Shown piece after piece: positions 1-48,150 of a DNA stretch of 48,150 nucleotides. Within the stretch, counting starts at the first letter, position 1; every line of letters starts with the position of its first letter. The stretch spans positions 1 through 48,150 of the forward strand of contig CASEDF010000010.1 of the NCBI GenBank assembly GCA_949286705.1, given 5' to 3'. This DNA comes from an uncultured bacterium. Its GTDB lineage: Bacteria > Cyanobacteriota > Vampirovibrionia > Gastranaerophilales > Gastranaerophilaceae. The notes under the pieces were generated by a model. It made no database searches. It worked only from the letters and a program-made list of their open reading frames with translations, and was not told where the DNA came from. The position numbers and the translations under genes are program-made.

Positions 1-75
1 CCTATGCGTCCTCTTAATTGGAAAGCTCCTGCCGATTACATTAACGCTTTTTTATCTAACGGTGAAGTTTTCTGA
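1..75 (+). CDS. C-terminal tail of a probable IS transposase (partial)
   Basis: The open frame runs in from the window edge and ends at TGA (73-75), giving 24 residues that include RPLNWKAPADYINAF. This resembles the extreme C-terminus of IS transposases with a DDE integrase core, which often end in a short NWK-P tail. Only the last codons are visible, so the IS family cannot be named. It lies on the chromosomal side of the attL repeat and so is not part of the mobile element to its right. A random open frame is possible, since 24 residues is little evidence. Confidence 0.4.
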   Translation, partial: PMRPLNWKAPADYINAFLSNGEVF

Positions 76-127
76 TTTTGTAACACATCATTGACAAACA
101 TACATATGTTGAATTTTATGCAGAATA

Positions 128-152
128 TAAAAACCACCGTTAAACCGGTGGT
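128..152 (-). terminator. Hairpin terminator (minus strand)
   Basis: A 7-bp stem (ACCACCG at 133-139 with CGGTGGT at 146-152) is followed by a T run when read on the minus strand. It lies downstream of the tRNA-Trp 3' remnant and would be a second terminator of the original tRNA transcript. Confidence 0.5.
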
Positions 153-205
153 CTTGATTATATGGTGCTTTGGCATACAAAAAAAAACAGCAATTAAAGC
201 TATAC

Positions 206-250
206 AAACAAAAAAGCTTTGAAGACGCACAAAGCGGATTCAAAGCTTTT
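206..250 (-). terminator. tRNA operon terminator (minus strand)
   Basis: A perfect 12-bp inverted repeat (212-223 with 239-250) surrounds a 15-base loop and continues into a T-rich run on the minus strand. It starts just 3' of the 45-bp tRNA remnant. It was most likely the tRNA-Trp terminator before the element inserted and separated the two. Confidence 0.6.
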
Positions 251-252
251 CT

Positions 253-297
253 TGGCAGGGGCAGAAGGGATCGAACCCTCGACACGCGGTTTTGGAG
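253..297. repeat. attL: 45-bp copy of the tRNA-Trp 3' half
   Basis: This 45-bp stretch is identical to 23709-23753. It covers, on the minus strand, the encoded CCA, acceptor 3' strand, T arm, variable loop and the 3' side of the anticodon arm of tRNA-Trp. Homology stops at the anticodon loop, a common crossover position for tRNA-targeting tyrosine integrases. It is not a functional tRNA. Confidence 0.92.
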
Positions 298-588
298 CGT
301 AAGAAGTTGTGTTTTATTCTGTATTAAGTGGTGTTATTTTGTTTGATATTAACAATAAATAGGATTGTTATTTGGAAAAAATACATAAATTATCTTCGTG
401 TTTACCTATTACAAATGAATATTCTATGTAAAAGTGTAGATAAAGTGTAGATGATTTTGAAAAAAGTGTAGATGAAATACAGTCGGCTATATCCGCAAAT
501 TAAATTTGAATAAAGAGTAAATATGAATTTAGTCTTTATTGAGATTTAATTAAAAATGTACTACCCCACAATCGAATAGTACATCTCA
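298..588. other. Non-coding left end of the element with integrase arm region
   Basis: There is no convincing gene here. The stretch is AT-rich and lies between attL and the 3' end of the Xre gene. Its recognisable content is the cluster of three AAGTGTAGAT repeats at 432-474, interpreted as integrase arm sites. Confidence 0.6.
432..474. repeat. Left arm-type integrase sites (3 copies)
   Basis: Three direct copies of AAGTGTAGAT(G) start at 432, 443 and 464, so they are spaced 11 and 21 bp, close to whole helical turns. The same motif in the same orientation occurs twice at the right end (23608, 23630; 22-bp spacing). Repeats of this kind, confined to the two ends of an integrative element, are typical arm-binding sites for the N-terminal domain of Tn916/lambda-type tyrosine integrases. 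Binding by this particular integrase is inferred. Confidence 0.75.
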
Positions 589-882
589 TTATTTTATAAA
601 TGATTCTATTAACACATTTATTGCTTGTATTTGATTATCATTGAGTTTTGAAGTATCAATTTGTATAAGGGGCTGCTCATTTGTTTTTCCGAGCAAATAA
701 TCCACACTACAATTATAAAGATACGATATTGAAAGCAAAACATCAATACTCGGAGTTCTCTCGCCTGTTTCATAACCAGAAACAATAGATGGTGAAATCT
801 CCAATCTATCTGCGACTTCTTTTTGTGAAAAGCCGTATTTATTTCGGAGTTCTCTTAATTTTTCGGGTAATCCTTTAATCAT
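589..882 (-). CDS. Xre/Cro-CI family repressor, 97 aa
   Basis: This is a small DNA-binding regulator with one HTH_3 domain in the N-terminal two thirds (LRELRNKYGFSQKEVADRL followed by ISPSIVSGYETGERTPS). It ends in a short Asp/Asn-rich tail. The ATG at 882 is chosen because GGAGG lies 8 bases upstream; an ATG five codons earlier lacks a spaced Shine-Dalgarno. It is transcribed away from the zinc-ribbon/lipoprotein pair. An inverted repeat (CTTATAGTAA and TTACTATAAG) in the intergenic gap is a likely operator. By analogy with phages and ICEs it would keep element genes silent, but its targets are inferred. Confidence 0.88.
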   Translation of the reverse strand: MIKGLPEKLRELRNKYGFSQKEVADRLEISPSIVSGYETGERTPSIDVLLSISYLYNCSVDYLLGKTNEQPLIQIDTSKLNDNQIQAINVLIESFIK

Positions 883-894
883 AGTGTTATCCTC

Positions 895-983
895 CAACGC
901 TTATAGTAAACTAAAATTATTCACAATAGGCGTTGAATATAGTTACTATAAGTGTTGATTTATGCTACTGATTGTGTTATTAT
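895..983 (+). promoter_or_regulatory. Operator pair and promoter between divergent genes
   Basis: Two arms of an inverted repeat (CTTATAGTAA at 900-909, TTACTATAAG at 943-952, with partial homology extending outward) lie 43 bp apart, about four helical turns. A plus-strand promoter TTGATT (955-960), 17-bp spacer, TATTAT (978-983) begins inside the right arm. A dimeric Xre repressor bound here would block the promoter of the 1033 gene, and the left arm touches the start region of the Xre gene itself. The repeat is seen directly; the binding protein is inferred. Confidence 0.55.
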
Positions 984-1032
984 TTTAATAGATATTATGA
1001 TTCTGTTTCATTAACTAAAAAGAGGGATTGAT

Positions 1033-1479
1033 ATGAGTAAACATTATTATTGTCCTTATTGTGGAGAAACCCAATTTCCATCAAATGTTAGATGTGTTAA
1101 ATGTCGCTCCGTTATGACATTGGTTGAATCAAAGTACGATAGTGAATATTACAGAGATAAATCTCTTGAACAATATGGTGATTACACTCATTGGAGAGAT
1201 TTTTTCATTGAAGAAGTCAAGCAAAATCCATTATTTGATGAGCGAAAATTTAACTATCAACCAACAAAAGAACAACACGATGAGATTTTGAAAAATATTT
1301 TTTCAGCAAATCAGAAAAGCACAGATAATTGCAATGTTCCGAAATGCCCGACTTGTGGCTCTACAAATGTGAGTAAAATTTCCAATACATCAAAAGTTTT
1401 CGGTGGTGCAATATTCGGTTTATTTAGTAAAACTGCATTGTCACAATTCAAATGTAATAATTGTGGTTACAAATGGTAA
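1033..1479 (+). CDS. Double zinc-ribbon protein, 148 aa
   Basis: Two Cys4 zinc-ribbon units flank a charged, largely helical middle. The N-terminal one has CPYCG at residues 7-11 and CVKC at 21-24. The C-terminal one has CPTCGS near residue 105 and CNNCGYKW at the very end. Between them is a Gly/Phe-rich stretch (VFGGAIFGLFSKT) that could contact membrane. The gene is followed 21 bp later by the lipoprotein gene on the same strand, so the two are probably one transcript from the promoter at 955-983. No enzymatic motif is seen, and the function is unknown. Confidence 0.75.
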   Translation: MSKHYYCPYCGETQFPSNVRCVKCRSVMTLVESKYDSEYYRDKSLEQYGDYTHWRDFFIEEVKQNPLFDERKFNYQPTKEQHDEILKNIFSANQKSTDNCNVPKCPTCGSTNVSKISNTSKVFGGAIFGLFSKTALSQFKCNNCGYKW

Positions 1480-1500
1480 TTTATTGGAGATGTTTTCAAT

Positions 1501-2274
1501 ATGAAAATTTATAAAATGTTATTTGTTATATTTGCAATAGCATCCTTGTTTTTGTTTTGTTCCTGTTCAAATAATAGTAATAAACAAGCACAACAGTCAG
1601 ATATAATAACCTCTACATCCACAGAAACAGAAATTGCCAATAGCATTTACAACGAAGATAATAGCACCATTTATAAAACTGCGATAGAAAACTTAAATAG
1701 TAATAACTTATCATATGCAAGAGAATTGTTTACCTATTTAGGCGATTACCAAGATGCAAATGAATATGTAGGCTTGATAGATTTTACTACTAACATATAT
1801 GGAGATTATTATTTTGTTAGAGCTGGAGATTCAAAATATACATTTCATATTACTGAAAATAGTGTTAAAGTTGAAAATCCGTCAATCTCATATTCAGATA
1901 TTTATGATTCTTTATCTTTTTCTCCAGATGATGAATACGGCTATAAATTGGTTGCAAAAAACGGATATGGAACATATATATTTGTAAAAGAGGATGGAAT
2001 TGTTTACTATCGTTCTGTTGGAGATACATATACAAATTCTGATTACTTTAATGAAACAGAATACAGCAGACTGTATTTACAACCAGATGATTATGTTGAA
2101 CCAAAAGAACCCGAAATCGGAATGACCGCAGAAGAAGTTAAAAACTCAACCTGGGGAAAGCCAACAAAAATAAACAAAACTACTACAAAATATGGCGTAC
2201 ACGAACAATGGGTATATTCATCTGGAAAATACATTTATTTTGATGACGGCGTTGTAACATCAATACAAGAATAA
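1501..2274 (+). CDS. Putative lipoprotein, 257 aa
   Basis: An N-terminal hydrophobic segment ends in a Cys-containing lipobox-like stretch (LFLFCSCS, residues 16-23). A Ser/Thr/Asn-rich linker follows, consistent with a membrane-anchored extracellular protein. The C-terminal ~55 residues (GMTAEEVKNSTWGKP, then a short beta-rich tail YIYFDDGVVTSIQE) resemble the small SmpA/OmlA-like beta domain common at the C-terminus of Firmicutes lipoproteins. GGAG precedes the ATG. It probably shares a transcript with the zinc-ribbon gene upstream. A hairpin terminator follows at once. Its role on the element is unknown; modification of the cell surface is a guess. Confidence 0.75.
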   Translation: MKIYKMLFVIFAIASLFLFCSCSNNSNKQAQQSDIITSTSTETEIANSIYNEDNSTIYKTAIENLNSNNLSYARELFTYLGDYQDANEYVGLIDFTTNIYGDYYFVRAGDSKYTFHITENSVKVENPSISYSDIYDSLSFSPDDEYGYKLVAKNGYGTYIFVKEDGIVYYRSVGDTYTNSDYFNETEYSRLYLQPDDYVEPKEPEIGMTAEEVKNSTWGKPTKINKTTTKYGVHEQWVYSSGKYIYFDDGVVTSIQE

Positions 2275-2283
2275 ATTATTAAA

Positions 2284-2318
2284 TGGGAGTTGCAGATTGA
2301 GCAGCTCCCATAAATTTT
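2284..2318. terminator. Bidirectional hairpin terminator
   Basis: A 10-bp stem with one G-U pair (TGGGAGTTGC at 2284-2293, GCAGCTCCCA at 2301-2310) with a 7-base loop is followed by a T-rich run. It separates the convergent lipoprotein and secreted-protein genes. Confidence 0.8.
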
Positions 2319-2807
2319 TTATTCGTTCGGTGTGCATTCAAAAGAATACTGCATAATACCGCTGTAATCTCCGGGCATACCATAGTTTTCAGCTTGAATA
2401 TCGAAATACTTTGTAGCCGTTCCTTGCTGAAGGTCAGCATTTCCGAATGAAACAAGAGGATTTTCTGTGTTGGCAAGCATATTGTTTTCAATATTAAGCA
2501 AACTACAATTTATTGAATCTGTTCCGTTTGAGTGTGTTAGACTAATTCCGCCAAATTCTTCTGTGTTTGTAACAAATACTTTTACACTATAATTATCCTC
2601 AACCATAGCATCCGAAATTGTAACTTGTCCGACTTCACCGTTTTGTAAATCAATTACAGCCGGAATTGTAATAGAATAGTGGCTATATACGTGCGTTTTG
2701 ATTTCACTTTCGCCGCTGCCTGCTGATAAATCTTCCGCTGCAAATGCTGTTACAGATACAGAAGCCATTACAACCATTGCTAAAATAAATGCGATTAACT
2801 TTTTCAT
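2319..2807 (-). CDS. Secreted beta-rich protein, 162 aa
   Basis: A clear signal peptide (MKKLIAFILAMVVMASVSV, cleavage after AFA about residue 23) leads to a roughly 138-residue mature domain rich in beta strands. Features include HYSITIPAVIDL near residue 45 and a C-terminal strand pattern MPGDYSGIMQYSFEC. This arrangement resembles the surface beta-sandwich modules of Clostridia related to WxL or fimbrial-type proteins, but no exact family can be claimed. It is the downstream partner of the membrane-anchored gene at 2827-3303 (19-bp gap), so the two products may act together at the cell surface. Confidence 0.7.
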   Translation of the reverse strand: MKKLIAFILAMVVMASVSVTAFAAEDLSAGSGESEIKTHVYSHYSITIPAVIDLQNGEVGQVTISDAMVEDNYSVKVFVTNTEEFGGISLTHSNGTDSINCSLLNIENNMLANTENPLVSFGNADLQQGTATKYFDIQAENYGMPGDYSGIMQYSFECTPNE

Positions 2808-2826
2808 TGATGATACCGTCCTTTAT

Positions 2827-3303
2827 CTAATATGAATTGATTTCGAGCTTTACGTCTCCGCTGTTTAATTGTGATTTGTCATTTAGAGAATAGCAATCAT
2901 ACACAAGCCGACAGTTTTTATATAACCCTCTCTGTAATTCCTTAAAAAGAGTTATTTCTGAAATCTCCTCTGAAGGTGCAATGTAATCAGATTTCCACAT
3001 CAATGTACCATCGGATAGAAACAATGATATTTGAAAATAGCACTTATTTTGCGAAGGATTATAAAAATCTACCTGTTGTTGTAATTGTCCTGCTTTAAGA
3101 TTAAATCCATCAATGCCGGGAATAGTGATTGTGTCCTCTGTATTGTTATAAGGTGTAAAATCAAGTGATTTTGACTCGGTTGTTGTAGTATCTGCTGTCA
3201 GATTAGTCTTGTGACTTTGGCAGGAATAGAATAACCAAACAAGCATAATAACCACAACTAACAATAATATGAAAGCAATTATGTACTTTTTCTTTTTCTC
3301 CAA
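2827..3303 (-). CDS. Membrane-anchored extracellular protein, 158 aa
   Basis: A basic start (EKKKKY) precedes one transmembrane helix (about residues 8-27), then a Thr/Ser linker and a soluble domain of ~110 residues with aromatic strands (KCYFQISLFLSDGTLMWKS). The topology is N-in/C-out. The start is TTG at 3303, chosen because AAGGTGG lies 7 bases upstream and no ATG fits. It is first in a two-gene unit with the secreted protein downstream. The outer domain resembles small beta-sandwich proteins seen beside secreted pilin-like or adhesin-like partners, but the function is unassigned. Confidence 0.65.
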   Translation of the reverse strand: MEKKKKYIIAFILLLVVVIMLVWLFYSCQSHKTNLTADTTTTESKSLDFTPYNNTEDTITIPGIDGFNLKAGQLQQQVDFYNPSQNKCYFQISLFLSDGTLMWKSDYIAPSEEISEITLFKELQRGLYKNCRLVYDCYSLNDKSQLNSGDVKLEINSY

Positions 3304-3386
3304 ATCATCACCACCTTGCGAATCGCAAAACTCTTATCACAAAGTATATATCAGAAATTAACCATAATACAGGAAAAGTGGGTGTG

Positions 3387-3734
3387 TTACTTTTTCCGCT
3401 GCCAATTCCTGATGGTTGAGTCATCTCCGGAAAATGACGATGTATCGCCTGATTTAACCTTTTCTATTGTTAATGAGTCATATTGTTTGTATGGCTCAAT
3501 AATGTCGGGAATTTCAGTATGTAACTTATTACATCTGATGCAATAGTACCTTTTTAGATTTAGCGGAATCTTTTGCCCTGTCTCATCTTTTATATATCTG
3601 CGTTTGCTATCTCTAATTTTCATTTCATAATTACAAATAGGGCAAATTACGGGGTAATCAAGGTTTTGTACTTTAATATAATGTATTTGTTCAAATGGAA
3701 TATCTAACACAAAATTATGATTTCTAATTATCAA
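3387..3734 (-). CDS. Zinc-ribbon DUF6431-like protein, 115 aa, probably 5'-truncated by a frameshift
   Basis: The protein has CPICNYEM, then CIRCNKLHTEIPD and a PYKQYDSLTIEK segment. This is the Cys4 plus H-x-x-x-P-D pattern of the DUF6431 family often found beside recombinases and transposases. The visible frame opens only at a weak TTG (3734) with no ribosome site. A well-placed start (GGAG then ATG at 3789) lies upstream in another frame that stops after 15 codons. Losing one base from the 8-T run at 3749-3756 would join the two into a protein of about 134 residues. The gene may be a recent pseudogene, a phase-variable tract, or a sequencing artefact. Its neighbour is the serine resolvase. 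Confidence 0.6.
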   Translation of the reverse strand: MIIRNHNFVLDIPFEQIHYIKVQNLDYPVICPICNYEMKIRDSKRRYIKDETGQKIPLNLKRYYCIRCNKLHTEIPDIIEPYKQYDSLTIEKVKSGDTSSFSGDDSTIRNWQRKK

Positions 3735-3963
3735 TGGCTTTTCATTCGTTTTTTTTAATAATTAAATTGTAGTTGTGAATTATAAACATTTTCGGTCTCC
3801 TTTGAAAATATCGGTTAGAGTGAAGAGTAGCACATTAGCCTTTTTGTGGGTATGTAGTTTTTCTTTCAAAATGTAAACTACCCCCACCATATGCAACCCG
3901 CTCCACCATATACAAAGAATAAGCAGCGATATAATATTACCGCTGCCAATCTTATATTATTTA

Positions 3964-4521
3964 TTATTGTTGTTGATAATCTTTTATGAGTTTGTCAAGT
4001 GTCGGACGGCTGATATTTAATTCTTTTGCAAGCTCTGATTTGCTTATTTCTCTCGAAATATATCTTTGATAATGTTTATCAAAATCCGGGATTGATACAG
4101 CTTTACGCCCTTTATATTTACCTTCACGCTTTGCAATGGCTATGCCCTCTTTTTGTCTCTCTAATAGGTTTGTACGCTCAAATTCGTTAATTGCTCCTAT
4201 CATTGTAAGCATTAACTTTCCTGTTGGTGTGCTGCTGTCAATGTTTTCTTTGTTGCTTATTAGTGTAATTCCTTTACTGTTTAGTAGTTCCACAATGTCA
4301 AGTAAATCTTTTGTTGACCGTGCAAGCCTTGAAAAGTCGTGTATATGTATTGTGTCGCCCTCTCTTGCAAAGTCAAGCATTTCTTTTAATTTTGGGCGGT
4401 TTGTGTCTTTGCCTGATACCTTTTCTATGAACCACTTTTCTATATTGTACCGCTGCATAGCTTCAATTTGTCGCTGCTCGTTCTGGTCTATGCTTGACAC
4501 TCTAATATAAGCTATTTGCAT
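3964..4521 (-). CDS. Serine resolvase/invertase family recombinase, 185 aa
   Basis: This is a small serine recombinase of the Tn3-resolvase/Hin class. The catalytic domain begins IAYIRVSSIDQNEQRQ, with the nucleophile Ser9. It continues with the DFSRLARSTKDLL region that carries catalytic arginines and with TPTGKLMLTMIGAINEFER on the dimer helix. A C-terminal HTH (ISKSELAKELNISRPTLDKL) binds DNA. Length matches the family. A run of TGTAAA/TTTACA inverted repeats directly upstream (4538-4605) looks like its res/operator site. On this element it could resolve multimers or invert DNA. The element already has a tyrosine integrase, so this enzyme is unlikely to be the integrase. Confidence 0.92.
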   Translation of the reverse strand: MQIAYIRVSSIDQNEQRQIEAMQRYNIEKWFIEKVSGKDTNRPKLKEMLDFAREGDTIHIHDFSRLARSTKDLLDIVELLNSKGITLISNKENIDSSTPTGKLMLTMIGAINEFERTNLLERQKEGIAIAKREGKYKGRKAVSIPDFDKHYQRYISREISKSELAKELNISRPTLDKLIKDYQQQ

Positions 4522-4537
4522 ATTGTACCTCCTGCAA

Positions 4538-4605
4538 TGTAAATTTAATATTATAATGTGCTTTACAAAATGTAAAATAAATGTTTTTATAATTCTATTT
4601 TTACA
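4538..4605. promoter_or_regulatory. res-like recombination/operator site
   Basis: Two adjacent imperfect palindromic subsites are framed by TGTAAA...TTTACA: 4538-4567 (30 bp) and 4571-4605 (35 bp). Their junction forms a 15-bp palindrome (4562-4576). A further TGTAAA half-site is at 4626-4631. Subsites of ~28 and ~34 bp with unequal spacers, upstream of a resolvase gene and overlapping its promoter, match the organisation of Tn3/gamma-delta res sites. The repeats are observed; resolvase binding is inferred. Confidence 0.55.
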
Positions 4606-4674
4606 ATTATATTATACCATCTAAATGTAAAAATAAAGTACACTCTATATTTAATGAGAATATGGCGGTATATT

Positions 4675-4917
4675 TCAACCGCCTATTTTACAATATTGAT
4701 AATTAGCGCATATATCCATCATTTCATCAAGTAACTGTTCAAGAATTTCATCGCTTAAAAAATATGATAAATCAAATTCAATAAAATAATCACTATACCA
4801 AGTTAATAATGATTTATTGTTTTTCCATTGGAAAATAGCATCAACTCGGAATTCGTCAACATATATTATTTTTAATCTTGCTTTTGGCAGTGTTTCAAGT
4901 TTGATTGTTGTTTTCAT
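4675..4917 (-). CDS. Hypothetical small protein, 80 aa
   Basis: The family was not recognised. The product is acidic overall, with a beta-rich N-terminal half (MKTTIKLETLPKARLKIIYV) and a C-terminal helix (LSDEILEQLLDEMMDIC). GGAGG stands 6 bases before the ATG, supporting real translation. It is the last gene of a minus-strand run that starts at the J-domain gene, and is preceded by a 34-bp repeat also found before the 5262-5462 gene. Confidence 0.6.
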   Translation of the reverse strand: MKTTIKLETLPKARLKIIYVDEFRVDAIFQWKNNKSLLTWYSDYFIEFDLSYFLSDEILEQLLDEMMDICANYQYCKIGG

Positions 4918-4928
4918 TTCAACCTCCA

Positions 4929-4962
4929 GCCCGTCAAGCCGTTAGCACAGCTTTAATTATTA
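4929..4962 (-). repeat. 34-bp intercistronic repeat, copy 1
   Basis: This is identical to 5479-5512. Read on the minus strand, each copy begins at the stop codon region of one gene and ends just before the Shine-Dalgarno of the next. The central AAGC...GCTT could form a weak hairpin. It may mark a segmental duplication or a shared mRNA element. Confidence 0.7.
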
Positions 4963-5247
4963 TCAATAATATCTTTGTGTTGGCGTGTCCATATCAACCG
5001 CAAAATGTGATATTGTTGCCGCTGCTATGGGTTTTATATATTCTCTTAATTCGTTGAGTGAAAAGCCATAAGGGAATCCGGTTTCAAGCGGTATAAGTAT
5101 TTCAGCCTCATCAAAAATGATGTGCAACTGTTTTAATGATGGGTATTGTTTTCTTATTTCCTTGATGATAATATCAATGTTTGCGTTTTCATCTGTGTTA
5201 ATTGAAATAAATTGCTTGTTGTCATCTTTGTTTGCGAATGTAATCAT
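4963..5247 (-). CDS. Hypothetical small protein, 94 aa
   Basis: The product is not recognised. It is a compact acidic protein with an N-terminal beta stretch (MITFANKDDNKQFISINTDE), a helix IDIIIKEIRKQYPSLKQL, and an Ala/Ile-rich C-terminal third. AAGGAG lies 9 bases before the ATG. Its stop codon overlaps the first 34-bp repeat. It is co-directional with J-domain and membrane genes, with short gaps, so probably in one operon. Confidence 0.6.
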   Translation of the reverse strand: MITFANKDDNKQFISINTDENANIDIIIKEIRKQYPSLKQLHIIFDEAEILIPLETGFPYGFSLNELREYIKPIAAATISHFAVDMDTPTQRYY

Positions 5248-5261
5248 TTTGAAATTCTCCT

Positions 5262-5462
5262 TTATTTAACAGTATTTATGATAATAAATTTTATTCCCTT
5301 TAATAACCACGCAAAGCTATAAAAAGCGTTTGTGGCTATTCTTCCGATAATACATTGACCGTCAATAAAACGGCTTTTCATTTCTTTAGCTGTTTGCATT
5401 TTAGATGTTACAATGTTAAATGCAAGATACAAGCATATAATAGTAATAATTAAAATATTCAT
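5262..5462 (-). CDS. Small membrane protein, 66 aa
   Basis: Two hydrophobic stretches (MNILIITIICLYLAFNIV, residues 1-18, and AFYSFAWLLKGIKFIII near the C-terminus) flank a short charged segment. This indicates a two-pass or hairpin membrane protein. AAAGG precedes the ATG at good spacing. It sits between the 94-aa gene (14-bp gap) and the second 34-bp repeat. The function is unknown. Confidence 0.6.
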   Translation of the reverse strand: MNILIITIICLYLAFNIVTSKMQTAKEMKSRFIDGQCIIGRIATNAFYSFAWLLKGIKFIIINTVK

Positions 5463-5478
5463 AATAATATACCTTTCT

Positions 5479-5512
5479 GCCCGTCAAGCCGTTAGCACAG
5501 CTTTAATTATTA
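5479..5512 (-). repeat. 34-bp intercistronic repeat, copy 2
   Basis: This is a perfect copy of 4929-4962. It covers the stop codon region of the J-domain gene and ends 17 bases before the start of the small membrane protein gene. Confidence 0.7.
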
Positions 5513-6001
5513 AATGATTGCTAATTTTAATTGTGGCTCTGATTTGATTGTTTCGCTGCCGTAAAGGTCACGGATTTCATCAAGCGAATATGTTTTATTA
5601 CTTGATTTCTTGTAATCCGTTGTGTGATAATACCACGCAAGTTTTGATTTGCTCCAGCGAAAATGTAAGGACTTTAACACTTCCTTATGTTCTTTTGTGT
5701 TTCCTGTTATCCATAACCAAGAGCCGCACAATTCAATATTGATGCCTTCAAGATTTATAAGAGCGTTGATTATATTTTTGAACTCGTCCGGCGTTTCGGT
5801 TGTTTCCTTGCTTGCCGTGTATGTCTTGCCCTCTGCTGTTGCGTGTGTGTTCTTTAACCTTGCAAAGAGTAAATCATACTCGTTATTGATTTCCTGCATA
5901 TCGGCTGTATTTCCGCCTAAATCGGGATGATGTTTTAATGCAAGTTTTTTATACTGCTCTTTTAATTCTTCAAGCGTTGAAGGATTGTTAAACCATTTCA
6001 T
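5510..6001 (-). CDS. J-domain protein, 163 aa
   Basis: The N-terminus is a minimal J-domain: helix II LEELKEQYKKLALKHHPD carries the HPD triad at residues 25-27, followed by the LGGNTADMQEINNEYDLL helix. J-domains stimulate the ATPase of DnaK-type chaperones. The C-terminal ~90 residues contain LCGSWLWITGNTKEHKEVLK and RWSKSKLAWYYH. This tryptophan-rich alpha/beta module is known from other short J-proteins of phages and conjugative elements of Firmicutes. Such proteins are thought to recruit host Hsp70 to replication or transfer complexes, but that is an inference here. AAGGAG precedes the ATG. Confidence 0.85.
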   Translation of the reverse strand: MKWFNNPSTLEELKEQYKKLALKHHPDLGGNTADMQEINNEYDLLFARLKNTHATAEGKTYTASKETTETPDEFKNIINALINLEGINIELCGSWLWITGNTKEHKEVLKSLHFRWSKSKLAWYYHTTDYKKSSNKTYSLDEIRDLYGSETIKSEPQLKLAII

Positions 6002-6127
6002 TTTTTATGCTCCTTTTTATTGATTTTTGGAGCAGCTACGATTATAATATATATGTAACTGCTCCGCTGGTTTGGTGTGGTTGCTTGCCCTTGCTTTTAA
6101 CTTGCCGGTTTTAGCAAGGGCTTTTCA
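6001..6127 (-). other. Intercistronic gap with two hairpins
   Basis: Two inverted repeats are visible. GGAGCAG...CTGCTCC closes a ~20-base loop around 6030-6066. GCCCTTGC...GCAAGGGC lies at about 6088-6122, followed by TTTT on the plus strand. They lie between the J-domain and coiled-coil genes and could process or attenuate the leftward transcript. Confidence 0.45.
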
Positions 6128-6403
6128 TTAAGCTATTGAAAATCTACGGCTTGATGTCTGCTTTGTGTACTGCTTGTACATTTCAGCGTGTTCCTTTTTG
6201 AATGTCGTTGTGTCAAATCTGTTTGAAAGAACGGAAGTCCAACGGCAAATATAACGCCCTGCGGTCATTTCCTCGGTATTGCGTGAAAGCATTTCAGCTT
6301 TGATTTCATCCTTGAGGCTTTCAACCTGTGCTTTTGCTTCTTCCAAAAGCTCCTCCCATTCCTTTAATGCTGCGATTTTCTTTTCCATTTCGTTTGTTGA
6401 CAT
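6128..6403 (-). CDS. Coiled-coil small protein, 91 aa
   Basis: The first half is a charged helix (MEKKIAALKEWEELLEEAKA) predicted to form a coiled coil. The second half has a compact motif (AGRYICRWTSVLSNRFDTTT) and a Ser/Arg-rich end. Similar small proteins are encoded in phage and ICE replication regions, but I cannot assign a family. ATG 6403 is chosen because AAGGAG lies 8 bases upstream; an in-frame start 17 codons earlier lacks one. It is the first gene after the minus-strand promoter at 6462-6490, so probably heads the leftward operon. Confidence 0.65.
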   Translation of the reverse strand: MSTNEMEKKIAALKEWEELLEEAKAQVESLKDEIKAEMLSRNTEEMTAGRYICRWTSVLSNRFDTTTFKKEHAEMYKQYTKQTSSRRFSIA

Positions 6404-6461
6404 AGTTCTTAACTCCTTTTTATATTTTTTGTGTCGGTATGTTGTTCCCTTCACTGTCTAT

Positions 6462-6567
6462 ATTGTATCACTTAATTCAGTGATATTCAATAGGCAAATG
6501 TCACAAAGTTAAGAGATGTTATTTGTGCAATATGTCACTTGATTAAGAGATGTTTATGTGATATAAT
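6462..6567. promoter_or_regulatory. Divergent phage-like control region
   Basis: Leftward promoter: TTGAAT (6485-6490, minus), 17-bp spacer, TACAAT (6462-6467). A palindrome TATCAC-8-GTGATA (6466-6485) fills its spacer. Rightward promoter: TTGATT (6539-6544), 17-bp spacer, TATAAT (6562-6567). Two direct repeats of ATGTCAC followed by TTAAGAGATGT start at 6498 and 6532, and the second overlaps the rightward -35. This is the layout of a repressor-controlled switch. The likely ligands are the Xre protein encoded at 6634 or the one at 589-882. Confidence 0.65.
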
Positions 6568-6633
6568 TTAGTAAAATGAAAAAGTGGGCTTATATATATG
6601 CCGTCATTATAATACAAAAAAGGAGGTATTTTT

Positions 6634-6864
6634 TTGCCGATTGTTTATGATAAACTGTTAAAATTATTAGCGGATAATGGTTATACTTCTTATAGAATCA
6701 AAAAAGAAAAGTTAATAGGACAAGGAACATTAACAGCAATTAAAAATGGTACTGGCGGATTAGATGCCAAAAGCATAGCTAAATTATGCGCTGTGTTCCA
6801 TTGCCAGCCTGGCGACCTTATGGAATATGTAGAAGAAAATGAAGAAAATTTTTTTAACGATTAG
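6634..6864 (+). CDS. Cro/CI-type HTH regulator, 76 aa
   Basis: A single compact HTH domain (HTH_26/YozG-like) covers most of the protein: LLKLLADNGYTSYRIKKEK, LIGQGTLTAIKNGTGGLDA, then the CQPGDLMEYV ending typical of this family. A ten-residue acidic tail (EENEENFFND) follows. It starts at TTG (6634), preceded by AAAGGAGG at ideal spacing. It is the first gene of the rightward transcript from the TTGATT/TATAAT promoter, whose operators it may bind. Such proteins act as small autoregulators of phages and ICEs. Confidence 0.85.
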   Translation: MPIVYDKLLKLLADNGYTSYRIKKEKLIGQGTLTAIKNGTGGLDAKSIAKLCAVFHCQPGDLMEYVEENEENFFND

Positions 6865-6939
6865 AAACATTTATGAGAAATTCAAAAAACAACAACTAAA
6901 TTCTATTTTATTTTAATTGATTAGTTTGGAGGTATTATT

Positions 6940-7131
6940 ATGAGCAACAGAGAAATAGCAACGAACATTGTTAATACATTGACCGATGAGCAAATAGAGG
7001 CTTTTATTACTCTTTTCGCTTCCGAAAATGCACAGGCAATGATGGAGACTGAAAAAATTGCAAATTACCCGAACAGAAAACATTACAACAGTTTTAACGA
7101 GATTAAGAAGGAAATATTTGCAAATGAGTAA
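6940..7131 (+). CDS. Antitoxin-like small protein, 63 aa
   Basis: This short acidic helical protein has TNIVNTLTDEQIEAFITLF in the N-terminal half and a charged C-terminal tail (SFNEIKKEIFANE). Its stop codon overlaps the start of a broken YafQ/RelE-type toxin gene by 8 bases, the arrangement of a type II antitoxin-toxin pair. TTGGAGG is 7-8 bases before the ATG. The antitoxin assignment rests mainly on position, since its sequence is not diagnostic. Type II antitoxins of this class usually repress their own promoter. Confidence 0.6.
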   Translation: MSNREIATNIVNTLTDEQIEAFITLFASENAQAMMETEKIANYPNRKHYNSFNEIKKEIFANE

Positions 7132-7331
7132 GAAATATGAAATTGACTTTACCTCTGCATTTTCAAAGGATTTGAAGAAAATCAAGAAAACTCGAACCAA
7201 AGTATAAAGACCATTTGCTAACCGGTAATTGGAAAGGCTTTAGAGAATGTCATATTTACAGAATTTACGATGATAAATTGTTGTTAGTCCTGACTCGCAC
7301 AGGCACACATAGCGATTTAAGATTAACATAG
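7124..7331 (+). pseudogene. Broken YafQ/RelE-family toxin gene
   Basis: The gene starts at ATG 7124 and encodes MSKKYEIDFTSAFSKDLKKI before stopping at 7205-7207. In another frame, from 7194, the sequence continues as EPKYKDHLLTGNWKGFRECH followed by IYRIYDDKLLLVLTRTGTHS and stops at 7331. These are the N- and C-terminal parts of YafQ-type mRNA interferases (conserved GNxKGxRECH and LTRTGTHSDL). The middle, about 25 residues with the toxin's central helices, is gone and the frame is shifted. The toxin is therefore almost surely inactive while its antitoxin partner is intact. Confidence 0.85.
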
Positions 7332-7364
7332 TTAGTTTTGCAAAACAGATAGGAGTAATAATAA

Positions 7365-7523
7365 ATGAAAAACAAGAGTTTACAACATCCATTCCCGACT
7401 TTCGCTGACAAATTTTTTGACAAGAACAAGGACGGCAAGCTCGGAACGGTAGAAACCATTTTTAGAGACGCTTATATTAACGAATCCAAGAAAAAGCAAA
7501 GTGATTTCAAAAACAAAAAGTAA
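7365..7523 (+). CDS. EF-hand-like micro-protein, 52 aa
   Basis: The 52-residue product has a sequence DKNKDGKLGTVE (about residues 19-30) that fits the canonical 12-residue EF-hand calcium loop: D at 1, N at 3, D at 5, G at 6, L at 8, E at 12. Short hydrophobic helical stretches flank it (FADKFF and TIFRDAYI). A Lys-rich tail follows. AGGAG lies 10 bases before the ATG. It lies between the broken toxin and a strong promoter. A single EF-hand would usually have to dimerise. The calcium role is inferred from sequence only. Confidence 0.65.
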   Translation: MKNKSLQHPFPTFADKFFDKNKDGKLGTVETIFRDAYINESKKKQSDFKNKK

Positions 7524-7527
7524 TTGC

Positions 7528-7556
7528 TTGACAAATTAAGATATTACATCTATACT
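7528..7556 (+). promoter_or_regulatory. Consensus promoter of a structured leader
   Basis: TTGACA (7528-7533), a 17-bp spacer and TATACT (7551-7556). The predicted start, near 7563, falls 3 bases before the first stem of the leader RNA, which supports both calls. Confidence 0.75.
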
Positions 7557-7565
7557 AAATATATC

Positions 7566-7705
7566 CATAAAGAGTGTACGAGGGAGCAAGACCGTTGACT
7601 ACACAGCAACCTGCATTTGCAAGGTGCTACTGCTTGACCGATGGAATATATGACAAAAAACTATTCCCATCGGAAACGATGGGAATTTTTTCTGCACTCT
7701 TTATG
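7566..7705 (+). ncRNA. Structured leader with S-box (SAM-I clan)-like core and terminator
   Basis: An 11-bp outer stem pairs CATAAAGAGTG (7566-7576) with CACTCTTTATG (7695-7705). Inside are GAGGGA (7580-7585), AGCAACC (7605-7611) and AGGTGCT (7622-7628), in the order and spacing of P2/P3 of SAM-I-type riboswitches. CAAG and CTTG can close P2. Downstream, CCGATGG (7638-7644) can pair with CCATCGG (7667-7673), which is also the 5' arm of a terminator hairpin (7664-7692), giving mutually exclusive structures. The outer 3' strand lying beyond the terminator is unusual. The RNA switch class is inferred; other ligands are possible. Confidence 0.55.
7664..7692 (+). terminator. Intrinsic terminator in the leader (expression platform)
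   Basis: A 9-bp stem TTCCCATCG/CGATGGGAA with a GAAA tetraloop is followed by six T. It lies between the consensus promoter and the 7731 gene, so it would stop the transcript unless its 5' arm is captured by CCGATGG at 7638-7644. Confidence 0.8.
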
Positions 7706-7730
7706 TAAAATTCAAAAGGAGTGTTAATTG

Positions 7731-8048
7731 ATGACAAAAAGAAATTTATCGGAACTGTTGAAATTCGAGGGTACAATTTACATTTACCTGAAAGATTCAA
7801 TAATTTGCAAAAAGTTTTATAGTCAAGCCGAATCTGAAGGCTTTGTGTTCGGAGATGGCAAACCGACAGAAAAGCATACAACGGATTTAGTGAGATTGTA
7901 TCAGGATAAGCGAATCAGTTATTGTTCTACTAATGGGCGGATTGCCTTCGGAAGCGGTAAAGGCACAAGCGGAAATATATTTAGAGTGGATTATTCAAAA
8001 TTTATATCCGGTGAAAATGATTACTTGTTCCGCTGCGATAGCAAATAA
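7731..8048 (+). CDS. Hypothetical protein behind a riboswitch-like leader, 105 aa
   Basis: The family was not recognised. The protein appears alpha/beta: MTKRNLSELLKFEGTIYIYL, KFYSQAESEGFVFGDGKPTE and a Gly-rich segment NGRIAFGSGKGTSGNIFRVD, ending in FRCDSK. Proteins of this size with an EGFxFGDGxxP pattern are common in phages and ICEs of Firmicutes, without known function. ATG 7731 is chosen over a TTG one codon earlier because AAGGAG lies 9 bases upstream. The gene is separated from its promoter by a terminator-containing structured leader, so its expression is probably controlled by transcription attenuation. Confidence 0.7.
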   Translation: MTKRNLSELLKFEGTIYIYLKDSIICKKFYSQAESEGFVFGDGKPTEKHTTDLVRLYQDKRISYCSTNGRIAFGSGKGTSGNIFRVDYSKFISGENDYLFRCDSK

Positions 8049-8579
8049 ACCAGAACACCGAACACAAGCCGAAAATTGACCTGTATTGCGTTTTTATAGT
8101 TTATTAGTATAAGTTTACCTTTTGAGTAAAAATGCGATATAGGCTAAATAAAGCGATATTTACATTATCGTAATTATGCATCAGTTTATTATCAATTCCG
8201 GCAGCGGTTTAGTAAAGACAATTCCTAATTTTATCAATTCAATAATAGTATTATTCAAATAAAGATAAACCTATTTGTGTATTATTACTATGCGATTAAC
8301 CATAGAGAAGCAAATGAGTTTATCACATACAATTTCTTATTTATATATAATATAATAATATATATAAGAGTCGTATTAAATAAGGAATTGTATGTAAATC
8401 AATACTATTCTTAATTTCTATAAGAATAATGAATAGTATATAAGTAATACTATACATAAAGGTGTATTATTTCTGTATGGAAATTCCGAATATCAAACTA
8501 TTGGTTACTATTGACATAGTTCCAATCTATGTTGCGATATAAATTTATTGATATTATACAATATTTTTGATTTTTACTA
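8049..8579. other. Non-coding block left of the second leader
   Basis: There is no gene with a ribosome site in this 530-bp AT-rich stretch. It holds a 12-bp hairpin with two G-U pairs (8083-8094 with 8136-8147), possibly ending the upstream transcript. It also holds the repeat module described at 8211-8460. Confidence 0.5.
8211..8460 (+). repeat. AT-rich non-coding module, copy A
   Basis: This is homologous in inverted orientation to 12722-12975. Shared blocks in the same order are: AAAGACAATTC, CCTATTT, ATTAACCA, ACAATT.CTTATTTA, TAAATAAGGAATTGTAT and a 20-bp identical block containing CAATACTATTCTTAATT. The two ACAATT/AATTGT blocks form an inverted repeat within the copy. ATACTATTC and GAATAGTAT form a second one. 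Coding potential is absent, so conservation suggests a DNA or RNA function such as an origin or protein-binding array. Confidence 0.7.
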
Positions 8580-8608
8580 TTGACAAATCAAAAAAGAAAT
8601 GTTATAAT
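8580..8608 (+). promoter_or_regulatory. Consensus promoter of the second structured leader
   Basis: TTGACA (8580-8585), a 17-bp spacer and perfect TATAAT (8603-8608). It drives a leader of about 220 bases before the small gene at 8837. Confidence 0.8.
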
Positions 8609-8668
8609 AAAGAAAATTAAATCAATCTTAACCGCAATGTGCGGGCGATTTCCTTGTTTAATAAATTT

Positions 8669-8797
8669 AAAGGCTATGCTTGATTGAATATAGGATTAGT
8701 CGATGTAATTCGGCTAATAAAAAAAATCCTAATTATAGTAAATCATTTACTATAAATGGATTGACCTGTATTCATTTCTGCATAGCCTTTTTTTGCG
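8669..8797 (+). ncRNA. Multi-helix structured RNA leader, unknown class
   Basis: An 11-bp closing stem (AAAGGCTATGC 8669-8679 with GCATAGCCTTT 8780-8790) is followed by TTTT, so it can serve as a terminator. Inside it are three helices. P2 is TAGGAT...ATCCTA with TAGTCGA/TCGGCTA nested on top (8691-8731). P3 is TATAGTAAA/TTTACTATA (8734-8754). P4 is AATG/CATT (8755-8776). A CCGC/GCGG hairpin precedes it near 8632. The layout is a four-way junction. It does not match a riboswitch class I can name; a regulatory leader or stable small RNA are both possible. Confidence 0.55.
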
Positions 8798-8836
8798 TTT
8801 ATGCGGAAAATTTCAAAAAGAAAGGATGTATAAGCA

Positions 8837-9010
8837 ATGACAGAAAGAACACTACAAAACAGAATGAAAAACGAGGGTTACAGATTGAGAAAAGAACGTG
8901 ATGCCGCAGGTATGATAGGATTTCAGATTATAGACTTTAACAACATTATTGTAGCTGGCGAACACTTTGAGCTGGATTTCTATGATGTTATTGATTTTCT
9001 GAATAAATAA
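8837..9010 (+). CDS. Small protein downstream of structured leader, 57 aa
   Basis: The product starts MTERTLQNRMKNEGYRLRKE, a basic helix. It then has a beta strand (GMIGFQIIDFNNIIVAG) and an acidic C-terminal helix (FELDFYDVIDFLNK). Tiny proteins of this kind are frequent in Firmicutes phages and ICEs and have no known function. AAAGGA precedes the ATG. It is the only gene directly behind the four-way-junction leader, which probably regulates it. Confidence 0.7.
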   Translation: MTERTLQNRMKNEGYRLRKERDAAGMIGFQIIDFNNIIVAGEHFELDFYDVIDFLNK

Positions 9011-9083
9011 GCGTGTATTTTAGTTGACTCAATTTATATTTCCAAAAATTCAAATGTTAAATTTTCACAAAGGAGCAAACGAA

Positions 9084-9161
9084 ATGAACGGAAAAAGTCA
9101 AATGATTATAATATCCACTATTATTGTTGTGGAACTAATAGGAAGTGCAAATTATGCCTGA
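9084..9161 (+). CDS. 25-aa hydrophobic peptide coupled to the next gene
   Basis: The peptide is basically one hydrophobic helix (SQMIIISTIIVVELIGS) that could span a membrane. It has an excellent ribosome site (AAAGGAG, 7 bases upstream of ATG). Its stop TGA (9159-9161) overlaps the start of the zinc-finger gene (ATG 9154), so the two are translationally coupled. It may be a functional micro-protein or simply a leader peptide that loads ribosomes for the next gene. Confidence 0.55.
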   Translation: MNGKSQMIIISTIIVVELIGSANYA

Positions 9162-9801
9162 TATTAGCTTTAGGACTACTTGCAAAGATTGTAAATTTAA
9201 TGGTAGATGTTTGCTTGCCGGAAACAATCGAATGATTAAGAAACGATGCTATATTGATTCTGTAACAGAAAAATTAAAAATTAAACAAGAAACAGTTGTT
9301 GAAAGATGTAATACAGTTTTGCAAAAATACGGCATATGGAATTTTTCTTTTATAGAAACCATTGATAAAGATTACTGGTTGAGTATGAGTAACAGTCAAA
9401 GATTAACATATATTAGGTTTAACCTTGATTACTATGCCGATAGAGAAAATACAATCATAACAAATGATGATATTAAGATATTATACGCAGTGGCAAACTG
9501 CTATTTTTCAGCTTGGCGAGATGATGAATACATACACTGTGCAAAATGTGGGGATTTGATTAAAAACAGCAAACAACGAAATCGTAAATATTGTGAAAAG
9601 TGCAAAGTCAATAACCGAAAAACTAATAATCAATCCGAAATCTTAAAGACCTGTATTGACTGTGGTGTAAAATTCTATCCCGATAGTAATAGAGAAATTC
9701 GGTGTATATATTGTCAAATCAAGGCTAACAAAGCATCTGCAAGAGAGCGAGCAAGACGATACAGAGAAAGAAAGCGTAACGGTTTAGAAAGCAAAAGTTA
9801 A
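9154..9801 (+). CDS. Multi-zinc-finger protein, 215 aa
   Basis: Three Cys clusters are visible. The N-terminal one has CKDCKFNGRC and a Cys ten residues on. A central pair (CAKCGDLIKNSKQRNRKYC, then CEKC) makes a ribbon. A C-terminal ribbon has CIDCGVKFYP and CIYC. The protein ends in a very basic Arg-rich helix (ARERARRYRERKRNG) suited to nucleic-acid binding. A DNA- or RNA-binding role is likely. ATG 9154 is taken over GTG 9145 because AGGAAG sits 8 bases before it. Translation is coupled to the 25-aa peptide. Confidence 0.75.
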   Translation: MPDISFRTTCKDCKFNGRCLLAGNNRMIKKRCYIDSVTEKLKIKQETVVERCNTVLQKYGIWNFSFIETIDKDYWLSMSNSQRLTYIRFNLDYYADRENTIITNDDIKILYAVANCYFSAWRDDEYIHCAKCGDLIKNSKQRNRKYCEKCKVNNRKTNNQSEILKTCIDCGVKFYPDSNREIRCIYCQIKANKASARERARRYRERKRNGLESKS

Positions 9802-9865
9802 AGACATAAAACCGTAAAAATGGCTATAATATAGGCTTTTTTTGAAAACTCCTTTTTTCGTTAAT

Positions 9866-9933
9866 GAAGGGAGATAGAGAAAACTAAAAATCTCGCTCTA
9901 AAATCGGACATAAATTGAAATATATCTCCCTTC
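9866..9933 (+). ncRNA. Long-stem leader hairpin
   Basis: A perfect 11-bp stem (GAAGGGAGATA 9866-9876 with TATCTCCCTTC 9923-9933) closes a 46-base loop that contains TAGAG/CTCTA. It lies before the 10005 HTH gene. This is the third outer stem of 11 bp before a small gene in this region. An RNA function is inferred. Confidence 0.4.
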
Positions 9934-10004
9934 TATTCTATTATTTTTTTATCAACAGTTCAATAAATTTATTAAACTGCAAAATACCGAACAAGGAGGA
10001 TAAT

Positions 10005-10184
10005 ATGGATTTAATCAAAAGAAGTCAGAATATGATTGATGAATTAGGCATATCAATCACCGCATTTTGCCGAAAAAATGGAATAAGCACGTCTTATTTT
10101 TATTATGTTAAAAACGGAAAAATGGATTTTTCATCAGAAGTTGCAGAGCGACTAAACAAATATTTAAGTAAATATGGATTTTAA
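10005..10184 (+). CDS. Mini HTH protein, 59 aa
   Basis: The entire protein is one HTH domain of Cro/CI type (IDELGISITAFCRKNGIS, then TSYFYYVKNGKMDFSSEVAE), lacking any extra domain. It may be an antirepressor, Cro-like switch or architectural protein. ATG 10005 is chosen since AAGGAGG lies 5-6 bases upstream; upstream in-frame codons have no such site. It is followed 46 bp later by the HNH endonuclease gene on the same strand. Confidence 0.75.
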   Translation: MDLIKRSQNMIDELGISITAFCRKNGISTSYFYYVKNGKMDFSSEVAERLNKYLSKYGF

Positions 10185-10230
10185 CACTTTATATCCAAAC
10201 AACTAAATGTAAATGAAAGGAATATCAAAA

Positions 10231-11112
10231 ATGCAAAACAAAGCAAATAATTTAATCAAAGTAAAAGAGGCTGCCGAATACTTAATAAGCACAGAATTCG
10301 AAAATGCAGACAAAAAAGATGCTCAATACAAATTGGCATTAAAAAGAGCAAAAGCAAGAATTTACACTGCAATTAAAAAGCATCAGTTAGATATTTTTGG
10401 AGAAACAACTATATTGTTAAATAGGAATCAGGTTAAAGATTTCAAGGACGGAAAAATAACTGCAAGAAGTATGTATTCTCCATTCGGAAATATGGAACTT
10501 GACTTTGATGAGTCTGTTAAATTCATCGAAAGTTTCCATAATCCAAACAGCATTAAAGAACCGCTAAAATATAAGACCAGATGCCAATATGGAGTTACAA
10601 ACAAAGGCAGAGTGCTTGATTTAACATATCGCAGAGTATTAAGCCAAAATAAAGCGGCTCACGATTATAAGCAGGTGAGCATAAGAGCAAATAATAAATC
10701 ATTCCCGGAAAGAACGCACGTACTGGTTGCTTTCGCCTGGTGCCAAAACGGAAAGCTTAAAAATGAGGTGCATCACATTGACGGAGATATTTTCAATAAT
10801 AATTCCCTAAATTTAGTGTGGGTTACGCACTCCGAACATCTCAAAGCTCACAAATTGTTAGAAGAAGCAAAAGTAAATAATGACTTCACGGAATACAATA
10901 ACTATATTGATGAGATACGTAAAGATAACAAATGGGAAGAAGAATACCGCTGTGTAGCCTTTGAAAAAGATAATGCTACTATCTTCGCGTGGATTACTAA
11001 AAAGGCATATACAGACTATAAGAACGGCACAAGAACATTGGACGAAATTTATTATGATGAGGTAAAAACTGAAAGGATAGTAAGAAAATGCCCGACAGAG
11101 AAACAAGTTTAA
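10231..11112 (+). CDS. HNH homing-type endonuclease, 293 aa
   Basis: The C-terminal half contains an HNH_3 nuclease core: HVLVAFAWCQNG, then EVHHIDGDIFNNNSLNLVWV and THSEHLKAH. HH and N ligate the metal at about residues 181-205. In front is a NUMOD-like beta segment (YGVTNKGRVLDLTYRR). The N-terminal ~100 residues include an HTH-like region (LIKVKEAAEYLI) that could recognise DNA. ATG 10231 has AAAGG 10 bases upstream. Single HNH genes of this type act as free-standing homing nucleases in phages or as element-encoded DNA-processing enzymes. Its 3' end overlaps the DUF5659 start (TAATG). Confidence 0.85.
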   Translation: MQNKANNLIKVKEAAEYLISTEFENADKKDAQYKLALKRAKARIYTAIKKHQLDIFGETTILLNRNQVKDFKDGKITARSMYSPFGNMELDFDESVKFIESFHNPNSIKEPLKYKTRCQYGVTNKGRVLDLTYRRVLSQNKAAHDYKQVSIRANNKSFPERTHVLVAFAWCQNGKLKNEVHHIDGDIFNNNSLNLVWVTHSEHLKAHKLLEEAKVNNDFTEYNNYIDEIRKDNKWEEEYRCVAFEKDNATIFAWITKKAYTDYKNGTRTLDEIYYDEVKTERIVRKCPTEKQV

Positions 11113-11303
11113 TGACGATTTACAGCCAGCGTTTGGCTGGCTATTTAATGCTGCACGGCTTTGTTTTATTGAGATTGCTGCCGAACCAAACCGATAACCG
11201 TAACCGTTTTTTATTTGCGAACACTCCGGCGTTAAGAGATTGTATTGACCGGTGGACTATTGAAAAGCTCAAATCAGATTACGAAAGGAGCAATTCGATA
11301 TAA
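11112..11303 (+). CDS. DUF5659-like protein, 63 aa
   Basis: The product starts MTIYSQRLAGYLMLHGFVLL, the hallmark of DUF5659, and continues to a conserved FLFANTPALRDCIDRW ending. The family is frequent in Firmicutes phages and integrative elements next to DNA-processing genes. Its function is unknown. The ATG at 11112 overlaps the HNH stop as TAATG, giving coupling. An alternative ATG at 11088, with GAAAGGA upstream, would add eight residues. The ATPase gene start overlaps its 3' end. Confidence 0.75.
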   Translation: MTIYSQRLAGYLMLHGFVLLRLLPNQTDNRNRFLFANTPALRDCIDRWTIEKLKSDYERSNSI

Positions 11304-12499
11304 ACAAAGTAATAGTCATTGATTCTATAATGGGCAGCGGAAAAACCACTTGGACTATCAACAACCTGCTGAATCGAAATCTTAATGAAAACATCTTATA
11401 TATTACTCCATATCTGGATGAAGTCAAAAGAATAAAAAACGCAACCGACAGAAAGATGTTTGAACCAGAAAATAAGGGTAGCGGAAAGATAGGCAATATT
11501 GCTAAACTTTTAACTAATCAAATGGATATTGTCAGTACGCACGAGCTATTCCGCCGATTTGATAATAATTGTAAAGCTGCATTACAAGATAATGATTACA
11601 CGCTTATACTGGATGAAACATTAACCGCAGTTGAACCGTACCATTTTACCGGCAAAGATGATTATAAATACCTCCTGCAAAACGGTGATATTAAAGTCAG
11701 TGATGACGGTTTAATTGAATGGGTAGGCTCTGAACTTGATACAAGATTTGACGATGTACGCATATTAGCAACTAATAGATGCCTATTCAAGGTTGATGAC
11801 AAATTTTTTCTCTGGCATTTTCCTCACGCAATTTTTAAGCTATTCAAAAAAGTATATGTGCTTACATACCTTTTTGAAGGCTCTTTAATGAAATATTACT
11901 TTGATTTATACAATATTGAGTACCAAAAGAAAAGTATAAAGTTGGTTGACGGAGAATATACACTTGTGAATTTTTATAATCCTGATAAAATTTCATATAA
12001 AGAGAGAATAAACATATATAATGGAACTCTTAACGAAAACATAAGCCAAAAAGATAATGTACTATCATCAACTTGGTGCAAGAATAACTACAATAAAAAA
12101 GAACTTGTTCAGATACAGAAAAATTTTTACAACTATTGCAGAAACATTGTTAAAACCAACAGTAAATACATAATGTGGACTTCATTTAAAGATTGTAAGC
12201 CGAAACTATCTGGCAAGGGATATACTAATGGCTTTGTTCCTTGTAACTGCCGGGCGACTAACGACCATCGAAATGCAACTTGTTTGATGTATGCTGTGAA
12301 TTGGTATGAAAATCCTGAAATAACTAAATTTTTTAAGCAACACGGAATAACCATAAATCAAAATCAATTAGCATTAGCTACTTTGTTACAGTGGATATGG
12401 CGAAGCAATATTAGGGTAACGGATAGTGAAAAAATAATCAATATATACATTCCGTCAAAGCGAATGAGAAACCTGTTTTTGGAGTGGCTAAATGGTTGA
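11300..12499 (+). CDS. P-loop ATPase/SF2-like protein, ~399 aa
   Basis: Walker A is MGSGKTT, preceded by a hydrophobic strand (NKVIVIDS) that is normal for this fold. Walker B is YTLILDETL, about residue 96. Between them are ILYITPYLDEVKRI and VSTHELFRRF, as in SF2-like phage ATPases of this size. The natural start is probably ATA at 11300, because AAAGGAG sits 9 bases before it and no ATG/GTG/TTG is available upstream of the P-loop. The ATG at 11330 would remove the first strand. It is followed by two terminators. Likely roles are in replication or DNA processing of the element; helicase activity is unproven. Confidence 0.75.
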   Translation: MNKVIVIDSIMGSGKTTWTINNLLNRNLNENILYITPYLDEVKRIKNATDRKMFEPENKGSGKIGNIAKLLTNQMDIVSTHELFRRFDNNCKAALQDNDYTLILDETLTAVEPYHFTGKDDYKYLLQNGDIKVSDDGLIEWVGSELDTRFDDVRILATNRCLFKVDDKFFLWHFPHAIFKLFKKVYVLTYLFEGSLMKYYFDLYNIEYQKKSIKLVDGEYTLVNFYNPDKISYKERINIYNGTLNENISQKDNVLSSTWCKNNYNKKELVQIQKNFYNYCRNIVKTNSKYIMWTSFKDCKPKLSGKGYTNGFVPCNCRATNDHRNATCLMYAVNWYENPEITKFFKQHGITINQNQLALATLLQWIWRSNIRVTDSEKIINIYIPSKRMRNLFLEWLNG

Positions 12500-12522
12500 C
12501 GGAGGCACAACACATTTTTATG

Positions 12523-12577
12523 TTAGCACTTTGAAGGTGCTAAATTTTTCAAAAAATGGCTTATTTAAGCCGTTTTT
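12523..12577 (+). terminator. Tandem terminators after the ATPase gene
   Basis: The first is TTAGCAC/GTGCTAA (12523-12543) followed by ATTTTT. The second is an 11-bp stem AAAAATGGCTT/AAGCCGTTTTT with one G-U pair (12552-12577). Together they end the HNH-DUF5659-ATPase transcript. Confidence 0.8.
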
Positions 12578-12721
12578 GAGGTGTTACCCTTAAAGAGAAA
12601 AATATAAAAAATAGTAGTATTTATCTTCAATTCTTTTTTAAGATTCATTTTGATAATCAACAAATAAAAGAATTGGAGATAAGACTGCCTGTCAAGGCTG
12701 ATAAAATAAATATGATGGGTA

Positions 12722-12975
12722 TATAATTAAGAATAGTATTGATTTATAGTATATAGATTAAGACTATTCTTAATTTTTATACAATTCCTTATTTACTACG
12801 ATTATTATATACTATTTTAAATTATTAAATTAAATAAGTAATTGTACAGTAACCCTATTCACTTTCTCCCGTTGGTTAATAGTAAAATAATAATGTAAAT
12901 AGGCTTACCGAACATAAACATACTTAATACAGTTATGAAATAGGCAAATCAAGAATTGTCTTTAATAATGCGCCA
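12722..12975 (-). repeat. AT-rich non-coding module, copy B (inverted)
   Basis: This is the reverse-complement homologue of 8211-8460. It shares the 20-bp block with GAATAGTATTGATTTA, the ATACAATTCCTTATTTA block, the TTGGTTAAT region and GAATTGTCTTTA, in collinear order. Sequence between blocks has diverged, so it is not a recent duplication. It also contains its own ACAATT/AATTGT inverted pair and an ACTATTCTT hairpin. Confidence 0.7.
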
Positions 12976-13128
12976 CATACGATTGTTTTCGGTAATTTTC
13001 GGTGGGATGAATTATTAACCATTATTAGAGGATTTATTGTCTCAATTTTTCGGAGTCGGAGAAAAATATTTTAATTCACAGAGAGAAAAACATAATTAAA
13101 ACGCCCTATTTTAAGCAAAGGAGGACAA

Positions 13129-13401
13129 ATGTATAATTACACAAATACATTACTATACAGCGCTAAAAGTCGCAATAAAATAAAAAATGGCAAGCTAAAA
13201 TACTTCATATGCCGTGACTTTGACGGTGATAATCTTTTCGTTGAAAAAATTAAAAGCCCACCTGCCGATATGGCTATTGCAAATTCCGGCATCGAACGAT
13301 TCAGGTGGAATGTTCTCAATCTGGATATTCTGGCAGAAAAGTATAACATCATAATGATTAAAAATAAACCTGATAGTGAGGATAACAGAGATGGAAATTG
13401 A
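13129..13401 (+). CDS. Hypothetical protein, 90 aa
   Basis: The product is not recognised. Its N-terminal half is basic (LYSAKSRNKIKNGKLKYFIC). The C-terminal half has RFRWNVLNLDILAEKYNIIM. AGGAGG stands 5 bases before the ATG. It heads a run of four overlapping small genes ahead of the tape-measure gene and overlaps the next start by 11 bases. Confidence 0.7.
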   Translation: MYNYTNTLLYSAKSRNKIKNGKLKYFICRDFDGDNLFVEKIKSPPADMAIANSGIERFRWNVLNLDILAEKYNIIMIKNKPDSEDNRDGN

Positions 13402-13756
13402 GCAAGGATGTTATGTAAAACAGCATATTGAAAATCTGAATTATGATGATTACTTTTTGGTTTTAGAAGTTGAGAATAAACATATTAAAGCTACAAAACA
13501 CCGAGGAACTCCAGTAGATTCCGTTATTCTGGATTATGCGGAAGTAACTGGCGCCGGATATACAATAGAGGTATTGAGCGAAAAAGATGTTGATTGCATT
13601 ACAAAATACGGTACATATCTGAAAAATGGAATACCGTCATCACACCCGACAGCTCTACAGTATAGGTGGAGCAACAAAGAATATACTATCCCATTAAAGC
13701 AAAAATACTGGAATGGCTCAAAATGGGCTGAAATTCCTGAAGGGTTTTACAAATGA
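13391..13756 (+). CDS. Hypothetical protein, 121 aa
   Basis: This unrecognised protein appears beta-rich, with a start MEIEQGCYVKQHIENLNYDD and a C-terminal block RWSNKEYTIPLKQKYWNG. ATG 13391 is chosen because GAGG lies 9 bases upstream; an in-frame GTG at 13376 would put the ribosome site inside the gene. It overlaps both neighbours, so translation in this cluster is coupled. Confidence 0.7.
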   Translation: MEIEQGCYVKQHIENLNYDDYFLVLEVENKHIKATKHRGTPVDSVILDYAEVTGAGYTIEVLSEKDVDCITKYGTYLKNGIPSSHPTALQYRWSNKEYTIPLKQKYWNGSKWAEIPEGFYK

Positions 13757-14079
13757 AACCTGAAACGAAAAAAATAAAAGAGTTAGACCGGCAACACAGA
13801 GAAAGAATTATACAAGAAGCAAGGAAAATTGCATATGATTTCAAACGGTGGGGATTTCGACTCGATATATTTCCGCTGCATCCATACAGTGGATGGGCGA
13901 AAATGACACCACAACAGGTATATCAGCCTGAAATATATGCTTTGTATTTGGATGATGAGTGTATTAAAGATAATATGTATATTACAGATTTAAGTAAAGT
14001 TTATCTTGCTTCAAAAAGGTACAGGCACGACCACGGAATAAAAAAATTACAAGAAAACATTGAGGATATATTAAAATGA
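13753..14079 (+). CDS. Hypothetical protein, 108 aa
   Basis: The product is not recognised. The N-terminal third is a basic helix (KIKELDRQHRERIIQEARKI). It is followed by GFRLDIFPLHPYSGWAKMTP and a basic C-terminus (LASKRYRHDHGIKKLQ). The start overlaps the stop of the previous gene as ATGA, and its own stop overlaps the next start in the same way. Confidence 0.7.
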   Translation: MKPETKKIKELDRQHRERIIQEARKIAYDFKRWGFRLDIFPLHPYSGWAKMTPQQVYQPEIYALYLDDECIKDNMYITDLSKVYLASKRYRHDHGIKKLQENIEDILK

Positions 14080-14321
14080 TAAATAAAGATAAGATTAAAT
14101 ATAATGAACCAATTTATTATATGCCCACATATGGCGGAACGATTAAAATATCCGTTATAAAGGCAAAAACCGACAATCTGATGTTGGTTAAGCAATATTC
14201 AAAGAAAAAGGATTTTAAGGCTTTTGTTACGCCGATTGAGCATATATACAATAAGCCTGAACACGCACAGCGTGGAAGTCGAGAATGGGAGCATTATATG
14301 CGACATCAAAAAAAACAATAA
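14076..14321 (+). CDS. Hypothetical protein, 81 aa
   Basis: The product is not recognised. It is a strongly basic small protein with a beta-rich start (NEPIYYMPTYGGTIKISVIK) and a charged tail (REWEHYMRHQKKQ). ATGA overlap couples it to the preceding gene. It is the last gene before the UUCG-loop terminator, which separates the small-gene cluster from the tape-measure gene. Confidence 0.65.
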   Translation: MINKDKIKYNEPIYYMPTYGGTIKISVIKAKTDNLMLVKQYSKKKDFKAFVTPIEHIYNKPEHAQRGSREWEHYMRHQKKQ

Positions 14322-14346
14322 AAAGAGTAAATAAAACTATGATTTT

Positions 14347-14378
14347 ATAGTCAGCCTTCGGGCTGGCTATTTTCTTTT
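14347..14378 (+). terminator. UUCG-tetraloop terminator
   Basis: A 10-bp stem ATAGTCAGCC/GGCTGGCTAT (one G-U pair) with a TTCG loop is followed by TTTCTTTT. It lies directly before the tape-measure ribosome site, so read-through or a separate promoter must express that gene. Confidence 0.85.
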
Positions 14379-14396
14379 GTAAAGGAAGTGATAACA

Positions 14397-17300
14397 ATGA
14401 GCGAATTTAAGGCAAAGATTATTGCCGAGCTTGATACATCAAAAGTAGAACAGCAAATAAATGATTTGAATGGTAAAAAAGTAAAATTTGATGTTGATAC
14501 TGGTAACACACAGAAAAATATAAATAGCATCGGTAATTCAATCAAATCAACAGCTAAAACGGCATCTTCTTTTAGTGAAACATTGAAGAAATCCTTAAAT
14601 ATTGGTGCGGCGGCAACGATAGCACGAGAAGGATTTCAACTTATCAGAACAGCTGCAAATAATGCCATAGAGTCAATTAAGGACTTAAATGGTGAAATAG
14701 TTGATTTGCAGATGGCAACAAGACAAAGTTATAACCAGGTATCAAAACTTGTTGGTGACTATAATGAAATGGCTAAATCATTAGGAGCGACTACAACACA
14801 AGTGACGGATGCAGCTGATTCTTGGTTAAGGCAAGGTAATTCATTGAGTGATACAAATACGCTTATTAGAGATTCAATGATTTTATCGAAAGTCGGTCAG
14901 CTTGATTCTGCCGCTGCAACTCAATATCTTACATCTTCAATGAAAGGCTATAAAGTTGCCGCAGACGATGCACTGGGTATTGTTGATAAATTAACAGCCG
15001 TTGACCTTGAGTCTGCAACAAATGCCGGTGGACTTGCAGAGGCTATGTCAGAGGTGGCAGTAACAGCAAGTAACGCAGGTGTTTCAATGGATAAACTGTT
15101 GGGATATTTAGCAGCAACCGGAGAAGTAACACAAGAAAGTATGTCAACCATCGGAACATCATTCAAGACGATTTTTACAAGAATGTCTGACATTAAGTCT
15201 GGTAAACTTGAATTGATTGATGAAGATGGCACTACTGAAATCTTATCAGATGTTGAACAGACACTTGCAAATGTCGGTATTGATTTAAGAAAAACAGTCA
15301 CTGAATACAATAATTACGGGGATGTACTTGATAATCTTGCGGCTAAATGGGATTCGTTAAGTCAAGTTCAACAAAATGCTTTAGCAAAGGCTTTTGCAGG
15401 AACAAGACAGCAAAATAGATTCCGTGTTTTAATGGAAAACTATGATAATGCCAAAAAGTATATGGATGTTGCGGCAAATTCAGCAGGTACAGCAGAAAGC
15501 AAATTTTCAGCATATTTAGATAGTGTTGAATCGAAAATCAATTCTCTGCAAGCAGCATTTGAATCATTAGTTTTCAACAGCTCAATGACAGAAATATACA
15601 GCGGTATTGTCGAAGCCTCTACTGCTGTTTTGGAGTTCCTGGATAACACCAAACTTTTGCAAGGAGCTTTAGCAGGATTAGCAACTGCCGGGGCTGTTGA
15701 AGGGCTGAAAGCGTTAGTTTCCGGAATTCAAAATTCAGCTACACAGATGAGTAATTTTGGTAATGCTTTAACTCTATTAAGTTCTGGAAGCCAAGTTATG
15801 GGTGATGATTTTCAAGACTTATTGTTAATGACAGAGAATCTATCTCAAAGTCAATTAAAAGCAGTGTTATCATCCGAAGCATTGAGTACAGAACAAAGAA
15901 TTGCTATATTGACCTCACAGGGAATGACCACTGCACAGGCAGAAGCTGCACTATCTTCAATGGGATTGGCAACTGCTGAAGGTGCTGCAACAGCATCAAC
16001 CGTTACATTAGCAAGTGCAGTTAAAGGATTATGGGCTACACTTATGGCTAATCCATTATTGCTAATTGTTGCCGCTGTGACAGCAGGAACAATGGCTATC
16101 AGTGCATTAGCCAGTGCAGCCAGAGAAGCCTCCGAAGCTGCCGATGAATTCAAGCAATCTGCAATGGAAGAAGCACAGGCAGCAAGAGAAGAAGTTCAAA
16201 CATTAGATGAACTTATTGCCAAATACAAAGAACTTGCTGAAAGTGATACACAGGATGCTGGAACAAGAGAAGAAATCAAGAGCATTCAAAGTGAAATCAC
16301 AGATTTAGTTGGCAATCAGGCAGATAATCTTGATTTAGTAAACGGCAAATTGGATGAAGAAATTGCTAAACTTAATCAAATCAGGAAAGACGAAGCCGAT
16401 AAAGCAGTTGATAAAGCAACAACCGCATATCACGCCGCAAAAGATTCTCACGATAAAGCAATGGGTCAAGATTCAGCATTATGGATTGATGGATATGCTT
16501 ATGTTAGTGAAGATTGGTGGAGTAATGAAGATGAAATAATAGATATTCTTCAAAATAATGGTTTTGAGAATTCTGTTCAAAAAGGTGGAATAGCCAATTC
16601 TCATACATTCATAATGGATTCTATGGATGAAAATATGAATATGTTAGAGGGTGCTACCGAAAAAGCAGAATACTTAAAAAGAATGATTGCTGTTATTGAA
16701 GAAAACTATTCAGACTATGCATCAAGTGATATTTGGAATGCACTCAATAAACAAGTTGAAGCATATGAACAATATGCAAATGATATGAAAAAGACGGCAA
16801 AAGACCTTGCCGAAGCTGAAATTCTATCTTCTACATATGATGAATCGCTTTCTAAAATAAATGTTAATTCTCTTGATAATTATTCAGAATATAGAGATAA
16901 ACTTATTGATTTAGTTAAGAATAGCCCTAATTTATCAGAAGCAATAAGTTCAGGAGACTTAACAGAAAATGATATTGCAGGACAAGTTGATAATTATTTA
17001 GCAACAATTCCAAAATATTCAGAATACTATAATCAATTTTCTAAATTAGAAGAACAGAAAAAGAAAATTGCGAATGTTAAGAAAGAGTTTGCTGATTCTG
17101 ACTGGGTTCAAGATTCGAGTTGGGGTATTGCTGAACAAAGAATTAACGATTTCAATGATTGGTTTGATAATTTATCTGATGAAGATAAAGAAATTGTTTA
17201 TGATATTTCTTGCAAAACTGATACTGCAAAATTTAATTTAGAAGATTGGCAAAATGCACTTGAAAATTATAATTCATACACAAAGCAAACTGCCGATGAA

Positions 17301-20300
17301 ATTGAGAGCAATTTAACCAGAGCAGCAGAAAGTACAAAAACTCTTGTTTCTGGAATTTCTTCTGCACAGGATATTTTATCTTCTCAAACAACCGGCACAT
17401 CTTTATCTATTGAAGATTTTAATTCGGAAGAATTAGAGGACTATCGTTCTGCTCTTGAATATACCAACGGCACAATGCAGCTTAATGCTGAAAAAGTTAA
17501 TGAAATTGTAAAAGCAAAATCACAGGAACAGATTGAGATTAACAATACAAACAAAGCAATGGCTCAATCTACATATCTTGATAATGCCGCACAAATAGAA
17601 AAACTTCGTCAGAAAATTAAGGATAAAAACTTTGCTGAAGGTGAAAGTGAAGAATCAATCCAAAATAATATTGATGCTTTGCTTGAAGAAAACGGAGCAA
17701 TTAAATTAAATTGCGATGCCTATGATTTAATGAACGCTTCACTTCAAGAAGCAACTGATGCTTATCATAATTGGCTCAATGCTCAAAATGCTGCTCAAAG
17801 CGGAGATATGTTTGATGATACACTTGATGCTATAAATCGTATCAATGAAACATTAAATGATACTGATTCAGAATATTATGGTAGAGTTGGTAGAACCGAT
17901 TATAAAGCTGCTCTTAATTTAATCATACCTGATTCCGTCAATTCGGAAGATGAAGCAAAGGTAAATGCTTACTTAAAGAGCATTTATGATATGTTTACAT
18001 ATGATGATGACGGTAATCGTGCCGGATTAAATATAGAGAATTTCTGTCAGAAAGCAGTAGATAAGGGCTTAATGGTTCTTGATGAATCAACAGACTCTTA
18101 TCAAATTGCTGGTCAAAAAACAATGGAAGATTTCGCCAAAGGAATGAACCTTTCTCTCCCACTTGTTCAGGCTATGTTCGGAGAAATGGAAGAATTCGGT
18201 GGTGAATTTTCTTGGGCTGATGAAGCTGTAAAAACCATTGGAGATTTAGGCGTTGCCGCAAATGAATCAGCAGAAGCATTGCGAAAAATCAAAGGTAATG
18301 AAGATTTAGCTATTAAACTTGATGTTTCTGAAATTGAGGGTACTGATGATAAAATTTCAACATTAGAAGCCACAATTAAAGAAATGCAGAATGTTAAAGG
18401 AAAAGCAAAAGTAGATGCTTCCGAAGTTGAGTATGCAAATCAAATTATTGAATATTGTGTTGCTCAACAGCAAAATCTTTCTGCTCCGATTGTAATGTCA
18501 GTTGATACTTCGGCAATTAGTGAAAAGAATGCCGAAGCAATAGAGCAAATTCAAGAATTCAAGAGAGCTTGTAACGATTTAGAGTTAAAGCAAAAACTTG
18601 GAGTTGATACTTCCGATGCACAAAGCAAGGTTAATACTCTTGCAACAGATATTAAAAATATTGACCCTAAAATCGCAGCAGAATTAAGCCTCGATACTTC
18701 ATCTGTTGAAAATCTTAAAACGAGTATAAATAATATTACTGGTGAACAGTTAGTTAAGATTGGAATAGATGATAGTGCAATTATTGGTTGGACGGCAGAT
18801 AATAAAACTGCAAAAGTAACTTATGATGTCGATTCAACTGCCGTTGATACTTACAAAAAGCAAGATGATAGTAAAACTGCAACAGTAACATATCATAAGA
18901 TTTCAACAGAAGTTGACCAATATAATCCATCTAACTTATCAAGAACGGTTACATACCATATTAAAACAGAGGGTTCTGTTGGAGTAAATGGAACAGCAAA
19001 TGTTACCGGTACTGCTATGGCAGGTGGTAATTGGGGTGCTAAAAGAGGTGGAAACACTCTTGTTGGTGAACTCGGCAGAGAAATCGTTGTTGACCCACAT
19101 ACAGGAAGATGGTACACGGTTGGAGATACTGGAGCAGAATTTGTTGATATTCCAAAAGGTTCTATTGTATTCAATCATAAACAAACAGAATCTTTATTGG
19201 CAAATGGTTATGTTGCTGGTAGAGCCTCTGCTCTTGTTAATGGTACTGCTATGGTTACTGGTGGTATTAAGCGTAATAATGCTCAAACAAGTACCAAATC
19301 AGGTGGTAATTCAACAAGTAATTACGGAAAATCTTCAAGTAGCAAATCTTCATCAAGTAGTTCAAAATCATCTTCAAAAAGTTCCGAAGAAGAAAAAGAA
19401 CCGCAAATTTTCGACTGGATTGAAATTGCTTTAAGCCGTATTCAAAGAGCAATAGATAATCTTTCAAAGAAAGCCGAAAGCACTTTTAAGAAATTATCTA
19501 CAAGACTTTCAGCAACAAATAAGGAGATTAGCAAAGTCAATGAGGAAATAAACCTTCAGCAAAAAGCGGCAGATAGATATATGAAAGAAGCCAATAATGT
19601 TGGTTTATCATCTGCTCTTGCTAAAAAGGTTAGAGAAGGAACTATTGACATCAATGAATACGATGAAGATACACAAAAGTTAATACAAGATTATCAAAAT
19701 TGGTATGAAAAAGCTCTTGAATGTAAGGATGCTATTGCAGACTTGCACGAGGAATTGGCTTCATTATATGAAGATAATTTTAACAATGTCAAAGATGATT
19801 ATGAAAATCAGTTAAGTCTTTATGAACATTTAACTAATACCTACGAAACAGGTATTGATTTGCTCGATGCTAAAGGTTATATGGCAAGCACCAAATATTA
19901 TGCAGCAATGCAGAGTGTTGAAAAAAAAAATATTTCAATAAGAAAAAAGGAACTTGCCGACCTTGAAAAACAGTTTTCTGCTGCTATGAACTCTGGAGAA
20001 ATCGAAAAGTATTCAGAGGCGTGGTACTCAATGCAAGCCGAAATAAATGGTGTTAAAGAAGCCATTGCAGAATCAGAAGTTAATCTTGCAGAATTTGCAA
20101 AGACTATGCGTGAAATTGAATGGGAACGATTTGATTATATTCAGGAACGCATTGAGAATATTACCCAAGAGGCTGATTTCTTAATTGACATTATGAGCAG
20201 TAAAGACCTCTATGATGATAAAGGTCAGCTCAATAATGAAGGTATGGCTACAATGGGCTTACACGGTCAGAATTATAATGTCTATATGGCACAGGCTGAC

Positions 20301-21791
20301 CAGTATGCACAAGAAATTCTTGACATCAATGAACAGATTGCAAAAGACCCATATAATACTGAATTGATTGCTCGTAGAGAAGAACTGCTCGGATTACAGC
20401 AAGACTCTATAAAGGCAGCAGAGGATGAAAAACAAGCCATCGTTGATATGGTTGAGGAAGGTATTAGCCGTGAACTTGATGCTCTTAAAGAGTTGATAGG
20501 TACATATACAGATGCTTTGGATAGTGCAAAGAATTTGTATGACTATCAAAACAAAGTGTCTGAAAAAGCCGATGAAATTGCTTCGTTGCAGAAACAATTA
20601 TCTGCATATAAAGGTGATAATTCAGAAGAAACAAGAGCAACTATTCAAAAGTTAGAAGTTGACCTTTCTAAAGCCCAAGAGGACTTGGCAAAGACAGAGT
20701 ACGACCAGTTTATTACTGACCAGAAAAAGTTGCTTGATGAACTTTATACAGAATATGAGGACATATTAAATCAGCGTTTAGATGATGTGGATGCTTTAAT
20801 TAGTGATATGATTGACCAAATCAATTTGAATGCTGATAGTATAAATGATACGCTCGTTACAACTGCCGATAGTGTTGGTTATACAATGTCTGATAATATG
20901 CAAAGAATTTGGGATGGTTCTACTAATGCTCTTGATGGTGTAATTACAAAATATGGTGACAAATTCGATTCACAATTTACATCCGTAAATTCTGTTTTGA
21001 ATTCAATTTCGGTTGCAGTTGCTTCTATGGTTAGCGAAAGTGATAATCAAGCGGCTGAAACAGTTAAGGACACAACAACTACAACTGAACCATCAAAACC
21101 TGCCGACACTCCAAAGCCGACTAAACCTGCCGCTACTCCAAAGCCGACTAAACCTGCTGAAAAGAAAGTAACGATTGGTGGCAAGATAAACGCTAAAGGT
21201 GCAAAGATTTATTCAAACTCTTATGGTGGCGGAAAGCAAAATCAATATTTTGCAAGTGACCCTATTTATACTGTACTCGGTGAAAACAACGGTTATTGGA
21301 AAGTTCGTTATCATAAGTTATCCAGTGGTGTTACTGGTTGGTTTAAGAAAGGCGATGTTAAGGCATATAAGACAGGTGGACTTGTAGATTATACCGGATT
21401 AGCACAACTTGATGGCACTCCCGGAAAGCCTGAATTGGTTCTTAATTCAAAAGATACAGATAACTTTATTAGATTAAGAGATGCTTTGCGTGCTATGGCA
21501 TCACAACCATTAACAATTGGTGAAAGTTATGCAGTTAGCAATATATTACCGACTGTTACAGGAATCACAGATGTGAGTAATATGATTTCAAAAATATCTG
21601 CTACTCCGACAATATCGCAAAATAATAATGTAACATTCGGAGACATTAAAATTGACCACGTTGAAGATTATAATGATTTTGTGACACAGTTACAGAGAGA
21701 CCCGAAGTTTGAGCGAATGATACAAGCGATGACAACCGACATTCTCAATGGTGGTAGTTCTCTTTCAAAGTATAAATATCATTGGAAATAA
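14397..21791 (+). CDS. Giant phage tape-measure-like protein with SH3-like domain, 2464 aa
   Basis: The N-terminal ~430 residues match TP901-type tail tape-measure proteins (DLNGEIVDLQMATRQSYNQV, then ALAKAFAGTRQQNR). A hydrophobic stretch (PLLLIVAAVTAGTMAISAL) lies near 550. Around 1554-1607 are the tape-measure signatures GELGREIVVDP, WYTVGDTGAEFV and PKGSIVFNHKQTE. A Ser/Lys linker (~1650) and long coiled coils follow. A Pro-Thr-Lys repeat (~2231-2257), an SH3-like domain (~2258-2326) and the family's terminal LNGGSSLSKYKYHW end complete it. ATG 14397 has AAAGGAAG upstream. In phages this protein sets tail length and passes through the envelope during DNA entry. Here no other virion gene accompanies it, so its role is open. 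Confidence 0.93.
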   Translation: MSEFKAKIIAELDTSKVEQQINDLNGKKVKFDVDTGNTQKNINSIGNSIKSTAKTASSFSETLKKSLNIGAAATIAREGFQLIRTAANNAIESIKDLNGEIVDLQMATRQSYNQVSKLVGDYNEMAKSLGATTTQVTDAADSWLRQGNSLSDTNTLIRDSMILSKVGQLDSAAATQYLTSSMKGYKVAADDALGIVDKLTAVDLESATNAGGLAEAMSEVAVTASNAGVSMDKLLGYLAATGEVTQESMSTIGTSFKTIFTRMSDIKSGKLELIDEDGTTEILSDVEQTLANVGIDLRKTVTEYNNYGDVLDNLAAKWDSLSQVQQNALAKAFAGTRQQNRFRVLMENYDNAKKYMDVAANSAGTAESKFSAYLDSVESKINSLQAAFESLVFNSSMTEIYSGIVEASTAVLEFLDNTKLLQGALAGLATAGAVEGLKALVSGIQNSATQMSNFGNALTLLSSGSQVMGDDFQDLLLMTENLSQSQLKAVLSSEALSTEQRIAILTSQGMTTAQAEAALSSMGLATAEGAATASTVTLASAVKGLWATLMANPLLLIVAAVTAGTMAISALASAAREASEAADEFKQSAMEEAQAAREEVQTLDELIAKYKELAESDTQDAGTREEIKSIQSEITDLVGNQADNLDLVNGKLDEEIAKLNQIRKDEADKAVDKATTAYHAAKDSHDKAMGQDSALWIDGYAYVSEDWWSNEDEIIDILQNNGFENSVQKGGIANSHTFIMDSMDENMNMLEGATEKAEYLKRMIAVIEENYSDYASSDIWNALNKQVEAYEQYANDMKKTAKDLAEAEILSSTYDESLSKINVNSLDNYSEYRDKLIDLVKNSPNLSEAISSGDLTENDIAGQVDNYLATIPKYSEYYNQFSKLEEQKKKIANVKKEFADSDWVQDSSWGIAEQRINDFNDWFDNLSDEDKEIVYDISCKTDTAKFNLEDWQNALENYNSYTKQTADEIESNLTRAAESTKTLVSGISSAQDILSSQTTGTSLSIEDFNSEELEDYRSALEYTNGTMQLNAEKVNEIVKAKSQEQIEINNTNKAMAQSTYLDNAAQIEKLRQKIKDKNFAEGESEESIQNNIDALLEENGAIKLNCDAYDLMNASLQEATDAYHNWLNAQNAAQSGDMFDDTLDAINRINETLNDTDSEYYGRVGRTDYKAALNLIIPDSVNSEDEAKVNAYLKSIYDMFTYDDDGNRAGLNIENFCQKAVDKGLMVLDESTDSYQIAGQKTMEDFAKGMNLSLPLVQAMFGEMEEFGGEFSWADEAVKTIGDLGVAANESAEALRKIKGNEDLAIKLDVSEIEGTDDKISTLEATIKEMQNVKGKAKVDASEVEYANQIIEYCVAQQQNLSAPIVMSVDTSAISEKNAEAIEQIQEFKRACNDLELKQKLGVDTSDAQSKVNTLATDIKNIDPKIAAELSLDTSSVENLKTSINNITGEQLVKIGIDDSAIIGWTADNKTAKVTYDVDSTAVDTYKKQDDSKTATVTYHKISTEVDQYNPSNLSRTVTYHIKTEGSVGVNGTANVTGTAMAGGNWGAKRGGNTLVGELGREIVVDPHTGRWYTVGDTGAEFVDIPKGSIVFNHKQTESLLANGYVAGRASALVNGTAMVTGGIKRNNAQTSTKSGGNSTSNYGKSSSSKSSSSSSKSSSKSSEEEKEPQIFDWIEIALSRIQRAIDNLSKKAESTFKKLSTRLSATNKEISKVNEEINLQQKAADRYMKEANNVGLSSALAKKVREGTIDINEYDEDTQKLIQDYQNWYEKALECKDAIADLHEELASLYEDNFNNVKDDYENQLSLYEHLTNTYETGIDLLDAKGYMASTKYYAAMQSVEKKNISIRKKELADLEKQFSAAMNSGEIEKYSEAWYSMQAEINGVKEAIAESEVNLAEFAKTMREIEWERFDYIQERIENITQEADFLIDIMSSKDLYDDKGQLNNEGMATMGLHGQNYNVYMAQADQYAQEILDINEQIAKDPYNTELIARREELLGLQQDSIKAAEDEKQAIVDMVEEGISRELDALKELIGTYTDALDSAKNLYDYQNKVSEKADEIASLQKQLSAYKGDNSEETRATIQKLEVDLSKAQEDLAKTEYDQFITDQKKLLDELYTEYEDILNQRLDDVDALISDMIDQINLNADSINDTLVTTADSVGYTMSDNMQRIWDGSTNALDGVITKYGDKFDSQFTSVNSVLNSISVAVASMVSESDNQAAETVKDTTTTTEPSKPADTPKPTKPAATPKPTKPAEKKVTIGGKINAKGAKIYSNSYGGGKQNQYFASDPIYTVLGENNGYWKVRYHKLSSGVTGWFKKGDVKAYKTGGLVDYTGLAQLDGTPGKPELVLNSKDTDNFIRLRDALRAMASQPLTIGESYAVSNILPTVTGITDVSNMISKISATPTISQNNNVTFGDIKIDHVEDYNDFVTQLQRDPKFERMIQAMTTDILNGGSSLSKYKYHWK

Positions 21792-21798
21792 ATCAATA

Positions 21799-21833
21799 TG
21801 GAGAGATGGTTGGATTCGTCTCTCCAATTTTAT
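21799..21833 (+). terminator. Terminator after the tape-measure gene
   Basis: An 8-bp stem TGGAGAGA/TCTCTCCA (21799-21826) with a 12-base loop is followed by ATTTTATT. It lies 8 bases past the tape-measure stop codon. Confidence 0.65.
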
Positions 21834-21850
21834 TATCGGAGGAATTTATT

Positions 21851-22087
21851 TTGAATAAAAAGAAAACAAAAAATGCAAATAAAACTGATATTTTATTGCG
21901 TGAAAAAGTTCTTGATGAAAAAGAAAAACAGCTTGATGAAACAATACAAGAATATAAAGAACTAATTTCAGAATTAAAAGAATTAAAACAAAAATATTTA
22001 GAAGCTGTAAAAGGCGTTAATGAGATTAAACTTAAATATGCAAAAGAAATGGAAATGCAATTACAGCGTATCAGAAAACAAAAATAA
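21851..22087 (+). CDS. Coiled-coil protein, 78 aa
   Basis: The sequence is almost entirely a charged helix (LDEKEKQLDETIQEYKELIS, LKELKQKYLEAVKGVNEIK) expected to form a coiled coil. It starts at TTG 21851 with GGAGG 8 bases upstream. It lies between the tape-measure gene and the excisionase. No family is assigned; a partner of the tape-measure coiled coils is a guess from position. Confidence 0.7.
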   Translation: MNKKKTKNANKTDILLREKVLDEKEKQLDETIQEYKELISELKELKQKYLEAVKGVNEIKLKYAKEMEMQLQRIRKQK

Positions 22088-22094
22088 AAATTTA

Positions 22095-22133
22095 AAGGAA
22101 GCTGTCTTGCTTTTATAGTAGGGCGGCTTCCTT
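22095..22133 (+). terminator. Hairpin after the coiled-coil gene
   Basis: AAGGAAGC (22095-22102) pairs with GCTTCCTT (22126-22133) around a 23-base loop. The following run is only AAATTAAAA, so termination is uncertain; it may instead be an RNA-processing hairpin. Confidence 0.4.
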
Positions 22134-22155
22134 AAATTAAAATGGAGAATAGACT

Positions 22156-22350
22156 ATGACAAATGAAATGTTTAAAGAATATCCGGATGTATTGACACCG
22201 GGAGATTTACAGAAAATGTTGCACATAGGCAGAAATGCAGTATATAAAATTCTAAACGAAAAACTTATTGATACCATTAAAATCGGTAAGAAATACATAA
22301 TACCAAAAGTTAATGTAATTAAATATTTGACCGCTGCCAGCGAATTTTAA
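22156..22350 (+). CDS. xis: Excisionase-like HTH protein, 64 aa
   Basis: This is a winged-HTH protein of the HTH_17/MerR-like excisionase group. It has LTPGDLQKMLHIGRNAVYKI as the recognition unit and LIDTIKIGKKYIIPKVNVIK as the wing and following strand. Such proteins accompany tyrosine integrases and bend attR DNA to favour excision. It is directly upstream of the integrase gene with an 80-bp gap. The gene symbol is by role and position. Confidence 0.85.
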   Translation: MTNEMFKEYPDVLTPGDLQKMLHIGRNAVYKILNEKLIDTIKIGKKYIIPKVNVIKYLTAASEF

Positions 22351-22430
22351 AAAACATTATTTATTAAGTCGGCTAAATCTGCTATAATAAATGTGGATAT
22401 AGCTGGCTGTTGGGAAAGGAGCAGAAAAAC

Positions 22431-23609
22431 TTGAAGAAAAAGCGAAATATAACAGGCAGCATTCAAATCAAAAACGGTAAATGGTGGGTAGTTGTAAATC
22501 TCTATGATGAGAACGGAAAGCGAAAGCCAAAATGGATTGATACAAAGTTATCCGAAAGAGGAAATAAGCGTAAGGCTGAAAAATTGTTATCTGACTATTT
22601 GTCAGAATACAATAAAATGAATATTCCGTATTCAAAATTGACGGTTGCAGATTACTTTGAACAGTGGCTTGATGATATTAAATCAGAGGTAAAAACAAAT
22701 ACATATCGTTCTTATTTTGGAAATATGACAAATCACATTATACCTTATTTCAAACAAAATAAAATACAGTTGCAGGAATTGACACCGTTTGATTTAGAGG
22801 AATATTACAAATTCAAATTGCAACCAAACAGCAAAATCAATTCAGGTGAAGCATTATCTGCAACAACAATCAAACATCATCATCAAAATATCAGTAAGGC
22901 ATTAGCAGATGCAGTAAGAAAAGGTTTAATTATGGCTAACCCTGCTACAAGTGCAAAAACACCTAAAGCAGAAAAATTCAAGGGCGAATTTTTAAATCAA
23001 AAACAAGTAAATGAAATGCTTGTATTGTTTAGAGGCTCTGTAATTGAATTACCTGTGTTTCTGTGTTCTGTTTACGGTTTTCGCAGAAGTGAAGTTTTAG
23101 GTTTGAAATGGCATAATATAGATTTTGAGAGCAAATCTATAACCATAGCTGAAACTTTGCAGCAAAGCATAGGTGGAAATTACACTGATACGCCAAAAAC
23201 CGAAAGTAGTTACAGAACATTGCCGATGACCAATGAAGTCTATACTGCTTTAATTACAGCAAAAAGCCTTCAGGAAGAACGCAAGCAGTTAATGGGGAAC
23301 TATTATATCTTAAATGATTATGTTTGTACTTGGCAAAATGGAAATGTAATATCTCCAAATTACTTAACAAGGACTTTTAAGAGTGTTATAACTAAAAGTA
23401 ATTTGCCTAATATTCGTTTACACGATTTAAGGCATAGTGCAGCGAGTAATTTGTTAGATATGGGATTTTCAGTTGTGCAAGTATCTGATTGGCTCGGTCA
23501 TAGTAGTTCGGCAACGACATTAAATTTTTATGCTCACGCTGAAAAACGCTCAAAAATGGATATTGCAAACGCTCTTGAGTCTGCATTTCAAACACAAAGT
23601 GATAGATAA
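22431..23609 (+). CDS. int: Tyrosine integrase, 392 aa
   Basis: The N-terminal AP2-like arm-binding domain (GSIQIKNGKWWVVVNL) is followed by a SAM-like core-binding domain (LTVADYFEQWLDDIKSE) and a C-terminal catalytic domain. The active residues are visible: Arg in YGFRRSEVLGL, the H-x-x-R pair in LHDLRHSAAS, His in WLGHSS, and the nucleophile Tyr in LNFYAHA. TTG 22431 is chosen as start because AAAGGAG sits 9 bases before. It belongs to the Tn916/phage type. It lies next to attR and is expected to recombine the 45-bp tRNA-Trp core. The stop codon overlaps the first right arm repeat. Confidence 0.96.
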   Translation: MKKKRNITGSIQIKNGKWWVVVNLYDENGKRKPKWIDTKLSERGNKRKAEKLLSDYLSEYNKMNIPYSKLTVADYFEQWLDDIKSEVKTNTYRSYFGNMTNHIIPYFKQNKIQLQELTPFDLEEYYKFKLQPNSKINSGEALSATTIKHHHQNISKALADAVRKGLIMANPATSAKTPKAEKFKGEFLNQKQVNEMLVLFRGSVIELPVFLCSVYGFRRSEVLGLKWHNIDFESKSITIAETLQQSIGGNYTDTPKTESSYRTLPMTNEVYTALITAKSLQEERKQLMGNYYILNDYVCTWQNGNVISPNYLTRTFKSVITKSNLPNIRLHDLRHSAASNLLDMGFSVVQVSDWLGHSSSATTLNFYAHAEKRSKMDIANALESAFQTQSDR

Positions 23610-23640
23610 GTGTAGATGAAGCCCTAAAAAAGTGTAGATG
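23608..23640. repeat. Right arm-type integrase sites (2 copies)
   Basis: AAGTGTAGATG occurs at 23608-23618 and 23630-23640, spaced 22 bp, in the same orientation as the three left copies at 432-474. The first overlaps the integrase stop codon. Confidence 0.75.
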
Positions 23641-23664
23641 ATACTGTTTTGTAAAAAGAAAAAA

Positions 23665-23707
23665 TCCTCAAAAACGGCTTGTTTAAGCCATTTTCAAGGA
23701 CTTTTTT
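23665..23707 (+). terminator. Integrase terminator
   Basis: An imperfect 16-bp stem (TCCT...GGCTT with AAGCC...AGGA, loop GTTT) is followed by CTTTTTT and lies between the integrase and attR. Confidence 0.7.
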
Positions 23708-23708
23708 A

Positions 23709-23753
23709 TGGCAGGGGCAGAAGGGATCGAACCCTCGACACGCGGTTTTGGAG
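23709..23753. repeat. attR: 45-bp direct repeat inside tRNA-Trp
   Basis: This is identical to 253-297. Because the element supplies the same 45 bases, the tRNA gene at this end stays complete after integration. Confidence 0.92.
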
Positions 23754-23784
23754 ACCGCTGCTCTACCAGCTGAGCTATACCCCT
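23709..23784 (-). tRNA. tRNA-Trp (CCA)
   Basis: The cloverleaf is complete: a 7-bp acceptor stem (AGGGGTA with TGCCCCT), D arm, anticodon loop CTCCAAA with anticodon CCA, T arm with GGTTCGATCCC, discriminator G and an encoded CCA tail (76 nt in total). It is the integration target; its 3' half is the attR repeat. Confidence 0.97.
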
Positions 23785-23789
23785 ATTCA

Positions 23790-23866
23790 TGGTGGACCAT
23801 CAGGGACTCGAACCCCGGACCGACCGGTTATGAGCCGGTTGCTCTAACCAACTGAGCTAATGGTCC
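23790..23866 (-). tRNA. tRNA with CAU anticodon (Ile2 or elongator Met)
   Basis: This is a 77-nt tRNA with encoded CCA. The acceptor is GGACCAT/ATGGTCC with discriminator A, and the anticodon loop is CTCATAA. The body resembles the Firmicutes tRNA-Ile2, whose CAU is modified to lysidine by TilS. An elongator Met identity cannot be excluded by eye. It is not an initiator, because the acceptor starts with a normal G-C pair and the anticodon stem lacks three G-C pairs at the loop. Confidence 0.9.
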
Positions 23867-23886
23867 ATGAATTTGTTTGCTTGACT

Positions 23887-23915
23887 ATTATATTAATATT
23901 TACCCCTTTTGTCAA
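23887..23915 (-). promoter_or_regulatory. Perfect consensus promoter of the tRNA operon
   Basis: On the minus strand TTGACA (23910-23915), a 17-bp spacer, and TATAAT (23887-23892) stand about 20 bp before the CAU tRNA. This is an ideal sigma-A promoter for both tRNAs. Confidence 0.92.
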
Positions 23916-23962
23916 GTGTTTTATTTAATTTTTTTACTATTTCTTTTTACATATTTTTAAAG

Positions 23963-24001
23963 AAAACTCAGAGCTGCATATTTCCGGCAGTCCTGAGTTT
24001 T
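23963..24001. terminator. Terminator downstream of the zinc-ribbon gene
   Basis: AAAACTCAG (23963-23971) pairs with CTGAGTTTT (23993-24001), with T runs on either side depending on the strand. It isolates the transporter/zinc-ribbon transcript from the tRNA promoter. Confidence 0.7.
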
Positions 24002-24030
24002 CATTTTTTTTGCTTTTGTCGGTCTGTTCC

Positions 24031-24252
24031 TTATTCCTGCTCTTTTTCTTCCCTGCGTTTTTTTACAAATTTCGGCGTAAATTTTTCAATTATCTCATTG
24101 AGCTTTGCATACTCGGCTTCGGCTTTTGCAGCGTCCTCTTCAAGTCTTGCTTCCATATTATAATACATTAAATTACAGCCGCATTTCGGACATTCCTGCT
24201 TTATGTAAAATATACTGAGCTTCGCTCCGCATTTCGGACATTTATTTTCCAC
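24031..24252 (-). CDS. Zinc-ribbon protein, 73 aa
   Basis: A Cys4 ribbon forms the first ~27 residues (CPKCGAKLS, then CPKCGCN). A charged coiled-coil helix (LEEDAAKAEAEYAKLNEII) and a basic end follow. It starts at GTG with GGAGG 7 bases upstream, located 2 bases after the stop of the transporter gene, so the two are in one operon. It may be a small regulatory or adaptor protein; function is unknown. Confidence 0.75.
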   Translation of the reverse strand: MENKCPKCGAKLSIFYIKQECPKCGCNLMYYNMEARLEEDAAKAEAEYAKLNEIIEKFTPKFVKKRREEKEQE

Positions 24253-24254
24253 TT

Positions 24255-25712
24255 TTATTCCTCCGATCCGTGCCGGGCGGTAGCCGCCTTGGTTCTGTTT
24301 TCTCTGTGTATTTTTATCTCGCGGTGTATGGTTTCAAGCTTTTCTCCGTCAAGATCATAGAACTTGTAGGGTATAAGGGCTATAAGTCCTAAAATCGCCG
24401 GAATCGCCGTAATCAAAGCCCAAAGCCAAAATCTCGTATTTACGCCGCTGTCCATAAGCACAAGCTCATCGTTAATATTCTGTAATCCTATGATAGGCAT
24501 TATGGCTGTAGCAATTCCTGTGCTGAACGAGCCTGTAATTTTGCTTATAAAAGTAAGAAGAGAAAAAGTTATACCTTCATTGCGTTCTCCGCTTTTCCAT
24601 TCCATATAATCAACGGTATCGCCTATCATCTTTGTAGGAACAACCATTTTCAGACTGGAAATTATGCTTGTAAATATTCCCTGAACGGCAAGCAGCGGAA
24701 CTATTACCGCAGGATTTGTATAAAACTTTGCTCCTATTAAAAAAACAATTGTCGCCAGTGCTGCATTTGCAAGAGAACAGCCTATTACAATCTGTTTTGA
24801 GGACAGCCTTTTTTCAAACCAGGGAATAAAAAGATATGTAAGAAAACCGGTAACAGTTCCGGGAATACCGGCCACAAGGGACAGACTGGCAATACCCAAA
24901 GAAAAAGTATAATAATACTGACTGAATGTGCCGGAAATACCTTCCACTGTTGCAAGAATATTTGCAAGAACTATCAAAAGCAGAGGCTTATTGCTGAATA
25001 AATATTTAAAACAGTCAATGAAGCTGGGTTCCTGATTTGACTGAACAACTCTCTCCTTCGTAAACAAGCCCGCAAGACTGAACAAGCCCATTCCAACCGT
25101 ACCGGCAAGTATGCCCATAAACAGGAATACCTGCTTCATATTCCAGCCGATTATATTGTTCTTGCTTAAATCAATGAATACAGGGATTAAGGCGTTTGTT
25201 ATTCCTCCGATAATATTTGAAATGAAGCGTGCAGATGTAATCGCAGCGGAACGGTCGGCAGGACTGGGTGATATCGCCGCAGAAAGTCCCCAGAAAGGCA
25301 CATCGCCTATTGTATAGAAAAATTCCCATATAAAATATGTAATATACATATATATGATTTTAACGGCATTGGACTCCACGCCGGAAAGGAATTCAGCACC
25401 GCCGAACAGGAATATTGTGGATATTGCCAAGGGTATAGGCACAAATATTAAAAAAGGCCGAAGCTTTCCGTATCTTGTGCGCGTTCTGTCTATAACGCTG
25501 CCCATTAACGGGTCATTGAACGCATCCCATAAGCCGGTTATAAAAACCATCATTGTAACGGCTTCCGCAGGTACTCCGAACACTGTTACAAAGAAAAATG
25601 TCAGCTGTGCCCTGACAAGATTATAGCCTATTACCTGACCGCCGTTTGCAACGCCGTACAATACAGTCTCTTTTACTCCAACATACCTTTTTTCCTTCAC
25701 TGCTTCCGACAT
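24255..25712 (-). CDS. GPH-family sugar:cation symporter (MFS), 485 aa
   Basis: The length and about 12 hydrophobic segments fit the glycoside-pentoside-hexuronide symporter family. Motifs seen include DAFNDPLMGSVIDRTRTRYGK, followed by LRPFLIF (the cytoplasmic loop 2-3 signature), and YMEWKSGERNEGI in the loop before a late transmembrane helix. It would import a sugar or glycoside with a cation; the substrate cannot be read from the sequence. AAAGGAG lies 7 bases before the ATG. The zinc-ribbon gene follows in the same transcript. It is a paralogue of the broken transporter at 42312-43763. Confidence 0.9.
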   Translation of the reverse strand: MSEAVKEKRYVGVKETVLYGVANGGQVIGYNLVRAQLTFFFVTVFGVPAEAVTMMVFITGLWDAFNDPLMGSVIDRTRTRYGKLRPFLIFVPIPLAISTIFLFGGAEFLSGVESNAVKIIYMYITYFIWEFFYTIGDVPFWGLSAAISPSPADRSAAITSARFISNIIGGITNALIPVFIDLSKNNIIGWNMKQVFLFMGILAGTVGMGLFSLAGLFTKERVVQSNQEPSFIDCFKYLFSNKPLLLIVLANILATVEGISGTFSQYYYTFSLGIASLSLVAGIPGTVTGFLTYLFIPWFEKRLSSKQIVIGCSLANAALATIVFLIGAKFYTNPAVIVPLLAVQGIFTSIISSLKMVVPTKMIGDTVDYMEWKSGERNEGITFSLLTFISKITGSFSTGIATAIMPIIGLQNINDELVLMDSGVNTRFWLWALITAIPAILGLIALIPYKFYDLDGEKLETIHREIKIHRENRTKAATARHGSEE

Positions 25713-26043
25713 ACAATGTCTCCTTTAATTTAAGTATTATATCAGTATCAACATGAATTAAAAAACTTTTTCTTATATTTTAATTTATTTGCACAAAAAA
25801 AGCAACAAGTTTTTAGACTTTTTTATGTTAATTTATTTATACCATGCTTTTAAAAAATTTTTAACAGCCTTATGCTGTCCGTTATGTATTTTTATACATT
25901 ATTTACATTATTTCAAACTTTAATTTTTAATCGATTTTTTTAATATTTTAATTATATTTCTCAAAAAGAATTATTTTTATAAGTATTAATATTATAATAT
26001 ATAAATAATTCAGAAATATTATATATTCTATGGAGTTGATAAA
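25713..26043. other. AT-rich intergenic region between divergent genes
   Basis: No gene, T-box or riboswitch is apparent. On the minus strand an extended -10 (TGATATAAT at 25736-25744) may be the transporter promoter. Near 25990 a TATAAT-like box could serve the fhs-his operon, but its -35 is poor. Confidence 0.45.
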
Positions 26044-27720
26044 ATGCTGACAGACGTTGAAATCGCGCAGTCCTGCAAAATGCTTCCGATAAAAGAAATT
26101 GCAGACCGCCTCGGCATTGATGAGGATTATCTTGATTTTTACGGAAAATATAAAGCGAAGCTTAATAACAATTTATTTGAAAAGCTGTCCGCCAAAAAAG
26201 ACGGCAGGCTTATTCTTGTTACGGCCGTTAATCCCACCCCCGCGGGCGAAGGCAAAACAACTGTTACGGTAGGTCTCGGTCAGGCAATGAATGTTATCGG
26301 GAAAAACGCTGTAATAGCGTTGAGAGAACCGTCATTGGGTCCTGTTTTCGGAATTAAAGGCGGAGCCGCCGGCGGCGGATATTCCCAGGTCGTTCCTATG
26401 GAGGACATAAATCTTCATTTTACCGGAGATATGCACGCTATTACTGCGGCAAACAATCTCCTCTGCGCGATTATCGACAACCATATCCAGCAAGGGAACT
26501 CTCTCGGCATTGACCCCAGAAGAATACTTTTCAAGCGCTGCCTTGATATAAACGACAGAGCCTTAAGAAATATTGTAATAGGTCTCGGCGGAAAAGCAAA
26601 CGGTGTTCCAAGAGAGGACGGTTTTAATATTACCGTCGCCAGCGAAATCATGGCTATTCTTTGCCTCTCAAAGGATTTGGAGGACATGAAAAAGCGCTTT
26701 GACAATATCCTTATCGGTTACAATTATTCAGGCGAGCCTGTTTTCGCTGAGGATTTAGGCTGTTCCGGCGCAATGGCACTCCTTATGAAAGACGCCATAA
26801 ACCCGAATCTCGTACAGACTCTTGAAAATACTCCGGCAATTATTCACGGAGGACCCTTTGCGAATATAGCTCACGGATGCAATTCTGTAAGAGCCACAAA
26901 GCTCGCATTAAAGCTCGCGGACTACACAATTACGGAAGCAGGCTTCGGCTCCGACTTGGGCGCAGAAAAATTTCTTGACATTAAATGCCGTGTTGCCGGT
27001 CTTGTTCCCTCCTGCATAGTTCTCGTTGCAACATGCCGTGCATTAAAGTATAACGGCGGCGTTAAAAAAGAGAACACTTCCGATGAAAATATTGAAGCAC
27101 TTTCAAAAGGAATCATAAACCTCAGAACACATATTGAAAATATGCAGAAATACGGGGTGCCTGTTGTTGTCGCAGTCAATAAGTTTTATACCGACACCGA
27201 CGATGAGCTTAAATATGTTATCGAATACTGCAAAGATATGGGTGTTACCGCCTGCGTAACGGAAGGCTTTGCAAAAGGCGGAAAAGGCGCCGCAGATCTT
27301 GCTCAGACTGTCTGCGACACCATAGACGAATTTGAAGGCAAAACCGATTTCCGCTTTATGTACGATACAAATGAATCAATTGAAGAAAAAATTAACCATG
27401 TGGCAACAAAAATTTACAGAGCCGACGGAGTAATTTTTACTGCGGCCGCAAAAAAAGCTATTGAAGAAATTGAGAAGCTTGGCAAAGACAAGCTTCCCGT
27501 ATGTATAGCTAAAACCCAGTATTCTTTGTCTGACGACCCTGCGGCACTGGGCAGGCCTGAAAACTTCAAAATAACAGTCAGAGATGTGCGGCTTTATTCC
27601 GGCGCCGGCTTTATTACCGTTATGACAGGCGATATTCTTACCATGCCCGGCCTTCCCAAAGTTCCTGCCGCTCTTAAAATTGACATTCGCAAAGACGGCA
27701 CCATTGAAGGTTTATTCTGA
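26044..27720 (+). CDS. fhs: Formate-tetrahydrofolate ligase, 558 aa
   Basis: The enzyme joins formate to THF using ATP, giving 10-formyl-THF for purine synthesis and the one-carbon branch of acetogenic or fermentative metabolism. The P-loop-like [17 protein letters not shown] lies near residue 65, and family motifs [14 protein letters not shown] and [13 protein letters not shown] follow. The length is the normal ~557. GGAG lies 8 bases before the ATG. It is separated from hisZ by only 20 bp, so it is the first gene of the histidine operon. The coupling is reasonable because HisF/HisH release AICAR, a purine precursor that needs 10-formyl-THF. Confidence 0.97.
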
Positions 27721-27740
27721 TTAACAGGTGATTTTATAAT

Positions 27741-28868
27741 ATGTCATACGATAACTTGAAATTTTTATATAACGATGAAATATCGGTTTTAAAGCTCAGA
27801 AAGCTTTACGAAAGCTGCGGCTTTAAAAAATACAGAATGGGTAAATTTGAGTCATACGACTTTTACGCCAAAAACAAGGATTTCCTTGTAGGCAACAGAA
27901 TTATCACTTTTTCCGATTTAAACGGCAAGCTTATGGCTTTAAAGCCCGACGTTACATTAAGCATTGTTAAAAATGCCGACGACATGAAAAACGGCAGACA
28001 AAAGCTTTACTACACGGAAAATGTTTACAGAGAATCAAAGGATATTCATGAGTTTAAAGAGATTTTTCAGGTGGGACTTGAGGTTCTCGGAGAAATAGAT
28101 CTTTTCCAGACTGTTGAAATAATAACTCTTGCAATAAAAAGTCTTCTTGAAATTGACAAAGACGCAATACTCGACATCTCTCACATGGGTTATACGGAAG
28201 GTCTTACTGACTGTCTGACAAACGATCCGGCACTGAGAGGAAAAATACATTCGCTGTTCTCCCAGAAAAACGCCCATGACTTTTTAAAGCTTGCCGATGA
28301 ACACTCCCTTCCGAAGAATCCCGTTAATACTGCCGTCTGCATTATGAATGCGGCGACCTCAAACGAAGATGCCTTAAAAATCGCCGAAGAAAACGCTCTT
28401 AACGGCAAGATGCAGGAAGCGGTAACCGAGATAAAGGCGATATACAGTATACTTTCAGATACCGGTCTTGATAAGCATATTAAAATCGACCTGTCGGTAA
28501 CCGACGATCCCGGTTATTACAACGGAATACTTATGCACGGATATGTAAACGGTGTTCCGAGAGATATTTTGTCCGGCGGCAGATATGATATGCTTATGAG
28601 CAAAATGGGCAAAAACGGCACTCACGCCATGGGCTTTGCCATTTACTTTGACGCTCTTGACAGAATACTTCATACGAAAGAGAAAAACTCGCCTGACGCG
28701 TACATAATTTACGACTCCCTGTCTTCTCCTGATACTCTCGTGTCCTTAACAGAGCGCCTTGCGAAAAACAATATTTCCTACTCGGCGCTTAACTCCCTTC
28801 CCGACAGTGCGAAAAACGCCACGGTTTACACCGTATCAGGAAACGAAGTAAAGGAGGAAAAAATATGA
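27741..28868 (+). CDS. hisZ: ATP phosphoribosyltransferase regulatory subunit HisZ, 375 aa
   Basis: This is a HisRS-like protein with class II aminoacyl-tRNA synthetase fold features. It has MALKPDVTLSIVKNADD (motif 2-like region), YYTENVYRESKDIHEFKEIF and the late DILSGGRYDMLMSKMGKN loop. It lacks the synthetase anticodon domain. HisZ partners the short HisG to make an active, histidine-inhibited enzyme for the first step of histidine synthesis. It overlaps hisG by 4 bases (ATGA). Confidence 0.92.
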   Translation: MSYDNLKFLYNDEISVLKLRKLYESCGFKKYRMGKFESYDFYAKNKDFLVGNRIITFSDLNGKLMALKPDVTLSIVKNADDMKNGRQKLYYTENVYRESKDIHEFKEIFQVGLEVLGEIDLFQTVEIITLAIKSLLEIDKDAILDISHMGYTEGLTDCLTNDPALRGKIHSLFSQKNAHDFLKLADEHSLPKNPVNTAVCIMNAATSNEDALKIAEENALNGKMQEAVTEIKAIYSILSDTGLDKHIKIDLSVTDDPGYYNGILMHGYVNGVPRDILSGGRYDMLMSKMGKNGTHAMGFAIYFDALDRILHTKEKNSPDAYIIYDSLSSPDTLVSLTERLAKNNISYSALNSLPDSAKNATVYTVSGNEVKEEKI

Positions 28869-29488
28869 TAAGCGTTGCACTGCCCAAAGGCCGTCTCGGC
28901 AGCAAGGTTTTTGATATTTTTGAAAAAATCGGCTACGACTGCGATGAAATGCACAGTGACTCCCGCCAGCTTATTTTTACAAGCGAAGAAAACGGCATAA
29001 GCTATTTTCTCGTAAAGCCCTCCGATGTCAGCATTTATGTGGAACACGGCGCCGCAGACATCGGAATAGTAGGCAAGGATATTCTTCTTGAATACGAGCC
29101 GGATGTTTACGAGCTTCTTGACCTGAATATCGGAAAATGCAATATGTGCGTCGCAGGAAAAAATGATTTTAAGGACAATCCGGATGTATCTCTCCGTGTT
29201 GCCACAAAATTTGTTAACATTGCAAAAACATATTACAAAAGCATAAACAGAGACATTGAAATTATCAAGCTCAACGGATCTATTGAACTGGCTCCGATTT
29301 TAAATCTGTCCGACGTTATAGTAGATATCGTTGAAACGGGAACAACTCTAAAAGAAAACAATCTTTCGGTTTTGACAAAAATCATTCCCATCAGCGCAAG
29401 ACTTATCGCAAACAAAGCAAGCTATAAGTTTAAAACCGATGAAATTCAAAATATTATTCGCAAATTCAAAGAGGAAATTGAAAAATGA
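28865..29488 (+). CDS. hisG: ATP phosphoribosyltransferase, short form, 207 aa
   Basis: HisG condenses ATP and PRPP, the first and regulated step of histidine synthesis. It is the short form without the C-terminal regulatory domain, consistent with the adjacent hisZ. Motifs include ALPKGRLGSKVFDIFEKIGY at the start, the phosphate loop DVIVDIVETGTTLKEN near residue 150, and HGAADIGIVGKDIL. The start overlaps hisZ; the end overlaps hisD by 4 bases. Confidence 0.97.
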   Translation: MISVALPKGRLGSKVFDIFEKIGYDCDEMHSDSRQLIFTSEENGISYFLVKPSDVSIYVEHGAADIGIVGKDILLEYEPDVYELLDLNIGKCNMCVAGKNDFKDNPDVSLRVATKFVNIAKTYYKSINRDIEIIKLNGSIELAPILNLSDVIVDIVETGTTLKENNLSVLTKIIPISARLIANKASYKFKTDEIQNIIRKFKEEIEK

Positions 29489-30768
29489 TTAAGATAATTG
29501 ACACCTCAAAAGTTACCGATTTTACTGTATTTGCCCGTGAGGACGAAAAGAAAAACGAAGAAATTGAAAAAACAGTCGAAGAAATTATCGCAAATGTAAG
29601 AGCAAACGGCGATAAGGCTCTTTACGAATACTGCGAAAAATTTGACAGATGCTCCCTTTCAAGTCTTGCAGTTTCGGAAGACGAGATTCAGGAGGCCTTT
29701 GACGCCACCAATGATTATTTTATCGAAACATTAAAGGAAGCCAAGGAAAATATTGCCGAATTTCATAAAAGACAGGTCAGAAATAATTTTGTCATTACTA
29801 AAGAAGACGGAATAGTTTTAGGCCAGAAGATTACCGCCGTTGAAAAAGCGGGCTTATATGTACCGGGAGGCACAGCGGCTTATCCCAGCACCGTCCTTAT
29901 GGACGCCGTTCCGGCAAAAATCGCCGGCGTAAAGGAAATAGTTATGGTCACGCCTCCTTCACCGGAAGGCAAAATCAATCCGGCAATACTTACCGCCGCT
30001 AAAATAGCAGGCGTCACCAAAATTTTTAAAATCGGAGGCGCTCAGGCGGTAGCAGCTTTGGCTTACGGCACGGAAAGCGTCCCGAAGGTTGATAAAATCG
30101 TAGGTCCCGGAAATATTTTCGTGGCAACAGCCAAAAAACAGGTTTACGGAAAAGTAAGCATTGATATGATAGCAGGCCCCAGCGAAATCCTTGTTATAGC
30201 CGAGCCTGACTGTGACCCCTCATGCGTTGCTGCCGACCTTTTATCCCAGGCGGAGCATGACAAAATGGCAAGCGCCGTTCTTATTACAACAGAAATGAGT
30301 TTTGCCGAAAAAGTTTCTGATGAAATTGAAAGACAGCTTAAACTCCTTCCCAGAGAGGAAATCGCAAGAGCGTCTATTGAAAATAACGGAAAAATTTTTA
30401 TTGTTGATTCCATAAAAACAGCCGTAAAGCTCAGCAACGAAATTGCACCGGAGCATTTGGAAGTCTGTGTTGACAATCCCTTTGAGATCCTTCCCGAAAT
30501 AACAAACGCCGGAAGCATTTTCCTCGGCAAAAACGTACCCGAAGCTCTGGGAGACTATTTTGCGGGACCCAACCACACTTTGCCTACCAGCGGAACAGCC
30601 CGTTTTTCTTCTCCCCTGTCAGTTGACGATTTCATAAAGAAAACCTCGTTTATATACTACTCCGCTGACGCTCTTCAAAAAGCCCATGAGAGAATTGAAG
30701 ATTTCGCAAACCGCGAGGGTCTTCAGGCTCACGGCAAATCAATAGGTATCAGATTTAACAAATTTTAA
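29485..30768 (+). CDS. hisD: Histidinol dehydrogenase, 427 aa
   Basis: HisD oxidises histidinol to histidine in two NAD-dependent steps. Visible features are the GLYVPGGTAAYPSTVLM segment, the nucleotide-binding GPGNIFVATAKKQVYG stretch, and zinc ligands in LSQAEHDKMA and GPNHTLPTSGTARF. The PEHLE catalytic motif is near residue 325. The length is normal. Confidence 0.97.
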   Translation: MIKIIDTSKVTDFTVFAREDEKKNEEIEKTVEEIIANVRANGDKALYEYCEKFDRCSLSSLAVSEDEIQEAFDATNDYFIETLKEAKENIAEFHKRQVRNNFVITKEDGIVLGQKITAVEKAGLYVPGGTAAYPSTVLMDAVPAKIAGVKEIVMVTPPSPEGKINPAILTAAKIAGVTKIFKIGGAQAVAALAYGTESVPKVDKIVGPGNIFVATAKKQVYGKVSIDMIAGPSEILVIAEPDCDPSCVAADLLSQAEHDKMASAVLITTEMSFAEKVSDEIERQLKLLPREEIARASIENNGKIFIVDSIKTAVKLSNEIAPEHLEVCVDNPFEILPEITNAGSIFLGKNVPEALGDYFAGPNHTLPTSGTARFSSPLSVDDFIKKTSFIYYSADALQKAHERIEDFANREGLQAHGKSIGIRFNKF

Positions 30769-30784
30769 TTAAGAAGCTGATTAT

Positions 30785-31858
30785 ATGTCTCGTTTTTTAT
30801 CCGCCCGATACAGTGATATTGAGCCGTATACACCCGGCGAACAGCCCAAAAGCACGGCTCAGCTAATAAAGCTCAACACAAATGAAAGTCCTTTTCCGCC
30901 TTCTCCGAATGTTATAAAGGCATTAAATGAATCGGAAATCTCAAAGCTCAATCTTTATTCGGATCCCGACACAAAAGATGTTGTTGACGCTCTTTCTAAA
31001 ACTCTCGGCGTTTCGCCCTCTCAGATTATGATGGGCAACGGCTCCGATGAAATTCTGGCTTTTACTTTTCAGGCTTTCTGCGACCGGGAGCATCAGCCCT
31101 GCTTTGCCGATATTACATACGGCTTTTATCCGGTTTTTGCTTCAATTTTCGGACTTCAACCTGAAATAATACCCTTAAGAGAAGATTTTACAATATGCGC
31201 TGAGGATTATTTTAATAAAAACAAAACAATTTTTATTGCCAATCCAAACGCTCCGACGGGTCTTTCCCTTTCGCTTTCCGATATTAAAAATATTCTTCAA
31301 CATAACAAAGACAATATTGTTCTGATTGATGAAGCCTATGTTGATTTCGGCGGCGAAACAGCTCTGCCCCTGATAAACAAATACGACAATCTTATCGTTT
31401 GCAGGACTTTTTCAAAATCAAGAAATCTTGCCGGCGCAAGGCTCGGATTTGCTGTTTCCAACGAACAGGTCATAAACGACTTGTGTAAAATGAAATTTTC
31501 ATTTAATCCTTACAACATTAACAGACTGTCAATTATCGCCGGAAGAGAAGCCGCTCTCGATACGGAGTATTTCAATTTCTGTGTGGAAAAAATTATTAAA
31601 GCAAGAGAAAAAACGGTATCGGAATTAAAAAAACGCGGATTTTTTATATTAGATTCCAAAACGAATTTTATTTTCGCAAGGCATCCTGATATTTCGGGTG
31701 AAAATTTTTATAACGCTTTAAGAGAAAAAAATATTCTTGTCCGTCATTTCGGAAACGAAAGAATAAAAGATTTTGTCAGAATTACAATAGGCTCCGATGA
31801 ACAAATGGATAAGCTTATAATTGCCGCTGATGAAATATTAAAGGAGAATAAAAAATGA
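30785..31858 (+). CDS. hisC: Histidinol-phosphate aminotransferase, 357 aa
   Basis: This is a class II PLP aminotransferase. It has the N-terminal KLNTNESPFPPSPNV substrate loop and NPNAPTGLSLS. The PLP lysine lies in TFSKSRNLAGARLGF, about residue 211, and DEAYVDFGG sits about 25 residues earlier. It converts imidazole acetol-phosphate to histidinol-phosphate. Its stop overlaps the hisB start by 4 bases. Confidence 0.96.
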   Translation: MSRFLSARYSDIEPYTPGEQPKSTAQLIKLNTNESPFPPSPNVIKALNESEISKLNLYSDPDTKDVVDALSKTLGVSPSQIMMGNGSDEILAFTFQAFCDREHQPCFADITYGFYPVFASIFGLQPEIIPLREDFTICAEDYFNKNKTIFIANPNAPTGLSLSLSDIKNILQHNKDNIVLIDEAYVDFGGETALPLINKYDNLIVCRTFSKSRNLAGARLGFAVSNEQVINDLCKMKFSFNPYNINRLSIIAGREAALDTEYFNFCVEKIIKAREKTVSELKKRGFFILDSKTNFIFARHPDISGENFYNALREKNILVRHFGNERIKDFVRITIGSDEQMDKLIIAADEILKENKK

Positions 31859-32442
31859 GAACCTTTGCTACCGAAAGAAATACTGCCGAAACAAAAATTA
31901 AGCTGTCCCTTAATATTGACGGCACCGGCACGTCTGATATTGACACAGGCTGCGGATTCCTTGACCATATGCTTACTCTTTTCGCAAAACATTCGGGCTT
32001 TGACTTAACGGTTAAATGTGACGGCGACACAAATGTTGACTATCACCACACTACCGAGGACATCGGTATAGTTTTAGGCTCGGCTCTTGTTCAGTGCCTC
32101 GGCGACGGCAAAGGCATAACAAGGTACGGAAGTATTATTCTGCCTATGGACGAGGCTCTTATTGTCTGCGCCGTTGATTTAGGCGGCAGATCATGTCTTA
32201 ATTTTGACTTGGATATTCCCGCCCAGAAGGTAGGCGACTTCGATACGGAGCTTGTTGAGGAATTTATGGCGGCATTTTCAAGATGCGGCAAATTAAATCT
32301 CCATTTAAAACAGCTCAGCGGCTCTAACTCGCACCACATAATAGAGGGTGCATTTAAAGCTTTGGCACGAGCCTTACGAACAGCAGTTTCCATTGACGAA
32401 AAATTTCAAAATGTTATTCCCTCTACGAAAGGAATTATATAA
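31855..32442 (+). CDS. hisB: Imidazoleglycerol-phosphate dehydratase, 195 aa
   Basis: This is the mono-functional HisB, lacking the phosphatase domain found in enterobacteria. The manganese-binding repeats GFLDHMLTLFAKHSG and DYHHTTEDIGIVLG are clear, as is the second half SGSNSHHIIEGAFKALARAL. AAGGAG lies 7 bases before ATG. No histidinol-phosphatase gene is in this operon, so that step must be encoded elsewhere. Confidence 0.97.
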   Translation: MRTFATERNTAETKIKLSLNIDGTGTSDIDTGCGFLDHMLTLFAKHSGFDLTVKCDGDTNVDYHHTTEDIGIVLGSALVQCLGDGKGITRYGSIILPMDEALIVCAVDLGGRSCLNFDLDIPAQKVGDFDTELVEEFMAAFSRCGKLNLHLKQLSGSNSHHIIEGAFKALARALRTAVSIDEKFQNVIPSTKGII

Positions 32443-33057
32443 ATGACAGCAATTATTAATTACGGCGTCGGTAATCTCTTTTCCTTAACCGGCTCATTAA
32501 AGCACTTGAATATTGACGCTGTTGTTACTTCAGACCCAGAAACAATAAAAAGCGCAGACAGAATAATTCTCCCCGGAGTGGGAGCTTTTGCGGACGCAAA
32601 ACAGAAGCTTCTTGACACGGGACTTGTTCCGGTTTTAAACCAGCAGGTAAGTGATGGCAAGCCCCTTTTAGGAATTTGCCTCGGAATGCAGCTTCTTTTT
32701 GAAAAAAGCTATGAATACGGCGAGCATACCGGATTGGGCTATATTAAAGGCGAAGTTTGCCCTCTCACGGGAGATATTCCGAAAAAAATGAAGGTTCCCC
32801 ACATTGGCTGGAATAAACTTATAATAAAGGATAAAATAAATCCACTTTTAAAATACAGCGGTGACAGCGACTATGTATATTATGTTCACTCATACTACGC
32901 CAAAAGCTGCGAGGACTCTCTCATAGCTTATTCCGAATATTATGTAAATGTTCCCGGGATTGTTTGCAGCGGTAATGTTTTCGGCACTCAGTTCCATCCT
33001 GAAAAAAGCGGCTCGGCAGGTCTTAATATGCTCAGAGCCTTCTGCGAGGTAAAATAA
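32443..33057 (+). CDS. hisH: Imidazole glycerol phosphate synthase, glutaminase subunit, 204 aa
   Basis: This is a class I glutamine amidotransferase: the GVGNLFSL start, nucleophile Cys in GICLGMQLLF (about residue 80), and His/Glu of the triad in GTQFHPEKSG near the C-terminus. It supplies ammonia to HisF. Its TAA overlaps the start of hisA (TAATG). Confidence 0.97.
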   Translation: MTAIINYGVGNLFSLTGSLKHLNIDAVVTSDPETIKSADRIILPGVGAFADAKQKLLDTGLVPVLNQQVSDGKPLLGICLGMQLLFEKSYEYGEHTGLGYIKGEVCPLTGDIPKKMKVPHIGWNKLIIKDKINPLLKYSGDSDYVYYVHSYYAKSCEDSLIAYSEYYVNVPGIVCSGNVFGTQFHPEKSGSAGLNMLRAFCEVK

Positions 33058-33779
33058 TGAAAATATTCCCTGCCATAGATTTAAGAAATCACAAAGTAGT
33101 AAGACTTACGGAAGGCGACTACAACCGCATGACAACCTACGAAGACTCGCCTCTTGAAACAGCAAAAAAATTTGAAAATGCAGGCGCAAAATATCTTCAT
33201 GTTGTAGATCTTGACGCCGCAAAGGACGGCGGAGACGGCAACACCGATATAATATGCGAAATCGCGTCACAAACCAATCTTTTTGTTGAGACAGGCGGCG
33301 GAATTCGCTCCGAAGAAAAAATAAAAAAATATATTGACGCCGGCATCAGCCGTGTTATTTTAGGCACAGCGGCAATAAACAACTTCCCTTTTCTCTGCGA
33401 TATGGTAAAAAAATACGGCGAGCATATTGCCGTGGGAGTTGACGCCAAAAACGGTATGGTTGCCGTTAACGGCTGGCTTGATGTTACGGAAACTGATTCC
33501 TTTGATTTTTGCGAAAAGCTTCGTGACAACGGCGTTTCAACCGTTATTTATACCGACATTTCCAAGGACGGAAAGCTTTCCGGTACAAATATAGGCGCGT
33601 ACAAACGCCTTAAAGAAATTAAAGGCCTGAATGTTATCGCTTCCGGCGGTATATCTTCCATTGATGATATAAAGTCACTGCTTGACATTGACTGCTACGG
33701 GGCAATAATAGGTAAAGCAATCTATGAAAACAGGATTGACTTAAAAGAAGTTTTGAATTTTGTCGGTGATGAATTATGA
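33057..33779 (+). CDS. hisA: ProFAR isomerase, 240 aa
   Basis: HisA is a TIM-barrel isomerase converting ProFAR to PRFAR. It starts IFPAIDLRNHKVVRLTEGDY, with catalytic Asp8 in AIDLR. It has YLHVVDLDAAKDG, the second catalytic Asp in YTDISKDGKLSG, and two phosphate loops (VETGGGIRSEE and VIASGGISSIDD). The stop overlaps the hisF start by 4 bases. Confidence 0.97.
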   Translation: MKIFPAIDLRNHKVVRLTEGDYNRMTTYEDSPLETAKKFENAGAKYLHVVDLDAAKDGGDGNTDIICEIASQTNLFVETGGGIRSEEKIKKYIDAGISRVILGTAAINNFPFLCDMVKKYGEHIAVGVDAKNGMVAVNGWLDVTETDSFDFCEKLRDNGVSTVIYTDISKDGKLSGTNIGAYKRLKEIKGLNVIASGGISSIDDIKSLLDIDCYGAIIGKAIYENRIDLKEVLNFVGDEL

Positions 33780-34537
33780 TAACAAAAAGAATTATTCCAT
33801 GTCTTGACATTCGGGACGGCAGAGTCGTCAAAGGTGTAAATTTTGAGGGTATCAAGGATGTTGAGGATCCTGTTACTCTTGCCAAATTTTACAACGACAG
33901 CGGCGCTGACGAGCTTGTTTTTTACGATATAACAGCAAGCTTTGAGGGCAGAAGCCTCTTTTCAGGCGTGCTCAAAGATGTAGCGAGCAATATTTTTATT
34001 CCTCTTACGGTAGGAGGAAATATTAACTCTCTTGAAGACTTTGACAGAGTTCTGAAAAGCGGCGCAGATAAGGTAAGCGTTAATACAGGAGCAATTAAAA
34101 ATCCTGAGCTTATTTCCCTTGCGGCAAAAAAATACGGCGATCAGTGTGTTGTTCTTTCAATGGATGTAAAAAGAGTTGACGGCAAGTTTATGATATTCGC
34201 CAAGGGCGGCAGAGAAAACACAGGTATTGACGCAATTCAGTGGGCAAAGGACTGCACCATGAGAGGTGCCGGAGAAATCGTTGTAAACTCCATAAATACC
34301 GACGGAGTAAAAAACGGGTTTGATATTGAAATGCTCCGGGCTGTTTGCGATGTTGTTTCTGTTCCAGTTATTGCCTCAGGCGGTGCCGGTACCATGGAGG
34401 ACTTTAAAAATCTTTTCAAGCAGGTGCCGGGAGTTGACGCAGGTCTTGCGGCGTCTGTTTTCCACTTCGGAGAAATTAAAATCAACGACCTGAAAAAATA
34501 TCTTATTTCTCAGGGAATTGAAATGCGAGTTATTTAA
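33776..34537 (+). CDS. hisF: Imidazole glycerol phosphate synthase, cyclase subunit, 253 aa
   Basis: This TIM barrel is paralogous to HisA: IIPCLDIRDGRVVKGVNFEG at the start (catalytic Asp11), LTVGGNINSLEDF, VNSINTDGVKNGFD with the second catalytic Asp, and VIASGGAGTMEDFKN. With HisH it forms the enzyme that releases imidazole glycerol phosphate and AICAR. Confidence 0.97.
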   Translation: MITKRIIPCLDIRDGRVVKGVNFEGIKDVEDPVTLAKFYNDSGADELVFYDITASFEGRSLFSGVLKDVASNIFIPLTVGGNINSLEDFDRVLKSGADKVSVNTGAIKNPELISLAAKKYGDQCVVLSMDVKRVDGKFMIFAKGGRENTGIDAIQWAKDCTMRGAGEIVVNSINTDGVKNGFDIEMLRAVCDVVSVPVIASGGAGTMEDFKNLFKQVPGVDAGLAASVFHFGEIKINDLKKYLISQGIEMRVI

Positions 34538-34555
34538 TAAATAAAGGTGATAAAC

Positions 34556-35209
34556 ATGAATAATGAAGTTTTGGCAAAATTAAAATATGATGAAAAAGGA
34601 CTTATTCCCGCCGTGGTTCAGGATTTCTACACCGGGGAGGTTCTTACGGTGGCCTATATGAATAAGGAAAGTCTTGACATTACTATAAAGGAAAAAATGA
34701 CCTGCTTCTTTTCCCGTTCAAGGCAAGAGCTTTGGAGAAAAGGAGAAACAAGCGGCAACAGACAGCATATTGTTTCAATAACTGCCGACTGCGATTATGA
34801 CGCTCTTGTTGTCAAGGTTATAAAAGACGGTCCTGCCTGCCACACGGGAAACGAGTCCTGCTTTTTCAATTTTCTTTACAGCGATGAAAATAAGAGTGAT
34901 TTTTCCGTTGACGCTTTATATGAGCTTATTAAGGGCAGAAAAACACAGATGAAAGAAGGTTCATATACAACATATCTTTTCTCAAAAGGTCTTGATAAAA
35001 TCCTTAAAAAGGTCGGTGAAGAATGTACCGAAGTAATAATCGGAGCTTCAAAACATTCAAAAGAGGAAACAATATTTGAAATCTCAGATCTCGCCTATCA
35101 TGTTCTTGTTCTTATGGTTGAAATGAATATTTCTCTTGACGACATCAGAAAAGAGCTTGATTCAAGACACATTATCGATCATAAAGTAAAACAGGAAACA
35201 ATGCAGTAA
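34556..35209 (+). CDS. hisIE: Bifunctional PRA-CH/PRA-PH, HisI-HisE fusion, 217 aa
   Basis: The N-terminal HisI domain carries [30 protein letters not shown] and the zinc/magnesium motif [11 protein letters not shown] with GPACHTG. The C-terminal HisE domain has [20 protein letters not shown] and the MazG-like [19 protein letters not shown]. It removes pyrophosphate from PR-ATP, then opens the ring of PR-AMP. ATG 34556 is favoured over an in-frame GTG nine bases earlier, because AAAGGTG lies upstream at the right distance. It is the last gene of the operon and abuts a convergent gene with no space. Confidence 0.96.
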
Positions 35210-36049
35210 TCAGCCCTCATAGGCTTTCCTGCCGAAATAAAATACCATGGTTTTTTCCGTATGAGCCTTTCTTTTAGGCAAATACGGTTTTTTTCTGTCG
35301 GAAATATATATTTCCTCAGCAGCTTTGCAGAATGGCAGAAAAAATATTCCCGGAACAATAAGAAGCGATAATATCTTTAACGGAAGCAGTGAAATTTTCA
35401 TCAAAAACAACTTAACAAGCTTTCCGTTCATCATGTAAATGCTGCTTTTTATTAACAAATCGCCTCTTTTATCCGTTTCATAATAAAGCCTGCTGTTTAT
35501 CAGCGAGTACCTTAAATTGTAAATATAAGCCGCGGCAGCCGATATAAAAAAGATTATCCATTCTCCCGAAGCTAAAATGTAAAAAACCTTTTCGGGCATT
35601 TCATTGTCATTCAAAAGATATATTCCTGCCGAATACAGAAATACCGGAATTAAGAATAAAACATAATTAAGAGCTTTTCTGAAAAACACATTAAAATACA
35701 TTCCGGTAATCTTTAAAATGCGGGAAAAATTCATTTTTACAGGTGAAAAATTTTCATCCTGAACTGCGGCAAACCATGACAATGATATAAATTTGACCCA
35801 TATAAAAAACAGAAACAATGCGGCTCCGATTATTACCGCCGAAGCGCAAGCCGCACCTAAAATGTAATTATTTTTATATATCCCCAATGACTTAAAAAAT
35901 GAAGTATTCCAGACAAACAGATAAATTACAGAAAAGCAATAAAAAACAAACAGCAAAAATGATAAAAACCTGCCGGCAAGAAGTAAAAAACTCTTAATGC
36001 GTTTACCCTCCAGGCTTAGCTTTACATCTGTTTTATAATCTGCAAACAT
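35210..36049 (-). CDS. Multi-pass membrane protein, 279 aa
   Basis: About five hydrophobic segments are visible: LLLAGRFLSFLLFVFYCF, AACASAVIIGAALFLFF, ALNYVLFLIPVFLYSAG, WIIFFISAAAAYIYNL, and a late ILSLLIVPGIFFLPFC. A basic C-terminal tail follows. The architecture resembles DUF975-like membrane proteins, but I cannot confirm this. The ribosome site GGAGG is held inside a 9-bp hairpin (36056-36078), so translation may be controlled. The stop codon touches that of hisIE. Confidence 0.75.
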   Translation of the reverse strand: MFADYKTDVKLSLEGKRIKSFLLLAGRFLSFLLFVFYCFSVIYLFVWNTSFFKSLGIYKNNYILGAACASAVIIGAALFLFFIWVKFISLSWFAAVQDENFSPVKMNFSRILKITGMYFNVFFRKALNYVLFLIPVFLYSAGIYLLNDNEMPEKVFYILASGEWIIFFISAAAAYIYNLRYSLINSRLYYETDKRGDLLIKSSIYMMNGKLVKLFLMKISLLPLKILSLLIVPGIFFLPFCKAAEEIYISDRKKPYLPKRKAHTEKTMVFYFGRKAYEG

Positions 36050-36055
36050 AAAAAC

Positions 36056-36078
36056 ACCTCCGATTTAATTATCGGAGG
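36056..36078 (-). promoter_or_regulatory. Hairpin sequestering a ribosome site
   Basis: On the minus strand ACCTCCGAT (36070-36078) pairs with ATCGGAGGT (36056-36064) across a 5-base loop, then TGTTTTTATG follows. The hairpin holds the GGAGG for the 35210-36049 gene, and its T run also makes it a possible terminator for the gene upstream. Confidence 0.65.
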
Positions 36079-36098
36079 TACAGTCAGCTTTTATTCAG

Positions 36099-37541
36099 TT
36101 AAAAATTAATATATTTAATATAATTTTTATAAAATGTATTATTAGCGCCAAGCTGAATAGTTTTTGCTTTTCCGGCAATTTTATCGGCTTGAGTGAATTT
36201 TCTTTTATCACATAATATCATTGCCGCACCTGCCGCAGCAGTATTTCCAGATAAAACTGTCCTGCCTTTTACCCGGGGAGGCAAAAGTCCTATTAATACT
36301 GCGTTGTTTATATCAAGATATTTCCCGAAGCCTCCTGATATATAAAATTTTTCAACGCCGTTCAAATCATCACATACAGTTTCAATGGCGCCTCTGATTG
36401 CGGCCTTTGCTGTCTGAACTGCCCTTATATCAGACGGCGTTATAAATATTCCGCTGTCACCTATATAAAAATCAGACTCTGAATAACCCGTACTGTCAAT
36501 AATATCGGCTTTAAGCATGGAGGCAACAGCATCAATAATTCCGCTTCCGCATATTCCGCAAGGCTTTCCGCTGTCTATTGTATTGTAAAAAAACGAGCTT
36601 CCCACATTGTATACTTTGCTTATGGCTCCTTTTACGGATGCACACCCGTTTGTAATTCCCGCTCCCTCAAAAGCAGGACCAGCGGCTGCCGAACAGCATA
36701 TTATTTCATTGCCGTTTTTGTATACTATTTCACCGTTCGTTCCTATGTCAATAAGCATTGCACGGTCATTTGAAAGCATTCCTGACGCCATTATACCGCA
36801 GGTAATGTCCGCTCCGATAAATGCGGAAATACATTTCGGAACGCATATTTCATTATCTATATATCCGAAAAGCTCGCTTGCCTCAAAGGGAAAAACACCA
36901 AGCTCATGAACGCTCTTATTCAAGTAAAAGCTAAGCATTGCCGTATTTCCCGTTACAACAGTAAAATCCGGCTTTTCAAAAAATTCATTCTTTATATTAT
37001 TTATTTCATTGTTAATAAGACGGTACAAATCTTCTGTTCCGTTTTTTTCTGCATAGGAAATCCGCGACATTACATCTGCGCCCACTGCTCTTTGGGGATT
37101 CAAGGATAATTTCGCTTCCTTAAGCTCTCCTTCAGGCATTTTATACAGATATGCGGCAATGGTTGTTGTGCCGATATCAAAAACTGATGCCCAGCAGCTT
37201 TTGTTTCCGGTTATAGGTTCTGCTGCTTTGATATATTTATGCTCAGTTACTCCCGTAACAGATTCGTTATTTTCAATTATAACATTACAGTCTCCCTGAG
37301 CGTATGTCATACACGCAAGTCTGTATCCCCTTTTAAATTTGTCTCCCAAGACCTTTAATTCCTCACCGGATGCCTCAGATAAATTTCCGAATGCCTTTAC
37401 AGCACATTTGCCGCAGACGCCAAGACCTCCGCAATCCATATTAAAAGCTGTTCCGCTGTTAATTATTGCTTCAGACAGCTTTATTTTTTCTGAAAAGTTT
37501 ACAATGTGTTCTTTGTTATTAAAATAAATTTTTATTTTCAT
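36099..37541 (-). CDS. RACo-like [2Fe-2S]/ASKHA activator protein, 480 aa
   Basis: An N-terminal plant-type ferredoxin domain has Cys37, Cys43, Cys46 (CGGLGVCGKC) and Cys77 (YRLACM). It is followed by a DUF4445/ASKHA ATPase domain: FDIGTTTIAAYLYK, TGNTAMLSFYL, LIDIGTNGEIVYKNG, CGSGIIDAVA and YISGGFGKYLDINNAV. This is the layout of RACo/RamA-type activators, which use ATP to re-reduce inactive Co(II) corrinoid on methyltransferases. No corrinoid protein or methyltransferase lies nearby, so the target is unknown. ATG 37541 is used because the earlier GTG overlaps the terminator region; neither has a strong ribosome site. Confidence 0.85.
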   Translation of the reverse strand: MKIKIYFNNKEHIVNFSEKIKLSEAIINSGTAFNMDCGGLGVCGKCAVKAFGNLSEASGEELKVLGDKFKRGYRLACMTYAQGDCNVIIENNESVTGVTEHKYIKAAEPITGNKSCWASVFDIGTTTIAAYLYKMPEGELKEAKLSLNPQRAVGADVMSRISYAEKNGTEDLYRLINNEINNIKNEFFEKPDFTVVTGNTAMLSFYLNKSVHELGVFPFEASELFGYIDNEICVPKCISAFIGADITCGIMASGMLSNDRAMLIDIGTNGEIVYKNGNEIICCSAAAGPAFEGAGITNGCASVKGAISKVYNVGSSFFYNTIDSGKPCGICGSGIIDAVASMLKADIIDSTGYSESDFYIGDSGIFITPSDIRAVQTAKAAIRGAIETVCDDLNGVEKFYISGGFGKYLDINNAVLIGLLPPRVKGRTVLSGNTAAAGAAMILCDKRKFTQADKIAGKAKTIQLGANNTFYKNYIKYINF

Positions 37542-37551
37542 ATCCACAAAA

Positions 37552-37575
37552 AAGGAGCGGCTTTAACCGCTCCTG
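37552..37575 (-). terminator. Terminator between sialidase and RACo-like gene
   Basis: On the minus strand AGGAGCGG pairs with CCGCTCCT across a short loop (TTAAAG) and is followed by TTTTTT. It ends the sialidase transcript 6-7 bases after its stop and just before the RACo-like start. Confidence 0.8.
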
Positions 37576-37581
37576 ATTTAA

Positions 37582-39126
37582 TTAAACTGCGTTAAAGTAA
37601 CTTAAAATCATGTAGAAAAATTCAATGATTTTTTTGATGATATTTTCAAAGAAGTTTAATTCACCGTTATAATCACTGTTATTTCCGTTTATTTCAGAAA
37701 TCTCGCCGCTGTCTGAAAGTGTAAGCACTGCATATGAAATGTGGGCCGCCTCATCTTCATAAAGATATCCGATATTACCGTCTTCAAGTTCTGTTAAGCA
37801 TGAATATGCGAAGAAGCCTTCGTTTACATGATATTTAGTGATCCAGTCAACAGTGTTGTCATCGTTAATAAGACCTACCATTACAACGCCGTCAGCTCTT
37901 TCCATCTGATCGGAAACAAAAGAACCGATAATAACGTTTTTGCCGTTTATCTGCTTGCTGTAATTGATAAAGGATACCATGCAGTTGCCTATTGACTCAA
38001 GAGCAGTATCAGCCTTGAATTTTGACCATGAAGCACCGCCGTCTGTGCTGTCTGCGTATGCTATATACTTAGAAGTATTTCTTGAATACATACGAAGAGT
38101 TCCGTCAGGAAGAGTGATAATCTGAGCTTCACTCGTTTTTCCTATACCGAGACGCCATGAGGTTTCTTCTCCTCTCTGCCATGTAGCGCCGTTGTCATCC
38201 GAATAAATTGTGCTTACATTTTCAAATAATCCCTCATTATCGTACGCAGTAAATACAATTCTTTCTTTTCCGTTAACCGTGGTAACTACGCCTCTGCCGG
38301 GACCTACACCCAAAAATGCCTCGCTGTCAGACTTAACCATGCCGTTCAAAATAACGGGAGCGCTCCATGTCTTTCCGTTGTCATCGCTGTAACGAAGCCA
38401 AAGGTAAGATGTTTTATATACGCAAAGCTCCGAAGCGTTATAGAAAATATTCTGCTGAACCTGAACATTCTCACTGCCAACCTGATTCATGTAAAGAGCT
38501 GCGCCGTCTTTATATAAACGGTATTCTTCGTCAACCGTATAGGAAGTAAGCTCACCGGTTGAAAGCTTATAAACAGGAGCAAATCCGTCGGCGAAATCGC
38601 CTACATAGTAATCAAATGAACTGAATTTGTCTGAATTGTCTCCGTCAGTAAGAGCAAGGTATCTTTCACCGTTTACCGTTACATATCCTGAACCTTTCTG
38701 GGACTGAAGATAACCGCAGCCTGAAGGAAAAGCGTCTGTTACTGCAAATATACGGCCTGTAGCGCTTGACTGAACCAATGCAGTATCAATAAACGAGGCA
38801 CTTCCTGACTCAGTATAATTGTCAGCATAGTCATCAAAATAGTTAATTGTCTGATACTGCCAGTTTGTGTATCCGTCCTCTGAAATTGCAACAACAGTTT
38901 CAATGTTGTTGGGAGAATCGGTACCGTGAGCATAACGCATATCAGCAGCTGCAAGTACGCTTCCGTCGTTAAGCGTTAAAATCGCAGGTATACGATATGT
39001 GTCGGAATTTAACGTGCCTTTGTCGAAGGGCTGATCATAATCTACGGTGCCTGCCGCAAATGAAATCACACCGAAGGAGCAAAATGCAAACGTCATTGCT
39101 AAAAGAATGGATAATAATTTCTTCAT
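37582..39126 (-). CDS. Secreted GH33 sialidase, 514 aa
   Basis: The signal peptide (KKLLSILLAMTFAFCSFGVI, cleavage after SFA about residue 25) leads to a six-bladed beta-propeller. It has the arginine motif TYRIPAILTLNDGSVLAAAD and repeated Asp boxes (SDDNGKTW, SDDNGATW, STDGGASW). The C-terminus ends in an amphipathic hydrophobic stretch (FFENIIKKIIEFFYMILSYF) that may hold it at the cell surface. It would release terminal sialic acid from host glycans. ATG 39126 has AGAGGTG 6 bases upstream, and the promoter TTGACA-17-TATATT is at 39145-39173. Confidence 0.92.
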   Translation of the reverse strand: MKKLLSILLAMTFAFCSFGVISFAAGTVDYDQPFDKGTLNSDTYRIPAILTLNDGSVLAAADMRYAHGTDSPNNIETVVAISEDGYTNWQYQTINYFDDYADNYTESGSASFIDTALVQSSATGRIFAVTDAFPSGCGYLQSQKGSGYVTVNGERYLALTDGDNSDKFSSFDYYVGDFADGFAPVYKLSTGELTSYTVDEEYRLYKDGAALYMNQVGSENVQVQQNIFYNASELCVYKTSYLWLRYSDDNGKTWSAPVILNGMVKSDSEAFLGVGPGRGVVTTVNGKERIVFTAYDNEGLFENVSTIYSDDNGATWQRGEETSWRLGIGKTSEAQIITLPDGTLRMYSRNTSKYIAYADSTDGGASWSKFKADTALESIGNCMVSFINYSKQINGKNVIIGSFVSDQMERADGVVMVGLINDDNTVDWITKYHVNEGFFAYSCLTELEDGNIGYLYEDEAAHISYAVLTLSDSGEISEINGNNSDYNGELNFFENIIKKIIEFFYMILSYFNAV

Positions 39127-39542
39127 ATTTAACACCTCTGCTTTAATATACCATTTTTATTATGAGGTGTCAACATTTAATATTATTTATTAACTATTTT
39201 TTTACATACTATGACACAAGAGAAAAAATCCTCTCTTCCTCGCTGACCATTGTTTCCGCGAACACAAAGTAAGACCAAAACTTTTAATTATACCATGTTT
39301 TTACAATGTTATCCGTATTAATAATATACTCACACCAATGCTGATCTCGTCTGCCTAAACCCTTTAAAAAATTTTTATTCTAAGCTCCATTAATGTTTTA
39401 ATCTTTAATTGTCTTGTCAAAGTTAATCCCTACCGCAGAGACTATCAAATTACAAACGTTTGATATATAGGTATATGCAATTTCTTTTACCACGGATTAC
39501 TTACTTCAACATTTTTATTTAAGAAAAGCATCTGAATTCAAA
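39127..39542. other. Intergenic region upstream of the sialidase gene
   Basis: Apart from the sialidase promoter, the only notable content is a 10-bp palindrome CAAACGTTTG (39453-39462), which has the central CG typical of LacI-family operators. No gene is apparent. Confidence 0.5.
39145..39173 (-). promoter_or_regulatory. Sialidase promoter
   Basis: On the minus strand TTGACA (39168-39173), a 17-bp spacer and TATATT (39145-39150) lie 19 bases upstream of the sialidase start. Confidence 0.85.
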
Positions 39543-40262
39543 TCAATCAGTAAAATTAAATTCATCTTTGAATTTCTCTTTAAATTTTTCAAATACGGTC
39601 AGCAAGATTTCTTCATCTTCTACACTTGCATAACAATCTTCGTCAGGATTTTCCGTATCTTCAACTCTTAATATAACGACTTCTCCGGAATCACTAACAT
39701 CTGCAGGCAAGAGTATAACATATTCTTCGCCCATATATTCAATTAAATCAAGAAATTCAAAATTAACTTTGTTACCTTTTTCATCGTAAAGTGTGATAAT
39801 ATTATCTAAGATATCAAGCTCCTGGTCAGTAAAATCCTCTTTGCCTATGTAAAAACCGATTTTCCTTTTAGACTTATTCTCTTTAACATCTAAACCCATC
39901 TCTTTGGTTATTATATCGAAATGTTTTTTAAGGCTTGTCAGCAATGACTCACTGACATAATCTTCAACAAACAAAATACACGAATGAGTAAACTTTTGAC
40001 AATCTTTTATAAAATACATAAAAGCGTCAAAGTATTTATTAGGATCGTTTTTATTCCACTCATTAAGACCTATAACAATGTCACCTTCATACCTATTCTT
40101 AAAGCGTGTACATTCATGTCTTGATTCCCAAAGATAGCGGTCGATTTCCCTGAATCTTTCATTTTCAGAAACATAAGAGAATTCAAATTCAAAATAACCA
40201 TTTGTGAACAGGTCATTACAGAACCCCTTCACTTTTTTATAATTACCTTGAATCAAATACAT
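39543..40262 (-). CDS. DUF1292-containing protein, 239 aa
   Basis: The C-terminal ~85 residues form a DUF1292-like acidic beta domain: NIITLYDEKGNKVNFEFLDL, EYVILLPAD, VVILRVEDTENPDEDCYASV and a final helix. The N-terminal ~150 residues (YLIQGNYKKVKGFCNDLFTN and WESRHECTRFKNRYEGDIVI) are not recognised; similarity to phage-like adaptor or SMI-type folds cannot be asserted. ATG 40262 is used because GGAGG is 9 bases upstream; the ATG at 40271 is too near it. Confidence 0.75.
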   Translation of the reverse strand: MYLIQGNYKKVKGFCNDLFTNGYFEFEFSYVSENERFREIDRYLWESRHECTRFKNRYEGDIVIGLNEWNKNDPNKYFDAFMYFIKDCQKFTHSCILFVEDYVSESLLTSLKKHFDIITKEMGLDVKENKSKRKIGFYIGKEDFTDQELDILDNIITLYDEKGNKVNFEFLDLIEYMGEEYVILLPADVSDSGEVVILRVEDTENPDEDCYASVEDEEILLTVFEKFKEKFKDEFNFTD

Positions 40263-40768
40263 TTTGTTCATCCTCCGTTTTTCAGTATATGTAGCAGGCG
40301 ATTACCTTACAACAACAGTATACCATATGCAAAATTTTTAACTGTGGAAAGCTGTTTCTTATATACGATGAATTGTTTATCAACAAGTTCAAGACAGAAA
40401 TACTGTTTTCACGTCACGGAAGTTTGCCATACCTTATAACATATTCAGGATTATAATATGTCACACCATTATAACGAGTTTTATTTCCGGAAAAAGATGG
40501 CGGCTATGTTTACTTCAAAAAATAGGTATTATGTTTTTAATTTTTCACCATAGTATATTTTTTCCGCAAAGCATATTCTCACTCCTTGTTTCTTTATGAC
40601 TATAATATACTATGGTGTATATGTTTAGCTGGAAAAATTGTTCATCAATCAAAACCTTTGGTTCAATGCAAGAAAAAAATAAATGCATACACATAGGAAA
40701 CTGCACAAAACCAGAAAAAACAGCCCCCTTATGGTAGAATAAAATAAACTACCGTAAGGGGGATTTAT
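40263..40768. other. Non-coding region with inverted repeats
   Basis: No gene is seen. There is a perfect 14-bp inverted repeat (CACCATAGTATATT 40546-40559 with 40604-40617) around 44 bases, and a second 14-bp stem (CCCCCTTATGGTAG 40724-40737 with CTACCGTAAGGGGG). The second stem directly precedes the IS3 remnant, and the flank may contain the IS end. Confidence 0.5.
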
Positions 40769-41570
40769 ATGACAAAAGAAGAATATAGGCATTTCAAAAT
40801 ATATGAAAGAGAAATAATAGAAATAAGCGAGATGTGCCGGTTTTTGATATTTCCAAAAGCGGTTGCTATGTCTATGCTAAACGCATGAATATGCCTGAAA
40901 AAAATTTACCTTTAGCTGAAAAAATCACCGAATGTCAGGAAAAGCACTGTAAAACTTACGGTTACCGAAAAGTGTATATAGGGCTTAAACGATAATGAGT
41001 ACACCGCAATCCTAAAACCATGCTCCTAGTTATACAGATATACAATCTGTTGTCAGAAGGCTGAAAAAAGAAATGTCCCGATTACGGTATTTATCTTCAC
41101 CGTTACGATAATTTATTGAACAGAGGTTTTAATACTGACAAACCGAATCAAAAGTAGATAACAGATATATCATACATCAAAAACAGATAAGAAACGCTGT
41201 ATATTTCTGTTATACAATTTTTGATTGATAACATTATAATTGCTTATAACACAGAAAAGAAACAGAACATAATCTTGTGTTAAGCACCATCTGAGCAGCC
41301 AAGAAAAAATAAGTCACTGCAGAGTTGCAGCTCTACAGTGACCAATGCTTTCAATAAACATCTCATCCGTATTTAACCTGACACAATCATGCAGCATAAC
41401 ACCGTCAATTTCAAAATACTGAAATTCATATGACAATTCATTAGCTGAAAATTTCTTTTCAATTCGTAGAACTGAATGCTTTTTCCGGACACAGCTTTAA
41501 ACCTTGTGGAGGTTCGACTTCTAATGTGTGAATACATTATCCTTTTTCTACAATTTCCGTTTTCCGAGGC
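40769..41570 (+). pseudogene. Degraded IS3-family transposase
   Basis: Fragments in several frames line up with an IS3/IS150-type OrfB. They are MTKEEYRHFKIYEREIIE, then YVYAKRMNMPEKNLPLAEKI, CQEKHCKTYGYRKVYIGLKR, KKKCPDYG-like pieces, ITDISYIK, YISVIQFL...IIAYNTEK, VTAELQLYSDQ, NLTQSCSITPSISKY, NSYDNSLAENFFS and VEVRLLMCEYIILFL. They are interrupted by many stops and shifts. The DDE residues are scattered across broken frames, so it cannot make a protein. It indicates an old insertion between the DUF1292 gene and the rhamnose locus. Confidence 0.85.
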
Positions 41571-41582
41571 GGTGTTTTTTTC

Positions 41583-42167
41583 CTATTCGTCGTTAAATTC
41601 TTTTAAATTAGTCAGAGCGCTTTTGTTTATCGAGAAAAGCAAATCGCATATTACATTCTCGTCGGTAGCGTAATCTGAGCGCACCCACTGAATTATTATA
41701 CCTGTACTGCCGTTTAAAATATAGGAAAAAATGTATTGTTCCACATCCGAAAAAAAAGTGATATTCAGGTTATCAATAAATTTAAGAATGGACCTCTGCA
41801 TAAACATTGACTTGAATTTCGGATCCGCTGCGTCTATAAGAAGAGTTCTGAACACCTTATCATTATCTCTTAAATATTTAAGGAAAGATAAAATATATTT
41901 ATGCGCTCCCATATCGTTTTCTTCGGCAATTTTTTTAAGATGCTCCTCTGTTTCGTCTATAATCTCGTTCTCAAGCTCTTTTAAAAGATCCGCCGGCTCC
42001 TCATAGTGAGCATAAAAGGTTGAGCGGTTTAGGTCTGCTCTGTCGCAAAGCTCTCTGACTGAAATCTTATGAATATCCCCTTTTTCTCTGAGTAAATCCA
42101 TTAAAGCATTCTTAAACATAAGTTTTGAGAGCCGTGTTCTTTGATTATTTTTTATATTCACTGTCAT
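41583..42167 (-). CDS. TetR-family transcriptional regulator, 194 aa
   Basis: The N-terminal HTH (KFNDE-type end aside) has MFKNALMDLLREKGDIHKIS followed by VRELCDRADLNRSTFYAHY, the classical TetR recognition helix at about residues 37-57. The C-terminal helical domain (EYLKFIDNLNITFFSD-like region) resembles TetR_C_8 domains that bind small ligands. It is divergent from the transporter/rhamnosidase genes, with overlapping divergent promoters and palindromes at 42205-42256. It is the likely regulator of the rhamnose genes. Confidence 0.88.
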   Translation of the reverse strand: MTVNIKNNQRTRLSKLMFKNALMDLLREKGDIHKISVRELCDRADLNRSTFYAHYEEPADLLKELENEIIDETEEHLKKIAEENDMGAHKYILSFLKYLRDNDKVFRTLLIDAADPKFKSMFMQRSILKFIDNLNITFFSDVEQYIFSYILNGSTGIIIQWVRSDYATDENVICDLLFSINKSALTNLKEFNDE

Positions 42168-42204
42168 TAACTCCTCATTTTTTTGATTTTATGTCGGTTT
42201 TACA

Positions 42205-42256
42205 ACAATCATTATATAAACTGATGATTGTAAGTGCAACATTGTGTTGTTATAAT
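42205..42256. promoter_or_regulatory. Overlapping divergent promoters with operators
   Basis: Rightward: TTGTAA (42228-42233), 17-bp spacer, TATAAT (42251-42256). Leftward (minus): TTGCAC (42234-42239), 17-bp spacer, TATAAT (42211-42216). The two -35 boxes are directly adjacent. Palindromes ACAATCAT/ATGATTGT (42205-42231) and CAACATTGTGTTG (42237-42249) cover both promoters. A single TetR dimer bound here could switch both directions. Confidence 0.7.
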
Positions 42257-42311
42257 AGCATTGTAATACAAAATTCGCAAAATGTCAAGCGAAAGAAAAG
42301 AGGTTTTACTA

Positions 42312-43763
42312 ATGTTCAAAAAATTTGAATCCCCGCTTTTAAACTCAAGAGTTAAAAGCGCAGAAGTACAAAAAAGCGAAAAATGGCTCGGATACTTATT
42401 GGGTCCTGCCGGCGCTCTGCTTTTAAACGCGGTTCTCGGTACATATCTTAACGTGTACTATACGGATGTTCTTAATCTCACTTCCGTTTGGGGAGGCGCA
42501 TTCTTAACAATTTTCCCGGTAGTTTCAAAAATTATAGACGCAATAACTAATATCATTATGGGATATGTTATTGACCATACAAAAACTAAGCAGGGAAAAG
42601 CTCGTCCTTGGATATTTATATCCGCCCCCATGATCACCGTAACAGGAATTCTTCTTTTCACCGTTCCCTCCGGCAATGAGACACTTCAGGTCATTTGGGT
42701 ATTGATTTCCTATAATCTTTTCTATTCACTGGCATACACGATTTTCAGTATGAGCCACTGTCTTATGGTTCCCCTTTCAACACGAAACACCGAACAGCGC
42801 GGTTCGCTTTCCGTTTTTAATCAGATTTCAACTATTATGATGAGCGGAATCATTGTCGCACTTATCTTCCCCATGGTAATTATGCCTGTTCTCGAAGTTG
42901 ACAAATCAAAATGGATTGTTACAATGTGTATCCTTTCCATACTTGCGCTTCCTCTTACTTTGCTTGAATACTACTTCACAAAAGAAAGAGTTACTCTTGA
43001 ATCGGCAGACATTGAACAGGAAGAAAAAACACCGTATAAAGAATCCCTTAAAGCAATTTTTACCGATAAATACATGATTCTTATTCTTCTTTACTTCCTG
43101 ATTTATACTGTTGGCACACAGTTTAAGAATCTCGGACTTGTTTATTTCTGCAACTATGTTTTAGGAACATACAACGACGGAACAACACAAACGCTGATTT
43201 CTGTTGTAGGCGGTATCCCCATGGGTATAGGCATATTTGCCGTTTGGCCCCTTGCAAAAAAATTCGGAAAAAGAAATCTTACTATGGCAGGATTTGTTTT
43301 ATACGCGATCGGCAGCGGTATCTGCTGGATGTTCCCCACAAACATGGTTATTGTAATAATCGGTCAGTTTATTAAAAATATCGGCGGACTTCCCTGCTCG
43401 TATGTGTTTATGGCACTCTTCGCCGACATTCTCGACCACATGGAATGAAAAAAAGGCTTCAGATGCGACGGCGTTGCAATGTCAATTTACAACACAATCG
43501 CCGTTGCCAGCATCGGTATTGTTACAGGACTATTTAACCTTCTCCTTGCAAAAACAGGTTATGTAGCTCCTTATTATAATGCCGCAGGCGAGCTTATTGC
43601 CGTGCAGAGCGAATCGGTTAAAAGCGCAATAACATTCTCTTTTGTAGGCCTTGAGACAATTACTGCCGTTATTCTCGTTGTAATTTTGGCATTTATCTCC
43701 GTTGAGAAAAATATTCACCAAAAACAGGACGAAATAAAAGCAAGAAAAGAAAATATAAAATAA
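42312..43763 (+). pseudogene. GPH-family transporter gene interrupted by TGA at a conserved Trp
   Basis: Two in-frame parts, 42312-43448 (378 aa) and a continuation to 43763, make one 483-codon GPH symporter. The first part has [20 protein letters not shown] then RPWIFI. The parts are separated by a single TGA at 43446-43448. It falls in the motif (HME-stop-KKGFRCDG) where the paralogue at 24255 has YMEWKSGERNEG, so TGG became TGA. UGA is a normal stop in this genome (fhs ends with it). Read-through or a sequencing error remains possible. ATG 42312 has AGAGG 8 bases upstream. By position it would import rhamnose or a rhamnoside. Confidence 0.8.
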
Positions 43764-43810
43764 TTTAATTAAGCTAAAAAACTGACGAATAATTTATCGA
43801 GGTGAAAACA

Positions 43811-46381
43811 ATGAAAGCCGTAAACCTTCTTACGGAATACATGAAAAATCCCTTAGGAATAGATATAAGCAATCCGAGACTGTTTTGGACTTGTCAGGAC
43901 GGTATTATGCAAACCGCATACCGTATTGAAGCCGAAGACGAAAAAGGCGCGGTTCTTTGGGACAGCGGAAAAGTTGATTCTTCACAGATGACCGGTATAC
44001 GATATCCGCTGAATCTCCTGTCCCGGCAGAGAGTGTACTGGAAGGTAAAGCTCTGGGACGAAAATCAAAAAGAAGGCGAATGGTCGGAAACTGCGTTTTT
44101 CGAGCTTGCTTTTCTTAAAAACGGCGACTGGAAAGCAAAATGGATTACGGGTAATTACAAGGTAAAGAAAAAAAACCGCTATCCTGCCGACTGTTTTAAA
44201 AAATCATTCACAGCGAAAAATCCCGTAGAAAGCGCCAGGCTTTATATGACAGCCTGCGGACTTTACAGCGTTCGGATAAACGGTTCGGATTTTGGTATGC
44301 CACTTGCTCCGGGAATAACCGATTACAGAAAAAGAGTTCAGTATCAGACATACGATGTTACAGCGCTTATAAAAAAGGATAATGTTATTGAAGCCCGGCT
44401 GTCTGACGGCTGGTACAGAGGCTCCTGCGGAGCATGGGGACTTAAAAATCAGTACGGAACAGAAACAAAGCTTTTGGCTCAGCTCGAAATTAGATACAAA
44501 GACGGCACATCTGATACCATAATAACCGATAATTCATGGCAATGGTCAAACGACGGTCCCGTAACTGCGGCCGATATTCAGGACGGAGAAAATATTGACG
44601 CTTGCAAAAAGCCTTCATACTCAGGAAAAGCAAAGGAAACTTCTCACAATGTAATCCCCTCTTGTTCAAATAATGTTCCGATTGCTGAAATGGAAACCTT
44701 TAAAGGAAAGATGCACACGGCTCCTTCCGGCAGGAGGATTATAGATTTCGGACAAAATATTGCAGGTTATATATCTTTTAAGATTAACGCAAAAAAAGGT
44801 CAGAAGCTGCTTATGCGCTTCGGCGAGCTTATTGACGAAAACGGCGAGCTTACTCTTAAAAATATTCAGTGCAGCACAAAGAAAAAAACTACGCCTCTCC
44901 AGGAAATAAAATATTTATGCAAAGACGGCGTAAATGAATATAAAACAAAATTTTCAATATTCGGCTTCAGGTATGCGGAGATTACCTCTGACGCTGATAT
45001 TAATGAGGAAGATTTTACAGCCGTTGCCGTTTATTCAAAAATGGAGGAAACAGGCTTTTTCGACAGTTCAAACGAGCTTCTCAACAAATTCGTAACCGCC
45101 ACAAAATGGTCCGCTAAAAGCAACAGCACCGACCTTCCCACAGACTGTCCCACAAGAGAGAGGCACGGCTGGCTGGGAGATGCTCAGATTTTCTGCAATA
45201 CTGCAAGCTATCTTTTTAACTACGCTTCATTTGCACAGAAATATGAAAACGATATTTGCGATGCACAGCACAAAAACGGCAGCTTTACTCAAATAGTGCC
45301 AGTCGGCGGTATTGATTTTTATATGAACGTTATGGACGGTTCTGCAGGCTGGTCCGACGCCGGCATATACATTCCTTACAGAATATACAAGATGTACGGC
45401 AATACAGCTATTCTAACGGAAAAATATGATGCCATGCGTCGTTTTGCCGAGTATAAAATTAAAACGCTTGGAAAATGGTATATGACTGCACTTCCCACAG
45501 GCGCAGGTTTTAAGGCATCGAGAAATATCGCAAACTACGGACAGTCTTACGGCGAATGGGCTGAACCCGCAGATGTTAAAGCGTTGGAAATATCTGATTT
45601 TATCAGTCCTCATCCTGAAGAAACTACGGCATATCTTGTCTATATGCTTCGGTGTATGGAAGAAATCGCAGAGGTTTTAGGAAAAACCGGTGACGCTGAA
45701 CGCTATAAGCACTATGCGAAAAAAGCTAAAAACGGCTATCAGAAGCTTGTCGGCACAAAGAAATTTTCCCTTGACACAGACAGACAGGCAAAGCTTGTAA
45801 GACCCTTATACTTCAATCTTTTAAATGACGAGCAAAACGAATTCGCAAAAAAGCGTCTTATCAAGGCTCTTGATAATTACGGCTGGCGCCTGGGAACAGG
45901 ATTTCTTTCTACTCCGCTTATTCTTGATGTACTTGCAGACATAAATATAGACTACGCATACAGGCTTCTTGAAAACGAGGAGATGCCCGGCTGGCTTTTC
46001 ATGACAAAAAGCGGAGCCACAACAATATGGGAAAGCTGGGAAGGAACTCAGGCTCAGGGCGGTATAGCCTCACTTAACCACTATTCAAAAGGCGCAGTGT
46101 GCGAATGGCTGTTCCGTTCAATGTGCGGCATAAATATTGACGGTGAAAATCATTTCATTATTAGGCCTCTCCCCGGCGGTCATTTCTCTTACGGAAAGTC
46201 AGAATATAAAAGCATTTACGGCACTGTAACATCAGGCTGGAGAAAGAAGGACGACGGTTACGAATACGAAATAACAGTGCCGTCAAACACAACAGCGCTG
46301 ATTATTCTGCCGGGGAAAGCGCCCAAGCAGGTAACCGCAGGCGTATATACTATTAAGGATTCGGAGCTTGATGTAAAATGA
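43811..46381 (+). CDS. Alpha-L-rhamnosidase, GH78, 856 aa
   Basis: The order of domains matches GH78: an N-terminal beta domain (NPLGIDISNPRLFWTCQD), the rhamnosidase N module (RLYMTACGLYSVRINGSDFG), a concanavalin-like domain, and an (alpha/alpha)6 catalytic barrel. The acid motif LPTDCPTRERHGWLGDAQIF is at about residues 438-458, with EMPGWLFMTKSGATTIWESW further on. The protein ends in a C-terminal beta domain. There is no signal peptide, so it acts on imported rhamnosides. ATG 43811 is preceded by GAGGTG. It overlaps the next gene by 4 bases (ATGA). Confidence 0.94.
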   Translation: MKAVNLLTEYMKNPLGIDISNPRLFWTCQDGIMQTAYRIEAEDEKGAVLWDSGKVDSSQMTGIRYPLNLLSRQRVYWKVKLWDENQKEGEWSETAFFELAFLKNGDWKAKWITGNYKVKKKNRYPADCFKKSFTAKNPVESARLYMTACGLYSVRINGSDFGMPLAPGITDYRKRVQYQTYDVTALIKKDNVIEARLSDGWYRGSCGAWGLKNQYGTETKLLAQLEIRYKDGTSDTIITDNSWQWSNDGPVTAADIQDGENIDACKKPSYSGKAKETSHNVIPSCSNNVPIAEMETFKGKMHTAPSGRRIIDFGQNIAGYISFKINAKKGQKLLMRFGELIDENGELTLKNIQCSTKKKTTPLQEIKYLCKDGVNEYKTKFSIFGFRYAEITSDADINEEDFTAVAVYSKMEETGFFDSSNELLNKFVTATKWSAKSNSTDLPTDCPTRERHGWLGDAQIFCNTASYLFNYASFAQKYENDICDAQHKNGSFTQIVPVGGIDFYMNVMDGSAGWSDAGIYIPYRIYKMYGNTAILTEKYDAMRRFAEYKIKTLGKWYMTALPTGAGFKASRNIANYGQSYGEWAEPADVKALEISDFISPHPEETTAYLVYMLRCMEEIAEVLGKTGDAERYKHYAKKAKNGYQKLVGTKKFSLDTDRQAKLVRPLYFNLLNDEQNEFAKKRLIKALDNYGWRLGTGFLSTPLILDVLADINIDYAYRLLENEEMPGWLFMTKSGATTIWESWEGTQAQGGIASLNHYSKGAVCEWLFRSMCGINIDGENHFIIRPLPGGHFSYGKSEYKSIYGTVTSGWRKKDDGYEYEITVPSNTTALIILPGKAPKQVTAGVYTIKDSELDVK

Positions 46382-47751
46382 CTTACCACTTAGCAATTGA
46401 TATCGGAGCTTCAAGCGGCAGGGCAATTATCGGTTATATCGAAAACGATAAGCTTAAGCTTGAAGAGATTTACCGCTTTGAAAACTACATAAAAAAAGAC
46501 TGCGGCGAGCTTGTATGGGACATTGATAATCTCTTGAATCAGGTTATTGCCGGCATAAAAAAATGCAATGAAATAAACAAAATTCCCGAAACCGTAGCCA
46601 TTGATACATGGGGCGTTGATTATGTATTGATTGATGAAAACGGAAACGAAATTCTTCCGGCTGTATCGTACCGCGCTAACAGAACTGACAGTGTTCAAGA
46701 GGAAATCGGAAAAATACTTTCTCAGAAGGATCTGTATGTCAGAACAGGTATTCAAAAACAGAATTTCAATACGCTGTATCAGCTTTACTGCGATAAAAAA
46801 TCAGGAAAACTCAAAAAGGCAAAATATTTTCTTTTGATACCTGATTATCTTGCCTATAAGCTCACGGACAAAATGACAAACGAGTACACCAACGCCACAA
46901 CCACAAACCTTGTAAATGCCGCCGCAAAAGACTGGGATAATGAAATAATAGAAAAACTCGGTCTGCCGAGAAGCATTTTTCTTGACTTGTCTCTTCCAAA
47001 AACGAAAATAGGTTGCTTTAATGAAAAAACCAAAAATACGGCAGGCTTTGACGCAAAAGTTATTTGCGCGCCCAGCCACGATACCGCAAGCGCCGTTTGT
47101 GCCTGTCCTGTAAATGACAATTCAGTTTACATTTCATCCGGAACATGGTCGCTTATCGGAACGGAAAACAGTTACCCTGTTTTGACAGAAGAAGCGCTTC
47201 AGGCGAATTTCACCAACGAAGGTGGCATTAATTACAGATTTCGTTTTCTTAAAAACATTATGGAAATGTGGCTGTTCCAGAGTATTCGCAGGGATATTAT
47301 GAAATCCATGACTTACGACGAAATGATGTTTGCAGCAATGAAAAGCGGCTATGAAAAGAAAATTAATCCAAACGCCCCTGAGTTTATCGCCCCAGAAAAC
47401 ATGATAAACGTCGTCAGAAAACATCTGAATAATGAAAATCTTCCCTTGGACTGCGTTATTAATTCAGTTTATCATTCCCTTGCCCGGAGCTATGCCGATG
47501 CGGTAGCAGAAATAGAAAAAATAAGCGGTAAGAATATAGACTCTATAAATATTGTGGGAGGCGGCTCAAAAGACAGCTATTTAAACAGCCTTACAAAAAA
47601 ATATACAGGCAAAAAAGTCTTTGCAGGTCCCACAAAAGCCACAGCCACAGGCAATATAGCCTCACAGCTTATGTACAGCGATAAAAATCTTACATTGGAA
47701 AAAGTAAGAGAGCTTATAAAAAATTCTCTTGACATTAAGGAGGTTAACTGA
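46378..47751 (+). CDS. rhaB: Rhamnulokinase, 457 aa
   Basis: This FGGY-family sugar kinase phosphorylates L-rhamnulose at C1. Features are HLAIDIGASSGRAIIGYI (phosphate loop 1), DTWGVDYVLIDENG, the FGGY-N core, SSGTWSLIGTENSYP (phosphate 2), and NIVGGGSKDSYLNSL with ATATGNIASQL for adenosine. It is normal in length and overlaps the rhamnosidase gene. The following genes are disrupted, so the kinase may have lost its substrate supply. Confidence 0.95.
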   Translation: MTYHLAIDIGASSGRAIIGYIENDKLKLEEIYRFENYIKKDCGELVWDIDNLLNQVIAGIKKCNEINKIPETVAIDTWGVDYVLIDENGNEILPAVSYRANRTDSVQEEIGKILSQKDLYVRTGIQKQNFNTLYQLYCDKKSGKLKKAKYFLLIPDYLAYKLTDKMTNEYTNATTTNLVNAAAKDWDNEIIEKLGLPRSIFLDLSLPKTKIGCFNEKTKNTAGFDAKVICAPSHDTASAVCACPVNDNSVYISSGTWSLIGTENSYPVLTEEALQANFTNEGGINYRFRFLKNIMEMWLFQSIRRDIMKSMTYDEMMFAAMKSGYEKKINPNAPEFIAPENMINVVRKHLNNENLPLDCVINSVYHSLARSYADAVAEIEKISGKNIDSINIVGGGSKDSYLNSLTKKYTGKKVFAGPTKATATGNIASQLMYSDKNLTLEKVRELIKNSLDIKEVN

Positions 47752-48150
47752 TGTCATACAAAGAAGCTAAAGAAAAATACGCCGCATAATCCTACAATAG
47801 AAAATGTACAGGCAGGAGTAGAAGCCTTTAAGGAAAGCGGTTCAGACTGTATAATCGCAATAGGCGGCGGCTCATCAATGGACACGGCAAAGGCAATCGG
47901 AATAATAATAAAGAATCCGGAGTTTTCCGATGTTCGTTCACTTGAGGGCGCAGCGCACACAAAGAATAAATGCGTACCCATTATCGCAGTACCCACAACG
48001 GCAGGAACAGCGGCAGAGGTAACGATAAACTATGTAATCACCGACGCAGAGAAAACAGAAAGATGGTATGCGTAGATGTGCACGATATACCTGTAGTAGC
48101 AGTAGTAGACCCGGATATGATGTCAACAATGCCGAAGGGACTTACGGCGG
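47751..48150 (+). pseudogene. Deletion junction: rhamnose-isomerase-like 5' end fused to lactaldehyde reductase fragment
   Basis: ATG 47751 follows AAGGAGG and overlaps the rhaB stop. It encodes MSYKEAKEKYAA, which looks like the start of L-rhamnose isomerase (RhaA), and stops at the next codon. In a shifted frame the sequence at once becomes NPTIENVQAGVEAFKESGSD, CIIAIGGGSSMDTAKAIGII and VPTTAGTAAEVTINYV. These are mid-protein motifs of iron-containing lactaldehyde reductase (FucO). Near 48065 a further shift leads into MVCVDVHDIPVVAVVDPDMM. The gene continues beyond the window. The RhaA identity rests on only 12 residues. Confidence 0.8.

Follow-up and report, generated by a model that had tools for sequence, protein, structure and literature searches.

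Paired inverted AT-rich modules as a candidate origin-like cis element of an integrative element

Two non-coding modules of about 250 bp flank, in inverted orientation, the central genes of a mobile element in the 48,150-nucleotide stretch of DNA analysed here (the window), and this raises the question of what role such a pair could serve. Module 1, the left copy (8209-8453, + strand), is extremely AT-rich; module 2, the right copy (12722-12975, - strand), is inverted with respect to it, and the gene-proximal ends of both point toward each other. Local alignment of 8160-8480 with the reverse complement of 12700-13000 gave a score of 116, compared to 28.6 ± 4.2 (maximum 49) for 1000 dinucleotide-preserving shuffles, a difference of 20 s.d. 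The aligned core pairs 8209-8439 with the reverse complement of 12733-12968, which bears out the claim of the first-pass annotation that blocks of the two modules occur in the same order, reverse-complemented. In the direct orientation the pair scored only 48, and elsewhere in the window, module 2 excepted, 301-base pieces scored 37 at most. The signal also survived outside the identical block shared by the modules (8395-8416, equal to the reverse complement of 12725-12746), as a score of 94 remained after this block was masked; the refuting outcome named in the first-pass annotation, a score no better than that of shuffled sequence outside the block, therefore did not occur. The block had been described as 20 bp long and collinear with its surroundings. 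The identity holds, but the length is 22 bp, and since module 2 carries two tandem repeats (12725-12746 and 12754-12775), of which the second, 12725-12746, is the identical one, the identical pair is not the collinear pair. Neither module contains an ORF of at least 60 aa, in agreement with the earlier view that they lack coding potential.

Short matches are common at low GC, and many weak AT-rich matches were seen in other genomes, as would be expected if a chance likeness of AT-rich sequence explained the pair. The excess over dinucleotide shuffles and the identical box pair and spacing in four module-bearing genomes (below) leave this explanation a negligible probability, and we count it as already refuted. 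The two copies are 69% identical over aligned columns, so that about 30% of positions differ. This is close to their divergence from the module of another genome, G422 (68% identity to module 1, 78% to module 2), indicating that the window copies are not a recent duplication.

Judged from its sequence, each module looks like a set of candidate protein-binding boxes in very AT-rich non-coding DNA; module matches have a GC content of 11-16%. From the outside to the inside, the order is an outer box, a first inverted repeat (IR1), a second inverted repeat (IR2) and then one or two ACTATTCTTAAT repeats. The outer box, with the consensus GACAATTC(C/T)T(A/G)ATTT, reads GACAATTCCTAATTT in module 1 (8217-8231, +) and AAATCAAGAATTGTC on the + strand in module 2 (12946-12960, feature on the - strand). 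IR1 is an inverted repeat of the GATAAACCTATTTG type, found at 8264-8324 (+) in module 1, where the arms are GATAAACCTATTTG / CAAATGAGTTTATC, and at 12849-12908 (-) in module 2; its loop carries a conserved ATTAACCA. The core of the module, IR2, has 16-bp arms (TACAATTnCTTATTTA / TAAATAAGnAATTGTA) that are invariant except at position n, and a spacer of 33-35 nt that is A/T apart from a few G/C, with TCGTA adjoining one arm. In module 1, IR2 spans 8328-8392 (+), with inverted boxes at 8328-8343 and 8377-8392 and a 33-nt AT-rich spacer ending in TCGTAT, and in module 2 it spans 12780-12846 (-), with boxes at 12780-12795 and 12831-12846 and a 35-nt AT-rich spacer. The innermost part is the repeat TAAATCAATACTATTCTTAATT at 8395-8416 (+) in module 1 and the tandem ACTATTCTTAAT-type repeats at 12725-12775 (-) in module 2. 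Outside the modules, no TACAATTnCTTATTTA box was found in the 48-kb window at up to 2 mismatches. When folded as single-stranded DNA, the adjacent inverted repeats fell well below shuffles (z -2.8 to -6.8).

Both modules lie inside a 23.5-kb integrative element, the ends of which are marked by 44-bp direct (att) repeats at 254-297 (-, far end) and 23710-23753 (-). The element is integrated in the 3' end of tRNA-Trp, where the second repeat adjoins a tyrosine integrase (22410-23609). Its cargo comprises a tape-measure-like protein, a serine recombinase, HTH proteins, a DnaJ-like protein and small genes. The tape-measure-like protein (14388-21791) is 2467 aa long; no capsid or terminase genes were recognised in the 23.5-kb element, which is possibly a satellite or a tail-interacting element. 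The serine recombinase (3964-4521) is of the invertase type (phrog_125, E 1.2e-65), and a 17-bp dyad just upstream of it (4596-4635), unrelated to the modules, may be its own site. The mobile element also holds a SAM riboswitch match (7562-7647, +; RF00162, 46.4 bits for a gathering threshold of 44.4), which is followed by a terminator-like hairpin and then a 106-aa ORF with no assigned function.

The segment of about 4.5 kb between the modules carries Zn-ribbon, small HTH, HNH, DUF5659 and YonV-family genes. The Zn-ribbon protein (9145-9801, +) has a basic C-terminal tail and is also encoded near the modules of two further genomes, G423 and G424, and, as a weaker match, of G422. The small HTH protein (10005-10184, +), with a weak Cro/C1-type HTH match, is kept in G423 and G424, and the HNH endonuclease (10213-11112, +) varies among related elements. 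The YonV-family (phrog_2467) protein (11300-12499, +) resembles its family over its full length (E 4e-68 over residues 2-398) and is 40-43% identical to SPbeta-group homologues. Its predicted structure (pLDDT 89.7) has an SF2 helicase fold, in which Walker A, DE and Q..R motifs are present, and the best fold matches are DinG/XPD (Z 17.2, rmsd 4.7 over 334 residues); UL9-type helicases were not among the listed fold matches, so that DinG/XPD is the more probable assignment and a UL9 type the less probable one. Translation of this gene probably begins at ATA (11300) rather than at an ATG, because this is where its homologues begin, and a start at the ATG at 11330 would lose the strand before Walker A.

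We then scanned 84,980 species genomes for exact matches to the two inverted boxes separated by 20-50 nt. Three further contigs (G422, G423 and G424) were recovered, each with one detectable module, and the comparative set consists of five module sequences from four genomes, the window included. Box starts in IR2 lie 51 bp apart in window module 2 and 49 bp apart in the other four modules, and each box pair covers 65-67 bp in all. Both the AT-rich core of the spacer and the TCGTA beside one box are conserved among the modules. G423 and G424 are clear relatives of the window element. G424 is nearly complete and has collinear genes (tape measure 92% and integrase 88% identical); its single module lies at the right-hand site and is oriented like window module 2, while at the left site the promoter region is kept, module 1 is missing and other genes are present, among them one with a Fic-type HPFREGNGR motif as read from its sequence. 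In G423 the left module is 95% identical and the Zn-ribbon, HTH and HNH genes are present; the YonV gene and the right module were not detected. G422 has DnaJ-like, Zn-ribbon and HTH genes in common with the window element, and its module is oriented opposite to the window left copy, relative to nearby cassette genes.

Other searches added no copies. BLAST of module 1 against 383 family genomes gave weak AT-rich noise besides the window, and a sequence model of the module found the window alone among 382 class genomes. No module was found in viral contigs, either by three box patterns or by YonV, Zn-ribbon, DnaJ-like and integrase searches, and phage and plasmid collections yielded no convincing one. 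The G424 module is bracketed by high-identity direct repeats of about 70 bp (L031, 5259-5327 and 5670-5737), which hints that modules were gained or moved as cassettes. In the same genome, a second integrase (57% identical) beyond the far att end suggests tandem integration. A possible CRISPR-repeat-like stretch in the G424 flank was dropped, as no further copy turned up in four genomes.

The first-pass annotation had also proposed that the modules could invert the segment between them. That they are recombination sites or terminal inverted repeats for inverting or transposing the 4.5-kb segment would fit two similar sequences in inverted orientation in an element that encodes an invertase-type serine recombinase. 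The relatives argue otherwise. The count of copies in related elements that the annotation suggested gave one detectable copy each in G422, G423 and G424 and two in the window, with the single copies found in either orientation. In none of the relatives were the intervening genes seen inverted, and G424 agrees with the window in the order and direction of its genes. Sites that work only as a pair, whether for inversion or as transposon ends, are disfavoured by the single copies and by the constancy of gene order. Moreover, serine-recombinase crossover sites are compact, unlike the span of the box pair; the segment has no transposase; and the sequence difference between the window copies also counts against inversion. 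We consider such a role very improbable. The link that had been drawn to the ATPase gene is likewise not general: no YonV homologue was found in G422, G423 or G424, and 35 sampled YonV-family loci lack such a module. Few of these loci have an inverted repeat above z 4 and none is module-like, the strong repeats being partly of the SPBRE type, and the tie to the YonV ATPase was abandoned.

SPBREs, the operators of MrpR in SPbeta, provide a further candidate role. The modules could be operator arrays for an element-encoded regulator, with looping between the two inverted copies as a possible means of joint repression. SPbeta has AT-rich repeats, also inverted and a similar 4.5-4.6 kb apart, on either side of yonP..yonX around yonV, and MrpR ChAP peaks were reported at SPBREs in the yonP, yonT and yonX promoters (PMC10516654); the window element, for its part, encodes several HTH proteins. 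The SPbeta repeats, AT-rich, inverted and flanking the yonV neighbourhood, thus resemble the modules, but SPBRE copies, 15-bp operators in promoters, are scattered across the prophage (PMC10516654), whereas the window modules are multi-box and about 250 bp long. A set of the SPBRE type would place one site in many promoters of the element, but in the window the boxes were found within the modules and in none of the other intergenic regions of the element. The SPbeta repeats were dropped as an instance of the same architecture, being MrpR operators (PMC10516654). In addition, the central cassette has a perfect sigma-70 consensus promoter (TTGACA-17-TATAAT, 8580-8608, +) outside module 1, and its region is kept in G424 without the module. 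Persistence of the promoter region without the module, together with the confinement of the boxes to the modules, disfavours a promoter or operator role for the cassette, and we regard operator arrays as a possible but fairly unlikely explanation.

A structured RNA transcribed from each module would account for the strong folding of both inverted repeats. However, the one variable position of the 16-bp arms is unpaired in 2/5 modules, U-G in 2/5 and A-U in 1/5, shuffles do equally well in 289/500 cases, and the GC content is low. Module 1 had no Rfam match at E≤1, and a search of the whole window at the gathering threshold gave no match in the modules. Because the variable box position does not covary, protein sites in double-stranded DNA are favoured over RNA, which appears improbable. 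Dense boxes with strict spacing would also suit another cis-acting DNA site, such as a centromere-like partition site, a helper-phage packaging signal or a transfer origin, and a mobile element with a tape-measure-like protein and no recognised capsid or terminase may be a satellite that needs one. Yet the scanned proteins included no recognisable ParA/ParB, terminase or relaxase, and packaging or transfer sites do not usually come in two copies; we judge a site of this kind to be decidedly unlikely.

We tentatively favour, at slightly below an even chance, an origin-like cis element that is present here in two copies and is most likely the replication origin of the element after excision. The orientation and position of the module relative to genes vary between the window, G424 and G422, which favours an origin over a promoter. 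The plan expected of an origin is visible in the inverted initiator-type boxes with conserved spacing and in the adjacent AT-rich candidate unwinding region. Of the conserved DNA or RNA role first suggested for the modules, the part concerning a DNA origin or initiator sites gains support from boxes and spacing kept in three other genomes, while recombination is not supported. We infer that element-encoded, helper or host initiators would bind at the inverted pair of TAAATAAGnAATTGTA boxes, at the arms of IR1 and at the ACTATTCTTAAT repeats and cooperatively distort the AT-rich spacer, which would then melt and admit a helicase. The window element has two inverted module copies, and a single copy seems sufficient in relatives.

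Several observations weigh against an origin. The scan of element proteins revealed no recognisable Rep, primase or initiator, and the sole helicase-like gene, that of the YonV-like protein, is absent from the three relatives. A GC-skew switch, typical of origins though not universal, was not seen at the modules: the cumulative minimum of the element, at 6478, coincides with neither of them (8.2 and 12.7 kb). The comparison includes five module sequences only, and AT-rich inverted repeats can serve many DNA-binding proteins. Near modules, the recurring proteins are only the unassigned Zn-ribbon and HTH ones. A more specific proposal, which we consider unlikely, is a new type of origin of a satellite-like element that bears a tape-measure gene, with an initiator unlike known Reps, for example the cassette Zn-ribbon or small HTH protein, and mirror copies that communicate to control firing.

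The satellite phage P4 has two separated origin regions, ori1 and crr, a few kb apart. The window element is similarly an integrative element of satellite size whose two origin-like repeat regions are separated by a few kb, but no alpha-type primase-helicase was recognised in it, its modules mirror each other and its relatives have one. By analogy, the module plan of inverted boxes, easily melted spacer and repeats matches many origins, including HSV OriS, with inverted OBP boxes around an AT-rich spacer (PMC12543377), archaeal origins, in which an AT-rich region is flanked by ORBs (PMC4010727), and the origin of the satellite PLE, where repeats hold inverted sub-repeats (PMC7145576). The likeness to HSV OriS and UL9 (PMC12543377) extends to a further outer box, the potential to form hairpins, the presence of several inverted copies in one genome and, in the window, an SF2-fold protein encoded nearby. 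The boxes are unrelated to those of OriS, however, and the likeness is one of plan only; unlike UL9, the window SF2 protein is closest in fold to DinG/XPD and is absent from the other module-bearing genomes. Like the PLE origin with its RepA (PMC7145576), the modules have repeats that themselves contain inverted repeats and lie in the non-coding DNA of a possible phage satellite, but no RepA_N protein was recognised in the window element.

Two more distant phage contigs with the DnaJ-like gene, L135 and L136, also carry dense AT-rich inverted repeats in long intergenic regions. On the 143.8-kb contig of L135, such repeats (about 119,065-119,169) and the GC-skew minimum (116,876) are about 2.2 kb apart; genes also switch orientation there, and the proximity is only a hint of an origin. 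The same contig encodes a 932-aa phage protein (2231-5029, -) with a DKDGD-like motif and a possible resemblance to the YonO-type single-chain RNA polymerase; the neighbours of its gene are a Zn-ribbon homologue and a nested, AT-rich inverted repeat.

The analysis provides a compact cis element, together with a comparative set, for a poorly described family of integrative elements of Ruminococcus-type Clostridia. Should the modules prove to be an origin that no recognised initiator serves, a new initiator type might be encoded among the cassette genes, and the mirror-image pair would offer a natural example of dual origins within a small element.

Follow-up and report, generated by a model that had tools for sequence, protein, structure and literature searches.

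The window analysed here, a stretch of 48,150 nucleotides, covers bases 1-48150 of contig 10 in a genome assembly of 1.85 Mb and 41 contigs. It carries an integrated element of 23.46 kb whose only recognised virion-related genes encode a giant tape-measure protein (TMP) and a small coiled-coil partner. The element is probably an integrated satellite of a large SPbeta-like siphophage, building chimeric tails. It has close relatives in other genomes, its TMP is under purifying selection, and the two ends of this TMP have different histories. The host was taken in the analysis as one of the gut or rumen Clostridia, and the lineage in the source record is Gastranaerophilaceae.

The element is bounded by a perfect 45-bp direct repeat derived from the 3' end of tRNA-Trp (Table 1). 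It is regarded as complete because the attL repeat falls within the window, though the contig edge lies 252 bases further left. Just inside attR lie a tyrosine integrase and an excisionase-like gene. The element thus has bounds, an integrase and att sites of its own, and a second bounded copy exists in another genome (L012). A PHROG scan, covering proteins of ~60 aa or longer minus a few very small ORFs, gave no terminase, portal, capsid, tail tube, baseplate or lysis family match; head and packaging families, including those of the cf-PICI kind, were likewise unmatched. Among the traits of PICI/SaPI-type satellites, a repressor and an excisionase are present, while no Pri-Rep, TerS or capsid-size gene was recognised by PHROGs, a scan that families of unknown type could escape. 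Additionally, no recognisable tail-completion gene occurs in the window, and no terminase small subunit common to element and phage was found. A search for a shared packaging site in the noncoding region gave only short, AT-rich, weak matches in phage records.

Table 1. Features of the integrated element (positions are those of the window)
Feature	Position	Strand	Remarks
attL, 45-bp perfect copy of tRNA-Trp 3' end	253..297	.	
cI/Cro-type repressor	589..882	-	PHROG phrog_8, E 1e-20; L012 copy 96% identical
Zinc-ribbon protein	1033..1479	+	homologues inside or beside split TMP genes of several phages
Lipoprotein, variable N-terminal and conserved C-terminal part	1501..2274	+	homologue adjoins TMP in phage L002
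Two secreted or membrane proteins	2319-2807, 2827-3303	-	kept in relatives
DUF6431 protein	3387-3734	-	kept in relatives
Serine resolvase/invertase	3964..4521	-	86-98% identical in L012, L013, L014
DnaJ-like protein (phrog_15863)	5510..6001	-	also common in ordinary phages
Conserved protein of ~91 aa (phrog_6244)	6128..6403	-	
Cro-like HTH regulator	6634..6864	+	
SAM-I riboswitch ahead of ORF 7731-8048 (cargo)	7562..7647	+	
Palindromic element-specific site TACAATTnCTTATTTA...TAAATAAGnAATTGTA, copy 1	8328..8392	.	may be an origin or control site
Consensus sigma-70 promoter (8580-8608) and predicted structured RNA with terminator (8617-8795)	8580..8795	+	
HNH endonuclease	10213..11112	+	
P-loop ATPase, SPbeta YonV family	11330..12499	+	probable replication module
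Palindromic site, copy 2	12780..12846	.	upstream of TMP gene cluster
Four consecutive small genes ahead of TMP (13129, 13391, 13753, 14076)	13129..14321	+	
Tape-measure protein (TMP), 2464 aa	14397..21791	+	
Coiled-coil protein, 78 aa	21851..22087	+	homologue immediately 3' of TMP in phages L002, L003
Excisionase-like HTH protein	22156..22350	+	
Tyrosine integrase	22431..23609	+	
tRNA-Trp; 3' end (23709-23753) = attR	23709..23784	-	

The SAM-I riboswitch is followed by a terminator-like hairpin and then a 105-aa ORF, of which no counterpart was seen in L012. Relatives have genes for Fic proteins or toxin-antitoxin-like pairs in the slot 3' of the Cro-like gene (L012 5042-5656, L013 4481-5140, L140 3191-3668, and L004); in the same place, a short remnant-like pair is seen in the window (6940-7207). 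The lipoprotein and its L012 counterpart have unrelated N-terminal parts and an identical C-terminal stretch of 55 aa, a pattern that suggests a rapidly changing exposed domain. The DnaJ-like gene was considered as a satellite marker and rejected, as it is common in ordinary phages.

The TMP reading frame, preceded by a ribosome-binding site and an in-frame GTG at 14388, runs for 2464 codons from its ATG without an internal stop; the chance of an open frame of such length at this base composition is ~10^-89. The protein matches PHROG tape-measure families (best E 1.4e-89) and contains Pfam PhageMin_Tail (TP901) at residues 124-335 (E 2e-24), a GELGREIVV...GAEF block at residues 1557-1582 and an SH3-like stretch starting at residue 2261. 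The downstream 78-aa ORF is also real and conserved. Between the window and L012 copies, dN is 0.038 and dS 0.361, giving a dN/dS of 0.106 for the TMP, as compared with 0.078 for the integrase and 0.081 for the resolvase. The constraint runs along the whole protein and is weakest near the C-terminus. At such a ratio the TMP is therefore kept, and not decaying, in both copies. An earlier note, made from the letters of this DNA, had described an uninterrupted protein with tape-measure signatures from end to end, filling one third of an element devoid of other virion genes and probably maintained by selection. The observation holds: the TP901, GELGREIVV...GAEF and SH3-like signatures were found, the computed share is 31%, and in related elements the TMP is under purifying selection. 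In plasmid and annotated-phage collections, no close TMP was present (<60% identity, coverage at most 22%).

The search of related genomes that the earlier note had recommended yielded a small family. Among 84,980 bacterial and archaeal genomes scanned for the TMP, close relatives turned up in three records (L012, L013 and L014), and the spread within the host family was judged from 99 relatives and an integrase search of 146 genomes. All genomes are assemblies, mostly metagenomic, and the elements are few: five with a common RNA and eight with stand-alone TMPs. The L012 element, 21.1 kb in length and located in another genome, is colinear over most of the window element and bounded by the same tRNA-Trp repeat; its TMP is 93% and its integrase 89% identical. 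L013 has the backbone in common, with a serine recombinase, a different middle part and an added phage neck gene. Its TMP comprises only the C-terminal 1470 aa, without the first ~1000 aa, and is fused in frame to an upstream gene (the counterpart of 14076). L014 retains TMP residues 1-393; the C-terminal 86 residues encoded by a phage Dit gene, 84% identical to those of phage L003, come directly after them, and chromosomal genes follow. The likeliest origin of this arrangement is an internal deletion in an element once equipped with TMP and Dit, the alternative being an assembly error; both truncated relatives come from metagenome assemblies. Furthermore, the 20.9-kb IMG/VR record L140 carries a 2333-aa TMP and then a serine recombinase, with no other recognisable virion gene and no head, packaging or lysis gene among the proteins scanned. 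In L013 and L140, the TMP has been retained despite replacement of the replication genes and of the integrase (tyrosine or serine type). A full set of morphogenesis genes was found in none of the relatives examined.

More distant stand-alone TMPs occur in three records of 30-36 kb (L004, L005 and L007; S104, S105 and S107 are the same records with pieces joined), each of which may be part of a larger replicon. Partition genes of the TubZ/TubR-like type are found in related plasmid-like records. One of these, L005 (IMGVR_UViG_2924256906_000003), has a TubZ-like partition gene alongside a TMP and a tail spike of 1917 aa with a Peptidase_S74 chaperone at its end; it may be a satellite that replicates and brings its own receptor-binding part. 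The tRNA-Trp site of L012 (L018; contig CANBJR010000016.1) is also occupied, upstream of the element described above, by another one, probably mobilisable, that has a related integrase (57%) and FtsK-like and DnaJ-like genes. These plasmid-like records and the IME-like tandem neighbour would suit an integrative element of another kind, mobilisable or plasmid-like, in which the TMP is a passenger without a function in transfer. Such an explanation is most unlikely, as Pfam and PHROGs detected no relaxase, coupling protein, FtsK/TcpA or secretion gene in the element itself, and the TMP is constrained and conserved in all relatives.

The family is also marked by two noncoding features. The predicted RNA of 179 nt behind the consensus promoter folds with a z-score of -7.7 against shuffles, and a model built from the window, L012 and L014 copies finds further ones in L013 (E 5e-11) and L140 (E 4e-6), making five elements in all. 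Across the five sequences, two-sided changes occur in 11 pairs, as against 5.0 in shuffles (0/500), a count that leans towards structure because the alignment was fitted to the RNA model. Neither the phage loci searched nor nine whole phage records gave a match to the model, and no Rfam family matched the RNA. The conserved core was not detected in 383 genomes of the order by an exact pattern, which misses even the window's own copy owing to a one-base deletion. For possible targets in phage start regions, duplex energies were no better than those of reversed or shuffled probes. The palindromic site is present twice in the window, in opposite orientations flanking the HNH and ATPase genes, once in L012 and once in L013; none was detected in 1.79 Mb of phage loci. 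Together, the RNA and the palindromic site provide sequence tags for spotting more family members.

The nearest phage TMPs belong to three IMG/VR contigs of 150-164 kb (L002, L003 and L006), where the gene sits in a fixed head/tail block in the order TMP, ~100-aa coiled-coil gene, 273-aa gene (named Dit solely by its place in the block) and large genes of the tail tip. The phage coiled-coil gene is homologous to that of the window in L002 and L003. Moreover, the C-terminal half of the TMP is 50-60% identical to those of the 150-160-kb phages, which are the candidate helpers, and the ATPase shares 40-42% identity with the corresponding protein of SPbeta-like phages, which in SPbeta is YonV. The surrounding head, packaging and tail block of the phage loci is absent from the window, L012 and L140, and elsewhere it is represented only by the tail-completion gene of L013 and the Dit end of L014. 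Pfam PF03354 (terminase) was dropped as a control, being too insensitive for these phages. A co-resident prophage with a similar TMP, which the earlier note had advised looking for, was not found; no helper prophage was detected in the host genome by TMP or head protein, and such a blank search proves little.

With a TMP, a coiled coil and a YonV-like ATPase of SPbeta-like origin, and with truncated TMPs in L013 and L014, the element might be an SPbeta-like prophage stripped down to its TMP region. This origin is very improbable in view of the perfect att repeats, the intact integrase and excisionase, the colinear second copy and a TMP dN/dS of 0.11. The common RNA and the palindromic site, neither of which was found in the phage DNA tested, also speak against a stripped prophage, as do the lack of an intact relative with morphogenesis genes and of a resident helper-type head gene.

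The satellite reading draws on the mosaic structure of the TMP. In sliding comparisons, residues 1 to ~600 of the window TMP are closest to stand-alone elements (S104, 37-56%; L140, 25-53%), and over residues 1-480 most phages reach 16-32% identity. Further along, phages lead in patches: L003 and L110 reach 59-76% at residues 601-840, and over much of 961-2160 L002 and L006 reach 41-74%. The tree of residues 40-450 places six of the seven stand-alone TMPs in one clade (support 100/99), together with phages L181 and L160, which have an element-type N-terminus; the stand-alone label needs 3 changes on this tree as against 6.7 in shuffles. On the tree of residues 1545-2464, the label requires 6 changes, which does not stand out from shuffles (94/500), the distant elements are scattered among different phages, and the C-terminal part of L013 is nearer to phage L006 than to the window. 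The two trees disagree, in line with the sliding comparisons; thus the C-terminal part has been repeatedly exchanged with phages, with one N-terminal type in common. From these sequence comparisons, the TMP is a mosaic of N-terminal ~500-600 aa of the stand-alone-element type and a phage-like C-terminal half.

Several phages have a TMP gene interrupted by an insert near window residue ~440-520, close to the mosaic changeover. Many SPbeta-like phages have TMP genes split near the same place by inserts of 0.7-3.4 kb (L003 11188-12060, L006 7531-8459, L110 ~11120-11990 and L169 ~11220-11900), several of which hold a homologue of the zinc-ribbon gene. Group I introns were considered for the split genes of L003 and L006 and rejected, with no Rfam match at gathering scores. 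The TMP of the vibriophage helper ICP1 also requires splicing (PMC12987554).

Published structures of other phages offer roles for the two ends. In 80alpha/SaPI1, a sheet at the neck is made up of TMP N-termini and the tail-completion protein, and the TMP C-termini touch Tal at the tip (PMC11661146); deletions in TP901-1 agree with these roles (PMC5099701). By analogy, the phage-like C-terminus would dock on the helper tip and the satellite-type N-terminus would lie at the neck. Some relatives carry tail parts of their own, namely a tail-completion homologue (L013), a Dit end (L014) and a tail spike (L005). In L013, a 143-aa protein encoded immediately 5' of the TMP is 74% identical to a phage L003 protein in the same block. 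Its model (pLDDT 88) matches the 80alpha/SaPI1 tail-completion protein 9mu2_P with Z 8.2 and rmsd 3.1 A over 108 of 109 residues; the next, unrelated row has Z 4.4, and the Foldseek E-value is not significant. On the strength of the Z-score, it is called a probable tail-completion protein. The gene at 13753, which occupies the corresponding slot in the window, was modelled (pLDDT 87) as a hidden tail-completion candidate and rejected, with no clear structural match; it has no relatives in IMG/VR. Furthermore, no tail assembly chaperone was recognised by PHROGs or Pfam in the four genes upstream of the TMP.

Since TMP N-termini bind the neck and C-termini the tip, and the TMP is a mosaic, the element is read as a satellite making chimeric tails. 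Events, from the choice of helper through induction and packaging to chimeric virions, would then proceed as follows. The element would reside in tRNA-Trp, held by its repressor, until infection by the helper sets off excision and replication. Its TMP and coiled-coil partner would start a tail on the helper Dit/Tal via the phage-like C-terminal half, and the helper tail-tube protein would polymerise along the TMP. The satellite-type N-terminus, with a tail-completion protein, would form the neck end, and the chimeric tails would carry element DNA. The earlier note had suggested a satellite supplying a length-altered tail to a helper. The idea of a satellite that would alter the helper tail is well supported by the selected TMP, its phage-like C-terminal half, the 78-aa partner and the lack of a full morphogenesis set in the relatives found. 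Length change as the purpose is not borne out by lengths of 2464 aa in the window, 2504 aa in L002 and ~2840 aa in L003 and L006; as a general purpose it was rejected, since element and phage TMP lengths overlap. Nothing was found in support of two further suggestions, a DNA-delivery or envelope-spanning device and a remnant kept for toxicity.

The same C-terminal half would compete for the helper Dit/Tal, and tail assembly is a known target of defence (Tab, Tai, Rta). The TMP, together with the coiled coil, could hence be an anti-phage decoy that is made during infection and poisons the tail assembly of related phages, the element spreading otherwise or only vertically; possible exclusion genes in the cargo (lipoprotein 1501 and zinc ribbon 1033), with homologues near phage TMPs, would fit such a role. 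A decoy is nevertheless unlikely: a full-length protein of 2464 aa under uniform constraint exceeds its needs, the tail-completion protein, Dit and spike added in relatives fit particle building, and the TMPs of PLE satellites in Vibrio cholerae are incorporated and needed for transduction (PMC12987554).

For a chimeric-tail satellite, a more specific and rather doubtful proposal is that the TMP acts as an adaptor with two ends. The C-terminal half would be repeatedly swapped to fit the helper tip, the satellite N-terminus (with the tail-completion protein where present) would steer chimeric tails preferentially to heads filled with satellite DNA, and an SviR-like RNA would favour satellite tail genes. 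If true, this would amount to an identity code for tails, beyond mere length change. In any case, the opposite histories of the TMP ends provide a testable rule for fitting parasite parts to a helper machine and can show which end must match what. Satellite TMPs were shown to be functional only in 2026, in one Vibrio family. The present elements, which seem to lack any capsid gene, suggest that Clostridia and siphophages have the same strategy; the PLE-like tail strategy in Clostridia, a helper of the SPbeta-like kind and the N/C split within the TMP would be new. No report of such elements in Clostridia was found in the open-access literature, the scope of the search leaving aside subscription journals and preprint servers.

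Several known systems resemble the element in part. SPbeta-like siphophages (SPbeta, phi3T; L002, L003, L006) have the same TMP family, downstream coiled-coil gene and YonV-like ATPase, but their 100-170-kb genomes carry head and tail genes, of which the element has none beyond the TMP region. A putative TMP also occurs in cf-PICIs, which are likewise satellites (Extended Data Fig. 10 of PMC12987554); unlike the element, they have their own capsids (PMC12987554) and, according to a 2023 paper, a terminase (PMC10448857). That paper also reports 224 putative satellites of E. coli that have a putative TMP and a baseplate part. Its RepA_N satellites are like the element in being tRNA-integrated, with tyrosine or serine recombinases, exchangeable replication genes and a putative TMP without a full tail set, theirs being accompanied by the baseplate part. 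They differ in also encoding capsid genes and in host phylum and helper, and no N/C mosaic is reported in the text read (PMC10448857).

The closest precedent is provided by the PLEs of V. cholerae (Nature 2026), whose gene set includes a TMP, a tail assembly chaperone and, in some cases, a baseplate hub, and which form chimeric tails; deletion of the TMP lowers transduction by 96-99.9%, and TMPs were noted in PLE-like elements and cf-PICIs as well (PMC12987554). Together with the reports on TMPs in E. coli satellites (PMC10448857) and cf-PICIs (PMC12987554), this work overturns the statement in the earlier note that no established system of the kind was known, which is wrong as of March 2026. 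PLE1, PLE4 and PLE11 resemble the element in being integrated, in having their own TMP among a partial tail set without a full virion set, and perhaps in a conserved small RNA. The chimeric tails of PLE11 were demonstrated experimentally (PMC12987554), whereas the element is known here from its genes. PLEs are proteobacterial and depend on ICP1, a helper with a contractile tail; their TMP is only ~20% identical to that of the helper, and they have a dedicated chaperone. The element, in contrast, has a Clostridia host, a siphophage-type TMP with a helper-like C-terminal half and no recognisable chaperone. PLEs also have a conserved regulatory small RNA, SviR, of which the structured RNA conserved in five elements would be at most a candidate counterpart. 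Membership among the PLEs is not claimed, since host, helper type, TMP origin and other genes differ; by analogy with this precedent, the element most likely works as a PLE does.
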